A DNA stretch of 64,000 bases, taken from positions 1-64,000 of the forward strand of contig CACYLW010000003.1 in the NCBI GenBank assembly GCA_902775345.1. The letters run 5' to 3'. The translations under genes were made by a program, and so were the position numbers. The first letter of the stretch is position 1; each line of letters begins with the position of its first letter. Below, in pieces: positions 1 to 64,000 of the stretch. The notes under the pieces were generated by a model. That model ran no database searches and was not told where the DNA came from. It worked only from the letters and a program-made list of their open reading frames with translations. Source of the DNA: an uncultured Eubacteriales bacterium. Its GTDB lineage: Bacteria > Bacillota > Clostridia > Peptostreptococcales > Anaerovoracaceae.

Positions 1-316
1 AGAATCTAAGTGTCAAGCGAAGTAATAATGTATTCGATTGAAGATGTTGTGAGGATTACGAGGTGGAGCAAAAAAGTAGTACAGAATCTCTTTAATGATA
101 GTGTAGCCTCACATCTGCTGGAATCTTATTCCTGTCCATAAGAAAACTCCCTTCGCGATTAACAGTGTTTTGTTTTTCACTGTCTCTCGTAAAGGGAGCA
201 TATCAAAGGCGAGGACTTCTCAGCTGTGTAGATTACTACTTATTGGGTTGAACCGCCGTATGCCGAACGGCACGTACGGTGGTGTGAGAGGGGCTACAAG
301 TTAGCCCCTACTCGAT
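1..316 (+). mobile_element. Group II intron, class C-like, 3' end (5' part outside window)
   Basis: The last ~75 nt fold as domains V and VI of a group II intron. Domain V (about 243-277) has a lower helix ACCGCCGTA/TACGGTGGT, a CG bulge and an upper stem TGCC/GGCA closed by GAAC, with CGC at the catalytic-triad position, as is typical of class C introns. Domain VI (about 280-314) is GAG-AGGGGCTA / TAGCCCCT-A-CTC with an unpaired branch-point A, and the intron ends in AT at 316. A further hairpin, CTCCCTT...AAGGGAG at about 147-197, lies upstream. The intron reverse transcriptase would lie left of the window. Class C introns normally insert just past transcription terminators. Here the 3' exon starts one base before the TetR stop codon. 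Confidence 0.8.
28..141 (+). other. Small unexplained reading frame inside the intron
   Basis: A 37-codon frame from ATG to TAA lies between the left edge and domain V. Its first half (YSIEDVVRITRWSKK) looks helical and faintly like the first helices of a small helix-turn-helix protein. The same frame has a stop at 7-9, so it is not an obvious tail of the intron reverse transcriptase. It may be chance. Confidence 0.15.
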
Positions 317-317
317 T

Positions 318-899
318 CTATATTCGTATTGAGTTAAGGTATGGTGTCAATAGTGCGTCGACACTGTCCACCAATGAATACTGGCAGTGTGAGAGCAGCC
401 AGTTGTATGTCAGACCGCGGTGCAAAGCGGCAATGTTCCTTGCATAGTCGAGCGGCGAACGGTTATCCCTGATCTGTCCTGCATGTATCCCTTCTCTGAG
501 AAGCTTGTACATAAGCTGGAAATACTCACGGCGCTCATCCATGATGTATCTGTTGCCTTCGGTCATTACCTGGAATCCGTACAGTGCTGGGAGGAAGGAC
601 TTATACCTGGAATTCTCAACAGCTTCTGTTGAATACAGGACGTAATCGTGGAGAAGATCGACTCTGTTGCGCGTCATGTCCTGTGTCTCGGCCCAGTCAG
701 TATAGTTCCTGTCAAAGTACCATGCCATCCTGAAGAGCAGGTCCTCCTTGGCACGGAAGTGGTGATAGAAAGCTCCCTTAGAAGTTCCTGCGCGCTCAAT
801 GATTTCATTCAGAGTCGTATTATCGTAACCCTTCTCCATGAACAGCTCCCATGCGGCTTCTATTATCTTTTCTTTCGTGCTGATTCTCTTAGTCGCCAT
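318..899 (-). CDS. TetR/AcrR-family transcriptional regulator
   Basis: A 193-residue DNA-binding repressor. The N-terminal helix-turn-helix is clear (KEKIIEAAWELFMEKGYDN, then TLNEIIERAGTSKGAFYHHF), followed by a helical ligand-binding domain of normal length. The ATG at 897-899 is preferred over one 12 codons upstream because GGAG sits 11 nt before it. The gene diverges from the M14 peptidase/DUF969-DUF979 operon and probably controls it. An imperfect inverted repeat at 923-949, just upstream of the start, is a likely operator. The stop codon at 318-320 lies two bases from the end of a group II intron, so the gene's own terminator is probably beyond the intron. The ligand is unknown; a peptide or pyroglutamate-like compound would fit the neighbours. 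Confidence 0.9.
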   Translation of the reverse strand: MATKRISTKEKIIEAAWELFMEKGYDNTTLNEIIERAGTSKGAFYHHFRAKEDLLFRMAWYFDRNYTDWAETQDMTRNRVDLLHDYVLYSTEAVENSRYKSFLPALYGFQVMTEGNRYIMDERREYFQLMYKLLREGIHAGQIRDNRSPLDYARNIAALHRGLTYNWLLSHCQYSLVDSVDALLTPYLNSIRI

Positions 900-922
900 C
901 TTGTACAAATCTCCTTGAATAA

Positions 923-949
923 TTGTTACAGGCAATTAGGCTCTAACAA
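923..949. promoter_or_regulatory. Candidate TetR operator
   Basis: TTGTTA-15 nt-TAACAA with additional partial symmetry inside (GGC...GGC/GCC-like positions). It lies 24 nt upstream of the TetR start in the divergent intergenic region. The position suits autoregulation. Inferred from symmetry and location only. Confidence 0.45.
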
Positions 950-1036
950 AAAAATAACATTTCTGCACTTTCATTTAAAGAACATTTTTCAAAGCAGGGG
1001 CACGTTAACAATATTGGATTCCAAACCATACAATAA

Positions 1037-1072
1037 TTGACAAGTTGGATGCTGAAAGATACAATGATTTTG
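1037..1072 (+). promoter_or_regulatory. Sigma-A type promoter of the peptidase operon
   Basis: TTGACA at 1037-1042, 17 nt spacer, TACAAT at 1060-1065. This is a near-consensus vegetative promoter, with a predicted start near 1072. It drives the M14 peptidase and probably the DUF969-DUF979 genes after it. Confidence 0.8.
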
Positions 1073-1077
1073 AAAAA

Positions 1078-1115
1078 CAGACCGCAGTCCGTACAAGAGT
1101 ATGCGGTGCGGTCTG
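1078..1115 (+). promoter_or_regulatory. 5' leader hairpin before the M14 peptidase
   Basis: CAGACCGCA at 1078-1086 pairs with TGCGGTCTG at 1107-1115, and a second stem forms inside (CCGTAC with GTA-CGG). It starts a few nt after the predicted transcription start and has no T run after it, so it looks like an mRNA 5' stabiliser or control structure rather than a terminator. Confidence 0.5.
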
Positions 1116-1173
1116 CAATTACTGAACAGTCTGATCCATGATCAGACATCAAATGAAGAAAGGAGGAATAGTT

Positions 1174-4100
1174 ACGAATAAGCAGCTTAAAGACAAGATA
1201 AGACTTGAGCGCGGCATGGACTGGCATGCTAAGGAACTGGCAGTTGAATATGCACGCGCAACAGGCTTCCAGACAGAGGCAGCTGAATTCCCGGTAACTT
1301 CTTATACAGAAGGAACTCCGGTACCGGCAGACTTTGCGCACTTCGCAGCTATAGAGCCCAAGACAAGTCAGGTTACAGTACCTGCTGATTACGTAGCATC
1401 TTCGGACTCCGCAAAGCCTATCCAGGACTTCGACTGGCGCAGGAAGAGAGGCCTTGAGCGAGTCTTCTCCAAGGGAGCGATTCTTGAAGACAACAACATG
1501 GATCAGCTGCCGGATGAGATGAATGTACATTTCGTCATGGCAGAGGATGCAGATGACAGCATTGTCGCTGCAGCATGCAACCTTGCATTCCGCTTTGGCA
1601 TGGAGACTACCGCATACAGCGGAAGACTTCTCTGCAAGGAAGAGCCTGCAGGCAACTGTATCGTCTTCAGGAACGCAGATACCTGCAGCATGGTCCAGGA
1701 GAACAAGGATGGTGGAATAAGAGTAACAGTCTCAGGCAGTGGTGATGAACTTGTCGGATTTGTCGCTGAAATCTGTGAGACATTCCCGCAGCAGGGATGC
1801 TTTGACACATGGACTGACCGTGTAACAGAGATTGCTGACGCATTCCAGATGAGGACTCTCGACGGACAGCTCGCTGCACTCGGCATTCTGGGTGATACTG
1901 AGACAACTGCGTATGTTGATCCGGATATCAAGACAAGGAAGGCCATCGCAGAGAAGGCTTTCCCTAAGGCAGAGTTCGTAAGCTACAAGGATGATGAACT
2001 CAGATATTCCAAGGAATATGACATTGAATGGGAAGTTGATACCCTTGACAGAATGCTTGCTGAGAAGGTCTATCCGTCAGTTAAGAGTGGAGATGCTGTT
2101 GAGGTAAGGATCGCTGTAAGCGAAGACAAGACTGTCAGAGCCGAGATCGCTGATAAGATCACGAAGTCTCTGGAAGCAGCAGGTGCAGCCTCGACTGATG
2201 TACGTGTTTTCTGCTCCTACAAGCAGGGCTACTCATGGATCGATGAAGACATCCTGCCAAGACTTGCAGGCAAGAAAGTTGGCAAGTTCGAGATATCCTT
2301 CAAGCCTTTCCTGGCACCGGGAGAGACCACATGGAAGGACGAAGATGGTGCTATTCCTAATTATAACAATGTCGGCGGCAATCCGGACCACTGGTATGAC
2401 ATGCCGATCAGATTCCTGCAGGAGCTGTACCCGGTAGAGGATACTATCGTTGCAACTACAGGCATTGAGGGAGATGACGTAGTATTCAGAGCCTATGAGG
2501 GCGATCAGGACATCACATATCTCGTCAGAGTTACTGACACTGATGGCAATGAGATCCTGACAGATACATACAAGGTCGCTTATTCAGAGAGACCTTACAT
2601 CGACCAGTACAAGGACATGGGCAAAGTTCATCCGATGACTGGATACCTCAGGGTCAGAGTCAACGGCGCTGAGACCTTAGATGAGCGTGTTGAGTCTGAT
2701 GTAGAGAAGGTCTGGGATATCATCCAGGGCGATGTTCTGACTGAGCTCCGTGCTTATGTGGATGAGCATACGGAGGGCAAAGACCTCATGGCTGCTCAGC
2801 CGTTCTTCGGAAGACTTCAGTTCGATCTTGATCTGAGTGAGCCTGACGAGAGACTCACATCAAGAGAGGATCTGAATTCATCACTTGATGCACTTCATGA
2901 AGATATCTACTTCATGATCACAGACTACTTCAAGAACTACGGCAACGAGAAGGGCGGTGTTCTTACAGATGCTCCGGGTCTTGTATATCCTAAGATACGC
3001 AAGCGTACCGGCAAGCCGTACATGAAGGTTTCCGTATTCGGAAGGAAGGCTGATGAGCCTTGCGTCAAGTCAGCGGATCGCCGGATTTGCGCGACACTCG
3101 GAAGAGAAGACGTCGATGTATATGTCACAGGTATTTCAAGAGGTGATGCAGGCAACCGCATTCATATTGCTGTAGAGGGAGTTCCTGAGGAATTCATCGG
3201 GAGTTATGCAAAGCTCTTCGCAGACGGAGTGCTTGATATCTCAGAGCGCATAGAGCTCTTCAGTGAAGTTGTTCTTGAGGCCTGCGGCAAGGAATATGTC
3301 ATCCCTGTCACAGCACCGGCAGAGATTCCTAAGGACGTAGATATCAGAGATATCGATATTTCTGAGTTCGATCTTATCGGATATGACAGGTGCATGGAGA
3401 TCATTGACCAGCTCAAGCACGTCAAAGGTCTCAACGTATTCCGCACTACCAAATCCTACACAGGCAGGGATCACTATGCTATAGAGCTCAGACCTGACAG
3501 GACCGGATATATATCAAGAACCAAGAGGATCACAGCTCATCAGACAGAACTCATCATCTGCAGACATCATGCTAATGAGGTTTCGAGCACCAACGAGGCA
3601 TTCATGCTGCTCAGAGAGCTCCTGACCAATGACAAGTACAGTGATCTGACAGAGCAGATGAACCTGACGATCGTCCCTATGGATAATGTCGATGGTGCGG
3701 CTCTGCACTATGAACTCCAGCAGGACAACCCGACCTGGAAGCTTCATATCGCAAGATTCAATGCTATCGGCAAGGAGTTCTATCATGATCACTTCAAGAT
3801 GGATACTATCCATACCGAGGCGCTTGGTCTCAGAAGGCTGTTCATGACACTTCTGCCTGATGCGCTGATAGATAATCACGGCGTTCCTAGCCATGAATGG
3901 GAGCAGCAGTTCGCCGGCTATACATCACCTTCATTCAGAGGATTCTGGCTGCCGCGTTCACTTCTGTATGGATACTTCTATCACATCACCGGAGATGAAT
4001 ACGCATACAACATCAAGCTGAATGAACGCATCCAGGATGTTATCGCTGACAACTATCTGGATAACGAGGAAGTAACCCGCGAGAACAAGCTCTGGGCAAG

Positions 4101-4443
4101 ACAGTTCGAGAAATACGCTCACGGCTGGATGCCTAAGATGTTCCCGGCTACTTACTATAAGAACATGATCAACTACTGGATACCTAGTCCGTATAATCCT
4201 GAACACAGATATCCTTCGATTAGATTCCCATGGATCCTGAGCCTGGATTATGTAAGTGAGGTTGCAGACGAGACGGCACAGGGTGAGTACCTCAACCGCT
4301 GCGCAAGAGCACATCTTGAGCATGACAAAGCCATCATCGGTAGCCTGCGCAATGCTCACAAGGTCTATCGTGAAGAGTGGAACTTCTCAGATTCTGATGT
4401 CAGGGCTGAACTGACAAGGAAGAGACCAATCTTTGTGGATTGA
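1174..4443 (+). CDS. Very large M14-family zinc carboxypeptidase, apparent ACG start
   Basis: About 1089 residues. The C-terminal third is a peptidase M14 domain. The HxxE zinc motif lies in HHANE (His799, Glu802 counted from the ACG), a downstream asparagine-histidine pair lies in DNHG, and there is an M14-like NxxD region around PMDNVDG. The first ~750 residues are not recognised; they contain mixed alpha/beta stretches and no signal peptide, so the enzyme appears cytoplasmic. The best ribosome binding site, AAAGGAGG at 1159-1166, lies 7 nt before ACG at 1174. The only in-frame ATGs (1138, 1153) precede or overlap that site. The gene is 76 nt upstream of the DUF969-DUF979-Pcp genes, so it probably trims peptides brought in by that system. 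The M14 assignment is firm; the start codon is uncertain. Confidence 0.8.
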   Translation, partial: TNKQLKDKIRLERGMDWHAKELAVEYARATGFQTEAAEFPVTSYTEGTPVPADFAHFAAIEPKTSQVTVPADYVASSDSAKPIQDFDWRRKRGLERVFSKGAILEDNNMDQLPDEMNVHFVMAEDADDSIVAAACNLAFRFGMETTAYSGRLLCKEEPAGNCIVFRNADTCSMVQENKDGGIRVTVSGSGDELVGFVAEICETFPQQGCFDTWTDRVTEIADAFQMRTLDGQLAALGILGDTETTAYVDPDIKTRKAIAEKAFPKAEFVSYKDDELRYSKEYDIEWEVDTLDRMLAEKVYPSVKSGDAVEVRIAVSEDKTVRAEIADKITKSLEAAGAASTDVRVFCSYKQGYSWIDEDILPRLAGKKVGKFEISFKPFLAPGETTWKDEDGAIPNYNNVGGNPDHWYDMPIRFLQELYPVEDTIVATTGIEGDDVVFRAYEGDQDITYLVRVTDTDGNEILTDTYKVAYSERPYIDQYKDMGKVHPMTGYLRVRVNGAETLDERVESDVEKVWDIIQGDVLTELRAYVDEHTEGKDLMAAQPFFGRLQFDLDLSEPDERLTSREDLNSSLDALHEDIYFMITDYFKNYGNEKGGVLTDAPGLVYPKIRKRTGKPYMKVSVFGRKADEPCVKSADRRICATLGREDVDVYVTGISRGDAGNRIHIAVEGVPEEFIGSYAKLFADGVLDISERIELFSEVVLEACGKEYVIPVTAPAEIPKDVDIRDIDISEFDLIGYDRCMEIIDQLKHVKGLNVFRTTKSYTGRDHYAIELRPDRTGYISRTKRITAHQTELIICRHHANEVSSTNEAFMLLRELLTNDKYSDLTEQMNLTIVPMDNVDGAALHYELQQDNPTWKLHIARFNAIGKEFYHDHFKMDTIHTEALGLRRLFMTLLPDALIDNHGVPSHEWEQQFAGYTSPSFRGFWLPRSLLYGYFYHITGDEYAYNIKLNERIQDVIADNYLDNEEVTRENKLWARQFEKYAHGWMPKMFPATYYKNMINYWIPSPYNPEHRYPSIRFPWILSLDYVSEVADETAQGEYLNRCARAHLEHDKAIIGSLRNAHKVYREEWNFSDSDVRAELTRKRPIFVD

Positions 4444-4519
4444 TCAGAGTTCATATAATCCTATCCGTTATTTCTAAATCAATATCACAACTCTACAAGA
4501 TTTTATAAGGAGGAACACA

Positions 4520-5227
4520 ATGGCACTAATCAAATTGTTGGGAGTTCTGATCGTAATCGTAGGATTCGCACTGAAGCTGGATTCGATCCTCATCGTAATC
4601 TCTGCTGCTATCGTAACAGCACTTGTAGGCGGCCTCGGTGTAACAGGACTTCTTGAGACACTTGGAACAACATTCGTTGCAAACCGCAGCATGGCTATCT
4701 TCATTCTGATCATGCTGGTAACCGGAACTCTTGAGAGAAACGGTCTGCGTAATGCAGCTGCTGCACTGATCGGTAAGGTCAAGAACGCAAGCCCTGGCAA
4801 GATCATTGGCGCATACGGAATCATGAGAGCTGTATTCGCTGCATTCAACGCAAGCTTCGGTGGTGTAGCCGGATTCGTAAGACCGGTTATCATGCCTATG
4901 ATGGAAGGTTCCATCGAGTCCCGCGGACTTAAGATTAACGAGGATTACATGGACAACCTCAAGGGTATGGCATCAGGTATGGAGAACATTGCGTGGTTCT
5001 TCTGCCAGGTACTGTTCGTTGGTGGAGCAGGCGGCCTGCTTGTTCAGTCCACACTCGAGCCACTTGGATATCATGTTGAACTGATCGACCTCGCTAAGGC
5101 TGAAATCCCTGTAGCTATCTTCGCTGTTATAGTTGGTATCGTATATTACTACATCAGAGACAAGAAGCTCGCTAAGAAGTACTATGGCGAGGACATCGCG
5201 AAGATTGCAGTTGAAGAAGAGAAATAA
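4520..5227 (+). CDS. DUF969 family membrane protein
   Basis: 235 residues with about five to six hydrophobic segments and a charged C-terminal tail. Conserved stretches such as ASFGGVAGFVRPVIMPM match the DUF969 family. An AAGGAGG site precedes the ATG. DUF969 and DUF979 almost always occur as an adjacent pair with pyroglutamyl peptidase I, as here, and are presumed to form a transporter or permease. The substrate has not been shown; small peptides or 5-oxoproline are the obvious guess from context. Confidence 0.88.
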   Translation: MALIKLLGVLIVIVGFALKLDSILIVISAAIVTALVGGLGVTGLLETLGTTFVANRSMAIFILIMLVTGTLERNGLRNAAAALIGKVKNASPGKIIGAYGIMRAVFAAFNASFGGVAGFVRPVIMPMMEGSIESRGLKINEDYMDNLKGMASGMENIAWFFCQVLFVGGAGGLLVQSTLEPLGYHVELIDLAKAEIPVAIFAVIVGIVYYYIRDKKLAKKYYGEDIAKIAVEEEK

Positions 5228-5244
5228 GAAAGGAGGCTCGTACA

Positions 5245-6192
5245 ATGTCATTTTTCACTAGTGCTGACGTAACAACTGGTCAGAAATTACTGGAGATCAT
5301 CTACATCGTAATCGGTCTCATCACATTATATACAGGTATCAAGAACGCAACAGACAAAGAGAATCCTTACAGAGTAGGAACAGCTGTATTCTGGTGCACA
5401 CTCGGTGTTGTACTTGCTTTCGGACGCTGGATCCCGCCAATGGTAGACGGTGCTCTGATTATCATCATGACAATCCCTGCTATTCTTCACAAGGTTGGCG
5501 TTGGTAAGACTGCAAACCCTACAGAAGAGTACTCCAAGAGTGTATTTGACAAGATCGGAATGAAGATCTTCCTGCCGGCTCTGTCAATCGGTATCTGCGC
5601 AGTAGGTTTCGCTATTTTCCTGCCACAGCTCGGAGCTATGGTTGGTATCGGCGCCGGAATCATCATCTCCATCATCCTGCTGATCGTATTCAACCCTGAC
5701 AACAAGCCAGCTGTATTCCTGACAGACTCAGAGAGACTGCTCTCACAGGTAGGACCTCTGTCAATGCTCCCTATGCTGCTCGCTTCTCTCGGTGCTATCT
5801 TCACAGCTGCCGGAGTTGGCGATGTAATCGCAGGACTTGTAGGAAAGGTAATCCCACAGGGCAATGTAAATGTCGGAATCATCGTTTTCGCTATCGCTAT
5901 GGCACTGTTCACAGTTATCATGGGTAACGGATTCGCAGCTATCACAGTTATCACAGTAGGTATCGGAGCTCCATTCGTACTCGCATACGGTGCAGATCCT
6001 GTTATCATCGGAATGGTAGCACTTACCTGCGGATACTGCGGAACACTGAGCACACCTATGGCTGCTAACTTCAACATCGTACCGGTAGCTATGCTCGAGA
6101 TGAAGGATAAGTTCGGCGTTATCAAGAACCAGCTCGTTCCAGCCGCACTTCTCCTTGCATTCCAGATCGCATACATGATCATTGCAAAGTAA
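5245..6192 (+). CDS. DUF979 family membrane protein
   Basis: 315 residues with roughly nine or ten membrane segments. A conserved central region (GVGDVIAGLVGKVIPQG, then VIMGNGFAAITVITVG) and the C-terminal GYCGTLSTPMAANFNIVP resemble the DUF979 family and, loosely, ion-coupled permeases. It starts 17 nt after the DUF969 gene with its own AAAGGAGG, so the two should be made in equal amounts. Probably the second subunit or half of the same transporter. Confidence 0.88.
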   Translation: MSFFTSADVTTGQKLLEIIYIVIGLITLYTGIKNATDKENPYRVGTAVFWCTLGVVLAFGRWIPPMVDGALIIIMTIPAILHKVGVGKTANPTEEYSKSVFDKIGMKIFLPALSIGICAVGFAIFLPQLGAMVGIGAGIIISIILLIVFNPDNKPAVFLTDSERLLSQVGPLSMLPMLLASLGAIFTAAGVGDVIAGLVGKVIPQGNVNVGIIVFAIAMALFTVIMGNGFAAITVITVGIGAPFVLAYGADPVIIGMVALTCGYCGTLSTPMAANFNIVPVAMLEMKDKFGVIKNQLVPAALLLAFQIAYMIIAK

Positions 6193-6219
6193 TAAATTCA
6201 AGAAGAGTAAGGCCCGCTT

Positions 6220-7227
6220 ATGAGTTATGAGATTCAGGAAATTGTCAAGATGAGTGAGGGCGCAGACATTATCGCCAAGGACTGGCTTCACCTCAAGAGA
6301 GGCGAACGCTGCCTGATAGTGACCACGACCACACACATAGAAGAAGCTCACCTCATGAAACAGCGCTTTGAACTGTGTGCCAGAAGCGTTGATCTCATGG
6401 TCATGGAAGAGAAAGGCAAGAAAGTCAGCGATTTCTTCGATGAGAAAGAGACAATATTTGATGATTACAACGTTATAGTTGGCGCAGCGGATTATTCAAT
6501 CGTAACCACTAAGGCGGCAAAGAGAGCAATCGGAAGGGGCAGCAAGTTCCTGTCCCTTCCGCTCTCAACTAACAATGGCAAGTCGATGCTCGGATTTGAA
6601 TTCATCAAGATGGATACCAAGAAGAGCAAGATGATCGCCAATGTTATCAAGAGATATATCGACAGCGGTCAGGTCGTACACGTAACAACCAAGCTCGGTA
6701 CAGATCTTCGCTTCTACAAGCGCAACCGCTACGCCGGATTCTTCAACGGCGATGTCAAAGCAGGCAGAGGATTCTCTTCCGCTTCGATCGAGATATATGT
6801 CGCAATAGAAGAAACCGAAACAACGGGAACACTGATCCTCGACGGATCGCTGGGGTATATCGGCAAGGTCGAGAAACCTTTCCGTATAGAGATTAGGACT
6901 GGACAAATCACTGAAATAGAGCAGACTCCGGATGGAAAGCGTCTCAAGGAGTACCTTGAGAGCTTTGAGGATGAGCGTATGTATATAGCTGCAGAGCTCG
7001 GCATAGGACTCAACTATCTGTCTAAATGTGAGGGAAACTGCTATATTGAAGATGAATCGTCCTACGGGACATTCCATATAGGATTTGGCCGTAATGTTGC
7101 ACTTGGCGGAGTGCAGGAAGCATGCAGCCACTTTGATCTGGTTACTTTCGAACCAGACATATTTGTTGATAATCGCAAGATCATAGAAGAAGGCCGGGTC
7201 ATTATCCCTGAGCCTCAGGTCTATTGA
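6220..7227 (+). CDS. M29-like aminopeptidase (leucyl aminopeptidase/NicX-like)
   Basis: 335 residues, shorter than classical thermophilic M29 aminopeptidases (about 370-410). The C-terminal half keeps the metal-ligand pattern of that fold: Glu in AELGIGLN, a Glu-rich EDESS segment followed by His in GTFHIGFG, and His-x-Asp in CSHFDLVTF. It may be a dimetal aminopeptidase for the peptides taken up by the DUF969-DUF979 pair. It lies 27 nt after DUF979 and 13 nt before pcp, clearly in the same operon. The related fold also includes ring-cleaving dioxygenases, so peptidase activity is an inference from context and ligands. Confidence 0.78.
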   Translation: MSYEIQEIVKMSEGADIIAKDWLHLKRGERCLIVTTTTHIEEAHLMKQRFELCARSVDLMVMEEKGKKVSDFFDEKETIFDDYNVIVGAADYSIVTTKAAKRAIGRGSKFLSLPLSTNNGKSMLGFEFIKMDTKKSKMIANVIKRYIDSGQVVHVTTKLGTDLRFYKRNRYAGFFNGDVKAGRGFSSASIEIYVAIEETETTGTLILDGSLGYIGKVEKPFRIEIRTGQITEIEQTPDGKRLKEYLESFEDERMYIAAELGIGLNYLSKCEGNCYIEDESSYGTFHIGFGRNVALGGVQEACSHFDLVTFEPDIFVDNRKIIEEGRVIIPEPQVY

Positions 7228-7240
7228 AAGGAGAATTATC

Positions 7241-7885
7241 ATGAAATTACTGATCACAGGATTCGATCCCTTTGGCGGTGCGGTAATCAATCCAGCATAC
7301 GAAGCAGTCAAGCTGCTTCCGGATCATATCGCAGGTTTTGATATCATCAAGCTGGAAGTACCAACAGTATTCGTTGATGATGGGCTCGTTCTCTCAAAGG
7401 CAATCGAAGAGAATCATCCTGATGTTGTCATCTGCGTCGGACAGGCAGGTGGCCGCTCCGGCATGACAATTGAGAAGGTAGCTGTAAATCTGATGGATGC
7501 CAGGATCCCTGACAACAAGGGACAGCAGCCACTTGATGAGCTGATCTGCAGGGACGGGGAGAATGCGTACTTTGCAAAGCTTCCTGTCAAAGCAATGGTC
7601 AAAGCCATGAAGGACAAGGGAATTCCGGCAAGACTGTCATATTCAGCAGGTACTTATGTATGCAATGACATCATGTACAGACTGCTGTATCTGATCGACA
7701 AGAAATATCCTGACATGCGTGGAGGATTCGTTCATGTACCATATCTGCCAGAGCAGGTACTTGAACTTCCGGACGGCACACCAAGTATGTCTGCAGCTTC
7801 TATCGCAGAGGCGCTTGAGGCCGGCATCGAAGCTGTTGCAGCCAATGACTACGACATCGTAGCAGTCGGAGGCGAAACACATTAA
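7241..7885 (+). CDS. pcp: Pyroglutamyl-peptidase I (C15)
   Basis: 214 residues, the usual length. It removes N-terminal pyroglutamate from peptides in the cytoplasm. The catalytic triad is visible: Glu in SGMTIEKVAVN, Cys in AGTYVCNDIMY and His in GGFVHVPYLPEQ. AAAGGAG precedes the ATG. It is last in the M14/DUF969/DUF979/M29 operon, which together could take up and fully degrade blocked peptides. The next 190 nt hold a broken coding remnant, so this end of the operon has been rearranged. Confidence 0.95.
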   Translation: MKLLITGFDPFGGAVINPAYEAVKLLPDHIAGFDIIKLEVPTVFVDDGLVLSKAIEENHPDVVICVGQAGGRSGMTIEKVAVNLMDARIPDNKGQQPLDELICRDGENAYFAKLPVKAMVKAMKDKGIPARLSYSAGTYVCNDIMYRLLYLIDKKYPDMRGGFVHVPYLPEQVLELPDGTPSMSAASIAEALEAGIEAVAANDYDIVAVGGETH

Positions 7886-8072
7886 GGATCTTCCAATTGC
7901 ATGGACAGAGAAACATTTCCTTGGAAGGGACTTCGAAGAGGTAGAGAAAGAGCTTACTGATTTTGGATTCTATGATATTGAGATGATCAGAAGTCAAGAG
8001 AAGTCCTTGCGTACAAAGGAACGTGCAGTTACAAATGTTGCTATTAAAGGTACCGATAAGTACAAGGATTGA
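7884..8072 (+). pseudogene. C-terminal fragment of a PASTA-like protein, no start
   Basis: Directly after pcp, in another frame, an open stretch reads KDLPIAWTEKHFLGRDFEEV and on to a TGA at 8070-8072, about 62 residues. The pattern GxDFEEVEKELTDFGFYDIE is typical of PASTA-like repeat domains at the C-terminus of larger membrane or zinc-ribbon proteins. No start codon or ribosome site is present and the frame opens only inside pcp, so it looks like the stump of a gene whose 5' part was deleted. Confidence 0.5.
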
Positions 8073-8531
8073 CACTTTATATAACAAACCTTTTGAACTT
8101 ATCTTTGATGAAAAGTATCTGTATTTGAAATAAATTGCTCATTTGGGCTTGTACAGTAAGTACTTTTGGAAGACGCTCAAACTGCAGGCAATTATTCACA
8201 GGAAGGACAAAAAACGACTGATTTTCAGCCCTTTGCATATTTATTCATCAATATACATTGGCGCAAAAATATGCATAATAACGTGTATTTTTTCCATATA
8301 CCTCTGCCCGGTCAAAAAAGTTTTTTCTATCAAGGACGACACACATCGAAGCATGTTGTCTCCTGAGAAGGCAAGACGAAGTCGAAGCCTGATCAGCTGG
8401 AGACACAGTTTGCCAGAGCGGTCGGAGAGAGCGAGCGTATGCGAAGTTCGATCCGGGCACCGCGGGACGGCAGGTAGTCGCAAGGATACAAAAGAAATAA
8501 TCCTGAAAAGCCTTGAAATTCAGGGAATTGC
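8073..8531. other. 460-nt region without a convincing gene
   Basis: AT-rich to about 8340, then GC-richer. The second half holds a nested hairpin (TGTCTCC 8357-8363 with GGAGACA 8399-8405, plus AGGC/GCCT and GAC/GTC inside). A short frame, 8367-8477 (GKTKSKPDQLETQFARAV...), lacks a start and looks like a protein C-terminus. Together with the broken genes on both sides this reads as an erosion or deletion scar. No tRNA can be folded from the GTTCGATCC at 8443-8451. Confidence 0.4.
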
Positions 8532-8545
8532 GGAGGTGATTTTCA

Positions 8546-8812
8546 TTGAACGATGTTTTTTATGAAATGATATTTAAGAGAAAGTCGTTTCATATTTTCA
8601 GAAATGTTGGGAACGAATCAATCCGTGAAGACGAACTTAACGATATACAAAATGCATATTCAGATTTTACTCCCCTGAATCCCGAAATCAAAACCGCTAT
8701 TCGCATTGTTCCCGAAGAAGAAACTAACTGTAAAAGAGGCGGAGAATACGTTACAAATGAGCAGATGAACGATAAGAAGTTCCTGAAGCTGATAAAAGCA
8801 ATGGAGGAGTAG
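8546..8812 (+). pseudogene. Truncated nitroreductase-family protein
   Basis: The first ~65 residues (VFYEMIFKRKSFHIF..., TPLNPEIKTAIRIVPEEET, CKRGGEY) match the N-terminus of a clostridial nitroreductase family of normally ~200+ residues. After GGEY the frame passes abruptly into VTNEQMNDKKFLKLIKAMEE and stops, so most of the FMN-binding domain is missing. Translation signals are intact: a perfect GGAGGTGAT five nt before a TTG start. Most likely an internal deletion joined the 5' end to another gene's tail. The product, if made, should be inactive as a nitroreductase. Confidence 0.65.
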
Positions 8813-8813
8813 C

Positions 8814-9125
8814 ATGGCATCAACAAAAGAGTATCTGGAATTTATACTGGAACAGTTAACAGGTCTGGATGATGTAAGCTATAGGGCGATGATGGGAGAG
8901 TACATTTTGTACTATCGCGGAAGAGTGTTCGGCGGTATCTACGATGACAGACTTCTGGTAAAGCCTGTTCCGGCTGCAGTAAAAATGATGCCGGATGCTG
9001 AAATGGAATTTCCTTATGATGGAGCGAAGAAGATGATTCTTGTAGATGACATAGATGACCGGGACTTTTTGTGTATGCTGATTGAGAATATGTGGGAAGA
9101 GCTTCCGGAGAGGAAAAAACGCTGA
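8814..9125 (+). CDS. TfoX/Sxy N-terminal-domain protein
   Basis: 103 residues, a single TfoX N-terminal domain: SYRAMMGEYILYYRGRVFGGIYDDRLLVKP and the following FPYDGAKKMILVDDIDD are family hallmarks. It lacks the C-terminal TfoX domain of competence regulators, as is common in Firmicutes, where its role is unclear. The ATG is two nt after the preceding truncated gene and uses that gene's GGAGGAG as ribosome site. It ends before a clear terminator. Confidence 0.85.
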   Translation: MASTKEYLEFILEQLTGLDDVSYRAMMGEYILYYRGRVFGGIYDDRLLVKPVPAAVKMMPDAEMEFPYDGAKKMILVDDIDDRDFLCMLIENMWEELPERKKR

Positions 9126-9147
9126 TCTGAGCACGACATAAGCAAAT

Positions 9148-9173
9148 CGGAGACACGGCTCTCCGTTTTTTTT
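9148..9173 (+). terminator. Intrinsic terminator after the TfoX-like gene
   Basis: CGGAGA (9148-9153) pairs with TCTCCG (9160-9165), followed by eight T. Confidence 0.85.
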
Positions 9174-9289
9174 ATGCCTCGAGAACCCCCGGTGCTTTTG
9201 TGACTTTGTCACGGTATAGTTGCGTGTGGATGTGTAAAATGGGAGCAAATAAGAGCCATTTTATAAACAGGGAATGAATCAGCTATAGA

Positions 9290-9316
9290 GGAGACAGAGA
9301 ACCGTCCCCTGTCTCC
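9290..9316. repeat. REP-like palindrome
   Basis: GGAGACAG and CTGTCTCC form a perfect 8-bp inverted repeat around AGAACCGTCCC. The core GAGAACCGTCCC with GACAG/CTGTC arms is a widespread bacterial palindrome family often linked to IS200/RAYT-like Y1 transposases. No transposase is present here. Confidence 0.6.
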
Positions 9317-9330
9317 GGAAAGGATAAGCC

Positions 9331-11853
9331 ATGAAAAAGATAGTGATAGTAGGCGGCGTTGCCGGTGGTGCAAGCTGTGCTGCAAGACTGAGACGACTCG
9401 ATGAAGAAGCGCATATCGTTCTTCTGGAACGGGGAGAATACATTTCGTACGCAAACTGCGGGTTGCCGTATCATATCGGAGATGTGATCAAGTCCCGAGA
9501 TTCTTTGCTGGTCTCCACACCTGAGATGATGAAAAACCGATTCAGGATAGATGTCCGCACAGGCAATGAGGTCATTGCAATAGACCGCAAAGGTAAGTCC
9601 GTCAGGGTAAAGACAAGAGACGGGCAGGAGTACGATGAACCTTATGATGAGCTGGTGCTCTCAACAGGATCATCCCCGCTCAAACCCGGGATACCCGGTA
9701 TCGAATCGGAGCTCATACAGACACTCTGGACAGTGCCGGATACCGACAGGATCCGCGGGATGGCGCTCAAAGGCAATATCGGGACGGCTGCAGTCATAGG
9801 CGGCGGCTTTATCGGACTTGAGGTAGCGGAGAATCTTCACATGGCAGGCCTTAAAACGGTGCTGGTCGAAGCGGCTGATCAGGTAATGCCTCCGGTCGAC
9901 AGAGAACTGGCTCAGCTTCTTCATGAGCATATAATCGACCAGGGGGTGGAACTTCACCTCGGAGACGGAGTAGCATCATTCGAGGAGATCACGGAAGACG
10001 GAAAGAAGAAAGTCCGTATCACGCTCGCAAGCGGCAAGACAGTTGTCACTGAGTTTGTGGTTCTTTCTATCGGGTTGCGCCCTAACAGTCAGCTTGCAAA
10101 GGATGCCGGTCTTGAACTGAATGAGAGAGGCGGCGTTCGAGTCGACAGACTCATGCGTACATCGGACGAGAATATTTTCGCGGTCGGAGACATAGCTGAG
10201 ATCGAGGACTTTACGACCGGAGACAGGATGCAGTACCAGCTGGCAGGTCCGGCTAATAAGGAAGGCCGCATAGCAGCAAACAACATCTGCGGTGCTTCTG
10301 AAGAATACGAAGGAACTCAGGGAACATCCATTGCAAAGGTCTGGGATCTTGCGGTCGGCATGACAGGAAAAAGCGAGAAGGCTTTGATCGCAGCCGGCAA
10401 AGTAAAGGGCAAGGATTACGACACCATAATCATCACTCAGAACCATCATGCAGGTTACTATCCGGGCGCGCAGCCTCTTACTATCAAGGTGATATTCACA
10501 CCGGATGGGAGCAGGATACTTGGAGCACAGATAGTCGGTGCGGAAGGCGTCGACAAGAGGATCGACGTCATCTCCACTGCCGCAAGACTCGGCGCGAAGG
10601 CAACTGATCTGGCAAAACTCGAGCTTACCTACGCTCCTCCGTATTCATCAGCCAAAGACCCGGTGAACATGGCGGGCTTTGTCATCAGGAATGTGCTCGA
10701 CGGACTTGTGAAATTCGCAGAGTGGGATGTACTGGAATCGGGCGAGACAGTGCAGGTGCTGGATATCCGTGAAGACGCTGAAAGAATGGCGTTCGAACTG
10801 CCTGGTTCGATCAATATACCGCTGGGCACACTCAGAGACCGCATGAAGGAGTTGGATCCTGGCAAACCGGTAGTGGTGCTGTGCTCTATAGGAGTCAGAT
10901 CATATTCAGCGGCAAGAGTGTTGATGCAGAATGGATTTGAAGATGTGAGAGTCTATCCGGCGGGAACCAGATTCTACAGGTCCTCGCATTATGAAGATTT
11001 TGCGCAAATTCCTGAGACTACGGAGAATGGAGGTCCGGACATGGCCACAGATAATAATACGATGAAAAACACGGCGAGTGCAGATATAAGCATGAGGCTC
11101 GACTGCAGCGGTATGCAGTGCCCAGGGCCGATACTGAAGGTATATGAAGGGATTCAGAAACTCGAGGATGGGCAGACGCTCGAAGTGAGAGCGTCCGATC
11201 CCGGTTTCGCGAAGGACGTCGCTGCGTGGTGCAGGCGTACAGGAAACAGCCTGATCTACAACAGCAAAGAGGGCTTTGATTATGTCGCGAGGATCCGTAA
11301 AGGTGCTGCAGGCTGCGATATCTCCGCGCCAAATGTGCGGAATGTTCCGGCGGATCAGTCGCCGTTGGTCGTAAACAGCGGTAACGATGGCAAAACGATA
11401 ATCGTCTTTTCGGGAGACATGGACAAAGTCATGGCCAGCTTTATCATCGCGAACGGAGCGGCGGCACTTGGAAAAAAGGTCACGATGTTCTTCACGTTCT
11501 GGGGCCTGTCGGTGCTCCGCAAACCGGATAAAATGAAGGTCGACAAGTCGCCGATGGAGAAGATGTTCGGAGCGATGCTGCCTCGCGGAGCAGAGAAACT
11601 CAAGATATCTAAGATGAATATGGGCGGTATGGGAACGCTCATGATGAAGAAAATCATGAAGGACAAAAATGTCAATACTCTCGAAGAGCTCATAAAGAGC
11701 GCGATGGACAATGGTGTCAAGATCGTTGCCTGTACGATGAGCATGGATGTCATGGGCATCAAGCCGGAGGAGCTGATTGACGGAGTTGAACTCGGAGGAG
11801 TGGGATACTATCTGGGTGATGCAGAGGAATCGAATGTAAATCTCTTCATATAA
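9331..11853 (+). CDS. CoA-disulfide reductase-rhodanese-TusA-DsrE fusion
   Basis: 840 residues with four sulfur-related domains in a row. Residues 1-~450 form an FAD/NAD(P)H CoA-disulfide reductase (GGVAGGASCAARLRR; redox Cys43 in SYANCGLPY). Residues ~465-560 are a rhodanese domain with catalytic Cys518 in LCSIGVRS. Residues ~590-660 are a TusA domain with Cys597 in QCPGP. From ~685 to the end is a DsrE/F/H-like domain. The layout suggests persulfide transfer along one chain, coupled to reduction of CoA or thiol persulfides. Similar fusions are known in anaerobic Firmicutes; the physiological substrate is unsettled. GGAAAGG precedes the ATG. A convergent Crp/Fnr gene follows; a separate TusA lies at 61455-61655. 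Confidence 0.93.
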   Translation: MKKIVIVGGVAGGASCAARLRRLDEEAHIVLLERGEYISYANCGLPYHIGDVIKSRDSLLVSTPEMMKNRFRIDVRTGNEVIAIDRKGKSVRVKTRDGQEYDEPYDELVLSTGSSPLKPGIPGIESELIQTLWTVPDTDRIRGMALKGNIGTAAVIGGGFIGLEVAENLHMAGLKTVLVEAADQVMPPVDRELAQLLHEHIIDQGVELHLGDGVASFEEITEDGKKKVRITLASGKTVVTEFVVLSIGLRPNSQLAKDAGLELNERGGVRVDRLMRTSDENIFAVGDIAEIEDFTTGDRMQYQLAGPANKEGRIAANNICGASEEYEGTQGTSIAKVWDLAVGMTGKSEKALIAAGKVKGKDYDTIIITQNHHAGYYPGAQPLTIKVIFTPDGSRILGAQIVGAEGVDKRIDVISTAARLGAKATDLAKLELTYAPPYSSAKDPVNMAGFVIRNVLDGLVKFAEWDVLESGETVQVLDIREDAERMAFELPGSINIPLGTLRDRMKELDPGKPVVVLCSIGVRSYSAARVLMQNGFEDVRVYPAGTRFYRSSHYEDFAQIPETTENGGPDMATDNNTMKNTASADISMRLDCSGMQCPGPILKVYEGIQKLEDGQTLEVRASDPGFAKDVAAWCRRTGNSLIYNSKEGFDYVARIRKGAAGCDISAPNVRNVPADQSPLVVNSGNDGKTIIVFSGDMDKVMASFIIANGAAALGKKVTMFFTFWGLSVLRKPDKMKVDKSPMEKMFGAMLPRGAEKLKISKMNMGGMGTLMMKKIMKDKNVNTLEELIKSAMDNGVKIVACTMSMDVMGIKPEELIDGVELGGVGYYLGDAEESNVNLFI

Positions 11854-11874
11854 CTAATGAGATAAAACCAAACG

Positions 11875-11908
11875 AAGAAGCGGCAGGTTTACAAACCTGC
11901 CGCTTCTT
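11875..11908. terminator. Bidirectional hairpin containing the Crp/Fnr stop codon
   Basis: Two 16-nt arms are perfectly complementary (AAGAAGCGGCAGGTTT / AAACCTGCCGCTTCTT) with a 2-nt centre. The stop codon of the minus-strand regulator (11889-11891) lies at the tip, so its last residues KEAAGL are encoded in one arm. Only short T tracts flank it. Confidence 0.75.
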
Positions 11909-12557
11909 TGAGTCCTTTTCGGTTCTTTATTTCGATCGTGCCACGGGAGAGCCTTATCAATCCGTCATCGGCAAACCTTTTGAGCATCCTGCTCACTACT
12001 TCGCGCGCGCTTCCTATTGAGGAAGCTATCTGCTCGTGAGTAGTGCGGATCGTCCCGGAACCTTGCTTTTCAGAACTATTGAGGATATAGATCGCCAGCC
12101 GCCTGTCTACGCTGAAGAACAGCACCTGCTGGAGTGTCCACATGATATCTGAAAATCTGTGCAGCGCGATCTCCTGCGCAAAAACCTTTATATGAACGTT
12201 GTTTTCTACCAGCTGTCTGAGTGTGCCTGCGTCAGTCAGCAATAGCTCGCAGTCAGTCTCCGCTTCTATGAACACGCTGAAACTGATAGCATCGATCACG
12301 CATGAAGCCGACAGTACACAATGCTCGCCTTCATGCAGCCTGTACAGGGTGATCTCGCGCCCTTCGTCAGAAAGGATGTAAATACGCAGGACTCCTTTTA
12401 GCATGTAGAACATACCCTCGCACTTGCGGCCGGGCTGGTGGATGAGGGTGTTGGATCTATATGAAAGCCGTCTTGTCGCGGACGCAAACATATCCTGCTC
12501 ATTTGCATCAAGATTTCTCCAGAATGGATATAATTTCTCATAGTCGACCGCACCCAT
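11889..12557 (-). CDS. Crp/Fnr-family transcriptional regulator
   Basis: 222 residues. An N-terminal cyclic-nucleotide-binding fold (about 20-130; the EGREITLYRLHEGE stretch) leads by a long helix to a winged helix-turn-helix (TTHEQIASSIGSAREVVSRM). No Fnr-type N-terminal cysteine cluster is visible; the few cysteines are scattered, so a redox or small-ligand sensor is possible. The ATG at 12555-12557 is chosen because AGGAGGTG precedes it. It converges on the four-domain sulfur enzyme and may regulate it, an inference from adjacency only. Confidence 0.92.
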   Translation of the reverse strand: MGAVDYEKLYPFWRNLDANEQDMFASATRRLSYRSNTLIHQPGRKCEGMFYMLKGVLRIYILSDEGREITLYRLHEGEHCVLSASCVIDAISFSVFIEAETDCELLLTDAGTLRQLVENNVHIKVFAQEIALHRFSDIMWTLQQVLFFSVDRRLAIYILNSSEKQGSGTIRTTHEQIASSIGSAREVVSRMLKRFADDGLIRLSRGTIEIKNRKGLKEAAGL

Positions 12558-12814
12558 AAAAACACCTCCTGACGATACAGTGGATAACATTATAACACGA
12601 GAGATAAATCATTGGTGAAATAACTCCGGGACATTTATTGTGTTTTGATGGACAGGATCAGTATCCGTCATCTTAACATCAACATAAGTAAATGGTATCC
12701 TTAACCTGAACATCTTTGCATTGTTAGGTGACAGCTCTTCTGAAGAGGCTGTAAGCCAAAAAATGAAAAACTGATTATCGAGATGACTCTATAATGAAAA
12801 ATGGAGGGTGAGAC

Positions 12815-13789
12815 ATGTGTACAGCAGCTACTTATAAGACAAAAGACTTTTATTTTGGCAGAACTTTTGACTACGAGTTTTCGTATGGAGAAGAGGTCGT
12901 AATTACACCTAGGAAATATCCCTTCGAATTCAGAACGAAAGGAAAAATGGAAAGCCATCTGGCGATGATAGGAACAGCTTATGTTATGCAGGACTATCCG
13001 CTTTACTATGAAGCAGTAAACGAAAAAGGACTTGGGATGGCAGGCCTTAATTTCGAGGGAAACGCCCACTACTTTGAGACTGTTCCGGATAAAGACAACA
13101 TCGCCCCTTTCGAGTTCATCCCTTGGATACTCGGTCAATGCGAAAACGTTGGCGATGCCCGTTCGCTTTTAGAGAGGATCAATTTAGCAGACATTTCGTT
13201 CAGCGAGCAGCTTCCACTCTCTCCTCTGCACTGGATGATAGCGGATAAAGATGCTGTGATCACAGTTGAATCCGTTAATGAAGGACTCAAAGTGTATGAT
13301 AACCCTGTCGGAGTAATGACTAATAATCCGCCTTTTGACAAGCAGCTTTTCAGCCTTAACAATTACAGGCATCTGAGAACCGGCACACCTGATAATACTT
13401 TCTGGCCAGACCTTGAGCTTGATGTATACAGCAGAGGAATGGGCGGGATGGGTCTTCCGGGAGACCTGTCGTCACAGTCCAGGTTCGCCAGAGTCGCGTT
13501 CACAAAAATGAATTCTCTGTCAGCAGAAGATGAGATGTCCAGTGTCAGTCAATTTTTCCATATACTTGGATCCGTTGCTCAACAGCGTGGACTTTGTGAT
13601 TTGGGAGACAACAAATATGAAATAACCATCTACACGTCCTGCTATAACACAAGAACCGGAGTGCAGTACTACAATTGCTATGATAACCACCAGATATCAA
13701 AGGTTGATATGCATAAAGAGAATCTCGAAGGGTGCACTTTGATGCGATATCCTCTGATCACAAACGAGCAGATCCACGAGCAGAACTAG
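12815..13789 (+). CDS. Bile salt hydrolase / choloylglycine hydrolase family
   Basis: 324 residues, normal for this N-terminal nucleophile family. It probably hydrolyses the amide of glycine- or taurine-conjugated bile acids after removal of Met1 exposes Cys2. Visible family signatures: MCTAATY, FGRTFDYEFSYGE with the Arg and Asp near the active site, NEKGLGMAGLNF, VMTNNPPFDKQ (Asn) and SRFARVAF (Arg). It resembles clostridial bile salt hydrolases more than penicillin V acylases, but the two differ by few residues. No signal peptide. Monocistronic, with GGAGGG just upstream. It points to an intestinal habitat. Confidence 0.9.
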   Translation: MCTAATYKTKDFYFGRTFDYEFSYGEEVVITPRKYPFEFRTKGKMESHLAMIGTAYVMQDYPLYYEAVNEKGLGMAGLNFEGNAHYFETVPDKDNIAPFEFIPWILGQCENVGDARSLLERINLADISFSEQLPLSPLHWMIADKDAVITVESVNEGLKVYDNPVGVMTNNPPFDKQLFSLNNYRHLRTGTPDNTFWPDLELDVYSRGMGGMGLPGDLSSQSRFARVAFTKMNSLSAEDEMSSVSQFFHILGSVAQQRGLCDLGDNKYEITIYTSCYNTRTGVQYYNCYDNHQISKVDMHKENLEGCTLMRYPLITNEQIHEQN

Positions 13790-14044
13790 CCTGCAGATAC
13801 AGCAACTCTCTCTGGATGTGATTATAGGATACTTCACGTATTATTGAGGCGCTTGAATACATTTCCGATAAGGCACTGCAGAATTCGCAGCCAGGGCAAT
13901 AAAGGCTTATTCCGGAAAAGTAAAGTAGCAAGATAATCAACGATGACAGCCTGAGACGACACAGATCGAATGCTGTTGTATAATTGTACATGCCGGTTCA
14001 GACAATTGTATTTTTCATCTCAACGATAAGATGTGTAGGAATTA

Positions 14045-14932
14045 ATGAGCAACTTAATCTATATTGCACTTGAATATTTTATTACGTATTCGTTCCTTGG
14101 CTGGTGCACGGAGGTGGCATACCAGGCTGTCAAAAGAGGAATGATAATCAACAGAGGCTTTCTGAATGGTCCGGTATGCCCGATATACGGATTTGGAGTA
14201 ATTGCGATCTTCAGGACTCTGGAAGCTGTGGGCGAGGGCAATCTTGAGGAACATAATGCTTTTATCGTTTTCATTGTCGGTGTTATTCTTGCAACAGTTA
14301 TAGAATTCTCAGGCGGATGGATACTTGACAAGCTCTTTCACGCAAGATGGTGGGATTATTCGGACCAGCCGTTTAATCTTAACGGATACATCTGCCTTGA
14401 ATTCAGCATAATATGGGGCCTGGGCATACTGCTGGTAGTACGTGGGATCAATCCTGCGGTGATGCATGTGCTGGATCTGATACCAAGACGGATAGGCTGG
14501 ATCCTGATAGCGATCTTTTCACTGCTGTTCGCAGCAGATGCAGTCATATCTGTCATGGTCATGGCAGGTCTCAACAAGAGGATGGCAGAGATAGATGAAA
14601 TGCGTGAAAAGATGCGCGTGATAAGCAATGATCTGAGTGAGCATATAGGATCGAAAGCACTTGAGACAGCTCAGCATGTTGATGAGGCAAAGGTGCAGAC
14701 GGCTCTGGCAAAAGCGGAAGCCAAGGATCAGATGGACCTGGCCAGAGCAAAGCTGGAGTCAAGAAAAGCAGAACTGGAGCAAAAGAGAAGTGAACTTGTA
14801 GAGACAGTCCTGAAGAGCAGGCACTTCGGAGCGGGCAGACTCCTCAGAGCTTTTCCTGACATGAAGCACAGAGACTATGAAGAAATGATAGATCTTATAA
14901 AAAGCAGACTGGGCAATTACGATGGCTGCTAA
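14045..14932 (+). CDS. CmpB-like (putative ABC transporter type IV) membrane protein
   Basis: 295 residues. Residues 1-~185 hold five or six membrane segments with the family motifs FLGWCTEVAYQAV, NRGFLNGPVCPIYGFG and an aromatic WWDYSDQPFNLNGYICLEFS region. Residues ~190-270 form a long charged coiled coil rich in Ala, Glu and Lys. Despite the family name, transport has not been shown. It overlaps the next gene (YdcF family) by 11 nt, implying coupled translation. The ~250 nt before it hold no convincing gene. Confidence 0.82.
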   Translation: MSNLIYIALEYFITYSFLGWCTEVAYQAVKRGMIINRGFLNGPVCPIYGFGVIAIFRTLEAVGEGNLEEHNAFIVFIVGVILATVIEFSGGWILDKLFHARWWDYSDQPFNLNGYICLEFSIIWGLGILLVVRGINPAVMHVLDLIPRRIGWILIAIFSLLFAADAVISVMVMAGLNKRMAEIDEMREKMRVISNDLSEHIGSKALETAQHVDEAKVQTALAKAEAKDQMDLARAKLESRKAELEQKRSELVETVLKSRHFGAGRLLRAFPDMKHRDYEEMIDLIKSRLGNYDGC

Positions 14933-15533
14933 AAAGAATAAGATAGTTAAGTGGAAAAGGCCGGCAGTTTTTCTGATTGCAGTAATATTCATCTATGTAT
15001 TGGGAACTGCCTTGAGCATTGTATCCTTTTCCGAAAAGGATGAGACAAGGCAGGCAGATGTAGCTGTCGTTCTTGGAGCGAGCGTATATGATAACAGCCC
15101 TTCACCTGTATTCTGTGAACGGATCAATCATGCGGTCGATCTGTACAACGACGGTTATGTAAATGCTATCATCATGACCGGCGGCGTAGGAGAAGGCAAC
15201 ATACGCTCAGAGGCTGATATCGCACGCGAGTATGCGGTGCAGCAGGGAGTCCCGGCGGATGTGATCTTTAAAGAAGAGGATTCGTCGATCACTGCCGAGA
15301 ACCTGGAGATGGCTAAGCGGGTAATGAGTGAACAGGGCTTTGACACCGCACTTATTGTCAGTGATCCACTGCATATGAAGAGAGCCATGATGTATGCAGA
15401 TGATCTGGGTATGAAAGCTTACAGCTCTCCAACACCAACTTCGCTATACCGCAGCTGGAAGACCAAGCTGCCGTTTCTCTTTCGGGAAGAGTTCTTTTAC
15501 ATCGGATACAGACTGACCAGGCTTTTAAAATAA
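14922..15533 (+). CDS. YdcF/ElyC-family membrane-anchored protein
   Basis: 203 residues: one N-terminal membrane segment (about 13-33) and an extracytoplasmic DUF218 domain with VAVVLGASVYDNSPSPVFCER, MTGGVGEGNIRSEADIA and VSDPLHMKRA. Relatives act in cell-envelope maintenance (SanA, ElyC); the reaction is unknown. It starts inside the end of the CmpB-like gene. Confidence 0.88.
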   Translation: MAAKKNKIVKWKRPAVFLIAVIFIYVLGTALSIVSFSEKDETRQADVAVVLGASVYDNSPSPVFCERINHAVDLYNDGYVNAIIMTGGVGEGNIRSEADIAREYAVQQGVPADVIFKEEDSSITAENLEMAKRVMSEQGFDTALIVSDPLHMKRAMMYADDLGMKAYSSPTPTSLYRSWKTKLPFLFREEFFYIGYRLTRLLK

Positions 15534-15571
15534 CATCATGCTTTGACGCTTGATGGCTGAATAGGATATTT

Positions 15572-16480
15572 ATGAAAAACAAACTGAAAGGAAATCTGAT
15601 GCTGATGGCAACAGCCCTTATATGGGGAACAGCCTTCGTTGCACAGAAATCGGGCATGGACCAGATAAGCCCAATAGCATTCAACGGAATCAGGACTCTG
15701 GTTGGTGCTTTCGCATTGATTCCAGTGATTCTGATCATGGGAAGAACAAAAAATAAAAATGACTGGAACAGGACGCTCATCGCAGGAGGGCTCTGCTCCG
15801 GACTTGCTCTGTGTATATCCGGAAATGTACAGCAGATAGGGCTGTATTACACCTCGGTTTCCCATTCGGGATTTATTACGGCACTATATGTAGTTATAGT
15901 TCCGCTGATGGGGCTTTTTCTTAAAAAAAGGATCACGCCGGTCATGTGGTGCTGCGTTGCCGCCTCTGCAATAGGGTTATATCTCTTATGCATTCCGGCA
16001 AGCGGATTCGGTGCAGTTAATACGGGTGATATCATCATGGTCATATGTGCCATATGCTTCGCCGCTCATATACTCATTATTGATTATTTTTCTCCTAAAG
16101 TTGATGGCGTAAAGCTGTCGTGCATCCAGTTCTTTGTTGCCGGCAGTGTCTCGCTTATAATAGCGCCTTTTGCAGATCCTGCCATTGGTTTTGCCCTGCC
16201 GTCAGCGGGAGATATCTGCGCTTCCTGGTTCAGCATATTCTATGCAGGAGTCATGTCCTGCAGCGTTGCATACACACTGCAGATACTGGGGCAGAGGGAA
16301 ACCGAACCTGCTATTGCGTCCATGATACTATGCCTCGAATCAGTATTCGCCCTTATTGCAGGCCTGGTTCTGCTTGGGGAGGCTATGCCATTCAGAGAGA
16401 TCATCGGATGCATTATAATGTTTGCTGCAATATTTGTTGCGAACCTTCCGGAAGATACACTTAAACTTTCCAGGAGTTAA
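15572..16480 (+). CDS. EamA/DMT-family transporter
   Basis: 302 residues, ten predicted membrane segments arranged as two EamA repeats. The opening MATALIWGTAFVAQK and PIAFNGIRTLVGA are typical, and the second repeat begins near GVKLSCIQFFVAG. Family members export or import amino acids, nucleosides and other metabolites; the substrate cannot be read from sequence. It lies 38 nt after the YdcF-like gene and 2 nt before the next gene. Confidence 0.92.
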   Translation: MKNKLKGNLMLMATALIWGTAFVAQKSGMDQISPIAFNGIRTLVGAFALIPVILIMGRTKNKNDWNRTLIAGGLCSGLALCISGNVQQIGLYYTSVSHSGFITALYVVIVPLMGLFLKKRITPVMWCCVAASAIGLYLLCIPASGFGAVNTGDIIMVICAICFAAHILIIDYFSPKVDGVKLSCIQFFVAGSVSLIIAPFADPAIGFALPSAGDICASWFSIFYAGVMSCSVAYTLQILGQRETEPAIASMILCLESVFALIAGLVLLGEAMPFREIIGCIIMFAAIFVANLPEDTLKLSRS

Positions 16481-16482
16481 CG

Positions 16483-17307
16483 ATGGCCACATCACACAAA
16501 ATCGGTATCAGTTCTTTCGCATATTGTTTCGCCTGCGGGTCCAGGCTGTTCGCTGAACCGGAGCACATCATGACTCCGCATGAGCTGGTCAATAAAGCAT
16601 CAGTTCTCGGAGCGGATGCTGTACAGTTCGGAGACAATATGCCTCTTGAAGTGTATTCCGATGAGGAACTGGAGCAGATCCGTATTCATGCGGAGAAATG
16701 CGGCGTTGAGCTTGAGGCCGGAATGCGTAAGGCGACACCGGAAAGATTGTCTGACTATATACGCATTACACATAAAATAGGAGGGCATGTTCTTCGCGTT
16801 ATTACAGACGGGACCGGTTTCGCGCCGGATCTGCAAGACGTCTGCCGGATACTGGGATCTGTGATCCCTCAGCTTGAGGAAAGCGGAGTGATTCTCGGTA
16901 TAGAGAACCACGACAGATTCAGTGCGCGTGAATATGCTCAGATCGTTGAAACGATAAATCACCCTCAGGTAGGACTGACCGTTGATACCGTAAATTCTCT
17001 GTCGCATGAGGAAACTATTGATGAAGTTCTGAAATATATGGCTCCTTATTGCGTATGCCTGCACGTGAAAGACTATGTGATCAGAAGATACAACGGCGGT
17101 GGCGGTCTCAAAATCACAGGAGCAAGCCTGGGAACGGGCAGGCTGGATATTCGCAGATGTTATGAGGAGTGCAGGAACAGATCAGACAGAAACTTCAATA
17201 TTATTCTTGAGTCATGGATGGAACCGGGGGAGACTCTGGAAGAGACCCTGAGAATCGAAGATGAATGGGCGGCCGCCGGGGTGTCATATCTGAAAACGAT
17301 CGTATGA
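16483..17307 (+). CDS. Sugar phosphate isomerase/epimerase-like TIM-barrel protein
   Basis: 274 residues of the xylose-isomerase-like AP-endonuclease-2 fold. Metal ligands are suggested by Glu in LGIENHDRF, Asp in LTVDTVNS, His in CLHVKDY and Glu in NIILESWM, in the expected order along the barrel. It begins 2 nt after the EamA transporter, so the pair may import and isomerise the same small metabolite. The exact substrate is unknown. Confidence 0.85.
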   Translation: MATSHKIGISSFAYCFACGSRLFAEPEHIMTPHELVNKASVLGADAVQFGDNMPLEVYSDEELEQIRIHAEKCGVELEAGMRKATPERLSDYIRITHKIGGHVLRVITDGTGFAPDLQDVCRILGSVIPQLEESGVILGIENHDRFSAREYAQIVETINHPQVGLTVDTVNSLSHEETIDEVLKYMAPYCVCLHVKDYVIRRYNGGGGLKITGASLGTGRLDIRRCYEECRNRSDRNFNIILESWMEPGETLEETLRIEDEWAAAGVSYLKTIV

Positions 17308-17353
17308 CAGGGATGCCACCGTGGGAATTATTTGAACTTAGAATGGAGGCTTT

Positions 17354-18277
17354 ATGAGTTACTATCTTCTGGCAGATACAGTAATGCCTTGCACAGAGAA
17401 AGAAGTGTTTTCACAGACTGAAAATAAATATGTGGCGGTCCTCACAACATCGGAGTGGCTGCGGGATCAGCACCGGTTTGACATGGGTATCGAGCTGGAT
17501 CTTGATCCCGGGGACATTCACAATACAAAGGCAGAGGTAAACTATGACTCGCTTACCGGGACTTTCCGAATCCCGGACCGTGAGAATATCGGATCAAAGG
17601 ATTTCCGTTTTGCGTTCGCCCTGGACGAAAAGGGCATAGTATTTATTGATGACAGCGGCAAGGCGGAGCAGATGATAAATGCGATCAGGCGTAAAAAACG
17701 TTGGAGGAAGCCGAGCTTAGAGCGCTTTCTGTATGATTTTCTTGAACAGATAGTGGAAAATGACCTGTCTGTACTGGAACGCTATGAGGCAGAACTGAGC
17801 CGGATCGAAAATTCAATGCTGAACACTCCGGAGCCTGAGAATCTCGGACGGGTCAATGAGATCTACAACGATATCCGCAAGCTGCTTGTGCATTATGAGC
17901 AGGTCATTGATATGACTCAGGAACTGGAGGAGAATGAGAATGGATTCTTCAGTGAGGAGAATCTGCGCTACATCCATTTGTTCATGAATCTGCTGGCACG
18001 CAGGCACGATTCTGCAGCCTCACTCCGCGATTACACGATACAGGTGCGTGATCTCTATCACGCGCAGCTGGAGGTACGGCAAAACAGGGTAATGACGCTT
18101 CTCACGGTTGTCACCACGATATTCATGCCGCTGACTCTCATCGTCGGATGGTATGGCATGAACTTCCGCTATATGCCGGAACTGGAATGGCGCTTCGGAT
18201 ACCCTGTTGTGATCGTGGTGAGCCTTTCTGTTGCGATCGCCTGTCTGCTGTTTTTCAAAAAGAAGAAATGGCTGTAA
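17354..18277 (+). CDS. CorA-family divalent cation transporter
   Basis: 307 residues. A cytoplasmic N-terminal domain rich in long helices (to ~240) is followed by two C-terminal membrane helices, with the signature YGMNF at the end of the first (IVGWYGMNF). The MPELEW loop and a basic KKKK tail follow. Transports Mg2+ or related divalent cations. GGAGGC precedes the ATG. Assignment is firm; the ion preference is not. Confidence 0.93.
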   Translation: MSYYLLADTVMPCTEKEVFSQTENKYVAVLTTSEWLRDQHRFDMGIELDLDPGDIHNTKAEVNYDSLTGTFRIPDRENIGSKDFRFAFALDEKGIVFIDDSGKAEQMINAIRRKKRWRKPSLERFLYDFLEQIVENDLSVLERYEAELSRIENSMLNTPEPENLGRVNEIYNDIRKLLVHYEQVIDMTQELEENENGFFSEENLRYIHLFMNLLARRHDSAASLRDYTIQVRDLYHAQLEVRQNRVMTLLTVVTTIFMPLTLIVGWYGMNFRYMPELEWRFGYPVVIVVSLSVAIACLLFFKKKKWL

Positions 18278-18334
18278 GAAGGTATTCGCATTTGCACAAT
18301 GATTTGAAGAAACAGAGGAAGTTGAAAAAAGAAA

Positions 18335-19201
18335 ATGCTAATCAATGAAAACTGCAAAAAGTGTCAGCTCAGGAGGAATATAAACGCATATCCTCCGGAG
18401 GCATCACCCGGACAGATAGATGCCTATCAGTCAGGAGTAAGAGATATCCTGGACAGAGGCGACGGGCTCAGCACTCCACAGGTCGCGGAGCAGATGTATG
18501 ACCTCAGGAGGGAGATCTTCGGGGCGGACAGGGATTATTCGGAAATAAAAAGCTATTACAACAACCTCATGCTGTCTCTCTTTCCGTATATGGAGCAGCA
18601 GGTCAGTGAAGCGGAGGATTCGCTGGCAATGGCCGTGCGTTATGCGATGGCCGGAAATTATATCGACTTCGGAGCCATGGAGAGCGTTGACGAAAATGTG
18701 CTCAGGTCACAGCTTGATCAGGCGGCAGACATAGCGGTCAATGCGGACGTGATGGACAGTTTCCGGAAGGACATCCTCGCGGCGGAGCAGATGACATACT
18801 TTACAGACAACTGCGGCGAGATAGTTACGGATAAGCTGCTCATTTCCGTTATACGCAGCCTTTCTCCACGGCTTGAAGTCACGGTGATAGTGCGGAGCAA
18901 GGATGCGGTAAATGACGCAACAACGGAAGATGCGAAACAGATCCGGATGGAGGAAGCTGCGACCCGTGTGATCGGCAATGGTAACGGAATGCCGGGAAAC
19001 GTGATAAGCGAAATGTCTGCTGAAGCCATGGATGCAGTCGATAAGGCGGATATCCTGGTGTCAAAAGGTCAGGGCAACTATGAAGGACTGAGCGGATGCG
19101 GACTTAACATTTATTACTTGTTCCTGTGCAAGTGCGAAGCTTTCATGAAGAGGTTCAAAGTACCGCAGTTTACAGGGATAATGGCGAAGGAAGAGGTCTG
19201 A
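18335..19201 (+). CDS. DUF89/ARMT1-like protein
   Basis: 288 residues. Hallmarks are CKKCQLRRN near the N-terminus, FTDNCGEIVTDKLL in the middle and DILVSKGQGNYEGL near the end, as in DUF89 metal-dependent phosphatases proposed to act on damaged or unwanted sugar phosphates. A GAGGAAG lies about 12 nt upstream. It is followed two nt later by guanine deaminase, which suggests a salvage or clean-up role. Confidence 0.85.
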   Translation: MLINENCKKCQLRRNINAYPPEASPGQIDAYQSGVRDILDRGDGLSTPQVAEQMYDLRREIFGADRDYSEIKSYYNNLMLSLFPYMEQQVSEAEDSLAMAVRYAMAGNYIDFGAMESVDENVLRSQLDQAADIAVNADVMDSFRKDILAAEQMTYFTDNCGEIVTDKLLISVIRSLSPRLEVTVIVRSKDAVNDATTEDAKQIRMEEAATRVIGNGNGMPGNVISEMSAEAMDAVDKADILVSKGQGNYEGLSGCGLNIYYLFLCKCEAFMKRFKVPQFTGIMAKEEV

Positions 19202-19202
19202 A

Positions 19203-20456
19203 ATGCAGATAATACATGCCAATATAGTTTTCTCAGAAGACAGGGAGCATCTCGCAGTACATCCTGACAGTTACATTGCAGTAGATAAAGGGGTGGTAAA
19301 AGGCATATGGCCTGTCTTACCGGAAGAATATAAAAATGCTCCTCTGACAGATCACGGAGACGGAGTGCTCATACCGGCTTTCTCGGATCTCCATGTGCAC
19401 GCCCCGCAGTATCTGAACAGAGGACTCGAAATGGATCTTCTTCTTGCGGACTGGCTGGATAAATGTACTTTTCCGATGGAGGCAAGATACGCTGATCCGG
19501 AGTTTGCCAGACTGGCTTATGACGCATTTGTTGATGACATGATAGCCAACGGAACGATGCATGCCTGCGTTTATGGAACGATCCATTCCGAAGCGACTGC
19601 CTACCTGCTTGAAAGCATGGACAAGAGAGGCATTAAAGGTTTTGTAGGGAAGGTAAATATGGACCGCAGCGCGCAGGATGACCTTCTGGAGGATACGGAA
19701 AAATCGATCCGTGATACAGAGGCATTCCTGGAAAAATACAGCGGAAACAAAAACACAAAGCCGATACTTACTCCGAGATTTGCGCCTACCTGCACAAGGG
19801 AACTTATCAACGGCCTTGGCAGGCTTGGTAAAAAATATAACACCGGAATGCAGACGCATCTCGTTGAATCACTATGGGAGGAAGAACAGGCAAGACTGCT
19901 GTTTCCCGAGTGCTCCTGTGATACGGAGATATACGAGAGGGCAGGACTGATGGATAACGGCCCTGTTATCGGAGGACACTTCATATTCCCGTCTGAAGAT
20001 GATATCCGCATCATGCTGAAATACGACAGCTATGCTGCTCATTGTCCTGATGCGACCGTGAGCGTGATAGCGGGGATCATGCAGACAGGAGCCCTGCTCG
20101 ACAGAGGACTGAGAATAGGTCTCGGAAGCGATATATCTGCAGGGCATCATATAGGTGTATATTCTCAGGCTGCCCGTTCGGTACAGCTGTCCAAGCTCAA
20201 GCAGTTCTATGAGCCGGAAGGCAATCGAAAGATCACCTTCCCGGAAGCTTTCTGGATGGCTACAAAACAGAGCGGAAAGCTCTTTGACGGCACAGGCACT
20301 CTGGAGCCGGGCGCGGTATTCGACGCGCTCGTGATCGACGGTCTTTCCGATGCTGCAAGAAAACTGTCACCAGAACAGGTCGTCGAAAGATTCTGCTATA
20401 TCGGAACAAAAGAGAATATCAAGGCGCGGTATCTGAACGGAAATGCATTATGTTGA
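19203..20456 (+). CDS. guaD: Guanine deaminase
   Basis: 417 residues, amidohydrolase superfamily. It converts guanine to xanthine. Zinc ligands and family motifs: SDLHVHAPQYLNRG, the guanine-deaminase-specific LTPRFAPTCT, QTHLVES, AAHCPDATVS and GLGSDISAGH. Gene order and length are normal. It starts 1 nt after the DUF89 gene and overlaps the SPL-like gene by 14 nt, so these three are almost certainly co-translated. Confidence 0.93.
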   Translation: MQIIHANIVFSEDREHLAVHPDSYIAVDKGVVKGIWPVLPEEYKNAPLTDHGDGVLIPAFSDLHVHAPQYLNRGLEMDLLLADWLDKCTFPMEARYADPEFARLAYDAFVDDMIANGTMHACVYGTIHSEATAYLLESMDKRGIKGFVGKVNMDRSAQDDLLEDTEKSIRDTEAFLEKYSGNKNTKPILTPRFAPTCTRELINGLGRLGKKYNTGMQTHLVESLWEEEQARLLFPECSCDTEIYERAGLMDNGPVIGGHFIFPSEDDIRIMLKYDSYAAHCPDATVSVIAGIMQTGALLDRGLRIGLGSDISAGHHIGVYSQAARSVQLSKLKQFYEPEGNRKITFPEAFWMATKQSGKLFDGTGTLEPGAVFDALVIDGLSDAARKLSPEQVVERFCYIGTKENIKARYLNGNALC

Positions 20457-21321
20457 GGCAAAGGGAATACTGACCGGAAACGCCGGTCATTATGGGATGA
20501 ATATTTACCGTGGCTGCTCCCACGGGTGTATTTATTGTGACAGCAGAAGCAAATGCTATAAGTTTACGCATCCCTTTGAAGACATTGAAGTGAAAAAGAA
20601 TGCGCCTGAGCTGCTCGAAAAAGCATTAAAATCAAAAAGAAAGAGATGCATGATAGGAACCGGTTCGATGTCCGATCCGTACATGCATTGTGAAGAGGAA
20701 CTGCGCCTGACAAGGAAGTGCCTCGAAATAATATATAAGTATGGATTCGGCGCGGCGATCCAGACAAAATCCGACCGGATCCTTCAGGATATTGACCTTC
20801 TGGATGACATAAACCGTTCGGCAAAATGCGTGGTGCAGATCACGCTAACTACATATGATAAGGAGCTTTGCAGTATCCTTGAACCGAACGTATGCAACAC
20901 GCAGCGCAGGATCGAAGTGCTGGAGAAAATGCAGGAGAGAGGCATACCGACAGTTGTCTGGCTTACCCCGGTCCTCCCTTTCATCAACGATACGGAAGAG
21001 AATATCACTTCAATATTGAACGAGTGCGTGAGGACGGGCGTAAGGGGAGTCATCGACTTCGGCATGGGTCTGACGCTTCGTGAAGGAGACCGTGAATACT
21101 ACTATGCTGCTCTCGACAAGCACTTTCCGGGAATGAAGGCCAGGTACATCCAGAGATATGGGAATGCATATGAGCTTCCAAGCCCGAAAGCAAAAGAACT
21201 GACAGCAATATTTAAAAGTATCTGCAGAAAGACTGGTATCATGTCAACTCCGGAGGATTGCTTCAGCTATATGCGTGAACTGCCGGAGAAAAATACTCAG
21301 ATAAGCATTTTCGATCTGTAA
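20443..21321 (+). CDS. SPL-like radical SAM protein
   Basis: 292 residues. A CxxxCxxC cluster motif (RGCSHGCIYC) near residue 30 binds the 4Fe-4S/SAM centre. The rest follows the spore-photoproduct-lyase-like subgroup (GTGSMSDPYMHCEEELRLTR, AIQTKSDRIL, WLTPVLPFINDT). Members of this subgroup are widespread and mostly uncharacterised; a DNA photoproduct role is not implied. It overlaps guaD and precedes a PHP protein. Confidence 0.88.
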   Translation: MHYVEAKGILTGNAGHYGMNIYRGCSHGCIYCDSRSKCYKFTHPFEDIEVKKNAPELLEKALKSKRKRCMIGTGSMSDPYMHCEEELRLTRKCLEIIYKYGFGAAIQTKSDRILQDIDLLDDINRSAKCVVQITLTTYDKELCSILEPNVCNTQRRIEVLEKMQERGIPTVVWLTPVLPFINDTEENITSILNECVRTGVRGVIDFGMGLTLREGDREYYYAALDKHFPGMKARYIQRYGNAYELPSPKAKELTAIFKSICRKTGIMSTPEDCFSYMRELPEKNTQISIFDL

Positions 21322-21350
21322 ATATGTGACCGGATATGAAAGGCGGCAAA

Positions 21351-22085
21351 ATGTATATATATGAGACACACTGCCATACATCACCTGTAAGCAAGTGCGG
21401 AAAGGCTTCCGCATATGAAACGGTATGTTTTTATAAGCAGTTCGGCTATGACGGCATCTTTATAACCAATCACTTCCTGGACGGAAACATAAACCCGGAA
21501 GCGCGGGTGCTGCCTTACTGCGAGCAGATCGATTACTATTTCTCTGATTATGAGGAAGCCGTCCGCATAGGTGCGTCCGCCGGCATCAAAGTGTTCCCGG
21601 GCGTTGAACTTTCCTGTAAAGGCACGGACTTCCTGATATTCGGTCTGGATAAGGAGTGGTACAAGGCTCACCCTGAGATCCTTGAGATGAAAAAGACGGA
21701 AGAACTCCCGTACCTTATGGAGGCCGGAGCTTTAGTAATACAGGCGCATCCTTACAGAGAGGCGCATTATATAGATCATATCAGGCTGTTCCCGAGATCG
21801 GTTCACGGAGTTGAAGTTATCAACTCCAATCAGGCATGGGGAGCCAATGAGATGGCGGAAATATATGCCGAACAGTACGGATTCCTGAGAACTGCGGGAT
21901 CAGACAATCACTGGGGAGGAAATGCTTTCACAAGGCTGCGCGAGAAGGGGTTCAGACCTGAACTGGCCGGCATGTGCAGCGATACTGAAATAAACAGCGT
22001 CGGGGATTTTATCGCCGGAGTTAAAAGCGGCAGTTTCAGATCATTCCTGATAGATGAGAACAAAAAAATAACGATCCGGGAATAG
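21351..22085 (+). CDS. PHP-domain metal-dependent phosphoesterase-like protein
   Basis: 244 residues. Metal-binding motifs of the PHP family: ETHCHTSPVSKCG at the N-terminus, ITNHF, VFPGVELSC, IQAHPYRE and GSDNHWGGN. Probably hydrolyses a phosphate ester; substrate unknown. The second ATG is preferred because AAAGGCGG lies 5 nt before it. The stop codon lies in the loop of the following hairpin. Confidence 0.88.
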   Translation: MYIYETHCHTSPVSKCGKASAYETVCFYKQFGYDGIFITNHFLDGNINPEARVLPYCEQIDYYFSDYEEAVRIGASAGIKVFPGVELSCKGTDFLIFGLDKEWYKAHPEILEMKKTEELPYLMEAGALVIQAHPYREAHYIDHIRLFPRSVHGVEVINSNQAWGANEMAEIYAEQYGFLRTAGSDNHWGGNAFTRLREKGFRPELAGMCSDTEINSVGDFIAGVKSGSFRSFLIDENKKITIRE

Positions 22086-22097
22086 TCCCGGATCGTT
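22070..22097. terminator. Bidirectional terminator enclosing the PHP stop codon
   Basis: ACGATCCGGGA (22071-22081) pairs with TCCCGGATCGT (22086-22096); the four-nt loop ATAG holds the stop. T-rich tracts follow on both strands (GCTTTTT on plus; seven T on minus), so it also terminates ecsC. Confidence 0.9.
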
Positions 22098-22104
22098 TGC
22101 TTTT

Positions 22105-22893
22105 TCAGTGTCTGCCGCTTTTCAGCTGATCCACCAGAAAACGCCGCTGGTACTTCAGAACGGCATAGTCGCTGATCCTCTCCATGTATATGAAATCGGA
22201 TGCGCCGCCTATAACGCCGACAACAGGTATCTTTTGCAAAAACTTCATCAGAAGCAGTGCGTGGGCAAGTGCCACGGCTGCTTCATTTATTCTCTCGTCT
22301 ACAGAACTGTCATCGCTGGAAAGACCTTCCCTGATGAGTCTGTTGACCTCTTTGTTCGCACGCAGCATGTCGTCGCCGTCCTGTACGGCAGCAGTGATCA
22401 CCCGCAGGATGAATTTCTGCTCCTCCTCAGTATCAAATGAGTAGCCGTACTTCATCGATATCTTATAAATGTTTCTGAGAAGCAGGGTGATGAAAAGGAC
22501 GATATCAGGGATGGTGCCGCCGACGAATCCCAGCGCAGCGCCTGTTACTGTGGAGACAATGGTATGAGCGGTCCCTGTGGCTGTGGCGCGGCGTTTGAAC
22601 CTGCGCATCTGTCTGCCTCCGCCAAGCTCTTCGAGACTGGCTGTGTCCGCTTCGAACTCTTCGATTATCTTATCTGCAGAGAAAGTCTTGCTGATTATCG
22701 TGGAGCCTTTGGAGAAAATCAGATGGAAAGCCTTTGAAAAGGCTGCATCAAGAGTGGCTTCGAGTTTCGCCGGCACCTTGTCTTCAAGAAGCATATCCAG
22801 CTTGGTAGGCTCCCTGTTCAGCTGCTTTCTGAGAAAGCGTCTCTCAGCTCTCCTAAGCCCTTCTATCTCTCTCTGCAACACTGTCTTTGCCAT
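22105..22893 (-). CDS. EcsC-family protein
   Basis: 262 residues. A charged N-terminal region is followed by the EcsC core with glycine-rich hydrophobic stretches (TVTGAALGFVGGTIPD; KIPVVGVIGGASDFIYM), suggesting membrane association. EcsC relatives are known from the Bacillus ABC transporter operon but their biochemical role is unknown. Divergent from a membrane methyltransferase, with an inverted repeat spanning the shared upstream region. Confidence 0.83.
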   Translation of the reverse strand: MAKTVLQREIEGLRRAERRFLRKQLNREPTKLDMLLEDKVPAKLEATLDAAFSKAFHLIFSKGSTIISKTFSADKIIEEFEADTASLEELGGGRQMRRFKRRATATGTAHTIVSTVTGAALGFVGGTIPDIVLFITLLLRNIYKISMKYGYSFDTEEEQKFILRVITAAVQDGDDMLRANKEVNRLIREGLSSDDSSVDERINEAAVALAHALLLMKFLQKIPVVGVIGGASDFIYMERISDYAVLKYQRRFLVDQLKSGRH

Positions 22894-22909
22894 TTCTTAC
22901 TCCCGGTCC

Positions 22910-23016
22910 TGATCACTATCATAATAATAGCAGGAAAAGCACAGTGAAATGAAGTGCTATTGTCGATCTATCGGTACTCAACAAACAATGCCGGTGTGTT
23001 ATTATTATAGTGATCA
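22910..23016. promoter_or_regulatory. Divergent control region with inverted repeat arms
   Basis: TGATCACTATCATAATAAT (22910-22928) and ATTATTATAGTGATCA (23001-23016) are near-perfect inverted copies, one just upstream of each divergent gene. They could be two sites for one regulator or simply matched promoter ends. No consensus -35/-10 pair stands out. Confidence 0.4.
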
Positions 23017-23699
23017 TGAGTAACAACGAGAAAAAGGAGCTTCTCAAAGAGGCAATAATAAAAATACTGTCGGGCATCATGCTGCTTGGGGCGCTGCTGT
23101 TTATCCCTGCGGGAGACCTGCATTGGAGAAACGGCTGGCTTCTGATGGCGATACTGTTCGTCCCCATGTTCGCAGCAGGGATCATAATGCTCATCAAAGC
23201 TCCCGGCCTCCTGAAAAGCAGGCTCAGGGCAAAGGAGTCACAGGGCGAGCAGAAAGAAGTGATCGCTTTAAGCGGGCTGATGTTTATTGCGGCATTTGTG
23301 CTGGCCGGACTGACTTACCGTTTCCGGTGGATGCAGCTTCCGGAAACGGTCATTTGGGCTGCGGTAGTGGTATTTTTGCTCGCTTACTGCCTGTTCGGCG
23401 AAGTGCTGCGCGAGAACCGCTATCTTTCCAGGGTGATAGAAGTTCAGGAAGATCAGACTGTTGTGGATACGGGACTGTACGGGATAGTAAGGCATCCGAT
23501 GTATTCTGCGACCGTTCTGCTTTTCCTCAGCATGCCGCTGGTGCTCGGCTCGCTGCCTTCTTTTGTTATAATGCTTGCATACATACCTATAATAGCGAAA
23601 CGGATCAGGAACGAGGAGATGGTCCTCGAAAAAGAACTGAAAGGTTATACAGAGTATAAAGGGAAAGTCAGATACAGACTGATACCTTTCATATGGTAG
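23016..23699 (+). CDS. Isoprenylcysteine methyltransferase-like membrane protein
   Basis: 227 residues, about five membrane segments. The C-terminal part has the phospholipid/isoprenylcysteine methyltransferase pattern: VVDTGLYGIVRHPMYSA with RHPMY binding SAM, then a conserved IRNEEMVLEKELKGYTEY. The ATG is preferred over a GTG six nt upstream. The natural substrate in bacteria is generally unknown. Confidence 0.85.
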   Translation: MSNNEKKELLKEAIIKILSGIMLLGALLFIPAGDLHWRNGWLLMAILFVPMFAAGIIMLIKAPGLLKSRLRAKESQGEQKEVIALSGLMFIAAFVLAGLTYRFRWMQLPETVIWAAVVVFLLAYCLFGEVLRENRYLSRVIEVQEDQTVVDTGLYGIVRHPMYSATVLLFLSMPLVLGSLPSFVIMLAYIPIIAKRIRNEEMVLEKELKGYTEYKGKVRYRLIPFIW

Positions 23700-23738
23700 G
23701 GTCAGAAAGTCTGATCGCTGACAAGAAGGACGGTTCGG

Positions 23739-24557
23739 ATGAAGATTTATGTACTTGTAGATAATACTGACGGTCATGGCCTCAAGGGAGAATGGGGCCT
23801 GTCTTTCTATATAGAATACAATGGCAGGACGGTCCTGCTCGATGCAGGCCTGTCACCGCTGTTCGCTGACAACGCGGAGAAGATGGGTCTTGATATAAAT
23901 AAGGTGGACTATGCCGTGCTGTCGCATGCGCACGATGATCATGCCAATGGGCTGGAGCGCTTCTTCGAACTGAACGATCACGCGATGCTTTATGTAGCGG
24001 AGGGATGCGCTGAAAACTGCTATGACAGGGAGGGCCTGCTCTTCAGGTATGCCGGTATTCCGCGCGGGATCATGAGCCGCCATGCTGACAGGATCATCAG
24101 GGCAGATGCTGACATGATGATCGCTGACGGTATAAGATTACTGGGACATACTACTCCGGGTCTGGAAAAACTAGGCCGTATGGAAAAGATGTATCTGAAG
24201 CAGGGTTTAATGAGATACATACCTGATGACTTCAGGCATGAGCAGAGTCTGGTGTTTGATATGGATGACGGGGTGGCCATATTCAACAGCTGCTCCCACG
24301 CCGGCGCTGACAACATAATAAACGAAGTGGCGGAGGTGTATCCCGGAAAAAGGGTCGTGGCGATGATCGGGGGCTTCCATCTCTTCAACAAAAGCGATGA
24401 ATATGTAAGAGCCTTTGCTCAGCGGCTGGAGGCGGCCGGAGCCGTTGACATTTACACAGGGCACTGCACCGGACAGAAGGCCTGGGACATACTGCACGAT
24501 GAGCTCGGCGACAAGGTACATGCGCTGAGCACAGGCCTTGTATTTGAACTTCAGTAA
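23739..24557 (+). CDS. MBL-fold metallo-hydrolase
   Basis: 272 residues. The metallo-beta-lactamase signature is LSHAHDDHANGL (HxHxDH), followed by NSCSHAGADNI, GGFHL and TGHCTG ligand regions. The EWGLSFYIE opening and overall form match the archaeal-type dihydropterin phosphate synthase-like MBL subgroup, often found in clostridia with no proven role. Its last base overlaps the next gene's upstream ATG. Confidence 0.87.
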   Translation: MKIYVLVDNTDGHGLKGEWGLSFYIEYNGRTVLLDAGLSPLFADNAEKMGLDINKVDYAVLSHAHDDHANGLERFFELNDHAMLYVAEGCAENCYDREGLLFRYAGIPRGIMSRHADRIIRADADMMIADGIRLLGHTTPGLEKLGRMEKMYLKQGLMRYIPDDFRHEQSLVFDMDDGVAIFNSCSHAGADNIINEVAEVYPGKRVVAMIGGFHLFNKSDEYVRAFAQRLEAAGAVDIYTGHCTGQKAWDILHDELGDKVHALSTGLVFELQ

Positions 24558-24577
24558 TGCGGACAGAGGTAAGTGGG

Positions 24578-25258
24578 ATGACGGAAATACAGGAAAGACT
24601 GTTTGAACTTCAGGATGAAAAATACAGGGAATTCCAGACAAAGCTGATACCGACGGCGGAGCCGTCGACGGTGATTGGCGTAAGGACGCCCGAACTGCGC
24701 AGGTTCGCAAAGGAACTGCTGAAAGCGAATGACACGGATGCATTCCTTGCGGCGCTTCCGCATGAGTATTTCGATGAGAACCAGCTGCACGCGTTCATAC
24801 TGTCCGGCATGAAAGACTATGACAGATGCATGACCGGAGTATGCGGATTCCTGCCGTTCGTAGATAACTGGGCTACCTGTGACCAGCTGTCACCTAAGGT
24901 GTTCGGCAAAAATAAGGACGATCTTCTTATACATATAAAAGAATGGCTTCGGTCAGACAGGACGTACACGATAAGGTTCGCGGCGGGTATGCTCATGCAG
25001 CACTACCTGGATGATGATTTCGATATCTCTTATCCTGAAATGGTGGCTGCTGTTGAATCTGATGAGTATTATGTGAACATGATGCGCGCATGGTATTTCG
25101 CGACAGCACTGGCAAAGCAGTATGCAAGCGTCATATCATTTATAGAAGAAAAAAAGCTCGATAAGTGGACCCACAATAAGACCATACAGAAAGCGGTCGA
25201 GAGCTACCGGATAACACCGGGACAGAAAGCGTATCTCAGAAGCCTGAGACTAAGATAA
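24578..25258 (+). CDS. AlkD-like DNA alkylation repair protein
   Basis: 226 residues of HEAT-like helical repeats. Family hallmarks are GVRTPELRRFAKEL, FVDNWATCDQLSPK (the Trp-Asp-containing DNA-facing segment) and the closing THNKTIQKAVESYRI. DNA glycosylase for cationic alkylpurines in characterised members. The ATG at 24578 is chosen because GAGGTAAG precedes it; an ATG at 24557 is possible. Directly followed by an alkyltransferase fusion, forming an alkylation-repair pair. Confidence 0.88.
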   Translation: MTEIQERLFELQDEKYREFQTKLIPTAEPSTVIGVRTPELRRFAKELLKANDTDAFLAALPHEYFDENQLHAFILSGMKDYDRCMTGVCGFLPFVDNWATCDQLSPKVFGKNKDDLLIHIKEWLRSDRTYTIRFAAGMLMQHYLDDDFDISYPEMVAAVESDEYYVNMMRAWYFATALAKQYASVISFIEEKKLDKWTHNKTIQKAVESYRITPGQKAYLRSLRLR

Positions 25259-25260
25259 GA

Positions 25261-26244
25261 ATGACGATCGAACAGAAAGTATTCAGCCGCAGGCGTTTCA
25301 GCACAAAACGTCTGGAGGACTACGGATTCAGGAATATGGATGTCTGTTATTCGCTGTCGAAGGAATTCATGGACGGCGGTTTTACTGCGGAGATAAGAGT
25401 GTATCAGAACGGTAACGTTGCCGGCAGAGTCATGGACAACATGATAGGTGAGGAGTATATCCCTCTTCGCATGCCTAATTACGAGGGAGCGTTCGTAGGT
25501 TCTGTAAGAGCAGCCTATGAGGAGCTCCTGCTCGGCATAGCGGATGCGTGCTGCACGGAAGTATCTTTCGTCTCGGATCAGAGCAACCGCATTGCCGCCC
25601 TGATATTCGACAGATACTCCGTTGAGCCTGACTTCCCGTGGGACGAGGGTGAAAAGAATCCTTCGGGAGTATTCAGGCATGCCGGAAACAACAAATGGTT
25701 CGGGCTCATAATGAACATCGACAGACGCCATCTCGACAAAAGCGCAGACAGTGAGACGGTCGACGTGATCAATCTGAAGGCGGATGAGAACAAGACGGCC
25801 GCCCTGCATAAGATAAGAGGTGTCTATCCGGCATATCACATGAATCACAGCAAGTGGATATCTGTCGTGCTCGATGATACCCTTGATGACAGGGATGTCA
25901 TGGATCTTGTGGATGAGAGTTTCGATCTTACAAACAATGCTGCAGGGGTCCTGAACGAAAAGCTGATCAGAGAGGCACTGAGCATCGCTGACAGCATACC
26001 TCCGGGAAAGGTCATGTCCTATGGACAGATAGCAGAGATGATGGGGCGCCCGAAGAACGCCCGCCTTGTAGGCAAAATAATGAGCATGCAGGACAGATAC
26101 GGAAATCATCCGTGTCACAGAGTGGTAAACAGCGCGGGACGCACAGTCCCGGGATGGACGGAACAGAGGGAACTGCTCGAAGCTGAGGGCGTTGAGTTCA
26201 GGGAAAACGGAAATGTCGACATGCGCAGGTTCCGCATGGACTAG
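25261..26244 (+). CDS. MmcQ/YjbR domain fused to O6-alkylguanine alkyltransferase
   Basis: 327 residues with two domains. Residues ~1-220 match MmcQ/YjbR proteins (GVFRHAGNNKWFGLIMNI, INLKADENK, GVYPAYHMNHSKWISVVLDD). Residues ~230-327 match the MGMT catalytic domain, with a helix-turn-helix (GKVMSYGQIAEMMGRP, NARLVG) and the acceptor Cys285 in PCHRVV. Because the Cys is intact it should repair O6-alkylguanine, unlike alkyltransferase-like proteins. It begins 2 nt after the AlkD-like gene. Confidence 0.88.
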   Translation: MTIEQKVFSRRRFSTKRLEDYGFRNMDVCYSLSKEFMDGGFTAEIRVYQNGNVAGRVMDNMIGEEYIPLRMPNYEGAFVGSVRAAYEELLLGIADACCTEVSFVSDQSNRIAALIFDRYSVEPDFPWDEGEKNPSGVFRHAGNNKWFGLIMNIDRRHLDKSADSETVDVINLKADENKTAALHKIRGVYPAYHMNHSKWISVVLDDTLDDRDVMDLVDESFDLTNNAAGVLNEKLIREALSIADSIPPGKVMSYGQIAEMMGRPKNARLVGKIMSMQDRYGNHPCHRVVNSAGRTVPGWTEQRELLEAEGVEFRENGNVDMRRFRMD

Positions 26245-26268
26245 AGATACAGAAAGAAAGGGATTCAG

Positions 26269-26430
26269 ATGGAACGTTTTCAATCCGGCCTTTTCCGCCG
26301 GATAGTGATGATACATATGCTGCAGGCGCTAGTCCTTTCCGTTACCGGTATAGTGGACAGCGCGATCGTCGGTCATTTCTGGGAAGCTGAAGGCCTGACG
26401 ATCCGGTATCGGGCCTCGGGCTGCGCATAG
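26269..26430 (+). pseudogene. MATE efflux transporter, N-terminal remnant
   Basis: A 53-codon frame with a plausible AAAGGG ribosome site reads QALVLSVTGIVDSAIVGHF, a typical first MATE helix. It then shifts frame after EGL and stops at TAG 26428-26430. The full family is ~440 residues. The remaining 160 nt before the next gene hold no more of it. A frameshift plus large deletion is the simplest explanation. Confidence 0.6.
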
Positions 26431-26624
26431 TATTCGCCGCGGCAGAAAACGTAAATTACTCGCATGCTTTCGATCTTAACAACGTATGTATACGTGTTCT
26501 GAAGCAAAGCAACCGCCGGTTGACAGATTGAAAATCCCGGTTGGTAGAGTGCAACCGTCTGAAACTGTAAATTATAGGTGCAAAACAGTTGAAGACACAT
26601 TCAAAAGACCGGGGAGGTAAACAA

Positions 26625-27623
26625 ATGATTCTCGCAGATAAGATTATTGAAAACAGAAAGAAAAACGGATGGTCACAGGAGGAGCTTGCGGATAAGCTCG
26701 GTGTATCCAGACAGTCGGTATCCAAATGGGAAGGCGCGCAGGCCGTGCCTGATATGAAAAAGATAATACAGATGTCGGAGGTGTTCGGCGTCAGCACCGA
26801 TTATCTTCTCAGAGATGATATAGAAGAAGTACAGCTGCCTGAAGCCGCTCCGGTCGACAACGGGCTGGAGGAGACCGTAAGACAGGTCACCATGGAAGAG
26901 GCCAACGCGTTTCTCGGGCACAATGAAAGAGCTGCCCGCATTATCTCAACCGGCGTGATGATATGCATTCTCTCACCGGTAATACTGATCCTGCTGAGCG
27001 GACTCGCTGAGGCGGGGAAGATCGCGGTGAACGAAACGATAGCCGAGATGGGCGGCACAATAATAGTGCTCGTGATGGTAGCTTCCGCAGTCGGAATGTT
27101 TCTCATGACAGGCATGCGCGGCAAACAGTATGAGTACCTTGAGAGCATTGACATAGACACTGCTTACGGAGTCAGCGGCATGGCCAAGGAGCGGCGTGCA
27201 CAGTATGCCGAAAAGCACAGCCGCCTGCTCATAGTAGGCATAATGCTCTGCATCATTGCTGCCATACCGATGCTTATCCTGGCGATGAGTGGTTACTCCA
27301 ACAATACGGATGTGCTGCCGATCATAGGGGTGGATGCCATGCTCATAACAGTAGCTGTCGGAGTCAAGATGATCGTGCTTACATCGATAAGACAGGAAGG
27401 TTTCGACAAGCTGCTCGAAGAAGGAGACTACACAAGGCTCAATAAAAAGGCCGGTAAGTACGACGGCATATACTGGGGCATAGCTCTCGCGGTATACCTC
27501 GGCTGGAGTTTTGTTACAAACCGCTGGGAAACGACATGGATCGTTTGGCCGATAGCAGGAGTTCTCTTCGTTGTATACAGGGAGATCGCAAAGGGCATAG
27601 TCAGGGCGGTCCACAGGAAATAA
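26625..27623 (+). CDS. XRE-family regulator with C-terminal membrane domain
   Basis: 332 residues. Residues 1-70 are a Cro/CI-type helix-turn-helix (NGWSQEELADKLGVSRQSVS, KWEGAQAVPD, VSTDYLL). The rest has a linker and about six membrane segments in pairs, so the DNA-binding domain is anchored to the membrane and may sense an envelope signal. The ATG after GGGGAGG is chosen over an upstream in-frame start. TTGACA at about 26519 is a possible -35. It follows a broken MATE gene, perhaps its former target. Confidence 0.88.
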   Translation: MILADKIIENRKKNGWSQEELADKLGVSRQSVSKWEGAQAVPDMKKIIQMSEVFGVSTDYLLRDDIEEVQLPEAAPVDNGLEETVRQVTMEEANAFLGHNERAARIISTGVMICILSPVILILLSGLAEAGKIAVNETIAEMGGTIIVLVMVASAVGMFLMTGMRGKQYEYLESIDIDTAYGVSGMAKERRAQYAEKHSRLLIVGIMLCIIAAIPMLILAMSGYSNNTDVLPIIGVDAMLITVAVGVKMIVLTSIRQEGFDKLLEEGDYTRLNKKAGKYDGIYWGIALAVYLGWSFVTNRWETTWIVWPIAGVLFVVYREIAKGIVRAVHRK

Positions 27624-27640
27624 GATGCATCATGAAACGG

Positions 27641-27673
27641 CAGATCTGCACCTGTGTGCAGGTCTGTTTTTTT
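27641..27673 (+). terminator. Intrinsic terminator after the XRE gene
   Basis: CAGATCTGCAC / GTGCAGGTCTG, 11 bp with one G-T pair, then seven T. Confidence 0.9.
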
Positions 27674-27777
27674 ATAATACGGGAGCAATGTTTTATTGAA
27701 AGGAACCGGCTTTGAATGTAAGATTAGTAATAACGCAACGGGGACAGTAAATATGTCCATACTGAAAGGAGACTGAG

Positions 27778-28146
27778 ATGAAAGTCGTAGAAACCAAAAA
27801 TGCACCTGGTGCTATCGGACCATATTCACAGGCATACGTTACAAACGGATTCGTTTATACTTCGGGACAGATCCCTGTAAATCCTGAAACAGGAGAAGTT
27901 CCTGCGGGTATCGAGGCACAGGCTGCTCAGAGCTGCAAAAACGTCGGAGCCATTCTTGAGGCTGCGGGTTCCGGTTTTGATAAAGTTGTAAAGACTACAT
28001 GCTTCCTCGCTGACATGGCAGACTTCGCGGCATTCAACGCTGTATACGCGGAGTACTTCACGTCAAAGCCGGCAAGAAGCTGTGTTGCTGTAAAGGATCT
28101 CCCGAAGGGGGTTCTTTGCGAAATAGAGGCCATCGCAGAAGCGTAA
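27778..28146 (+). CDS. ridA: RidA-family enamine/imine deaminase
   Basis: 122 residues, full length. It hydrolyses reactive 2-aminoacrylate-type enamines produced by PLP enzymes such as threonine dehydratase, which is encoded in this window as ilvA. Signatures: APGAIGPYSQAY, the FVYTSGQIPV strand and the active-site Arg in PARSCVAVKDLP, with CEIEAIA at the end. AAAGGAG precedes the ATG. It is 34 nt upstream of pfkA and likely co-transcribed. Confidence 0.95.
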   Translation: MKVVETKNAPGAIGPYSQAYVTNGFVYTSGQIPVNPETGEVPAGIEAQAAQSCKNVGAILEAAGSGFDKVVKTTCFLADMADFAAFNAVYAEYFTSKPARSCVAVKDLPKGVLCEIEAIAEA

Positions 28147-28180
28147 GCCATAGGCATAGATCCGGTCAAGGAGGACCATC

Positions 28181-29146
28181 ATGAAGAAAATCGGTGTACT
28201 TACCAGCGGCGGAGACGCGCCGGGAATGAATGCGGCCATAAGAGCTGTCGTAAGATTCGGCATTTACCACAACATGGAAGTCTACGGCATCAAGAGAGGC
28301 TATGAAGGACTGATCGACGGTGATGTTGAGAGAATGTACAGGAGATCCGTAGGAGACATACTGCAGCGCGGCGGTACTGTCCTCAAGACGGCCAGAAGCA
28401 AGCGCTTCATGACCGAAGAAGGAATGGAAAAAGCGGCCAAGACACTCCGCGCCCTCAAGATCGAAGATCTTATAGTCATAGGAGGTAACGGATCGCTTAC
28501 CGGAGCAAAGCTGCTGTCCGACAGATACGGCATTGACGTAATGGGGATCCCGGGCACTATAGACAATGACCTGTCATACACTGACAATACGATAGGCTTT
28601 GACACGGCCATCAATATCGTGCTGGATGCCATCACACGCATAAGGGATACAAGTTCTTCACATCAGAGAACGAGTGTCATAGAGGTAATGGGACGTCACT
28701 GCGGAGATATAGCCCTTTATTCCGGCATTACAGGCGGCGCAGAGTGCGTACTGCTTCCTGAGATCGACGATGATATAGAGGATGTGTTTAAGAAAGTTTC
28801 TGCAGGCATAGAATCCGGCAAGCTTCATAACATTATCATCAAGGCTGAAGGATATAATATAAATAATGAAGAACTGTTCGCCCAGCTGAAAGAAAGAACA
28901 GGCAGAAATGTAAACTATATCAAACTGTCATATCTTCAGCGCGGAGGCTCACCTACATTCCGTGACAGGATGCTCGCTACCCAGTGTGGAATGACGGCAA
29001 TAGATCTTATAAGACACGATATCAGAAACCAGGCCATCGGAGAAAGAGACGGTCACATAGTGCATTATGACCTTACAGAAGCGCTTGAAATGACCAGAGG
29101 AGTAGACTACGACCTGTATAAAGGCGTAGATATTCTGAGCATGTAG
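28181..29146 (+). CDS. pfkA: 6-phosphofructokinase
   Basis: 321 residues, the length of bacterial ATP-PFK. It phosphorylates fructose 6-phosphate in glycolysis. Motifs: SGGDAPGMNAAIRAV, PGTIDNDL with catalytic Asp, MGRHCGDIAL and the effector/sugar region LQRGGSPTFRDR. The nucleotide loop reads GGNGSLTGA where most ATP enzymes have GGDGSxxGA, so the Mg-ATP-binding Asp is Asn; the next Gly, associated with ATP rather than PPi use, is kept. Activity is likely but that substitution deserves note. Confidence 0.93.
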   Translation: MKKIGVLTSGGDAPGMNAAIRAVVRFGIYHNMEVYGIKRGYEGLIDGDVERMYRRSVGDILQRGGTVLKTARSKRFMTEEGMEKAAKTLRALKIEDLIVIGGNGSLTGAKLLSDRYGIDVMGIPGTIDNDLSYTDNTIGFDTAINIVLDAITRIRDTSSSHQRTSVIEVMGRHCGDIALYSGITGGAECVLLPEIDDDIEDVFKKVSAGIESGKLHNIIIKAEGYNINNEELFAQLKERTGRNVNYIKLSYLQRGGSPTFRDRMLATQCGMTAIDLIRHDIRNQAIGERDGHIVHYDLTEALEMTRGVDYDLYKGVDILSM

Positions 29147-29152
29147 TACTAA

Positions 29153-31510
29153 ATGTTATTAAAAAAACTAAGTGAAATAAAGCAGGGACAGTCAGCATAT
29201 ATCGAAAAGGTAGGAGGTGATGGCGCATTGCGTCAGCACCTCCTTGACATGGGAGTCATTCCGGGAGCGCATGTAAAACTTATAAAGTTTGCTCCGATGG
29301 GAGATCCCATGGAGCTGCGCATACATGGCTATGAACTTACGCTGCGCTTATCCGATGCCGAGAAGATAGAGATCCTGCTCACGGATGATGAAGCAGGGGC
29401 CTACAGCGAAGTGATCGATGACGATAATGAGACTGAGCACCCTGGTCTCGGTGAGGAGGGAAGATACCACGAGAAGGAGGGCGAGGATCCGCTCCCTGAC
29501 GGTACAACTCTGACTTTCGCGCTTGTAGGCAATCAGAACAGCGGAAAAACGACGCTGTTCAACCAGCTCACCGGTTCGAACCAGCATGTGGGCAACTTTC
29601 CGGGCGTTACGGTAGACCGGAAGGACGGTGTAATAAAAGGTCATCCCGATACCCTCATAACAGATCTTCCGGGCATCTACTCCATGTCGCCTTACTCGGG
29701 CGAGGAGCTCGTCTCAAGGGATTTCGTGCTTAAGGAGAAACCGAAGGCGATAATCAACATAGTAGATGTCACGAGCATCGACCGCAGCATGTATCTTACG
29801 GAGCAGCTGCTCGAGATGGGTCTGCCGATGGTAGTTGCGCTCAACATGATGGACGAGATGACCGGGAACGGCGGCTCTGTCGACATCAATAAGATGGAGC
29901 AGATGCTTGGTGTTCCGGTGGTGCCGATCTCGGCTGCCAGGAACCAGGGCGTCGACGAACTGGTAAGTCACGCGATACATGTAGCAAAGTTCCAGGAAGG
30001 CCCTATGAGGCAGGATTTCTGTGACAGTTCAGAGAACGGAGGCGCCGTTCACAGATGCCTGCATGCAGTCTGCCACCTGATCGAAGACCATGCGGAGAGA
30101 GAGGGCATACCGTTACGCTTTGCAGCCGCTAAACTTGTCGAAGGAGATAAGCTCATACTTGAGAGCCTCAAACTCGACAGGAATGAAAAAGAGACGCTCG
30201 AGCACCTGATCCTCCAGATGGAAAGAGAGCGGGGACTCGACAGAAGCGCCGCCATGGCTGACATGCGCTACTCCTTCATATACAAAGTCTGTGACCGCTG
30301 CATCAGGAGACCGAGAGAGAGCAAGGAGCATATAAGGAGCAGCAGATACGACAACGTCCTGACGGGCAAGTACACAGCCATACCGGTTTTCATCGCAGTG
30401 ATGGCTGCCGTGTTCTTCCTGACATTCGCAGTGATTGGACCTTTCCTGCAGGGTCTGCTTGAAAAAGGGATAGGATCACTTGCAGCGTCGGTCGGGGATG
30501 CAATGACTGCCGGCAATGTGAATCATGCGATCAGCAGTCTTGTGATGGACGGCATATTCGAGGGGGTAGGAAGCGTACTGAGCTTTCTTCCTATAATCGT
30601 AACTATGTTCTTCTTCCTGTCGTTGCTCGAGGACAGCGGATATATAGCGAGAGTTGCATTCGTGATGGATAAGCCGCTGCGAAAAATCGGTCTTTCGGGG
30701 CGGAGCATAGTTCCTATGCTGATCGGCTTCGGATGTACGGTTCCTGCGGTAATGGCGACGCGAACGCTGCCTAGCTCGAGAGACAGGCGCATGACCATAC
30801 TGCTTACGCCGTTCATGTCCTGTACGGCCAAGCTGCCTATATACGGATTCTTCGTTGCGGCGTTTTTCCCGGGCAACGGCTGGTGGATAGTTACCGCGCT
30901 CTACCTGCTTGGTGTAGTGACGGGCATACTGTCAGCTATAATCATGAAGAAGACAGTCTTCAAGGGAGAGGCTGTTCCCCTGGTAATGGAACTGCCTAAT
31001 TACAGACTCCCGTCCGCAAAGAACGTGGGACATCTTATCTGGGACAAATCAAAGGACTTCCTGCAGAGGGCGTTCTCGGTGATCCTGATAGCGACCATAG
31101 TCGTATGGTTCCTGCAGAGCTTCAACTTCGGATTCAACATGGTGGATGATGCCCAGGACTCGATGCTGGCGGCAATAGCGGGTGTTCTGGCTCCTGTATT
31201 CAAGCCTGTGGGACTTGGAGACTGGCGCATAGTCACAGCCCTCATAAGCGGATTTATGGCCAAGGAGAGCGTAGTTGCGACGATGAACGTTCTCTTTGCC
31301 GGCGGAGTAGCTGCCGCGCTCTCAACACTGGCCGCAGCGTCGATGCTGGTATTCAGCCTGCTGTATACGCCGTGCGTTGCTGCAGTAGCTGCGATCAGAA
31401 GGGAACTCGGAAGCGGCTGGGCGCTGTACGTCGTATTCTGCCAATGCGCCATAGCATGGGTGGCGGCGCTGATAGTCAGACTTATCGGTCTGGCGATCGG
31501 ATTGGGCTAG
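29153..31510 (+). CDS. feoB: FeoA-FeoB fusion ferrous iron transporter
   Basis: 785 residues. An N-terminal FeoA SH3-like domain (about 1-77) is joined by an acidic linker (80-115) to FeoB. The GTPase domain shows G1 GNQNSGKTT (126-134), the switch segment VGNFPGVTVD, DLPG and NMMDE. After the helical GDI-like domain come about ten membrane segments with the two conserved Gate regions (GFGCTVPAVMATR; TPCVAAVAAI). Imports Fe2+. It starts 6 nt after pfkA without a strong ribosome site of its own. FeoA is usually a separate gene; fusions are known in Firmicutes. Confidence 0.95.
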   Translation: MLLKKLSEIKQGQSAYIEKVGGDGALRQHLLDMGVIPGAHVKLIKFAPMGDPMELRIHGYELTLRLSDAEKIEILLTDDEAGAYSEVIDDDNETEHPGLGEEGRYHEKEGEDPLPDGTTLTFALVGNQNSGKTTLFNQLTGSNQHVGNFPGVTVDRKDGVIKGHPDTLITDLPGIYSMSPYSGEELVSRDFVLKEKPKAIINIVDVTSIDRSMYLTEQLLEMGLPMVVALNMMDEMTGNGGSVDINKMEQMLGVPVVPISAARNQGVDELVSHAIHVAKFQEGPMRQDFCDSSENGGAVHRCLHAVCHLIEDHAEREGIPLRFAAAKLVEGDKLILESLKLDRNEKETLEHLILQMERERGLDRSAAMADMRYSFIYKVCDRCIRRPRESKEHIRSSRYDNVLTGKYTAIPVFIAVMAAVFFLTFAVIGPFLQGLLEKGIGSLAASVGDAMTAGNVNHAISSLVMDGIFEGVGSVLSFLPIIVTMFFFLSLLEDSGYIARVAFVMDKPLRKIGLSGRSIVPMLIGFGCTVPAVMATRTLPSSRDRRMTILLTPFMSCTAKLPIYGFFVAAFFPGNGWWIVTALYLLGVVTGILSAIIMKKTVFKGEAVPLVMELPNYRLPSAKNVGHLIWDKSKDFLQRAFSVILIATIVVWFLQSFNFGFNMVDDAQDSMLAAIAGVLAPVFKPVGLGDWRIVTALISGFMAKESVVATMNVLFAGGVAAALSTLAAASMLVFSLLYTPCVAAVAAIRRELGSGWALYVVFCQCAIAWVAALIVRLIGLAIGLG

Positions 31511-31567
31511 TCATCCGGGCATAAAAATACCGGGCATTTATCTGCCCGAAAATATATCGGTTGCAGG

Positions 31568-31595
31568 AAATACCTGAGTTATTGCTCAGGTATTT
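31568..31595. terminator. Bidirectional terminator enclosing the LysR stop codon
   Basis: AAATACCTGAG / CTCAGGTATTT, 11 bp with a six-nt loop that contains the stop (31579-31581) of the minus-strand LysR gene. T-rich on both sides. A weaker CGGGCA/TGCCCG stem at 31531-31548 lies between it and feoAB. Confidence 0.9.
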
Positions 31596-32463
31596 TTACT
31601 TTCAGCTGATTTGCTGCAAAGATGACAAATTCTCTGACAGCAGGTGCCGCATCCTCAAGCGACGGAAGGCAAATGCCGAGCTCTATGCTGCTCGGGGGAT
31701 CTACAGGAATAATAACTGTTCCGGTCTTCCAGTGTCTGGTGATTCCCTCGTTCATTATGCCTATGCCAAGTCCCTTCTCAACCATGTTTATGGCTGTATA
31801 GTTTTCAAGAGTGGTGAGCCGCACGTTAGGGACGATACCGTGACGTTTGAAAAGCTCCCTTACATCTGCGTCATCGCCTTCACTTGGCATAATGAGGTTT
31901 TCCTTTTTGCATCTTTCAATAGGATATGCCGGTAAGCCTGCGTCGCGGTGATTCCTTGGAAGAACGGCTACCATGCGGTCCTCGGCAAAAGGTATCCAGA
32001 CAAAAGACTTGTTCGAGAGCCGTGATGAGAAAGAAAGATCGGCCTTGCCGGAGGTGACCATCTTGTCGATCTTATTTTTTGTAGCCTCCTCTATCTGTAT
32101 ATTGATGGAAGGGTGCAGGTCGGTAAAATCCTTGATAATCTGAGGAAGCACCTGCGCAGCGATACTGGAATACGCAGCGATCATTACATTGCCTTTGTAC
32201 ATCCCCGAGAGTTCGGTAGCAGCCTTATATAACTCGGTCTCTTTTTCAATGAACTCTATGACAAGAGGATAGATGTATTCGCCCTCGCGGGTGAGCACGA
32301 CCCCGTTGCTCTTGCGCATCAGAAGAGAGAAACCGAACTCCTTCTCCATGGCAGCTACGAGCTGGCTGATACCTGAGGGTGTGTAACCCATTATCTTACC
32401 GGCTGCAGTAAAACTGCCTTCATCAGCGGCCGTTACAAAGGCTTTGCATTTCAGAATATCCAT
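31579..32463 (-). CDS. LysR-family transcriptional regulator
   Basis: 294 residues. The N-terminal winged helix-turn-helix (KAFVTAADEGSFTAAGKIMG, TPSGISQLVAAMEKEFG) is followed by a two-lobed effector-binding domain of standard length. The promoter at 32512-32539 has almost the same sequence as that of the TauE permease gene 1.8 kb away, so this regulator is a candidate controller of both. Its last codons lie in a terminator hairpin. Confidence 0.93.
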   Translation of the reverse strand: MDILKCKAFVTAADEGSFTAAGKIMGYTPSGISQLVAAMEKEFGFSLLMRKSNGVVLTREGEYIYPLVIEFIEKETELYKAATELSGMYKGNVMIAAYSSIAAQVLPQIIKDFTDLHPSINIQIEEATKNKIDKMVTSGKADLSFSSRLSNKSFVWIPFAEDRMVAVLPRNHRDAGLPAYPIERCKKENLIMPSEGDDADVRELFKRHGIVPNVRLTTLENYTAINMVEKGLGIGIMNEGITRHWKTGTVIIPVDPPSSIELGICLPSLEDAAPAVREFVIFAANQLKVKIPEQ

Positions 32464-32498
32464 GAATATAAACCCGTTTAAACAAAATGATAAAACAA

Positions 32499-32539
32499 TT
32501 CCTTAATACAGATTATACCATTCTTTAAAGCCAAGTCAA
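32499..32539 (-). promoter_or_regulatory. LysR gene promoter with paired TTAARGAA sites
   Basis: On the minus strand: TTGACT (32534-32539), 16 nt, TATAAT (32512-32517). TTAAAGAA (32521-32528) and TTAAGGAA (32499-32506) flank the -10 as direct repeats 22 bp apart. The same arrangement occurs at 34344-34384. Confidence 0.8.
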
Positions 32540-32669
32540 CAGAATACGGATGACCTTAGACAAAGCTGTGATTACCGCATTGATTGCATGAAGCAGTAAA
32601 AATTTACTTTTAAGAACATATAATGTACAATGTCTAGGAAAACTTTTACCAGAAAAAGGAGAGAATCAT

Positions 32670-33263
32670 ATGAAACTGGATCCTAATAATGATGTGTACC
32701 CTGGAGATCTCGGTATACTTAATGCAAGGAAGCATAAGTGGGCTAAAGGTACTAAGAAAGGCTACGGATTCAAGATCGCTTCATACGGGATCCTTGCAGC
32801 GGGCCTGGTCGTCATAATAAGCGTAGCGCTCAGGACGCAGGGGGCTGAGTCGAGTCAGCTTCCGGTACACTTAACGATCTGGACAGTAGCAGCTCTTACG
32901 TTTATTGTTTCCCGCCGCGGCAAGCGGATGTCCCAGGATCCGTTCAACGGATTTCACAATGCGAGGTTCGAGGTCAGCGACGATACTGTCTATTATGTAT
33001 ATCAGCAGGGAATGAAGCTCAAGACTTATTACATACGTGACGCACAGATCAAAAAAATCATACGCGATGACGAGGCAGGAGTACTTTGTATAGAAGGTAA
33101 GGCAACTCTGAACACACAGACCAGAGATTCTGAAACGGAAGAAAACCTTGATGAATTCTACGCTTTGGTGCCATTCGACAAATACGAACTGGATGACCTG
33201 CTTGCTCCATATAAAAGGAAGGTCGTCAAGGCTGACGGCAAGCTGAGAGAGGAATACAATTAG
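32670..33263 (+). CDS. Hypothetical membrane protein, two helices and PH-like domain
   Basis: 197 residues. A basic N-terminus, two membrane helices (about 37-55 and 68-83) and a C-terminal cytoplasmic beta-rich part (VSDDTVYYVYQQGMKLKTYY...) similar in plan to YcxB-like proteins elsewhere in this window, though without clear sequence identity. GGAGAG precedes the ATG, and TATAAT near 32618 may be its -10. Function unknown. Confidence 0.75.
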   Translation: MKLDPNNDVYPGDLGILNARKHKWAKGTKKGYGFKIASYGILAAGLVVIISVALRTQGAESSQLPVHLTIWTVAALTFIVSRRGKRMSQDPFNGFHNARFEVSDDTVYYVYQQGMKLKTYYIRDAQIKKIIRDDEAGVLCIEGKATLNTQTRDSETEENLDEFYALVPFDKYELDDLLAPYKRKVVKADGKLREEYN

Positions 33264-33288
33264 AGACTTAAGATCTAATCGTGATAAT

Positions 33289-33318
33289 AAAAGAGCCGGT
33301 CATTTGACCGGCTCTTTT
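33289..33318. terminator. Bidirectional terminator
   Basis: AAAAGAGCCGGTC / GACCGGCTCTTTT with a four-nt loop; A and T tails serve both converging genes. Confidence 0.92.
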
Positions 33319-33357
33319 GTAGTTCATTATATCCGAATCGCTGATCGCTGATAGTAA

Positions 33358-34284
33358 TTAGATAGCAGATCCCTTCTGAATAGCGTCCTTCAGGTAGAGG
33401 AGCGAAGTGAGGAAGCAGACAATTACAACCAGGAGAGTCAGCCAGTAAAGCGGCAAGCTTCCAACGATCCATGCTGCGATAGGAACTCCGATCAGGCCGC
33501 CGCCGAGAGCCATAGCCCAGCAAGCGTTCATGTCATAACGACCTTCCTTGATGAACTTAGGACCATTGCCGTATGCCATTAGGAATGCGCAGGAACCCAT
33601 CATAGCAGGGAATGCGCAGCCGACATCGAGTCCGAGGAGTGCGCAGAGAGCCATGCAAGGAGCATAGAGACCTACGCCGATGGACATCAGTCCGCCGAGG
33701 ATGAAGTTGACAACGATAGCAATGATCAGCTTGATTCCACGGAGACCCATAGCTGTTCCGACTTCTCCGAACGGGCCAATGCCTCTCCACTTCATGAACA
33801 TAACGACGGAGAGGAGGAACAGTCCTACGAACAGAGCGTAACGTACATGCTTACGGTCGAACTTGGAAACGATACCAGCCATGAGGTATGAACCGAGAAC
33901 GGATGCAACGATCATGGTAACGAGCGTGAGAACATCCATGTCAACGAGACCGAAGAATGCAGCTGCCTCTACGCATACAGGAACCGTGTCGCCTACGTTC
34001 AGTGTACCAGGGACAAGAACGTCGTCTACCGACTTACCGACTTTGAAGTATGTCGAAGTAGGAGCGAATGATCCGATACCCAGTGTGTCGAAGAAGTTAG
34101 CAACGATTCCGCAAAGAATGAAGTTGTACCAGAAGTGCTTCTTCTGCGACTGCCAGAGTTCCTCACCGCTGCAGCCGAATTCTGTTTCAGGCATTGCGCG
34201 GATCTCTTTCATCTTTCTCCACATCAGAATGACGTTGTAGATAAGGCCTAAAAGAGCTATACCAATAAGAATCCATTTAGACAT
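33358..34284 (-). CDS. TauE/SafE-family permease (sulfite exporter-like)
   Basis: 308 residues, about eight to nine membrane segments. The N-terminal half has NFFDTLGIGSFAPTSTYFK and the second half a related motif around NFILGGLMSIGVGLYAPCM, the internal repeat of this family. Members export sulfite, sulfoacetate or other organic anions. It shares an unusual promoter with the adjacent LysR gene. With YedE, TusA and CoA-disulfide reductase genes nearby a sulfur anion is plausible but unproven. AGGAGG lies directly before the ATG. Confidence 0.88.
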   Translation of the reverse strand: MSKWILIGIALLGLIYNVILMWRKMKEIRAMPETEFGCSGEELWQSQKKHFWYNFILCGIVANFFDTLGIGSFAPTSTYFKVGKSVDDVLVPGTLNVGDTVPVCVEAAAFFGLVDMDVLTLVTMIVASVLGSYLMAGIVSKFDRKHVRYALFVGLFLLSVVMFMKWRGIGPFGEVGTAMGLRGIKLIIAIVVNFILGGLMSIGVGLYAPCMALCALLGLDVGCAFPAMMGSCAFLMAYGNGPKFIKEGRYDMNACWAMALGGGLIGVPIAAWIVGSLPLYWLTLLVVIVCFLTSLLYLKDAIQKGSAI

Positions 34285-34343
34285 AAAAAACCTCCTATGA
34301 ATAATAGTACTATTATTAGAATATTGAATACGTGATTCAACAC

Positions 34344-34384
34344 TTCTTTAAGACAGATTATAGCATTCCTTAAGTCCAAGTCAA
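34344..34384 (-). promoter_or_regulatory. TauE permease promoter with paired TTAARGAA sites
   Basis: On the minus strand: TTGACT (34379-34384), 16 nt, TATAAT (34357-34362). TTAAGGAA (34366-34373) and TTAAAGAA (34344-34351) are 22 bp apart. By hand alignment 37 of 44 positions match the LysR gene promoter. Confidence 0.8.
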
Positions 34385-34561
34385 TACTAATGTGTCGATT
34401 ATGTGAATATTTAAAGGTTGTTTTTTGCAGTTTTTCAACCTTCCCTCCTTTTTGAGAGACCCGGAAAGCATTTGAACGATATTTGATTTGTATACCGTTT
34501 ATGTAGTAATATTCTATGGCACGGTTTTCAGCTGTTACGATATTTTGAGTGATATGAAAGG

Positions 34562-35164
34562 ATGAAACAGATGAAGAATCCCAACAGGACAGCAAGAGAG
34601 AACAGAAGAGCAGATGGCGGAGATTCAACAGACACGATAGTTGTATGCGCAGGCAAACACGGCACCTCCCTGCAGTACGGAAAATGGCTGATGGAGGAAC
34701 TGGAATGTGACGGCATGGGGTTCGACAAAAGAAAGCTGGGATATGTCAGCATGTATAAGAATGTTGTATATATCGGTGCCGTGCGTAATGGTGATATCCA
34801 TATGCTGAACATGCTATGGCAGAATTATAATAATTTCGGGCTTGAGGGAAGAAACCTCTTCATATGCGGTGTAGGCCTCGGTGACCCGGACAGTCAGTCT
34901 TATGTCGATCTGCTTCGCCGCCGGAACGGGTGTGAAGGACAAAGCAATATAAGCTTCTTCATTCTTCCGGGAACGGTCCGGAAGAATAAGCTGATAATGC
35001 TGGACAAAGCACTGTTTAAGAATTTTATCGAGGTCGGGGCTTACGGACTGTATGCCAAAGAAGATGCGGATCTCATCATTGAAAGAGCCAAAAACGATTA
35101 TGACGGTATGAGCAGAGACTCTCTTGAACCGGTAATTAAAAAAATAAAAGAGCTGAACTCATAG
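34562..35164 (+). CDS. Flavodoxin-like domain protein
   Basis: 200 residues. After a charged leader of ~22 residues comes a flavodoxin-type alpha/beta domain: IVVCAGKHGTSLQYGKWLME, where a flavodoxin would bind FMN phosphate (normally a T/S-rich YGTTxK loop), then VVYIGAVRNGDIH and FICGVGLGDP. It resembles the short flavodoxin proteins of clostridia. The HGTSLQYG loop may still bind flavin. A second ATG four codons in is possible. The stop codon lies in the loop of a terminator. Confidence 0.7.
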   Translation: MKQMKNPNRTARENRRADGGDSTDTIVVCAGKHGTSLQYGKWLMEELECDGMGFDKRKLGYVSMYKNVVYIGAVRNGDIHMLNMLWQNYNNFGLEGRNLFICGVGLGDPDSQSYVDLLRRRNGCEGQSNISFFILPGTVRKNKLIMLDKALFKNFIEVGAYGLYAKEDADLIIERAKNDYDGMSRDSLEPVIKKIKELNS

Positions 35165-35180
35165 GTTCAGCTCTTTTTTT
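35146..35180. terminator. Terminator enclosing the flavodoxin-like stop codon
   Basis: AAAAGAGCTGAAC / GTTCAGCTCTTTT with loop TCATAG, where TAG is the stop; seven T follow. Confidence 0.92.
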
Positions 35181-35856
35181 AGCGGTGCATTTGGTCTCTG
35201 ACGACGGCACGGCCTGACCGGTATTTTTTGAGTTTGTTGCCAAGCTTTGCAGGGATCCAGCGGCACACTTTTTTACATCTCTTGTACATGAAATCGCCGA
35301 AAGTAGACGGATCTCCAATAGTAAATCTGTCCATAGGGATAACAAAGAATTCCCTGCTTGTGAGACTGAGATAATAATAATCCTCGTCGTAGAATACAGC
35401 ATCTATGTCCTTGTATCTGTTGCTGTATGCGGACAGCTCTCCATCACGGAAAAATGAAGCGTCATTCTGGGTGAATTCATATACGAATTCAGTACCATTG
35501 CGGTAATCCGCATCCGATCTTTTTGTAAGGGCAAGTGAGATATACTGACGGAAGAGTCCGAGAAGGACTATCAGTCCTCCTAATACCCAGAGAATGATCT
35601 TCAGCGCCTGGGTCTTAACGACAAAGCCCGGTGCCAATATCAGGAGCCCGTAAAGCACCATTCTCGCCGTAACTTTAGGATGAAACACGCGGTATGTAAA
35701 AGTGATATATGCTTTTAAAACACCTGAATCGCGTTTGGTCCTGATTTGATAAAGAACATCCTTTTGCTTATCAGAAACCTTAGTGGTTTTTTGAGCCTCG
35801 GTCTTAGGTTTTGACTGGGAGGAAGTCTTGTTGCTTCTGGTTTTGTTCTTAGCCAT
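35179..35856 (-). CDS. YcxB-like membrane protein, paralogue 1
   Basis: 225 residues. A Lys/Ser/Thr-rich N-terminal tail, the conserved block TKRDSGVLKAYITFTYR, two membrane helices (about 70-110) and a C-terminal YcxB-like cytoplasmic domain (RYKDIDAVFYDEDYYYLSLT, FVIPMDRFTIGDPSTFGDFM). It is strongly similar over its whole length to the protein at 55976-56680. The ATG is preferred over a TTG five codons upstream. Role unknown. Confidence 0.82.
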   Translation of the reverse strand: MAKNKTRSNKTSSQSKPKTEAQKTTKVSDKQKDVLYQIRTKRDSGVLKAYITFTYRVFHPKVTARMVLYGLLILAPGFVVKTQALKIILWVLGGLIVLLGLFRQYISLALTKRSDADYRNGTEFVYEFTQNDASFFRDGELSAYSNRYKDIDAVFYDEDYYYLSLTSREFFVIPMDRFTIGDPSTFGDFMYKRCKKVCRWIPAKLGNKLKKYRSGRAVVRDQMHR

Positions 35857-35902
35857 TGATATGGTCTCCAAATTTCTGTTACATAAAGCAGATTACAGAC
35901 AA

Positions 35903-35931
35903 AGTATAATCGGAATACTTCCGCTTGTAAA
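35903..35931 (-). promoter_or_regulatory. Promoter of YcxB-like paralogue 1
   Basis: Minus strand TTTACA (35926-35931), 17 nt, TATACT (35903-35908), followed by TTGTCTGTAAT. The 16-nt core ATACTTTGTCTGTAAT is identical at paralogue 2. Confidence 0.75.
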
Positions 35932-35970
35932 CTGCCGCGCCTGTCAGTCTTGTGATCATCAAAGTATCAA

Positions 35971-36005
35971 AAAAGCATATCCGTTTGACCGCGGATATGC
36001 CTTTT
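35971..36005 (-). terminator. Terminator of the leucine-type dehydrogenase gene
   Basis: GCATATCCG (35975-35983) pairs with CGGATATGC (35992-36000); on the minus strand a T run (TTTTTTGA) follows. Confidence 0.85.
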
Positions 36006-36028
36006 GATTAGTCCTGGTTGATTTGCAT

Positions 36029-37072
36029 TTACGCGTCAAGACCGTTTCTGATGCGGTTCTCAGCGAATTCTGTAGCGATCACGCCTTCAGGCTTTCCTGT
36101 CTCTTTGGACTCTTCGAGCATTCTGTAAACTGTGTTGTAGATGTTGTGTACCTGCTTGAGAACGTTCTCCTTGTCATAAGTCGTGAATGCTTCCTGACCT
36201 GCGTTGATTACTCCGCCTCCGTTGATGATGAAGTCAGGAGCGTACAGGATGCCGCGTGCCTTGAGCGCTTCGCCTGCAGCGTCGTCGTAGATGACGTTGT
36301 TTGCAGCGCCTGCGATGGCTCTGCACTTGAACTGCGGGATTGTCTTGCTGTTTACGACAGCGCCGAGAGCGCAAGGTGCGAAGATGTCACATTCAACGCC
36401 GTAGATCTCGTCTTTTGGAACCTCGGTTGCTCCAAGCTGCTCAACAGCATACTTCATTGCTTCGCGGTTTGAGTTGTTGCATACGATCAGCTTTGCGCCT
36501 GCTTCGTGCAGAAGCTCTGCCAGTCCCATGCCTACCTTGCCGAGTCCCTGTACAGCGATCTTCATTCCGTCAAGACTGTCAGAACCGTTCATGAACTGTG
36601 CAACAGCGCGGATGCCGTCAAATACTCCGATGGATGTGAAAGGAGAAGGGTCTCCCGATACATCTGCACGGCCTACTACGTAATCTGTGGTGCGCAGCAT
36701 GTAATCAGCATCCTTTGTATCGGTATTGACATCCTCAGCGGTGTAATACTTGCCCATGAAGGTGTTTACTGCTTCGCCGAATGCTTCGAACATGGCCTCA
36801 GTCTTCTGGGACGGGTGTGCAAGGATAACGCCCTTGGCTCCTCCGAGAGGCATTCCTGCAGCAGCGTTCTTGTGGCTCATGCCGCGCGACAGTCTGAGAA
36901 CATCGAAGAGTGCAGCTTCTTCACTCTCATAAGGCCAGAGCCTGCATCCGCCTACCGCAGGACCGAGATTTGTATTGTGAAGAGCGATGATCGCTCTAAG
37001 GCCTGCTTTTTCGTTGTTGAAATAAGCAACTTGTTCATGCCCATAGGCACGGATCATCTCAATGTTAGTCAT
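36029..37072 (-). CDS. Leucine/valine (Glu/Leu/Phe/Val family) dehydrogenase
   Basis: 347 residues, the length of leucine dehydrogenases rather than the ~450 of glutamate dehydrogenases. NAD-dependent oxidative deamination of branched-chain amino acids, or the reverse. Visible: glycine-rich NLGPAVGGCRLW, catalytic Lys in MPLGGAKGVI, the DVNTDTKDADYM segment with catalytic Asp, and the nucleotide-binding VQGLGKVGMGLAELL. It is divergent from the ilv/leu block, so it may aminate the 2-oxo acids made there or recycle excess. Leu versus Val or Phe preference cannot be settled here. Confidence 0.92.
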   Translation of the reverse strand: MTNIEMIRAYGHEQVAYFNNEKAGLRAIIALHNTNLGPAVGGCRLWPYESEEAALFDVLRLSRGMSHKNAAAGMPLGGAKGVILAHPSQKTEAMFEAFGEAVNTFMGKYYTAEDVNTDTKDADYMLRTTDYVVGRADVSGDPSPFTSIGVFDGIRAVAQFMNGSDSLDGMKIAVQGLGKVGMGLAELLHEAGAKLIVCNNSNREAMKYAVEQLGATEVPKDEIYGVECDIFAPCALGAVVNSKTIPQFKCRAIAGAANNVIYDDAAGEALKARGILYAPDFIINGGGVINAGQEAFTTYDKENVLKQVHNIYNTVYRMLEESKETGKPEGVIATEFAENRIRNGLDA

Positions 37073-37122
37073 ATGTATTTCCTTTCTTGCTTTTTAGTGG
37101 CTTTTTTTATTTGACATATTAA

Positions 37123-37151
37123 AAAGTAAACCACTTTATTGTTTGTGTCAA
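37123..37151 (-). promoter_or_regulatory. Promoter of the leucine-type dehydrogenase
   Basis: Minus strand TTGACA (37146-37151), 17 nt, TACTTT (37123-37128). AGTGG...CCACT symmetry (37096-37137) covers the -10 and start region and could be an operator. Confidence 0.75.
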
Positions 37152-37201
37152 CAAAAAACCACGGGTAAATTGTAGATTACCTCAAAAAATACAGAAAGGA
37201 A

Positions 37202-37230
37202 TTGTTCATACTCATAAATCGTGATAAAGT
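37202..37230 (+). promoter_or_regulatory. Likely promoter of the ilv/leu block
   Basis: TTGTTC (37202-37207), 17 nt, TAAAGT (37225-37230) with a TGA just before it (extended -10). The leader to the GTG start is only ~40 nt, too short for a T-box or leader-peptide attenuator, so control is probably at initiation. Confidence 0.55.
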
Positions 37231-37276
37231 ATTTGTTACGCATACAAGAAGAAACAATATAAGGAGGAAAACGACT

Positions 37277-38893
37277 GTGACTGGTGCAGAAGCGATGGTG
37301 AAATGCCTTGAGGCAGAGGGTATAAACCTGGTATTCGGCTATCCCGGAGTGGCGATAGCGCCTTTTTATGAAGGCCTGTATAACTCCGGAATCGAGCACG
37401 TCCTGGTGCGTCAGGAACAGAATGCCGGACATGCGGCGAGCGGCTATGCCAGGATGTCGCGCAAGCCTGCTGTATGTGTAGTTACATCCGGCCCGGGAGC
37501 AACCAATCTCATTACCGCTCTGGCGACAGCCTATGCGGACAGCATTCCTCTTATTGCCATATCGGGACAGGTATCGAGCAAGCTGCTTGGACGTGACGTA
37601 TTCCAGGAAGCTGACATGCGCGGCGCAACCAGATCATTCGTCAAGCACAGCTACCTTGTGAAGGATCCTGACGATATCCCGCGGGTCTTCAAGGAGGCGT
37701 TCTATATTGCGTCCACAGGCCGCAAGGGACCGGTCCTTATAGACATCCCGATGGATGTTCAGCAGGCTGAACTGAAAAAGCAGTTCAGTTATCCTGAAGG
37801 CGTGGTGATACGCGGGTACAAGCCTGAGATAAAGATCAACCCGATACAGCTGCGCAGGGTGATAAGCCTGCTCGACCAGGCGGAAAAACCTCTTATCTGT
37901 GCCGGCGGCGGAGTCATCCTCGGAAACGGCGAGCAGGTGATCCGCGAATTCTGTGAAAAGTTCAACATCCCTCTTGTGCATACAATGATGGGCATGGGCG
38001 TACTGCCGAAGAAGCATCCGCTCAACTTCGGGATGCTCGGCAACAACGGCAAGCCATATGCCAACAAGGCTGTGGGCAGAGCCGACCTGCTTCTGGTAGT
38101 AGGAGCGCGTATCGCAGACAGGGCCATTCCGAAGCCGGAGAAACTCACAAGAAGAGCAATAATACACATAGACATAGATACAGCGGAGATCGGTAAAAAC
38201 GTAGGACCAACGATCCCTCTTGTAGGAGATCTCAGTGAAATATTCGAGCTGATGCTTGACGGCGAAATAAGCCGCAAGGAAAACATCTGGATAGAAGAGC
38301 TTGATGAGATAAAAAGAAGTACTGTCGATAACCGCGTCTTCAGTGACAGGCTGGTGGATCCGAATCTGCTGGTGCAGAAGCTCTCGGAGAAACTTGACGA
38401 TGATGCCGTTTATGTGGCTGACGTAGGACAGAATCAGCTATGGAGCGCGGACAACTATATAATGAAGGAAGGCCGTTTCATGACGACCGGCGGAATGGGC
38501 ACCATGGGATATTCGCTCCCGGCTGCGATCGGAGCCAAGCTTGTATGTCCTGAGCATCAGACCGTTGCTGTTATAGGCGACGGGGCATTCCAGATGGCGA
38601 TGAATGAACTCGCCACAATGCGAAACAATAACGTGGATTTAAGGATATTGCTTGTGCGGAACAGATATCTCGGGCTGGTGAGGGAATATCAGCACAAGAA
38701 CTACGATTCGCATTATGAGGGCGTAAAGCTCAGCGACTGGCCTGACTACGGAAAGATCGCTGAAGCCTATGGGCTGAAATATGCTGAATGCGCATCGAAC
38801 AGCGAGCTTGATGAAAAACTCGACTGGTTCCTTGAGGGTGAAGGCGCGCGCATCATGGTGTGCGATGTTGACAGCGAAAACAATGTTAAGTAA
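37277..38893 (+). CDS. ilvB: Acetolactate synthase large subunit, copy 1
   Basis: 538 residues. ThDP enzyme joining two pyruvates, or pyruvate and 2-oxobutyrate. Catalytic Glu in RQEQNAGHAASGYAR; ThDP/Mg motif GDGAFQMAMNE ending in RNRYLG. It has GYPGVAIAPFYEGL where copy 2 has the more usual GYPGGTILYVYDAL, and LVREYQ where copy 2 has MVRQWQ, so the two are distant paralogues. The GTG start follows AAGGAGG at 37261-37267. The in-frame region upstream of the GTG is not needed. First gene of the 15-gene block; its small subunit follows after 15 nt. Confidence 0.93.
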   Translation: MTGAEAMVKCLEAEGINLVFGYPGVAIAPFYEGLYNSGIEHVLVRQEQNAGHAASGYARMSRKPAVCVVTSGPGATNLITALATAYADSIPLIAISGQVSSKLLGRDVFQEADMRGATRSFVKHSYLVKDPDDIPRVFKEAFYIASTGRKGPVLIDIPMDVQQAELKKQFSYPEGVVIRGYKPEIKINPIQLRRVISLLDQAEKPLICAGGGVILGNGEQVIREFCEKFNIPLVHTMMGMGVLPKKHPLNFGMLGNNGKPYANKAVGRADLLLVVGARIADRAIPKPEKLTRRAIIHIDIDTAEIGKNVGPTIPLVGDLSEIFELMLDGEISRKENIWIEELDEIKRSTVDNRVFSDRLVDPNLLVQKLSEKLDDDAVYVADVGQNQLWSADNYIMKEGRFMTTGGMGTMGYSLPAAIGAKLVCPEHQTVAVIGDGAFQMAMNELATMRNNNVDLRILLVRNRYLGLVREYQHKNYDSHYEGVKLSDWPDYGKIAEAYGLKYAECASNSELDEKLDWFLEGEGARIMVCDVDSENNVK

Positions 38894-38908
38894 CGGGAGG
38901 CGGATTCA

Positions 38909-39379
38909 ATGAAAGGGATCTTTTCAGTACTTGTAGAGAACAGGGACGGAGTCCTGTCTGCCGTATCGGGGCTTTTCGCGCGACGCGGCTTCAACATAGA
39001 TACTCTTGCTGTGGGTGAGACGGAAAACCACGAGATATCGAGCATGACAATAACATCCACGGGCGACCAGAGGACGATCGACCAGATCGAGAAGCAGCTC
39101 AACAAGAATGTCGATGTCATCAAGGTAAGGCGCCTGAGCGATGCCAAGAGCGTATGCCTGGAGATGATGCTCATCAAAGTGGCGTACAACCTTTCAAACC
39201 GCACGCCGCTCATAGAGTTCTGCCAGCTGATGGGCGCCAAGGTAATGAAGATCGCTCCGAAATACCTGCTGCTCGAGTATCATGCCGAGCCTGAAAACGT
39301 TGAGGATTTCATTAAGGCGATGAAAGGCTACGGTATCATCGAGATACAGAGGACAGGAACCATAGCGATGGAGAAATAA
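38909..39379 (+). CDS. ilvN: Acetolactate synthase small subunit, copy 1
   Basis: 156 residues: an N-terminal ACT domain (FSVLVENRDGVLSAVSGLFA, RRGFNIDTLAVG) plus a C-terminal regulatory domain. It binds valine in characterised enzymes and activates the large subunit. A short GGGGC/GCCCC hairpin follows at 39385-39397, before copy 2. Confidence 0.93.
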   Translation: MKGIFSVLVENRDGVLSAVSGLFARRGFNIDTLAVGETENHEISSMTITSTGDQRTIDQIEKQLNKNVDVIKVRRLSDAKSVCLEMMLIKVAYNLSNRTPLIEFCQLMGAKVMKIAPKYLLLEYHAEPENVEDFIKAMKGYGIIEIQRTGTIAMEK

Positions 39380-39434
39380 AAAAAGGGGCTGAGCCCCGCC
39401 AATAAATCAATTATAGAAAGGATACATAAAGAAA

Positions 39435-41141
39435 TTGAAATTAACCGGCGCAGAAATATTAATGGAATGCCTGCTTGAGCAGGAGGTAGATACCGTATTC
39501 GGCTATCCGGGAGGAACCATACTCTATGTATACGATGCTCTGGTCAAGTACCGCGGAAGAATAAACCATTATCTGACGGCACATGAGCAGGGAGCCTCGC
39601 ACGCTGCTGACGGCTATGCCCGCAGCACCGGCAAGGTGGGAGTGGCGTTCTCTACTTCGGGACCGGGTGCAACCAATCTTACTACCGGAGTCGCTACCGC
39701 GTACATGGATTCATCCCCGGTAGTATTTATTTCGTGCAATGTGGCTGAGAGCCTTATCGGTAAGGATTCCTTCCAGGAGGTCGACAGCACAGGCGTCATG
39801 CTTCCTATTACCAAATGCACCTTCCAGATCAGCGATGTCAATAAGCTGGCTGATACGGTGAGAAGGGCGTTCGCTATAGCAAGAAGCGGAAGGCCGGGAC
39901 CGGTATTCATCGACATACTCAAGAACGTTACTGCCGAGACGGCCGAGTATGAATTCGTTCCGAGAAAAGAGCATAAGAAGTCGGGAATGCTCGATGCTCT
40001 CTATGACCGCAACATGGCTGACCTTCACAAGCCATCAGTCGATGAAGAGGATATAGACAAGCTCATCAGCATGATAGGCGAATCAGAAAAGCCTATGCTG
40101 ATCTGCGGCGGAGGCGTTGTGAGAGGCAGGGCACACAAGGAATTCAACGAATTCGTGAACCTTATGGATGCTCCTACGGCGATCACGGTCATGGGAGGAG
40201 GAGGCATGGAAGGCCGCAACCCTCTCGCGACGGGAATGATCGGCATGCACGGCTCGCAGGCATCTAACATCGGAGTCAACGAGTGCGACCTGCTGATCGC
40301 AGTGGGCTGCAGATTCTCCGACAGGGTAGCTCTTGACCCGGAATCTTTCGCAAGCCAGGCAAAGATAGTTCACATAGACATAGACAGATCTGAGATCAAC
40401 AAAAACGTGCAGACCGACCATCATATAGTCGGTGACGCGAAAGAAGTGCTCAGGATGCTCAACGAGAGGCTTACCCAGCAGGATCATTCCAGGTGGAAGG
40501 AATACGTATTCTCATTCCCTCGGGAGACCTTCTACGATGAAGGCGGAGATACTCTGAATCCTAAGCAGGTGTGTGATACCATCGCAAGGATGATGCCTAT
40601 GGATACCATCGTCGCAACAGACGTCGGACAGCATCAGATGTGGGCGATACAGCATTTCCACTTTGACTATCCGGGCCAGCTGATCACATCAGGCGGTTTC
40701 GGAACGATGGGATTCGGACTCGGAGCTGCCATCGGCGCAAAGGTCGGCAATCCTGACAAGATGGTCATCCACATTGCGGGCGACGGAAGCTTCCGCATGA
40801 ACTGCAACGAGCTTACAACGGTCCAGCACTACGGACTGCCGGTCATCACGTTCGTGTTCGACAATCAGACACTGGGCATGGTAAGACAGTGGCAGAACCT
40901 TATATATAAGAAGAATTTCTCGGAGACAGACATGGACAGAGGTCCGGATTTCGTGAAGCTGGCTGAGGCGTACGGACTCCGCGGCCGCAGGGTCAACAAC
41001 CAGAAGGATCTCGCTGAAGCGATAGAAGAAGCGATGGCGTGCGGAGAGGGTTATGTCATAGACTGCATGCTGGATATAGACGAGATGGTAAGACCTATGG
41101 TGGGCGGCGGCAGCCACATCACCGACTTCATGAAACTGTAA
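39435..41141 (+). CDS. ilvB: Acetolactate synthase large subunit, copy 2
   Basis: 568 residues, canonical length and motifs: GYPGGTILYVYDAL, catalytic Glu in TAHEQGASHAADGYAR, GDGSFRMNCNEL leading to DNQTLGMVRQWQ. Starts at TTG after AGAAAGGA. Likely the main biosynthetic isozyme, as its sequence is closer to textbook IlvB than copy 1. Confidence 0.94.
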   Translation: MKLTGAEILMECLLEQEVDTVFGYPGGTILYVYDALVKYRGRINHYLTAHEQGASHAADGYARSTGKVGVAFSTSGPGATNLTTGVATAYMDSSPVVFISCNVAESLIGKDSFQEVDSTGVMLPITKCTFQISDVNKLADTVRRAFAIARSGRPGPVFIDILKNVTAETAEYEFVPRKEHKKSGMLDALYDRNMADLHKPSVDEEDIDKLISMIGESEKPMLICGGGVVRGRAHKEFNEFVNLMDAPTAITVMGGGGMEGRNPLATGMIGMHGSQASNIGVNECDLLIAVGCRFSDRVALDPESFASQAKIVHIDIDRSEINKNVQTDHHIVGDAKEVLRMLNERLTQQDHSRWKEYVFSFPRETFYDEGGDTLNPKQVCDTIARMMPMDTIVATDVGQHQMWAIQHFHFDYPGQLITSGGFGTMGFGLGAAIGAKVGNPDKMVIHIAGDGSFRMNCNELTTVQHYGLPVITFVFDNQTLGMVRQWQNLIYKKNFSETDMDRGPDFVKLAEAYGLRGRRVNNQKDLAEAIEEAMACGEGYVIDCMLDIDEMVRPMVGGGSHITDFMKL

Positions 41142-41154
41142 GGAGGTGCGGAGC

Positions 41155-42715
<1,561 letters not shown>

Positions 42716-42839
42716 TATCATCCACTGTCTGATGGCAGCAGGATCACAACATGCGTAGAACAAGTGGCTGCGTTCCACATCGCTCATTCCGCCCGGAATG
42801 GTCTCCGGCGCGCGGCCATAAAGATAATAAGGGTGAATT

Positions 42840-44501
42840 ATGAAATCTGACAATGTAAAAATCGGAGTTGACCGAGCGCCTAACAAGAGCCTCATGTACG
42901 CTCTTGGCCTGACGGAAGAAGAGATCAGCCGTCCGCTGATCGGTGTAGTCAGCTCATATAATGAAATAGTGCCCGGCCACATGCACCTCGACAAGATAGC
43001 CGAGGCAGTAAAGGCGGGAGTACGCGCCGCCGGCGGTACGCCGATCCTTTTCCCGGCTATTGCAGTATGCGACGGCATCGCAATGGGACATATCGGCATG
43101 AAGTATTCCCTTGTTACCAGAGACCTCATTGCCGATTCCACGGAAGCGATGGCTATCGCCCATCAGTTTGACGGACTTGTCATGGTTCCGAACTGCGACA
43201 AGAATGTCCCGGGCCTGCTCATGGCTGCGGCACGCATCAATGTACCGACCATATTCTGCGCCGGCGGGCCAATGCTGGCCGGCCGTCTGCCGGACGGCAG
43301 ACGCACCTGCCTCTCACACATGTTCGAGGCAGTCGGCGCATACCATGCCGGCAAACTGGATGAGGACGGAGTTCAGTCATACGTAGAGCATGCATGTCCT
43401 TCATGCGGATCATGCTCAGGAATGTACACTGCCAACTCCATGAACTGCCTCACGGAAGCAATAGGAATGGCGCTCCGCGGCAACGGCACCATACCTGCTC
43501 CGTATTCGGCAAGGATACGCCTCGCAAAGGAAACGGGCATGCAGATCATGAAGCTCGTAGAGAAGGATATCAGACCTCGTGACATCATGACTGAAGCTGC
43601 ATTCCACAATGCCGAAACAGTCGACATGGCGCTCGGATGCTCCACCAATACCATGCTGCATCTGCCTGCCATAGCTCACGAAGCGGGAGTCGACATCAGC
43701 TTCGACATGGCAAACGAGATCAGCGGCAAAACACCTAACCTCTGCCATCTGGCGCCTGCAGGCGATACATTCATGGAAGACCTTGAAGCAGCCGGCGGAG
43801 TATACGCTGTCATGAAGGAGCTGACAAAGGGAGACCTGCTCGACACATCGGTCATGACTGTCAGCGGAAAGACCATGGGCGAGAACATCGCTGACGCAGA
43901 CAATCTGAACACGGATATCATAAGACCTTTCGAAGATCCGTTCATGAAGACCGGCGGCATCGCAGTCCTCAAGGGAAACATCGCGCCTGACGGCTGCGTC
44001 GTAAAGCAGGCGGCAGTCCTGCCTGAGATGATGCAGCACGAGGGTCCTGCGAGAGTCTTCGATTCTGAAGAAGACGCGATCCGCGTAATCTATGACGGAG
44101 GCATCAAGGCGGGCGATGTAGTCGTGATACGTTACGAAGGCCCTAAGGGCGGTCCGGGCATGAGAGAGATGCTCAATCCGACATCAGCGATCGCAGGCAT
44201 GGGACTCGATGCGTCAGTTGCCCTGATAACAGACGGAAGATTCTCGGGAGCGACCCGCGGAGCTTCGATAGGACATGTAAGCCCTGAAGCAGCATCGGGC
44301 GGCAATATAGGTCTGGTGCATGAGGGAGACATTATATCCATAGATATCACGAATAAGACGATCGAGCTCAAAGTCTCTGACGAGGAGCTCGAAGAGCGCC
44401 GCAAGACATGGGTATGCCCTGAGCCGAAGGTAAAGACGGGTTATCTTGCACGTTACGCAAAGCTGGTAAGCTCTGCAGACAAGGGTGCGATACTGGAATA
44501 A
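42840..44501 (+). CDS. ilvD: Dihydroxy-acid dehydratase
   Basis: 553 residues. Forms 2-oxoisovalerate and 2-oxo-3-methylvalerate. Fe-S ligands appear in [10 protein letters not shown] and [19 protein letters not shown]; also [18 protein letters not shown] and the C-terminal GRFSGATRG. The 124 nt before it, the largest gap in the block, holds a small CATTCC/GGAATG hairpin but no gene. Confidence 0.96.
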
Positions 44502-44529
44502 AAAGCAATTTTCAACGACTGGAGAAATA

Positions 44530-46095
44530 ATGGAACAGGTAAAGATTTTCGATACGACTCTGCGTGACGGAGAACAGTCTCCGGGCTGCAGCATGAATCT
44601 GAGAGAAAAGATAGAAGTGGCCAGATGCCTCGAAAAGATGCATGTGGACATAATCGAAGCCGGCTTTGCGATCGCATCGCCGGGCGACTTTGAGTCGGTC
44701 AAGACGATCGCTGAGACTATCAGAGGCTGCACCATCGCCTCACTCGCGCGTTCGACCCCAAAGGATATCGACACGGCATGGGAAGCGGTAAAGGACGCTG
44801 CTGATCCGCGTATCCACGTATTTATAGCGACATCGCCGCTGCACATGGAGTACAAGCTCCGCATGAGTCCTGACAAGGTGCTCGAGAGAGCAGGCGACAT
44901 GGTCGCGTACGCAAAGAAGTACTGCTCCAACATCGAATTCTCGGCAGAGGATGCTACAAGGAGCGAACCGGAATTCCTCAGAAAGGTAGTCGAAAGGGCG
45001 ATAGCCTGCGGCGCAACCACCATCAATCTTCCGGATACAGTAGGATACACTACACCGGGAGAGATGCGTGAGCTTATCGAGGACATCAAAAACAATGTCA
45101 GGGGCGCGGAGAACGTCATATTCTCGGTGCACTGTCACAACGACCTCGGCATGGCCACGGCGAATGCTCTGGCCGGAGTGCTCGGAGGCGCAAGACAGGT
45201 TGAGTGCACCATAAACGGTCTGGGCGAGAGGGCAGGAAACACTTCTCTCGAAGAGATCGTCATGGCCATACGTACAAGGCAGGATGTCACCGGCCTTGCG
45301 ACCGGCATTGACACCACTCAGATCCACCGCGCAAGCCAGACGGTATACAACATAATCGGACAGACAGCGCCTCTCAACAAGCCTATAGTGGGCAAGAACG
45401 CTTTTGCGCACGAGTCCGGCATCCATCAGCACGGCGTGCTGGCCAACAAAAAGACTTATGAGATCATGACTCCGGAGTCGGTCGGCATCCATGTGAACAA
45501 TCTGGTACTCGGAAAGCACTCAGGCCGCCACGCGGTAGGTCAGAGGCTCGAAGAACTCGGATTCGTGCTGAGCAAGGAAGAACTCGACAGGTGCTTCGAT
45601 GAGTTCAAGACAGTCTGCGACAAGAAGAAAAACATCACTGATGCCGACCTCGAGGCTATCGTGACTCACAACACTAACATCGTATATGAAGATGAGGCTG
45701 AAGGATACAAGCTCGACTGGTTCCAGATGTCTACGAGCAACTTCACCACGGCGACATGCACTGTCAGTCTCGAAAAAGACGGTGAGAAGAAAGAGGACGT
45801 AGCTCTGGGAGACGGACCTATCGACGCGGCATACAACGCGATCGACTCCATAATCCAGCCGTCACCGCACAGCTTCGACATCTTCAACATCCACTCGATA
45901 TCCGAGGGAAAAGATACACTGGGTGATGTAACCGTAAAGGTCAATGCCTATGACAGGACGTTCACGGGAAGAGGCCTTTCGACAGACATAATGGAAGCAA
46001 GCATCAACGCTTACCTTAAGGCTCTTAACCGCATGGCCGCTTATGAGCGCAAGCACAGCGATGAGGCAGCTCCTATAAAAGCAACAGAAGCATAA
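44530..46095 (+). CDS. leuA: 2-isopropylmalate synthase
   Basis: 521 residues, with the catalytic TIM barrel (about 1-290; [37 protein letters not shown]) and the C-terminal regulatory LeuA domain (about 365-500) that carries leucine feedback control in known enzymes. The ATG is chosen after GGAGAAATA; an earlier in-frame start inside ilvD is not needed. Confidence 0.95.
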
Positions 46096-46114
46096 AAAGG
46101 AGGGACCGGAGATC

Positions 46115-47383
46115 ATGGGCATGACAATGACACAAAAGATACTTGCGGCTCACGCAGGACTCCCTGAAGTCCACGCAGGTGATCTGATAGAGGCAAAACT
46201 CGACATAGTGCTCGGCAATGATGTCACTACACCGGTTGCGATAGGCGTATTCGAAAAAGCGGGCTTTACCGAAGTGTTCGACAATGAAAAGATAGTCATC
46301 GCGCTCGACCACTACACGCCGTGTAAGGACATCAAGTCAGCGGAGCTGTGCGTCATATCGCGTGACTTCGCGAAAAAGCACGGAATTAAGCATTTCTATG
46401 ATGTAGGGACCGTTGGCATTGAGCACGCTCTGCTTCCTGAGCAGGGAATCGTCGGCCCGGGAGACTGCGTGATAGGCGCAGACTCGCATACCTGCACTTA
46501 CGGCGCCCTCGGAGCTTTCTCAACAGGCGTGGGCTCGACAGACATGGCTGCGGGAATGGCATCCGGACTCAACTGGTTCAAGGTTCCTTCAGCGATCAAG
46601 GTGGAACTGAGCGGAAAGCCGGGTCCGTGCGTGTCGGGAAAGGATGTGATCCTTCATCTGATAGGAGAGATCGGAGTTGACGGTGCTCTCTACAAATCGC
46701 TCGAGTTTGCCGGCGAAGGAGTGGCCGAGCTGTCGATGGATGACAGGTTCACCATTTCCAACATGGCGATCGAAGCCGGAGGCAAGAACGGCATATTCCC
46801 TGTAGATGACAAGACGCGCGAATACATAAAAGACAGATTCAAAAGAGAGCCGGCAGTCTTCGAGGCGGATCCGGACGCTGAATACGAAAGAGTAGTGAAG
46901 ATCGATCTTTCGACGCTCGAGCCGACTGTATCGATGCCGCACCTGCCTTCCAACACAAAGACTGTCGGAGAGGCAGCGGGTACGCGAATCGATCAGGTGG
47001 TAATAGGCTCCTGCACGAACGGCCGCATGTCTGACATGCGGGTTGCGGCATCTATCCTCAAGGGCAGAAAGGTCGCCGACGGAGTGCGCTGCATAATCAT
47101 ACCGGCCACCCAGCAGATATACCTTGAATGCATGGAGGAAGGCCTGCTGAAGGTGTTCGTCGAAGCGGGATGTGCTGTTTCGGCACCTACATGCGGACCG
47201 TGCCTTGGCGGACACATGGGAGTAATGGCTGCCGGAGAAAGAGCGGTAGCGACAACGAACCGCAATTTCATCGGACGCATGGGACATACCCAGAGCGAGG
47301 TGGTGCTGGCAAGCCCGGCCGTTGCAGCTGCATCGGCTGTTGCCGGCTGCATAGCGGATCCGCGCGTTCTGGAAGAAGCATAA
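46115..47383 (+). CDS. leuC: 3-isopropylmalate dehydratase large subunit
   Basis: 422 residues, the clostridial/archaeal-length form. 4Fe-4S ligands in GSCTNGR and [28 protein letters not shown] and RNFIGRMGH are family signatures. Pairs with leuD, which begins 12 nt later. Confidence 0.96.
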
Positions 47384-47395
47384 GGAGGGGACATC

Positions 47396-47875
47396 ATGAG
47401 AGGAAAAGTATGGAAATACGGAGATCACATCGACACTGATGTCATAATCCCTGCAAGATATCTCAACGATCCTGACCCGGCTGCACTCGCAAGCCACTGC
47501 ATGGTAGACATAGACGAGAGCTTTGCGGGCGGTGTACATGCAGGCGACATAATGGTGGGCGGCTGGAATTTCGGATGCGGATCATCGAGGGAGCATGCAC
47601 CGATCGCCATTCAGGCGAGTGGGGTGTCGTGCGTGATCGCAGCGAGCTTCGCGCGCATCTTCTACCGCAACTCCATCAACATAGGATTCCCTATACTGGA
47701 GTGCCCTGAGGCAAGCGAGGCGATAAATGCGGGAGATATCGTAAGCGTCGACACAAAGACCGGAGTCATCACTGATGAGACCACCGGTCAGAGCTTCCAG
47801 GCAAAACCGTTCCCGGAATTCATTGAGAACATTATAGAAAAAGGCGGATTACTGTCTTATCTGAAGGATAAATAA
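47396..47875 (+). CDS. leuD: 3-isopropylmalate dehydratase small subunit
   Basis: 159 residues. Swivel domain with [14 protein letters not shown] and the [13 protein letters not shown] loop. The short form pairs with the short LeuC. AGGAGG precedes the ATG. Confidence 0.96.
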
Positions 47876-47886
47876 GGAAAACAGAC

Positions 47887-48966
47887 ATGGCATTCAGAAT
47901 AGCTTTGGTTCCGGGCGACGGTATCGGCCCGGAAGTTACAGGTGCTGCAGCTGAAGTGCTCCGGGCTGTCTCGGACAGATTCGGCTGCGAATTCGAATTC
48001 AATACATACCTTGCAGGCGGCTGCGCTCTTGATGAATACGGCGTGCCTCTGCCGCAGGAGACCATAGACGGCTGCCTTGCATCGGACAGCGTTCTGCTCG
48101 GAGCTGTAGGCGGACCGAAGTGGGATGATGTCCCTAATCACATGAGACCTGAGAAAGCGCTGCTCGGACTCCGCAAGGAGCTCGGCCTGTATACGAATCT
48201 CAGACCTGCGTCCATACAGCCGGCTCTTGCTGAAGCCTGCGTGCTCAGACCGGATATCGCCGCTAAGGGATTCGACCTTATGATCGTACGTGAACTTACG
48301 GGCGGCATATATTTCGGTGAGCGCGGCAGGAATGAAGCGGGCGATGCGGCCTTTGACACGGAAGCATACAGCGTCATGGAGATAGAGAGAGTCGCAAGGC
48401 GTGCTTTTGAAACTGCAAGGAAGCGCAGGGGACATGTGACCAGCGTTGACAAGGCTAACGTGCTCGAAACATCAAGACTGTGGCGTGAAACGGTTCACAG
48501 ACTCGGAGAAACCGAGTACCCTGACGTAAGGCTCGACGACATGTATGTCGACAACGCGGCAATGCAGATAATACGCGACCCGTCATTCTTTGATGTAGTC
48601 GTTACATCAAACATGTTCGGCGACATCCTGTCAGACGAGGCGTCACAGGTGACAGGGTCCATAGGACTTCTGGCGTCGGCGTCGCTGGGCGATTCACCGC
48701 GCGGCATGTATGAGCCTATCCACGGCTCGGCACCTGACATAGCGGGAAAGGATATCGCAAACCCTGTAGCAGCGATCCTTTCGGCAGCAATGATGCTCAG
48801 GTATTCATTCGACCTGGCAGAGGAAGCGGATGCCATCGAAAAAGCAGTAGCGGACACGCTTTCCCGCGGACTCCGCACAGCTGACATAAAGGCTCCGGGA
48901 CAGGAAGACTGGATCAGTGGCAGCGAAATGAAGGCAGCCATACTTGACAGACTCGGAAGGAAATAA
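47887..48966 (+). CDS. leuB: 3-isopropylmalate dehydrogenase
   Basis: 359 residues. NAD-dependent oxidative decarboxylase. LVPGDGIGPEV opening, RELTGGIYFG, catalytic Lys in SVDKANVLETSRLWRE, Asp ligands in SNMFGDILSDEAS and YEPIHGSAPDIAG. Its stop overlaps nothing; the DUF815 ATG follows immediately. Confidence 0.96.
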   Translation: MAFRIALVPGDGIGPEVTGAAAEVLRAVSDRFGCEFEFNTYLAGGCALDEYGVPLPQETIDGCLASDSVLLGAVGGPKWDDVPNHMRPEKALLGLRKELGLYTNLRPASIQPALAEACVLRPDIAAKGFDLMIVRELTGGIYFGERGRNEAGDAAFDTEAYSVMEIERVARRAFETARKRRGHVTSVDKANVLETSRLWRETVHRLGETEYPDVRLDDMYVDNAAMQIIRDPSFFDVVVTSNMFGDILSDEASQVTGSIGLLASASLGDSPRGMYEPIHGSAPDIAGKDIANPVAAILSAAMMLRYSFDLAEEADAIEKAVADTLSRGLRTADIKAPGQEDWISGSEMKAAILDRLGRK

Positions 48967-50205
48967 ATGGACAAAAAGAATAAATTCCTCTTTTATAAGA
49001 CTCTGCAGAATTGTATTGACTGCGATGCATCTGATCTTGCCGGAAGGCTTGCGGCTTTTGCGACGGAATTCGGGCTGTCCGGAAATATATGGCAGCAATG
49101 GCTCGCGTATCTGCTCATGACTGACGACAATGCCTTCACGCTGGCTTGCGAACGGCGCGAAGTGCTGCCGGATTCTACGCTCATGCAGCTTGCGGAGCGC
49201 GATCTCAGCATCTTTATGGAACTTTTCGGAACAGAAGAAGATGATTTCGACGAAGATGAATTTCTGCTGCCTCTGATGCTGGACTACAAGGCTCCGTATG
49301 AGGGTGAATGCATCACTGAAGCAGGCCGGTGCATAAGTGAGCTTAGCGGAAGGCTGGCAGGTGCAGGGGATGCAAAGGAATTTACAGGAATCCTGACTGA
49401 CCATTATTGCAGACACGGAGCGGGAATGTACGGCCTTTACAGGGCTTTCAGGGTCGACCATTCGGCAGAAGGAGAGACGGAACTCAGGCTGGTGCCTGTT
49501 ACGGACAGTGCGGATGTGAGTTTTGACGATCTTATAGGGTATGAGTCACAGAAGAAGACTCTCAGAGACAACACTGAAGCTTTCATAAATGGCCATTACG
49601 CCAATAATGTGCTGCTGTATGGTGACAGCGGAACAGGTAAATCGACAAGCGTCCATGCACTCATGCATGAATACTCTGACCGCGGTCTCAGGCTGATCGA
49701 GGTATCAAAGCCTGACAGAGGCAGACTGCCTCAGATCCTGTCTGAGATAAAGAAACGCAATTACAGATTCATACTGTTTCTTGACGATCTGTCATTTGAA
49801 GAAGATGAAAGCGATTACAAGGAACTGAAAGCCATGCTTGAGGGCGCTCTCGAGACACGGTCCGATAAAGTGCTGATTTATGCCACATCGAACCGCCGCC
49901 ATCTTATCCGTGAGACCTGGGGCGACCGCAGCGACATGGAATACAACGAAGATGTTCACAGATCTGATACCATGGAGGAAAAACTTTCACTGGCCAGCAG
50001 GTTCGGCGTAATGATCTATTATCCTAAGCCGGGGCAGAAAGACTATCTGGAGATAGTGAGGTCGCTGGCAGCCAGAAATGGTATAGAACTTAAGGGGCAG
50101 GAACTCGAAGATGCTGCCCGCAAATGGGAGCTTCGGCACGGCGGAATGTCGGGCAGGACAGCCAGCCAGCTTATCACATGGCTGAGCGGGACTGAGAAAG
50201 AATAA
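48967..50205 (+). CDS. DUF815 AAA-type ATPase
   Basis: 412 residues. An N-terminal helical domain (1-~170) precedes a P-loop domain: Walker A GDSGTGKST near residue 220, Walker B ILFLDDLSF and sensor YATSNRRHLI. The family is widespread in bacteria and of unknown role. It begins the base after the leuB stop, so it is translated from the same message as the leucine genes, an unexpected place for it. Confidence 0.87.
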   Translation: MDKKNKFLFYKTLQNCIDCDASDLAGRLAAFATEFGLSGNIWQQWLAYLLMTDDNAFTLACERREVLPDSTLMQLAERDLSIFMELFGTEEDDFDEDEFLLPLMLDYKAPYEGECITEAGRCISELSGRLAGAGDAKEFTGILTDHYCRHGAGMYGLYRAFRVDHSAEGETELRLVPVTDSADVSFDDLIGYESQKKTLRDNTEAFINGHYANNVLLYGDSGTGKSTSVHALMHEYSDRGLRLIEVSKPDRGRLPQILSEIKKRNYRFILFLDDLSFEEDESDYKELKAMLEGALETRSDKVLIYATSNRRHLIRETWGDRSDMEYNEDVHRSDTMEEKLSLASRFGVMIYYPKPGQKDYLEIVRSLAARNGIELKGQELEDAARKWELRHGGMSGRTASQLITWLSGTEKE

Positions 50206-50231
50206 AAAGATTAGGTAAATGGTAAATCAAT

Positions 50232-51440
50232 ATGGGATCAAAAAAAGGATTATCACTTGACAAAGTATATCAGGCTTCATTCGCACTCAAGGATGTGGCC
50301 AGAAAGACAGACCTTATATATTCGCCTCACTTCAGCAACGGCAATGAGGTATATCTGAAGACCGAGAACCTTCAGGTCACCGGCAGCTTCAAGCTGAGAG
50401 GCGCATATTTCAAGATCAGCAAGCTTAACGAGGAAGAAAAAGCAGCAGGCATCATTGCGTGCAGCGCAGGAAATCATGCTCAGGGAGTAGCTCTTGCATC
50501 GACACGCATGGGCGCAAAGAGCATCATCTGCATGCCTGACGGAGCGCCTATAAGCAAGGTGGAAGCTACAAAGGCTCTCGGTGCTGATGTTCACCTGGTG
50601 AAAGGAACTTATGATGACGCATACACCTATGCATGCAAGCTGCGTGATGAGACAGGTGCGACGTTCATCCATCCGTTCGACGACCCTGATGTTATAGCGG
50701 GACAGGGAACCATCGGACTTGAGATACTCGACCAGCTCCCTGACCTGGATGCCATTGTGGTACCGGTCGGCGGAGGCGGACTTATTTCGGGTGTTGCCTA
50801 TGCCGTCAAAAAGCTTAAACCTGAGGTAAAGATCTATGGCGTTCAGGCAAAAGAGGCCGCAAGCATGGCAGACAGCCTTAAATATGATGAGCAGGTCACT
50901 CTAAAGACAGTAAGCACCTTTGCCGACGGCATTGCGGTAAAGCATCCGGGCGACCTTACTTTCTCACTTATTAAAAAGTATGTTGATGATGTCGTCACTG
51001 TCACTGAGGATGAGATCGCGGCTGCCATTCTTTCACTGATCGAAAAGCAGAAGCTTATCGCGGAAGGCGCAGGCGCAGTATCCGTTGCAGCGATGATGTT
51101 CGGAAAGATCCCGGTAGAAGGCAAAAAGGTGGTTTGCCTTGTGTCGGGAGGAAACATAGATGTAAACATACTTTCGAGAGTAATTACAAGAGGCCTTGTA
51201 ACGAGCGGCCGCAATGCCACTCTGCAGATCGCTCTTGAGGACAAGCCGGGACAGCTTGTTGATGTCGCGACTATCATAGCGGGCTGCGGAGCTAACGTAA
51301 CGGGAGTCCACTACGGACATTCCGATCCGGATACAGCCGTCACGAGCTGTGTCCTGACACTCGAAATAGAGACAAGGGACTTTGAGCAGCTGGCTGAAGT
51401 CCGTCAGACGCTCAGGGACAAAGGCTTTAATCTGATATAA
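50232..51440 (+). CDS. ilvA: Threonine ammonia-lyase with ACT domain
   Basis: 402 residues. PLP lyase making 2-oxobutyrate for isoleucine. PLP Lys in TGSFKLRGA; glycine loop PVGGGGLISG; SAGNHAQGVA. The C-terminal ~75 residues (IALEDKPGQLVDVATIIA) form a single ACT-like domain, so this is the short form common in Firmicutes rather than the long E. coli IlvA. Its reactive enamine product is the usual substrate of RidA, encoded upstream. Confidence 0.94.
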   Translation: MGSKKGLSLDKVYQASFALKDVARKTDLIYSPHFSNGNEVYLKTENLQVTGSFKLRGAYFKISKLNEEEKAAGIIACSAGNHAQGVALASTRMGAKSIICMPDGAPISKVEATKALGADVHLVKGTYDDAYTYACKLRDETGATFIHPFDDPDVIAGQGTIGLEILDQLPDLDAIVVPVGGGGLISGVAYAVKKLKPEVKIYGVQAKEAASMADSLKYDEQVTLKTVSTFADGIAVKHPGDLTFSLIKKYVDDVVTVTEDEIAAAILSLIEKQKLIAEGAGAVSVAAMMFGKIPVEGKKVVCLVSGGNIDVNILSRVITRGLVTSGRNATLQIALEDKPGQLVDVATIIAGCGANVTGVHYGHSDPDTAVTSCVLTLEIETRDFEQLAEVRQTLRDKGFNLI

Positions 51441-51470
51441 AACTATTTGATATATTAGGAGGATATAGAG

Positions 51471-52550
51471 ATGGGATACGATTTCAAAGTAACCAGAACA
51501 ACAGCACCGAAGGAGAAACCTGATCAGAGCGCTCTCGGATTCGGAAAGTACTACACCGACCACATGTTCCTGATGGATTATGACGAGGGACAGGGATGGC
51601 ATGACGGACGCATCGTTCCTTACGGACCGCTGTCCATCGACCCTGCTGCGTGCACTCTGCACTATGCTCAGATGACATTTGAGGGCATGAAGGCATATAA
51701 GAATCCTGAGGGAGGCATCAATCTGTTCCGTCCTGACATGAACGCTAAGCGTCTGCAGAACAGCAACGACCGTCTCTGCATACCGAGGATCGACGAAGAC
51801 CTTTATATCGAAGCAGTAAAGGCTATCGTAGATGCTGACAGGGACTGGGTACCGGATGCCCAGGGCACATCGCTTTACATCAGACCGTTCATAATCTCAC
51901 CGGAGCCTTCCATGGCAGTTCATCCGGCTTCAAAGTACTGGTTCATAATCATCCTGAGCCCTGTTGCTGCATACTATGAGGGCAACGACAAGGAACTCCA
52001 CGGAAGCCGCATCTGGGTAGAAGAAGAGTACATCCGCGCGGCAGTCGGAGGAACGGGCTTCGCTAAGTGTGGCGGAAACTATTCCTGCGGAATGATCGCT
52101 GCCACTGAAGCTAAGAAGCAGGGCTGCGAGGAAGTTCTCTGGCTCGACGCGAAAGAGCATAAATACGTTGAGGAAGTCGGAACATCCAACGCGTTCTTCA
52201 AGATCAACGGTACGGTATACACTTCATCACTGACCGGATCGATACTGCCGGGAGTCACACGTGACAGCGCCATAAGGCTTATGAGAAAGTGGGGCGAAGA
52301 GGTAGTTGAGAAGCGTCTTGAGATCGACGACCTCCTTAAGGCAGCGGCTGACGGCTCACTGACAGAAGCATGGGCGACAGGAACTGCATGTGTTGTATCA
52401 CCTATCGGCCTCCTGAGATACAGAGGCGAGAACTTCCCGATCAACGGCGAGAAGGTCGGCGAGCTCAGCCAGAAACTGTACGATACGCTTTACGGCATGC
52501 AGACAGGCACGGCTCCTGATATCATGGGAGACTGGGTCGTTACACTGTAA
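51471..52550 (+). CDS. ilvE: Branched-chain amino acid aminotransferase
   Basis: 359 residues, the fold-IV BCAT of the longer type. PLP Lys199 in GTGFAKCGGNY; LHYAQMTFEGMKAY, LYIRPF, and VLWLDAKEHKYVEEVGTSN. GTSN replaces the common GTMN. It completes valine, leucine and isoleucine synthesis. It ends 30 nt before the glycyl radical enzyme gene. Confidence 0.95.
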   Translation: MGYDFKVTRTTAPKEKPDQSALGFGKYYTDHMFLMDYDEGQGWHDGRIVPYGPLSIDPAACTLHYAQMTFEGMKAYKNPEGGINLFRPDMNAKRLQNSNDRLCIPRIDEDLYIEAVKAIVDADRDWVPDAQGTSLYIRPFIISPEPSMAVHPASKYWFIIILSPVAAYYEGNDKELHGSRIWVEEEYIRAAVGGTGFAKCGGNYSCGMIAATEAKKQGCEEVLWLDAKEHKYVEEVGTSNAFFKINGTVYTSSLTGSILPGVTRDSAIRLMRKWGEEVVEKRLEIDDLLKAAADGSLTEAWATGTACVVSPIGLLRYRGENFPINGEKVGELSQKLYDTLYGMQTGTAPDIMGDWVVTL

Positions 52551-52580
52551 GTTTGATCTTAACGGGCAGGGACTATTGTC

Positions 52581-54953
52581 ATGGCAATCACAAAAAGAGT
52601 AGAGAAAATCAGAGATAATTACGTCAATACAAAGCCGCATATCTCATATGAGCGTGCATGGAGCTGGACGAAGTCGTTTCAGCGCACAGAGGGACAGCCT
52701 CACCTGATACGTACGGCGCAGGCGTTTTACGATACATGCTGCGAACTTTCCGTAAATATATGGGAAGGCGAGCTCGTGGTCGGCACAAGCGGTGAATTCA
52801 GAAAATGCGCGATACTCACGCCTGAGTTCGGATGGCTGTGGATCGACGAAGAGATCGACACTTTCCCTGAAAGAGGGCAGGATCCGTACGATGTCACTCC
52901 GGAACAGACGGAGTTCATCAGGAAGAACATCTTCCCTTACTGGAAAGGCAAGTCCGTAGAAGAAGCCTTTCTAGCCAGGACTTCTGAAGCAACAAAGAAG
53001 ATTGGCGTGGACACCGGTTTTCTTGATACCGACTCCAAATGGCGCAATGGCATAGGCGAGATCTCTGCTGACTATATCGATGTGCTGCTCCCTAAAGGAT
53101 ACGGCGGGATACGCGCTGAAGCGGAATCCTACATGGCTGAACTCGATGAAGCGATTCCTTCGGACAAGGAAAAAATCGATTTTTACAGGTCGATGGTGCT
53201 TGTCGCGGACGGCATGATCACTCTCGGCAGGCGCTACAGCATGAAAGCTGCGGAAATGGCAGAGGCTGAGACCGATCCTGTCAGGAAAAGAGAGCTCGCG
53301 GAGATCGCTGATGTATGTTCGCGCATACCTGAGCAGCCTCCGAAGACTTTCAGGGAAGCGATCCAGTTCGTATGGTTCGTACAGCTGGGAGGCATAATAG
53401 CCGAGAATCCTCTGGCCTGGAACCCGGGCAGATTCGATCAGTACATGTACCCGTATTACAAGGCTGATGAAGAGGCCGGCATCATCGACTATGACACAGC
53501 TCTTGAACTTGTCGAGTGCCTGTGGCTCAAGTACAGCGAGTGGGCATGGACGATATCCAGGAATACCGCGAGTTTCTTTGCCGGATATACCAACTTTGAG
53601 AACCTGACAGTAGGCGGCACAAAGGTCGACGGAACCGATGCCACCAATACCATTTCATACATGGCCATACAGGCCACAAGGGAATGCATGACTCACCAGC
53701 CGACGCTGAGCTGCAGGATCCACCCTGACTGTCCTCCTGAATTCATGGAGGCCGTCACTGAACTCGTATCCACCGGATGCGGGTTCCCGGCGATCCACGG
53801 CGACAGGACGGGCTACCAGATGCTCTCGAACCTCGGCTATAAACCTGAGGACGCAAGGGACTGGAACAACTGCGGCTGCGTGGTTCCTCATTCGCGCAAG
53901 ACCTTCGAGTGGACATCCGCTGCCAGCATAAGCTTTGCGGCTGCCCTGGAATTCGCACTGAATCAGGGAAGAAGCCGACTGTCCGGAGAGCAGGTAGCGC
54001 CTGAAGAAAAGGACCCTAAGACCTTTGCTTCCATGGATGAGATCCTCGAGGCCTGGAAAAAGCAGTTCAGGTATCTTGTGCGCCACGGCGTGATAAGCCT
54101 TGTGACTGCCCAGGAGATACACCGGGAGATCGGACACAGACCTTTCATGTCAGCCTGCAATGAGTACTGCATGAAGAACGGCCGCGACCTCGTGGACGGC
54201 GGAGCCAAGTACAATATAGGACCGGTATTCACAGGTGTCGGTCTGTCTGTAATGGCAAATTCCCTTGCTGTCATCAAAAAGCTTGTCTTTGAGGATGGCG
54301 TGACCACGATGGCTGAGATCATCGATGCCATTGACAGCAACTGGGAAGGCTATGAGCAGCTCAGGGAGCTTGCGCTCGCGTGTCCTAAGTACGGCAACGA
54401 TGACGATTATGTCGATTCAATAGCGCGTGATCTCGCGGACTTCTTCTATGAGGAGGTCACAAAATACGATGATCTTTACGGGAACCATTTCGTTACCGCG
54501 TTCATGGGGATCTCGAATTATCTGCCGACCGGCAAGGTGCTCGGCGCAACTCCTGAAGGCAGACACGCGAAGGACCCTATAAACGAGGGCGTTTCCCCGT
54601 ATACAGGCAGCGACAAGTCGACCTGCCTGGCTGCTCTGCGCAGCGCAGCTAAAATGAATCACGATAAGCACAGCGGAGGTACGCTCCTTAATCTGCGTCT
54701 GAACCACGACCTTGTCGCGACAAAGCGCGGCAGAGCTAATCTGGGCGCAATGCTTCAGAGCTATTTCGCCCTGGGAGGCTTCCACGTGCAGTTCAACACG
54801 ATCTCCAACGAAGTGCTTGCTGACGCGCAGGCCAACCCTGATAAATACCGCAGCCTGCTGGTAAGGGTAGCCGGATACAGCGCTCAGTTCACCAACCTCT
54901 CAAGGGAGATGCAGGACTCGATAATGGCGAGGAATGCGCACGAAGCATTCTGA
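52581..54953 (+). CDS. Glycyl radical enzyme of unassigned specificity
   Basis: 790 residues, full length for a pyruvate-formate-lyase-type glycyl radical enzyme. The radical glycine is Gly765 in VRVAGYSAQF, 25 residues from the C-terminus. The thiyl cysteine should be Cys433 in NNCGCVVPHSRKT (a second Cys lies at 431). Known decarboxylases and diol/choline/hydroxyproline dehydratases carry Glu two residues after the Cys (GCVE or GCLE); here it is Val435. Pyruvate formate-lyase instead uses adjacent CC, which also differs. The RKT after the Cys recalls X-succinate synthases but those read CMxPG. So the chemistry is open. It sits behind ilvE in the branched-chain block, with its activase next. 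No shell-targeting extension is seen, so it is not an obvious microcompartment enzyme. Confidence 0.88.
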   Translation: MAITKRVEKIRDNYVNTKPHISYERAWSWTKSFQRTEGQPHLIRTAQAFYDTCCELSVNIWEGELVVGTSGEFRKCAILTPEFGWLWIDEEIDTFPERGQDPYDVTPEQTEFIRKNIFPYWKGKSVEEAFLARTSEATKKIGVDTGFLDTDSKWRNGIGEISADYIDVLLPKGYGGIRAEAESYMAELDEAIPSDKEKIDFYRSMVLVADGMITLGRRYSMKAAEMAEAETDPVRKRELAEIADVCSRIPEQPPKTFREAIQFVWFVQLGGIIAENPLAWNPGRFDQYMYPYYKADEEAGIIDYDTALELVECLWLKYSEWAWTISRNTASFFAGYTNFENLTVGGTKVDGTDATNTISYMAIQATRECMTHQPTLSCRIHPDCPPEFMEAVTELVSTGCGFPAIHGDRTGYQMLSNLGYKPEDARDWNNCGCVVPHSRKTFEWTSAASISFAAALEFALNQGRSRLSGEQVAPEEKDPKTFASMDEILEAWKKQFRYLVRHGVISLVTAQEIHREIGHRPFMSACNEYCMKNGRDLVDGGAKYNIGPVFTGVGLSVMANSLAVIKKLVFEDGVTTMAEIIDAIDSNWEGYEQLRELALACPKYGNDDDYVDSIARDLADFFYEEVTKYDDLYGNHFVTAFMGISNYLPTGKVLGATPEGRHAKDPINEGVSPYTGSDKSTCLAALRSAAKMNHDKHSGGTLLNLRLNHDLVATKRGRANLGAMLQSYFALGGFHVQFNTISNEVLADAQANPDKYRSLLVRVAGYSAQFTNLSREMQDSIMARNAHEAF

Positions 54954-54965
54954 TAACAGACAAAA

Positions 54966-54986
54966 GCCCGGCCTTACCGGCCGGGC
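54966..54986 (+). other. Intercistronic hairpin between enzyme and activase
   Basis: GCCCGGCC / GGCCGGGC with a five-nt loop and no T run. It may cap or process the message so that the activase is made at a lower level than its target. Confidence 0.6.
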
Positions 54987-54998
54987 ATAATTGTAAGT

Positions 54999-55931
54999 AT
55001 GGGCGTAAAAGGATACATAATGCAGATACAGCCCTTTTCGGTAAATGACGGAGAAGGGATACGTACCAATATATTCATGGCAGGATGTCCTCTCCGGTGC
55101 AGATGGTGCTCCAATCCCGAAGGCTTCGAGCAGAAAAAACTCATGGGATGGCACAAGCGAAAATGCATCGGCTGCGGTGCTTGTACTGCCGTGTGCCCGC
55201 AGGGTATAGGCATAGATCTCAATGCCGGCCGCGACAGATGCACGGCCTGCGGAGCGTGCGCTGACGCCTGTCCTGAGGAAGCCAGGACCCGCATGGTGAC
55301 TCTTATGGACGCAGATGACGTGATACGCGAGGTCCTGAAACACCGGCTGTTTTTCTCATACAGCGGAGGCGGAGTAACTTTCTCGGGCGGCGAGGCGACA
55401 TCACAGCCTGAATTCCTGGACTATCTGTCACGGGAACTGTACGATGCCGGATGCAGCATAGATCTTGAGAGCTGCGGATACTTCGATTTCGAACTTGTGA
55501 GGCCGTCACTCGAGCGGATGGACCTGATATTCATGGACCTCAAGCATATGGATCCGGCGGTGCATAAGGAATTCACAGGTGTAAGCAATGAACGCATACT
55601 TGAGAACATAGCCCGTCTGGTAACGCTTGGCCGTCCGGCAGAAAACGGCGCTGCAGGGCACGGAGCGCCGGAGACGGTCATAAGGATACCGGTGATCGGC
55701 GGAGTAAATAACAGTGAGGAAAACATAGCCGCATCCGCGGCGTATGTCCATGATGTACTGCCTGCGGCTAAAATGGAGCTGCTGCCTTATCATTCTCTGG
55801 GCAGGATAAAATATGAGGCGATAGGAATGCCGTTCGATCAGGAAGGTTTCTATACTCCGGATAAGGAAGAAATGAAAAAGCTGCGCGGTATCGCGGCAGC
55901 TCAGGGAGTAGAGATCGTTGATTACAGATAA
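54999..55931 (+). CDS. Glycyl radical enzyme activating enzyme
   Basis: 310 residues. Radical SAM CxxxCxxC motif in AGCPLRCRWCSNPE near residue 30, followed by two ferredoxin-like cluster motifs (CIGCGACTAVCP and CTACGACADACP), then the SAM-binding FSGGE region. The opening GYIMQIQPFSVNDGEGIRT is typical. It installs the glycyl radical on the preceding enzyme. The ATG at 54999 matches family length; an ATG at 55020 has the better AAAGGA site. Confidence 0.93.
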   Translation: MGVKGYIMQIQPFSVNDGEGIRTNIFMAGCPLRCRWCSNPEGFEQKKLMGWHKRKCIGCGACTAVCPQGIGIDLNAGRDRCTACGACADACPEEARTRMVTLMDADDVIREVLKHRLFFSYSGGGVTFSGGEATSQPEFLDYLSRELYDAGCSIDLESCGYFDFELVRPSLERMDLIFMDLKHMDPAVHKEFTGVSNERILENIARLVTLGRPAENGAAGHGAPETVIRIPVIGGVNNSEENIAASAAYVHDVLPAAKMELLPYHSLGRIKYEAIGMPFDQEGFYTPDKEEMKKLRGIAAAQGVEIVDYR

Positions 55932-55933
55932 AA

Positions 55934-55980
55934 CGCCGGCGCATTCTGTTCATGAGTGACGCAGCCGGCGGTATTTTATT
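55934..55980. terminator. Terminator ending the ilv/leu/GRE block
   Basis: CGCCGGC (55934-55940) pairs with GCCGGCG (55964-55970) over a 23-nt loop, then TATTTTATTTTTT. Confidence 0.75.
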
Positions 55981-56680
55981 TTTTGAGCATGCTGCCGGAG
56001 GATACCGCGCGCTGAGCCCGTCTCTGTTTCATCATGTCACGGTAATTGTTCGGCAGCCAGTGGCAGGTCTTTTTGCTTTTCTTATAAATGAATTCTTCGA
56101 ATGAGTCAGAGTCGCCAATGGTGAAAGCACTTTTCGGAATGACGATGATCTCCTTGTTCTTCATACCCATGTACAGATACGAATCATCGTGATAGAAGCC
56201 GGTTATATCCTTATACTTATCGATCCCCGAATACCGTACACCTTCCCTGAGAAAGTCAGCGTCGTTGACTGTGAAGTTATACGTAAACTCTGCTCCGCTC
56301 CTGTAATCCGGATCGTTCCTCTTGGTCATCCACAGCGAGATGTACTGTCGGAACAGACCCAGAAGTATCATAAGAACGCCTATGCCGGTAAAGAATATCC
56401 TCCAGTACAGGTCCTTGAAAAAGAAGATGCCCGGCAGGGCGATGACCAGTCCGTAGAGCATGAGGCGTACAGATACGCCCGGGTGCAGCATACGGTAAGT
56501 AAAAGTGATGTATGCCTTTAACACCCCGCTGTCTCTCTTGGTCTTTACCTGATAAAGCACCTCTTTCGGCTTTGCCTGAGCCTTTGATGACTCGGATTTC
56601 TGTGCTTCACCGCCAGATGCTGTATTTTTTGGCTTCGCCTGGGATGAAGAGTTCTTGCTTCTTGACTTGTTTTTAGCCAT
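55976..56680 (-). CDS. YcxB-like membrane protein, paralogue 2
   Basis: 234 residues. Same layout as the protein at 35179-35856: basic, low-complexity N-terminus (AKNKSRSKNSSSQAKPK), TKRDSGVLKAYITFTYR, two membrane helices, and a YcxB-like C-terminal domain (DKYKDITGFYHDDSYLYM, IPKSAFTIGDSDSFEEFIYK). The two share long identical stretches and promoter sequence, so the duplication included the upstream region. Function unknown. Confidence 0.82.
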   Translation of the reverse strand: MAKNKSRSKNSSSQAKPKNTASGGEAQKSESSKAQAKPKEVLYQVKTKRDSGVLKAYITFTYRMLHPGVSVRLMLYGLVIALPGIFFFKDLYWRIFFTGIGVLMILLGLFRQYISLWMTKRNDPDYRSGAEFTYNFTVNDADFLREGVRYSGIDKYKDITGFYHDDSYLYMGMKNKEIIVIPKSAFTIGDSDSFEEFIYKKSKKTCHWLPNNYRDMMKQRRAQRAVSSGSMLKK

Positions 56681-56726
56681 TGGCTCCGGCCTCCGTTGAT
56701 CCTGAATTCAGTCTTATTACAGACAA

Positions 56727-56755
56727 AGTATTATCGCAGACCGGAGATTTGTAAA
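56727..56755 (-). promoter_or_regulatory. Promoter of YcxB-like paralogue 2
   Basis: Minus strand TTTACA (56750-56755), 17 nt, AATACT (56727-56732), then TTGTCTGTAAT as at paralogue 1. Confidence 0.72.
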
Positions 56756-56946
56756 CTCCGAGTCACAGGCAGGAGCAGACAGAGGCCCTGCCCGGGGGGG
56801 GAACTACTGTCACAATTTTGGTTTCCTGACGCTTTTTTAAGGCTGATAGATGTTGTATAATTATTTCGCATATAAAGTTGTAGATATTTTTGCAGATATT
56901 GTTGCTGAAATACCGGCAGAGAACTGCTGCTAAAAGGAGACCAAAG

Positions 56947-57726
56947 ATGAAAGAAAACGTCATTTTCTGCTATTCGGGCACAGGCAACTGCCTTGACATG
57001 GCAAAGAACATCGCCAGAAGCCTTGGCGATACGGACATCATCATGATGCGTAAATATCCGGCAGTCACGGATGTAAGAGAAGCCAAAAGAGTAGGATTCA
57101 TATTCCCTTGCTACGGCGGCGGACTTCCGGGACATGTTGAGAGATATCTCCATGACATAAAGGTGAGTCCTGATGCATACACATTCGCGATCAACCAGAG
57201 TGCAGCCTACAAGGGAGAAGGCCTCAAAAAGCTGAATGAGATCATTCCGCTTGACTACTGGGCTGCAGTCACACATCAGTGCACATGCATCTGGCTCTTC
57301 CCGCACGACCTCATGCTCCCTAAGATGGGTGCTGTTGAGGCTCAGGCAAGATCGGAACACTTTGCTCAGAAGTTCGCGAATGATATAAAGAACGGTATCA
57401 AGACAAAGAGGGGAGTTCCTAAGGCTTATGCCAACACCGCAGAGCACGCTCTCTGGCCGCAGATCGCACGCAAGAAAGGCCTGACGCTTAAAGCAAATGA
57501 TAACTGCATTATGTGCGGCACATGCGCAAAGGTCTGTCCGATGGGTAACATCAGATATGCAGGCAAGGCTGTCGTATTCAGCGACAAGTGCATCTCATGC
57601 TGCGCATGCGTACAGTACTGCCCGCAGGAAGCGATCAACTTCGGAAAGATCACCGAAAAGAGAGAGCGCTACCACAATGTAAACATAACAGTAGACGATC
57701 TTAACGAGGAAATCATTTCATTCTAG
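56947..57726 (+). CDS. EFR1-family ferredoxin (flavodoxin plus 2x 4Fe-4S)
   Basis: 259 residues. An N-terminal flavodoxin-like domain (CYSGTGNCLDMAKNIA, PCYGGGLPGHVERYL) and a C-terminal bacterial ferredoxin with two motifs: CIMCGTCAKVCPMG and CISCCACVQYCPQE. A soluble electron carrier for anaerobic metabolism, perhaps supplying the activase upstream. The ATG follows AAAGGAGA. TATAAT at 56856-56861 may be its -10. The second motif has CC where one Cys is expected (ISCCAC), still compatible with four ligands. Confidence 0.92.
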   Translation: MKENVIFCYSGTGNCLDMAKNIARSLGDTDIIMMRKYPAVTDVREAKRVGFIFPCYGGGLPGHVERYLHDIKVSPDAYTFAINQSAAYKGEGLKKLNEIIPLDYWAAVTHQCTCIWLFPHDLMLPKMGAVEAQARSEHFAQKFANDIKNGIKTKRGVPKAYANTAEHALWPQIARKKGLTLKANDNCIMCGTCAKVCPMGNIRYAGKAVVFSDKCISCCACVQYCPQEAINFGKITEKRERYHNVNITVDDLNEEIISF

Positions 57727-57822
57727 TCAGTGCGTTACCGTTATTGCAATTCAGGCATTAAAATATAGCCAGTGGTTTAGGCAAGACCGGTAGTTGACCG
57801 ATAATCAAAGTGTGAAAAAACA

Positions 57823-57869
57823 GAAAATCACGCTTTTTCGAGTACTTTGCTCGATTAAGCGTGATTTTC
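57823..57869. other. Long perfect hairpin between EFR1 and tarD-like genes
   Basis: GAAAATCACGCTT (57823-57835) and AAGCGTGATTTTC (57857-57869) pair over 13 bp, and TCGAG/CTCGA continues the helix inside. No long T run follows on plus. It lies between converging genes and could be a double terminator or a small structured RNA. Confidence 0.55.
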
Positions 57870-57918
57870 GAATTTTCATTACATCTGTGCAGAACCATAA
57901 AGGCTGCCTGCGCGGAAC

Positions 57919-58371
57919 CTACTTAGGATTTGTGTCTATATCATCATGCTTTGTCTTGGATTCACCGTCGACCGCATTCGCGTCATAGAGGTCCTTCTTT
58001 ATCTGGCTGCTGCTGATCTCAGGTGTGCGCGGCAGGTAAACAACTTCGACGCCTTCTTCCCTGAGGAAGTCGAATTTGCCTTTCCAGTCATCTCCGATAA
58101 CGAATGTATCGATGTGATACTCATGCATGTCGTTTTTCTTTTGCTCCCAGCTCTCTTCAGGGATAACAAGGTCGACATACCGGACAGCTTCAACGAGCGC
58201 CTTGCGCTGCTCGTAGGAGAAGTAGCACTTTTTCTGCTTGGAATTCCAGTTGAACTCATCTGTTGAGATCGCAACTATCAGATAGTCGCCGAGCGCCTTG
58301 GCTCTCTTGAGCAGATTGATGTGACCGTAGTGAAGCAGGTCATATGTGCCGTATGTGATTACTCTCTTCAT
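57919..58371 (-). CDS. Glycerol-3-phosphate cytidylyltransferase-like enzyme
   Basis: 150 residues. Nucleotidylyltransferase fold with HxGH in LLHYGHINLL, a GTYDLLH opening, FVIGDDWKGKFDFL and RTPEISSSQIKKD in place of the usual RTEGISTT. TagD/TarD members make CDP-glycerol for teichoic acid; no other teichoic acid gene is in view, so the product may serve another CDP-alcohol. The ATG at 58369-58371 is chosen; upstream in-frame starts have no family match. Confidence 0.9.
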   Translation of the reverse strand: MKRVITYGTYDLLHYGHINLLKRAKALGDYLIVAISTDEFNWNSKQKKCYFSYEQRKALVEAVRYVDLVIPEESWEQKKNDMHEYHIDTFVIGDDWKGKFDFLREEGVEVVYLPRTPEISSSQIKKDLYDANAVDGESKTKHDDIDTNPK

Positions 58372-58581
58372 GAAAATACTCCGTTTACTTGCGATTTTTC
58401 TCTGTGAACGTATTGTATCACTCTGACAGGGCAAATGGCAATTCGTGCCCGGTACTGTATGCATCAGGCAGATACGGGAAGCTGTCTCAATGGACACATA
58501 ACGCGAGGAGTGGTATTATTTAATAGTTAACGGGACAATATATGGACGATATATGAAAGTAAATATGAGAAGGGGATAAGA

Positions 58582-59400
58582 ATGGAAGCAAGTATAAACA
58601 ATGTGGAAAAGCTAATAGATAAAATCAGCGACGGAGCGATGGACATAGGTCTGAAAATTGTTCTGGCGATAGTCATCTATATCGTAGGCAGTTTTATCAT
58701 CAAAAAGCTGATAAAGGGCCTCGGGAAGATGAAATCCATGAAGTCGATCGATGTCACTGCTGCGGGATATATTACGACCTTTATCAAGGCGGCCCTTTAT
58801 GTAGTGCTCGCCGTATCGATAATCGCACTTCTGGGTGTGCCGATGTCTTCGGTCATTGCTGCGATAGCCTCTGTCGGAGTAGCCATAGGCCTGGCATTGC
58901 AGGGAGCTCTAAGCAACATAGCAGGCGGCATCATGCTTCTCATTTTCCGTCCGTTCAGTGTAGGCGACTACATTTCCGCAGGCGGCGAAGAGGGCGTAGT
59001 CAGGAGTATTTCGCTTGTTTATACCGTACTGACTACACTGGACAACCGCAGGATATCCATTCCTAACGGCAATCTGATGAACTCAACGGTCTGCAACGCA
59101 ACTGTTGAGGAGCTGAGAAGGGTAGATCTCAACTTCGATATAGCGGGGGCGGAAGATTCCGACAGGGTCTTGAAGATACTGTCTGATGTAGTAGACAAAA
59201 CAGAGTGGGTGCTGGATAATCCGGCTCCGCAGGTGCTGATCACGGCAGGTGTTCCGGGCGGACTGACATATACCGTAAGAGTCTGGGTAAAGACTTCAGA
59301 TTACTGGGATGAGTACGGTGCGCTGATGAAGGAGATACCTGCAGCGCTCAATAAGGAAGGCGTCGCAAGGCCGTCGACTCCGATCAGTGTAAACAAATAA
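58582..59400 (+). CDS. mscS: MscS-family small-conductance mechanosensitive channel
   Basis: 272 residues: three N-terminal membrane helices, the glycine/alanine-rich pore helix (SVGVAIGLALQGALSNIAGG), the beta domain after PFSVGDYI and a C-terminal mixed domain. Opens under membrane tension to release solutes. Single gene length matches E. coli MscS (286). Confidence 0.94.
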   Translation: MEASINNVEKLIDKISDGAMDIGLKIVLAIVIYIVGSFIIKKLIKGLGKMKSMKSIDVTAAGYITTFIKAALYVVLAVSIIALLGVPMSSVIAAIASVGVAIGLALQGALSNIAGGIMLLIFRPFSVGDYISAGGEEGVVRSISLVYTVLTTLDNRRISIPNGNLMNSTVCNATVEELRRVDLNFDIAGAEDSDRVLKILSDVVDKTEWVLDNPAPQVLITAGVPGGLTYTVRVWVKTSDYWDEYGALMKEIPAALNKEGVARPSTPISVNK

Positions 59401-59426
59401 CAGCGGGAAAGGAATAAGGAGTTCAG

Positions 59427-60170
59427 ATGAAAAGAATCATAGGAGCCGTCATTACGGGAGCCCTGTTCGCGGGTCTTATAGTGCTGCTTGGAAGGTACGA
59501 TGTTGCGGCGATAGGTCCTGCCGGTACCGAGATCGGCTTTTCACACATCAACGGGTTCGTGCACGATCTGACCGGAGTCAACATGCTCTGGTACGATATC
59601 ACGGATTACATTGGGTACGGAGCCATCGCAGTCTGCGGACTGTTCGCGCTTGCGGGATTTGTTCAGATGATAAAGCGCAGGAGCCTGCTGAAAGTCGACA
59701 GGGAGATATGGGCGCTCGGCGGTCTGTTCATAGCTGTAATAGGCTGCTACGTATTTTTCGAGAAATACATCATTAACTACAGGCCGGTCATCATGCCGGG
59801 AGAGACAGCACCTGAAGCCTCATTCCCGTCATCGCACACAATGCTGATCATGACCGTAATGATCGCTGTGATGATCGTATCCGACAAGTATTTCGGCAAA
59901 GGTCTCGGTGTCCTTGTAAGGATCATATGCTTCCTGATCACGCTGGTCACGATAGGAGGAAGACTGTACTGCGGAGTACACTGGTTCACGGATATCATCG
60001 GAGGAATACTGCTCAGCGCTACATTGCTGTTCCTGTTCGCAGCCGTTGTGGCAGGAGGCAGAAAGAAGAAGGCGGAACCGGGTCTCGAATTCGCTTACGA
60101 TAACAAGCCGGCAGCAAAGCGCGGAAAAACCGCTCCGGAATCCACGAGAGGGTATAAGCCAAAGCACTGA
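59427..60170 (+). CDS. PAP2-family membrane phosphatase
   Basis: 247 residues, about six membrane segments. Phosphatase motifs: KYIINYRP, FPSSHTML and GGRLYCGVHWFTDIIGG (normally SRxxxxxHxxxD; the Ser is Gly here). Probably acts on undecaprenyl or phosphatidyl phosphates at the outer face. A Lys-rich C-terminal tail follows the last helix. It starts 26 nt after mscS. Confidence 0.9.
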   Translation: MKRIIGAVITGALFAGLIVLLGRYDVAAIGPAGTEIGFSHINGFVHDLTGVNMLWYDITDYIGYGAIAVCGLFALAGFVQMIKRRSLLKVDREIWALGGLFIAVIGCYVFFEKYIINYRPVIMPGETAPEASFPSSHTMLIMTVMIAVMIVSDKYFGKGLGVLVRIICFLITLVTIGGRLYCGVHWFTDIIGGILLSATLLFLFAAVVAGGRKKKAEPGLEFAYDNKPAAKRGKTAPESTRGYKPKH

Positions 60171-60254
60171 ATATATTTATAGAAATCATTGCAGAAGCGG
60201 TTAACAATTATAGAGAAAAACTATAGCTCTGTTTTTAGTGATTTACTAAGACAA

Positions 60255-60317
60255 TTGTTCAAACATAAAATAAAGAGATAGAATCATATGAGGCATTTAA
60301 TGCCTCATATGGTATTT
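60255..60317 (+). promoter_or_regulatory. yedE promoter overlapping a terminator-like hairpin
   Basis: TTGTTC (60255-60260), 18 nt, TAGAAT (60279-60284). Immediately after, CATATGAGGCAT (60285-60296) pairs with ATGCCTCATATG (60300-60311) and GTATTTTTT follows. The hairpin thus begins at or just before the predicted transcription start and lies 40 nt upstream of the gene. Confidence 0.6.
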
Positions 60318-60353
60318 TTTGCGGAAATATCTAATTGTTAATGGAGGATCATT

Positions 60354-61436
60354 ATGGAAAAGAAAAATGACAAGTTGATGATCATCATTGCGGGTCTCGT
60401 GATCGGTGTCATCGCTGCAGGTCTTGCGTTCCTCGGAAACCCGAAGAACATGGGCTTCTGCATCGCATGCTTCCTGCGTGACACAGCCGGCGGTCTTGGA
60501 CTTCACAAGGCACCTCCGGTACAGTACATCAGACCTGAGATCATCGGAATCGTTATCGGCGCATTCTGTGCGGCTTTCGCGAAGAAGGAGTTTGGCTCGA
60601 AGGGCGGAAGTGCTCCAATGACAAGATTCGTTCTCGGATTCTTTGCAATGGTAGGATGCCTTATGTTCCTCGGCTGCCCGTTCAGAATGATCCTGAGACT
60701 GGCTGGCGGAGACATGAACGCTATTTTCGGACTCGTTGGATTTGTGATCGGTATCTTCTGCGGTATCTTCTTCCTTAAGAACGGATACTCGCTCAAGAGA
60801 ACATACAGCCTGACAGCAGGTGAGGGATACTGGATGCCTATACTCGAGGTAGTTATCTTCGTTCTTCTCATCGCAAGACCTGCATTCATTGCCTTCTCTG
60901 AGGAAGGTCCTGGATCAATGCACGCAGCAGTAGGTATCGCTCTTGCAGCAGGACTTGTTGTAGGTGTTCTCGCTCAGAGAACAAGACTGTGCATGGTCGG
61001 CGGAATGAGAGACCTCGTTCTCTTCAAAGAGACAAGACTCCTCTGGGGATTCATTGCTATCCTCGTTGCCGCACTGGTTACCAACCTTGCACTCGGCGGA
61101 TTCAAGTTCGGATTTGTTGAGCAGCCTGTTGCTCACACAGACGGACTCTGGAACTGCCTCGGCATGCTCCTTGTTGGTTTTGCCTGCGTACTCCTCGGCG
61201 GATGCCCGCTCAGACAGCTCGTTATGTCCGGCGAAGGCAATGCTGACAGCGCAGTAACAGTTCTCGGACTCATGGTCGGTGCTGCATTCTGCCACAACTT
61301 CGGACTCGCTTCGAGCGCTGAGGGCCCTACACCTGCCGGCAAGATCGCTGTTATCATCGGCATCGTCGTTGTAGCTCTCATCGGCGTAGTAAATACTTAC
61401 GTCAAGGAGAAGGCACCTGCAAAAGAAGCAGCGTAG
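60354..61436 (+). CDS. yedE: YedE-family selenium/sulfur transporter
   Basis: 360 residues, about nine to ten membrane segments in two YeeE/YedE halves. The first has GFCIACFLRDTAGGLGLH and the cysteine region FLGCPFRM; the second has TRLCMVGGMRDLV and GGCPLRQL. Paired conserved cysteines are typical of thiosulfate or selenium carriers of this family. With the TusA-like and DUF3343 genes after it this is the common clostridial Se/S-trafficking set, usually linked to selenoprotein or selenium cofactor use. Confidence 0.92.
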   Translation: MEKKNDKLMIIIAGLVIGVIAAGLAFLGNPKNMGFCIACFLRDTAGGLGLHKAPPVQYIRPEIIGIVIGAFCAAFAKKEFGSKGGSAPMTRFVLGFFAMVGCLMFLGCPFRMILRLAGGDMNAIFGLVGFVIGIFCGIFFLKNGYSLKRTYSLTAGEGYWMPILEVVIFVLLIARPAFIAFSEEGPGSMHAAVGIALAAGLVVGVLAQRTRLCMVGGMRDLVLFKETRLLWGFIAILVAALVTNLALGGFKFGFVEQPVAHTDGLWNCLGMLLVGFACVLLGGCPLRQLVMSGEGNADSAVTVLGLMVGAAFCHNFGLASSAEGPTPAGKIAVIIGIVVVALIGVVNTYVKEKAPAKEAA

Positions 61437-61454
61437 TAAGATCGGAGGTAAATT

Positions 61455-61655
61455 ATGGTAGATGCAAGAGGTCTGTCATGCCCGATGCCTGTGATCATGA
61501 CTCAGAAGGCAATGAAGAGCAAGGAAGACTACTATGAAGTATTGGTAGACGCACCGGCTCCTCTTGAGAACGTTACACGTTTTGCCAGGAGCCAGGGTTA
61601 CAATGTTGAGGTAGAAGACAGGGGCGGAGAGTATCTGCTCAAGATCTCCAGATAA
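61455..61655 (+). CDS. TusA-like sulfur carrier
   Basis: 66 residues. The family Cys-Pro-x-Pro lies in GLSCPMPVIM with the active cysteine at residue 9. Carries a persulfide (or perselenide) delivered by YedE. GGAGG precedes the ATG, 18 nt after yedE. A strong terminator follows. Confidence 0.9.
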   Translation: MVDARGLSCPMPVIMTQKAMKSKEDYYEVLVDAPAPLENVTRFARSQGYNVEVEDRGGEYLLKISR

Positions 61656-61664
61656 AACGCAATA

Positions 61665-61690
61665 AAAGCGGGGGAGGGATCCCCCGCTTT
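61665..61690 (+). terminator. Terminator after the TusA-like gene
   Basis: AAAGCGGGGGA / TCCCCCGCTTT, 11 bp with a GGGA loop. TATAAT at 61695-61700, with TGC just before it, is a probable extended -10 for the next gene. Confidence 0.85.
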
Positions 61691-61720
61691 GTGCTATAAT
61701 GGTCACCGAAAGCAGGATCA

Positions 61721-61987
61721 TTGAGATATAAAGACTGTATGAATACTTATATCGCTACATTTTTTATGCATTTCGGATCGATAAGGTATGAGCGCCTGTG
61801 CAAGTCAAAGGGCCTTGAGGCGCGGACCATGCCTGTTCCGAGAAGTCTCAGCAGCAGCTGCGGCACCTGTGTAAAGTACAGGGCACCGGAGCCGCTTTTT
61901 GACCCTGCCCATGATGAAATGGAGCAGATGGTCATATGTAACGATGACGGAACGTATACGCAGATCTACAAGGCGGATAATCTGTGA
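61721..61987 (+). CDS. DUF3343 putative Se/S carrier-like protein
   Basis: 88 residues (82 from the ATG at 61739). The family motif is in MPVPRSLSSSCGTCV with a CxxC pair, after an IATFFMHFGSIRYERL start. DUF3343 proteins occur with YedE and TusA and are thought to be carriers or adaptors. A TTG at 61721 has AGGA before it; the ATG matches family length. It has its own probable promoter between terminator and start. Confidence 0.85.
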   Translation: MRYKDCMNTYIATFFMHFGSIRYERLCKSKGLEARTMPVPRSLSSSCGTCVKYRAPEPLFDPAHDEMEQMVICNDDGTYTQIYKADNL

Positions 61988-61992
61988 ACCAT

Positions 61993-62032
61993 AAAAGGAC
62001 TCCGGCAGAAACAACTGTCAGAGCCCTTTTTT
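61993..62032. terminator. Terminator between DUF3343 and the M16C peptidase
   Basis: AAAAGG-CTC-GGCAG pairs imperfectly with CTG-AGAG-CCTTTT, then six T; serves the plus-strand gene and possibly the converging one. Confidence 0.75.
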
Positions 62033-62037
62033 ATTGT

Positions 62038-64000
62038 CTATAGTGCAAATACCTCAATATCCTCGCAGGTCTCCAGTGCGGATCCCGGTCCGACTACGCA
62101 GACCGTGCCTTTCTCAGCCATATCCTCAAGAACACCGCTCAGGCCGGCAAGATCGCCGGCTTTTGTATTGAGGATCTCCCTGCGGATCCTGATCCTGTCT
62201 TCATCAGTAAAGCCTGAGAGATAGAAGTCATCTGCCGACCTGCCTTTTGCGCCCGGCGAGAGCAGAGGCTCCGTCGAGGCGATGGTGGATATTATGAACC
62301 CATCTATATCCAGTGCTTCGTCCTTTGCGAAATCAGAGAGGAATTCAGATATCGTTTTGAAGATTCCGAGCGAGCGGCCCGGGCTTGGGTCTCTGTAAGT
62401 GTGGCAGAAAAGACTGCCTGTTCTGCCTGCTGACATCGAAGCTCCGTAAGCGCCGCCCTGCACCCTGATACTGTTCCAGAGATGGGAGAGGGATATGATG
62501 TTTGCAGCAACCTGATAGTTGCCGCTCATCTTATGACCGTCGCGCTTCAGGTCGTATGATGTGACTGCATATGAGACTGCAGCCGGTATCTCGATACCCA
62601 TACGGCGTGGCAGGACTGACTCATAGTGGACTTTTTCAGGCATTGCCGTGCCTTCCGGAAGTCCTTCAAGCAATCCTGTTATATCAGGACAGCTGTCCGC
62701 AGTTACGCCTATAATGGCGTTGCTCCGGCAGATGCTGTCGCCTATGACTCTGCATGCGAACGAGGCAAAGGCGTCAAGTTCGTCATCCGAAGCAGCGCTC
62801 ATGCCATGCATGTACTGCAGGAAGCTGTATCCGTTGACAGCCTCGGCTGCGGCATCCCTGGCTGACCAGTGGGACCTTGCTTCAAACAGGCCGAGACGGT
62901 GGCCGTTTGCCATTGCTGTTCTCTTTGAGTCCTCATCGATCTGAACGATCAGCTCACGCATCATCTGCCTGTCTTCAAACTTTGTGTCCGTCAGGATCCC
63001 GGTTATGAGTTCTCCGGCTTCAGGCAGTTTGTCTGCAAGGACTGATGCCCTGACCCTGATGCAAGGAGTGCATTCTTCATAGTCGCTGTCTTTTGCCAGT
63101 ATATCGAGGCCGAACGAGATGCCTCCTATGTACATGCGGATCTCATTCTGAAGCGAGAACACATCATATTTGCCTGTCGGAAGATCCCTGAAGAATTCCG
63201 TAATGAGCGCGGCTGCCGGCAGTTCAGACAGAGCAAGCTGCGTTACGGGGAAGTATGCGTTTATATGAACGATACCGTTCGACGGGACCTGGTGGAACAG
63301 GACCTTTGCTCCGCACACACTTTTTTCTTCGGTAGGTATCAGCTGCGGCATAGGATCGATGTCGGCAATGTCGAGCTGCGGTATGGTTGCAAGAGCTTCC
63401 TCGCTGTCTTCGCACTGCTGCCATTCGAGCAGTTTTCTGTTCAGATCCTCAAGCGCTTGCCTGCCTGCTTCATCGAGGGCATTTACCTCAGATTCGACAC
63501 GGGCTGCCTCAGCGGAAGCCTCCTTTGAACGGAGCTCACTGTCAGGGATCATAATGACAGAAGACATCATGGAGGTATCTGCCAGAACCTCTCTTGCGAT
63601 CTCCTCTATTTCACCGCTGGCGATCATGGAACGCAAGCGGGCGATCGCTGAATCAGTCAGCAGGAACATGGCAGGATCCCCGCCGTAAAGCCAGGAAGAA
63701 TAAACCGAGACCATCCTGTACAGAGCCTGAGGTTCCGGATACTGTCTGAATCTGAAATCGGTCTGATTGAGCGATGCCTCAAGATCTCTCTTTGTGAAGC
63801 CGTCTGCGGTGATCCTGTTTATGGTCTCTTCCACGATGGATGCAAGACGCGACGCGATGCTCTTAAGCGCGGATTCGTCAGGCTTTGAGTTCTCACCGTC
63901 ACTTACTCCGCGGAACAGCATCATGAGATAAGGCTGAGCTATTCCGTCAGAAACGAAGATCTCCATGTCTTCGGCGAGACCCGAGGACAGTACGGCGCGC
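62038..64000 (-). CDS. M16C (PreP-like) zinc metallopeptidase, C-terminal part
   Basis: At least 653 residues, open to the right edge. The sequence matches the latter two thirds of presequence-protease-type M16C peptidases (normally ~970 residues): SSGLAEDMEIFVSDGIAQP, the substrate-chamber region near RIQGGAYGAS-like RVQGGAYGASMS and RDPSPGRSLGIF. The N-terminal HxxEH zinc motif is not in the window. Degrades unfolded peptides in a closed chamber. In-frame ATG at 63964-63966 is internal, since the homology continues through it. Confidence 0.9.
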   Translation of the reverse strand, partial: RAVLSSGLAEDMEIFVSDGIAQPYLMMLFRGVSDGENSKPDESALKSIASRLASIVEETINRITADGFTKRDLEASLNQTDFRFRQYPEPQALYRMVSVYSSWLYGGDPAMFLLTDSAIARLRSMIASGEIEEIAREVLADTSMMSSVIMIPDSELRSKEASAEAARVESEVNALDEAGRQALEDLNRKLLEWQQCEDSEEALATIPQLDIADIDPMPQLIPTEEKSVCGAKVLFHQVPSNGIVHINAYFPVTQLALSELPAAALITEFFRDLPTGKYDVFSLQNEIRMYIGGISFGLDILAKDSDYEECTPCIRVRASVLADKLPEAGELITGILTDTKFEDRQMMRELIVQIDEDSKRTAMANGHRLGLFEARSHWSARDAAAEAVNGYSFLQYMHGMSAASDDELDAFASFACRVIGDSICRSNAIIGVTADSCPDITGLLEGLPEGTAMPEKVHYESVLPRRMGIEIPAAVSYAVTSYDLKRDGHKMSGNYQVAANIISLSHLWNSIRVQGGAYGASMSAGRTGSLFCHTYRDPSPGRSLGIFKTISEFLSDFAKDEALDIDGFIISTIASTEPLLSPGAKGRSADDFYLSGFTDEDRIRIRREILNTKAGDLAGLSGVLEDMAEKGTVCVVGPGSALETCEDIEVFAL

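Follow-up and report, generated by a model that had tools for sequence, protein, structure and literature searches.

What does a glycyl radical enzyme (GRE) do whose Cys loop lacks both the Glu of GRE eliminases and the Cys pair of pyruvate formate-lyase, and whose gene stands at the tail of a branched-chain amino acid block? The question is raised by a 64,000-nt stretch of DNA from an uncultured Eubacteriales bacterium, in the following termed the window. A preliminary description of this DNA had suggested a new GRE subclass with a substrate tied to 2-oxo acids or branched-chain acids.

A GRE gene and its activase gene at the end of an operon-like block

The GRE gene (52581..54953, + strand) is an intact ORF with an ATG start and encodes 790 aa. 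Its product matches the PFL-like (684.5 bits) and Gly_radical (106.4 bits) domains of Pfam, and its AlphaFold2 model reached a pLDDT of 92.8 and a pTM of 0.93. The Cys loop reads NNCGCVVPHSRKTFE and contains Cys433, the thiyl residue, and Val435; the codons for Cys431-Gly-Cys433-Val434-Val435-Pro-His437 occupy 53871..53891 (+ strand). The Gly loop, RVAGYSAQ, carries the glycyl radical site Gly765 (54873..54875, + strand), which aligns to Gly765 of HypD. As described before, the enzyme has its own activase: the next gene (54999..55931, + strand) encodes a radical SAM GRE activase of 310 aa with a ferredoxin-type 4Fe-4S insert (Radical_SAM, Fer4), which scores 288.1 bits against TIGR02494 and thereby exceeds the cut-off of 174.35. 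Hence, PFL-like barrel, Gly_radical domain, thiyl Cys and cognate radical SAM activase place the protein in the GRE superfamily. The same genome also encodes a true HypD.

The 45-nt gap between both genes comprises a GC-rich hairpin (54966..54986), which is listed by the terminator scan for the - strand only and has a z of -2.43 on the + strand; the region contains 5 terminator-like sites versus a shuffled mean of 2.6. Judging from its sequence, the hairpin is a possible expression-ratio or mRNA-stability element.

The Cys loop marks a class devoid of the CXE motif

Relatives came from a genome scan with six patterns; the best 80 of 577 were retained, and class members may thus be missing. One of the patterns, DWNNCGCV, overlaps the Cys loop and stops short of Val435. 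At least 51% identity was found for 68 loci; in two of them (L065 and L074), the Cys loop is missing from the covered part. Among the best 80 of 577 relatives, CGCVVPH is fixed in 66/66 relatives of at least 51% identity that cover the site, while the next relatives fetched (36-39% identity) have Cys-x-Glu in 11/11 cases. The motif reported earlier, GCVVPH with neither Glu nor Cys-Cys, was thus read correctly (NCGCVVPH) and is kept in close homologues, and the adjacent Cys residues ascribed to PFL are present in E. coli PflB.

Conservation and phylogeny were assessed in an alignment of 66 rows of more than 700 aa, a set that differs from the 66 relatives of the motif count: L106, L108, L109, L112-L114, L126 and the window were added, L002 and L082-L105 were left out, and L107, L110 and L111 were unused. 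Split GRE ORFs (L032, L064, L071, L075) were kept as is or dropped by length. Cys433 and Gly765 are each found in 66/66 alignment rows, Cys431 is invariant across the class, and 223 positions are at least 97% conserved. Val435, likewise present in 66/66 rows, occupies the position of the CXE Glu of GRE eliminases, and this motif is accordingly absent from the class. Two structural papers describe this Glu as conserved in GRE eliminases and as catalytic (PMC8473560, PMC7077986). In our 20 reference rows, the position holds Glu in 19 cases and Ser in PflB.

The class groups with CutC and an N-methyl-4-hydroxyproline dehydratase homologue

In the tree, the class is monophyletic with full support, and the class, CutC and L076 make up one clade (100/100). 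L076 is an N-methyl-4-hydroxyproline dehydratase homologue, which scores 1183 bits against PDB 8id1 (N-methyl-cis-4-hydroxyproline dehydratase by its PDB title). The class appears as sister to CutC (86/60), but a clade of the class with L076 is not rejected (p-AU 0.417); CutC and L076 are long branches represented by one tree row each. The best matches among solved structures are CutC, GD, PD and N-methyl-4-hydroxyproline dehydratase, and superposition of the GRE model with CutC gave TM values of 0.97-0.98. For all listed NCBIfam GRE models, the class scores below the cut-off: the top match is CutC (TIGR04394, 688.4 bits; cut-off 1050), and scores were 543.3 bits for HypD (cut-off 1100), 369.7 and 337.2 for the aryl-acetate decarboxylases IAD (NF033718; 1100) and HPAD (NF033715; 1150) and 130.2 for PFL (TIGR01255; 994.2). 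Identity gap, fixed motif, monophyly and these scores support the suggested new subclass, whose close members form a group of their own and do not cluster with any characterised GRE whose substrate is known. By sequence, the GRE belongs to a distinct, apparently uncharacterised class of these oxygen-sensitive enzymes.

CutC as top NCBIfam match would also fit a degenerate CutC or HypD paralogue without distinct function. We find this hardly credible: the CutC score stays below its cut-off, the 223 highly conserved positions and dN/dS values of about 0.02 (0.021 versus L003 and 0.018 versus L004; synonymous sites were saturated versus the other four relatives tried) speak against degeneration, and so does the retention of an activase belonging to the same cluster in 63/69 GRE neighbourhoods, the window counted. 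Best-hit annotation without a cut-off would label the class CutC, i.e. as a TMA producer.

Our literature search found no paper combining 'GCVVP' with 'glycyl radical', many GRE papers being beyond its reach. Literature on the host genus yielded no match mentioning 'glycyl radical', and among the matches listed no title or abstract names such a GRE class. A sequence-network paper from 2017 may already draw the class as an unnamed cluster.

Linkage to branched-chain amino acid genes looks local

The 15-gene ilv/leu block noticed earlier is real. It runs ilvB, ilvN, ilvB, ilvN-like, ilvC, ilvD, leuA, leuC, leuD, leuB, a gene for a DUF815 ATPase, ilvA and ilvE (37202..52550, + strand) and ends with the GRE and activase genes. 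The ilvE stop at 52550 and the GRE start at 52581 agree with the reported distance of 30 nt, and the GRE gene probably shares a transcript with ilvE upstream of it, a link of position only. Could the enzyme act on a 2-oxo acid or branched-chain acid, e.g. as a PFL-like lyase or as a decarboxylase of acids derived from branched-chain amino acids? Indeed, ilvE immediately precedes the GRE gene in the window, as it does in 12 of 16 other genus loci with testable upstream DNA. Outside the genus, four Sedimentibacter-type loci have ilvC and ilvB matches within five genes of the GRE, either upstream (L025), upstream past two opposed genes (L021, L022), or co-directional and ~0.75 kb behind the activase gene (L031). 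In addition, ilvA is found within eight genes of the GRE in L021 and L022, and a Liv-type ABC transporter is encoded near the GRE in L034 and L042.

However, the 12 ilvE-linked GREs of the genus are 93-96% identical to that of the window, i.e. linkage within the genus is seen only in copies of at least 93% identity. Copies of 88-91% identity follow genes other than ilvE: in the other four genus loci, the GRE is located behind lysC (2), a gene read as NAPRTase (1) and a gene that is none of five genes tested (1). An 88%-identical GRE in another genus follows a gene read as whiA. Moreover, ilvC was not found in 3/20 GRE-carrying genomes. Linkage is therefore absent in many relatives, although the expected ilv/leu neighbours do occur in the 12 genus loci and the four Sedimentibacter-type loci. 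The leu-like genes near the GRE in Anaerotignum (L016-L019) were rejected as further examples: their products are just 24-40% identical to the Leu proteins of the window, the genes lie on the opposite strand in L016 and L019, and they are read as putative isocitrate dehydrogenase, aconitase and citrate-synthase-type genes. As the PFL model is also missed by a wide margin (130 versus 994 bits), a branched-chain or 2-oxo-acid substrate is decidedly improbable, and this part of the preliminary description finds no support. We discarded the linkage as a general functional clue; the block precedes the GRE gene as a neighbour by position and is not generally retained alongside it, and the place of the GRE beside it looks like a local accident.

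Elsewhere, neighbourhoods vary widely and the activase is the only near-universal partner; thus, context gives no substrate. (The operon list excludes L033, L046, L063 and L074, in which the GRE ORF was called on the wrong strand.) In a few other lineages, hydrolases of the M20 or Amidohydro_3 type and small transporters are encoded in or beside the GRE operon. Pairing with DUF5058 was noticed in two loci and then in a third, before counting. Genes for adenine deaminase, TRAP, Yhf-like proteins, PFOR, RidA and ribokinase were seen by eye in single or few loci and dismissed, as there was no trusted recurrence.

An invariant Glu aligns with the ammonium-contacting Asp of CutC

Pocket residues were assigned solely from a sequence alignment, in which CutC of K. 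pneumoniae was read with the D. alaskensis numbering of PMC12838924. That paper lists the residues of the choline pocket, including Asp216, which contacts the trimethylammonium group (PMC12838924). The equivalents of CutC Phe389, Phe395, Thr502 and Ile700 are kept in 66/66 alignment rows, Phe333 and Phe339 being the counterparts of the two Phe residues. Other positions differ: Glu491 corresponds to Val435, Tyr208 to Ser152 and Asp216 to Glu160, while the position of Tyr506 (residue 449) is Asn (53), Ser (12) or Thr (1). Glu160 (codon 53058..53060, + strand), which aligns with CutC Asp216 and HypD His160, is invariant (66/66 alignment rows). When the class and the 20 reference rows are compared, position 160 is acidic only in the class, CutC and L076; the other 18 reference rows have His (17) or Arg (1, PflB).

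These residues raise the possibility of a relocated-base eliminase, which would act on a hydroxyl-bearing amine (hydroxyproline-like or an amino alcohol), the hydroxyl being reached by Glu160 from the opposite wall rather than by the CXE Glu. Glu160 could take over this role, since it is invariant and aligns with HypD His160, which sits 2.5 A from the CXE Glu of HypD according to PMC7077986; moreover, the nearest relatives of the class are eliminases. However, L076 carries both Glu residues, indicating that Glu160 by itself does not replace the CXE Glu, and the equivalents of Tyr208 and Tyr506 are lost, too. We therefore rate a relocated base as rather unlikely.

Proposed reaction

In GREs, the activase generates a glycyl radical, which then gives rise to a thiyl radical on Cys inside a buried barrel. 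By analogy with the superfamily, the activase would form the glycyl radical on Gly765, and the thiyl radical would form on Cys433. The substrate may be a small cationic amine or an amino-acid-like zwitterion, with its ammonium group placed as in choline, against Phe333/Phe339 and Glu160. HypD binds its amine substrate with His160, so an acid at this position is not required for amines. With Val435 instead of the CXE Glu, no base would await a substrate hydroxyl next to Cys; thus, ketyl-type elimination is probably not the reaction. Hydrogen could be abstracted next to the amine or carboxylate, with Glu160 as main acid/base nearby, followed by cleavage of a C-N, C-heteroatom or C-C bond, and the product might enter general amino acid fermentation.

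Taken together, we give nearly even chances to the view that the CGCVVPH- and Glu160-bearing GRE and its activase, placed in the CutC/N-methyl-4-hydroxyproline dehydratase clade, act on a cationic amine, probably by a non-ketyl reaction. Possible, but held more tentatively, is an amine or amino acid substrate that carries no hydroxyl group and is cleaved or rearranged by radical chemistry without the hydroxyl base of eliminases, Glu160 being the main acid/base of the pocket; some hosts would supply it by importing N-acyl amino acids and removing the acyl group. If true, the enzyme would be a first lyase or mutase of amino acids among GREs. Hydroxylysine, taurine, phosphoethanolamine, proline betaine and substrates of the glutamate-mutase type were also considered, on chemical grounds alone and with no supporting result. 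A strictly conserved, CutC-grouped class without the CXE Glu points to a chemistry beyond the established mechanism; the residue map makes its mechanism testable by few substitutions. Carriers of the class include known amino-acid fermenters and anaerobes from gut, rumen and sludge, and the product may thus be a relevant fermentation metabolite.

Comparison with known systems

X-succinate synthases (XSS) are the model for a further reading, namely a radical addition or a carbon-skeleton rearrangement, in which the amides of the Cys loop would serve as oxyanion hole for a carboxylate. In XSS, such an oxyanion hole binds one fumarate carboxylate, and an Arg is found 15 residues past the thiyl Cys (BSS Arg508, MASS Arg492) (PMC12358834); accessory subunits are a further mark of these enzymes. 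Val435 would free space at this site; in L039, the activase gene runs on into genes for glutamate mutase and methylaspartate ammonia-lyase, and in L047 a class III CoA-transferase gene directly precedes the GRE. However, Ala448 stands at the offset of the Arg, counted without gaps, no accessory subunit was noticed, the class groups with eliminases, and in the structure database BSS (4pkc) scores 296.7 bits versus 661.2 for the best CutC entry, making an addition or mutase reaction improbable.

PflB shares the Gly loop, the thiyl Cys and the absence of the CXE Glu with the class. It differs by Cys-Cys in place of Gly432-Cys433 and by Ser rather than Val where eliminases have Glu, and identity is 21%. 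HypD (PDB 6vxc) is likewise a GRE with activase, its substrate is an amine, and its Phe340 has an equivalent in the class; in contrast, His160, Glu436, Ser334, Asp339, Tyr450 and Thr645 are all replaced and Asp278 falls in a gap. With CutC (TIGR04394; PDB 5fau, 5a0u), the GRE shares the fold (TM 0.98), 37% identity, the clade, the four kept pocket residues and an acid at the ammonium position, but differs by Val435, Glu160, Ser152 and Asn/Ser449 in place of Glu491, Asp216, Tyr208 and Tyr506; genes for a microcompartment were not noticed next to the class. The N-methyl-cis-4-hydroxyproline dehydratases (8id1, 38% identity; 8iof, 32%; Foldseek) are linked to the class through L076 by the 100/100 clade and Glu at position 160, and 8id1 also has the Cys-Gly-Cys loop. 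L076 further shares Asp151, Lys153, Asn281, His406 (also in CutC), Gly411 and Trp428 with the class, yet L076 and 8id1 keep the CXE Glu where the class has Val. Finally, the aminoacyl radical enzymes resemble the present class in being GRE-like, largely from Eubacteriales and of unknown reaction and varied genomic context (PMC11528403); however, they replace the radical Gly (PMC11528403), which the class keeps in 66/66 rows.

A glycyl radical enzyme lacking the usual Glu closes the ilv/leu block

The gene for the glycyl radical enzyme (GRE; 52581-54953, + strand, ORF call of 790 aa) and that for the activase (54999-55931, + strand, ORF call of 310 aa) each encode a protein that is full-length for its own superfamily according to profile matches. 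The GRE carries the Cys loop NNCGCVVPHSRKTFE and the Gly loop RVAGYSAQ. Its gene closes an ilv/leu block, the genes of which were verified with curated models, and is separated by 30 nt from the end of ilvE, confirming the preliminary description of a GRE without the usual Glu behind ilvE. Purifying selection on the GRE is strong (dN/dS 0.021 and 0.018 against loci L003 and L004, respectively; synonymous sites are saturated in the comparison with four other relatives). The 45 nt gap between GRE and activase genes contains a GC-rich hairpin of 8 pairs (54966-54986), whose fold is more stable than that of most shuffled sequences (z -2.43) and which may adjust the GRE:activase ratio.

The block opens with two acetolactate synthase pairs in tandem, head to tail (ilvB-ilvN, ilvB-ilvN'; 37202-41715), and carries between leuB and ilvA a gene for a DUF815 AAA+ ATPase (48967-50205), which is also present in the block at L003, L004, L005 and L055. 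Elsewhere in the window, the gene at 9331-11853 encodes a single 840-aa protein in which domains of NAD(P)-disulfide oxidoreductase, rhodanese, TusA and DsrE are fused. The second GRE of the own genome (L001, G000:C1:73829-76180) is a true HypD (NF043068, 1434 bits, cut-off 1100), and the host is therefore probably able to ferment hydroxyproline.

The enzyme belongs to a separate GRE class

Relatives were collected from one genome per species (84,980 species), and the best 80 of 577 relatives represent 79 distinct loci, so that the class may have further members. Identity to the window GRE over the best segment is 51% or higher at 68 of these loci and 36-39% at the remaining 11. The CGCVVPH motif is present in all 66 of the former that span the Cys loop (the L065 and L074 sequences are fragments lacking this region), so that its conservation in close homologues was verified; all 11 of the latter possess Glu two residues past the Cys. 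The class is monophyletic with support 100 in a tree of 86 rows, whose 66 class members differ in part from the 66 motif-scored loci, and at 100/99 in a more careful tree of 33 rows including 18 class members. Moreover, the window GRE scores below the cut-off of every NCBIfam GRE model listed: CutC (688 bits vs 1050), PFL2-3 subfamily (632 vs 678), HypD (543 vs 1100), sulfopropanediol dehydratase (613 and 482 vs 1000), decarboxylases (370 vs 1100; 337 vs 1150) and PFL (130 vs 994). Fixed motif, identity gap, monophyly and model scores thus uphold the proposal of a new GRE subclass, and titles and abstracts among the matches listed from the GRE literature name no class of this kind. The GRE ORF is split in the assemblies of L032, L064, L071 and L075, by frameshift or sequencing error.

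In Foldseek, the predicted model (pLDDT 92.8) is closest to choline TMA-lyase (CutC), glycerol dehydratase, propanediol dehydratase and N-methyl-cis-4-hydroxyproline dehydratase (TM 0.96-0.98, identity 32-38%). Accordingly, in the careful tree the class forms one clade (100/100) with K. pneumoniae CutC and L076, which matches PDB 8id1, titled N-methyl-cis-4-hydroxy-L-proline dehydratase, with 1183 bits. Neither sister grouping is favoured outright (class with CutC, 86/60; class with L076, p-AU 0.417), and of 223 class-invariant positions CutC and L076 equally share 150 and 151. Long branches lead to CutC, L076, L079 and YbiW, making the exact placement of each unsure.

The class is sparse and its ilv linkage is local

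The class is sparse: it was found in 21/47 genomes of the genus (rows of at least 89% identity), in 14 of 197 genomes drawn from the family (E up to 1e-220) and in 4 of 391 drawn from the taxonomic class (E up to 1e-240), and the exact DNA motif occurred in 5/398 genomes drawn from the phylum (reversed control, none); the own genome is included in each count and the sampled sets overlap. Among the best 80 of 577, members also occur in Cohaesibacter, Oleispirillum and in Synergistaceae, Deltaproteobacteria and Treponema MAGs, and from this scatter the class has probably moved between phyla. One member (L126, NZ_CP154629.1; 60.6% identical) lies downstream of an XRE-type regulator gene in Acetoanaerobium noterae, on a circular 2.63 Mb record filed as plasmid pTPELB2 despite its chromosome size.

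Besides the window's own, 16 genus loci had sufficient upstream DNA. ilvE precedes the GRE gene in 12 of them (GRE identity 93-96%), lysC in two (aspartate kinase confirmed) and, by eye, an NAPRTase-like gene in one; in the last, the upstream gene matched none of the five genes tested. At L104 of another genus (GRE 88% identical), a whiA-like gene, judged by eye, precedes. Carrier genomes contained ilvC in 17 of 20 cases, with no match in those of L028, L036 and L050 (genome completeness not stated). Within the neighbourhood stretches searched, ilvC matched only in the window, L021, L022, L025 and L031, the last having ilvC-ilvB behind the activase gene, on the same strand and ~0.75 kb away. 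The linkage to ilv genes is thus a local one, confined to two lineages and arranged differently in each. The 2-oxo-acid or branched-chain substrate deduced from the position behind ilvE does not follow, since ilvE accompanies only part of the genus loci and three carriers lack an ilvC match.

Elsewhere, regulators are the common neighbours, of the XRE-cupin type in 30/69 neighbourhoods and of the GntR/FCD type in nine of the 69, six times directly upstream. A tight run at L047 (Dethiosulfatibacter) comprises a YfcC-like transporter, two MenC/N-acylamino-acid-racemase-like enolases, an M20 hydrolase, a class III CoA-transferase, GRE and activase. An M20 hydrolase adjoins the activase in Sporomusa, Lucifera and kin (L048, L051 and L052), followed at the latter two loci by a two-gene Gate-type transporter. 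Downstream of the GRE at L028 and L029, and co-directional with it, lie a DUF5058 gene, a partner membrane gene and M20 enzymes; in genome G369 (L133), DUF5058, a partner that is similar by eye and an Amidohydro_3 enzyme lie upstream on the opposite strand. DUF5058 occurs 19 times in 11/22 carrier genomes, three copies, from three separate tree parts, lying within ~4 kb of the GRE (<0.1 expected by our own arithmetic; the pairing was noticed prior to the count). L039 continues with genes for glutamate mutase and methylaspartate ammonia-lyase, L041 adjoins a LamB/YcsF gene and neighbours resembling 5-oxoprolinase parts, on the other strand, and a branched-chain-type ABC transporter lies near L034 and L042. 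None of these neighbours is universal; the non-ilv contexts loosely point to amino acid derivatives and hint at a small amine or amino acid supplied via uptake and deacylation. In Clostridium sp. OS1-26 (L020), the CGCVVPH GRE is followed after ~3 kb by a second GRE of 902 aa with a 92-aa ORF and its own activase (15166-19086); by eye, this second GRE resembles a decarboxylase with small subunit.

The pocket probably retains a CutC-like cation site

According to passages of PMC8473560 and PMC7077986, a CXE motif is common to GRE eliminases; its Glu forms a hydrogen bond with the substrate hydroxyl and, HypD excepted, is proposed to deprotonate this group. The residues surrounding choline in D. 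alaskensis CutC, with Asp216 adjoining the trimethylammonium head, are named in a passage of PMC12838924. The class was aligned to K. pneumoniae CutC, the alignment numbering one above that of D. alaskensis; ten of the named residues, all except Thr334, match in type between both CutCs and were mapped. In 66/66 class rows, Asp216 corresponds to Glu160, Tyr208 to Ser152, Phe389 to Phe333, Phe395 to Phe339, Met487 to Cys431, the CXE residue Glu491 to Val435, Thr502 to Thr445, Leu698 to Met642 and Ile700 to Ile644, while Tyr506 is replaced by Asn (53), Ser (12) or Thr (1). Of 20 reference rows, 17 have His at position 160, the exceptions being CutC with Asp, L076 with Glu and PflB with Arg. Like CutC, the class retains the aromatic wall and an acid for the cation; unlike CutC, it has given up the residues serving the substrate hydroxyl, and from this residue map we infer that its substrate would be a cationic amine that carries no hydroxyl in the usual place. 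Two points count against this reading: HypD accommodates an amine although its residue 160 is His, and a base may have been relocated within the class pocket.
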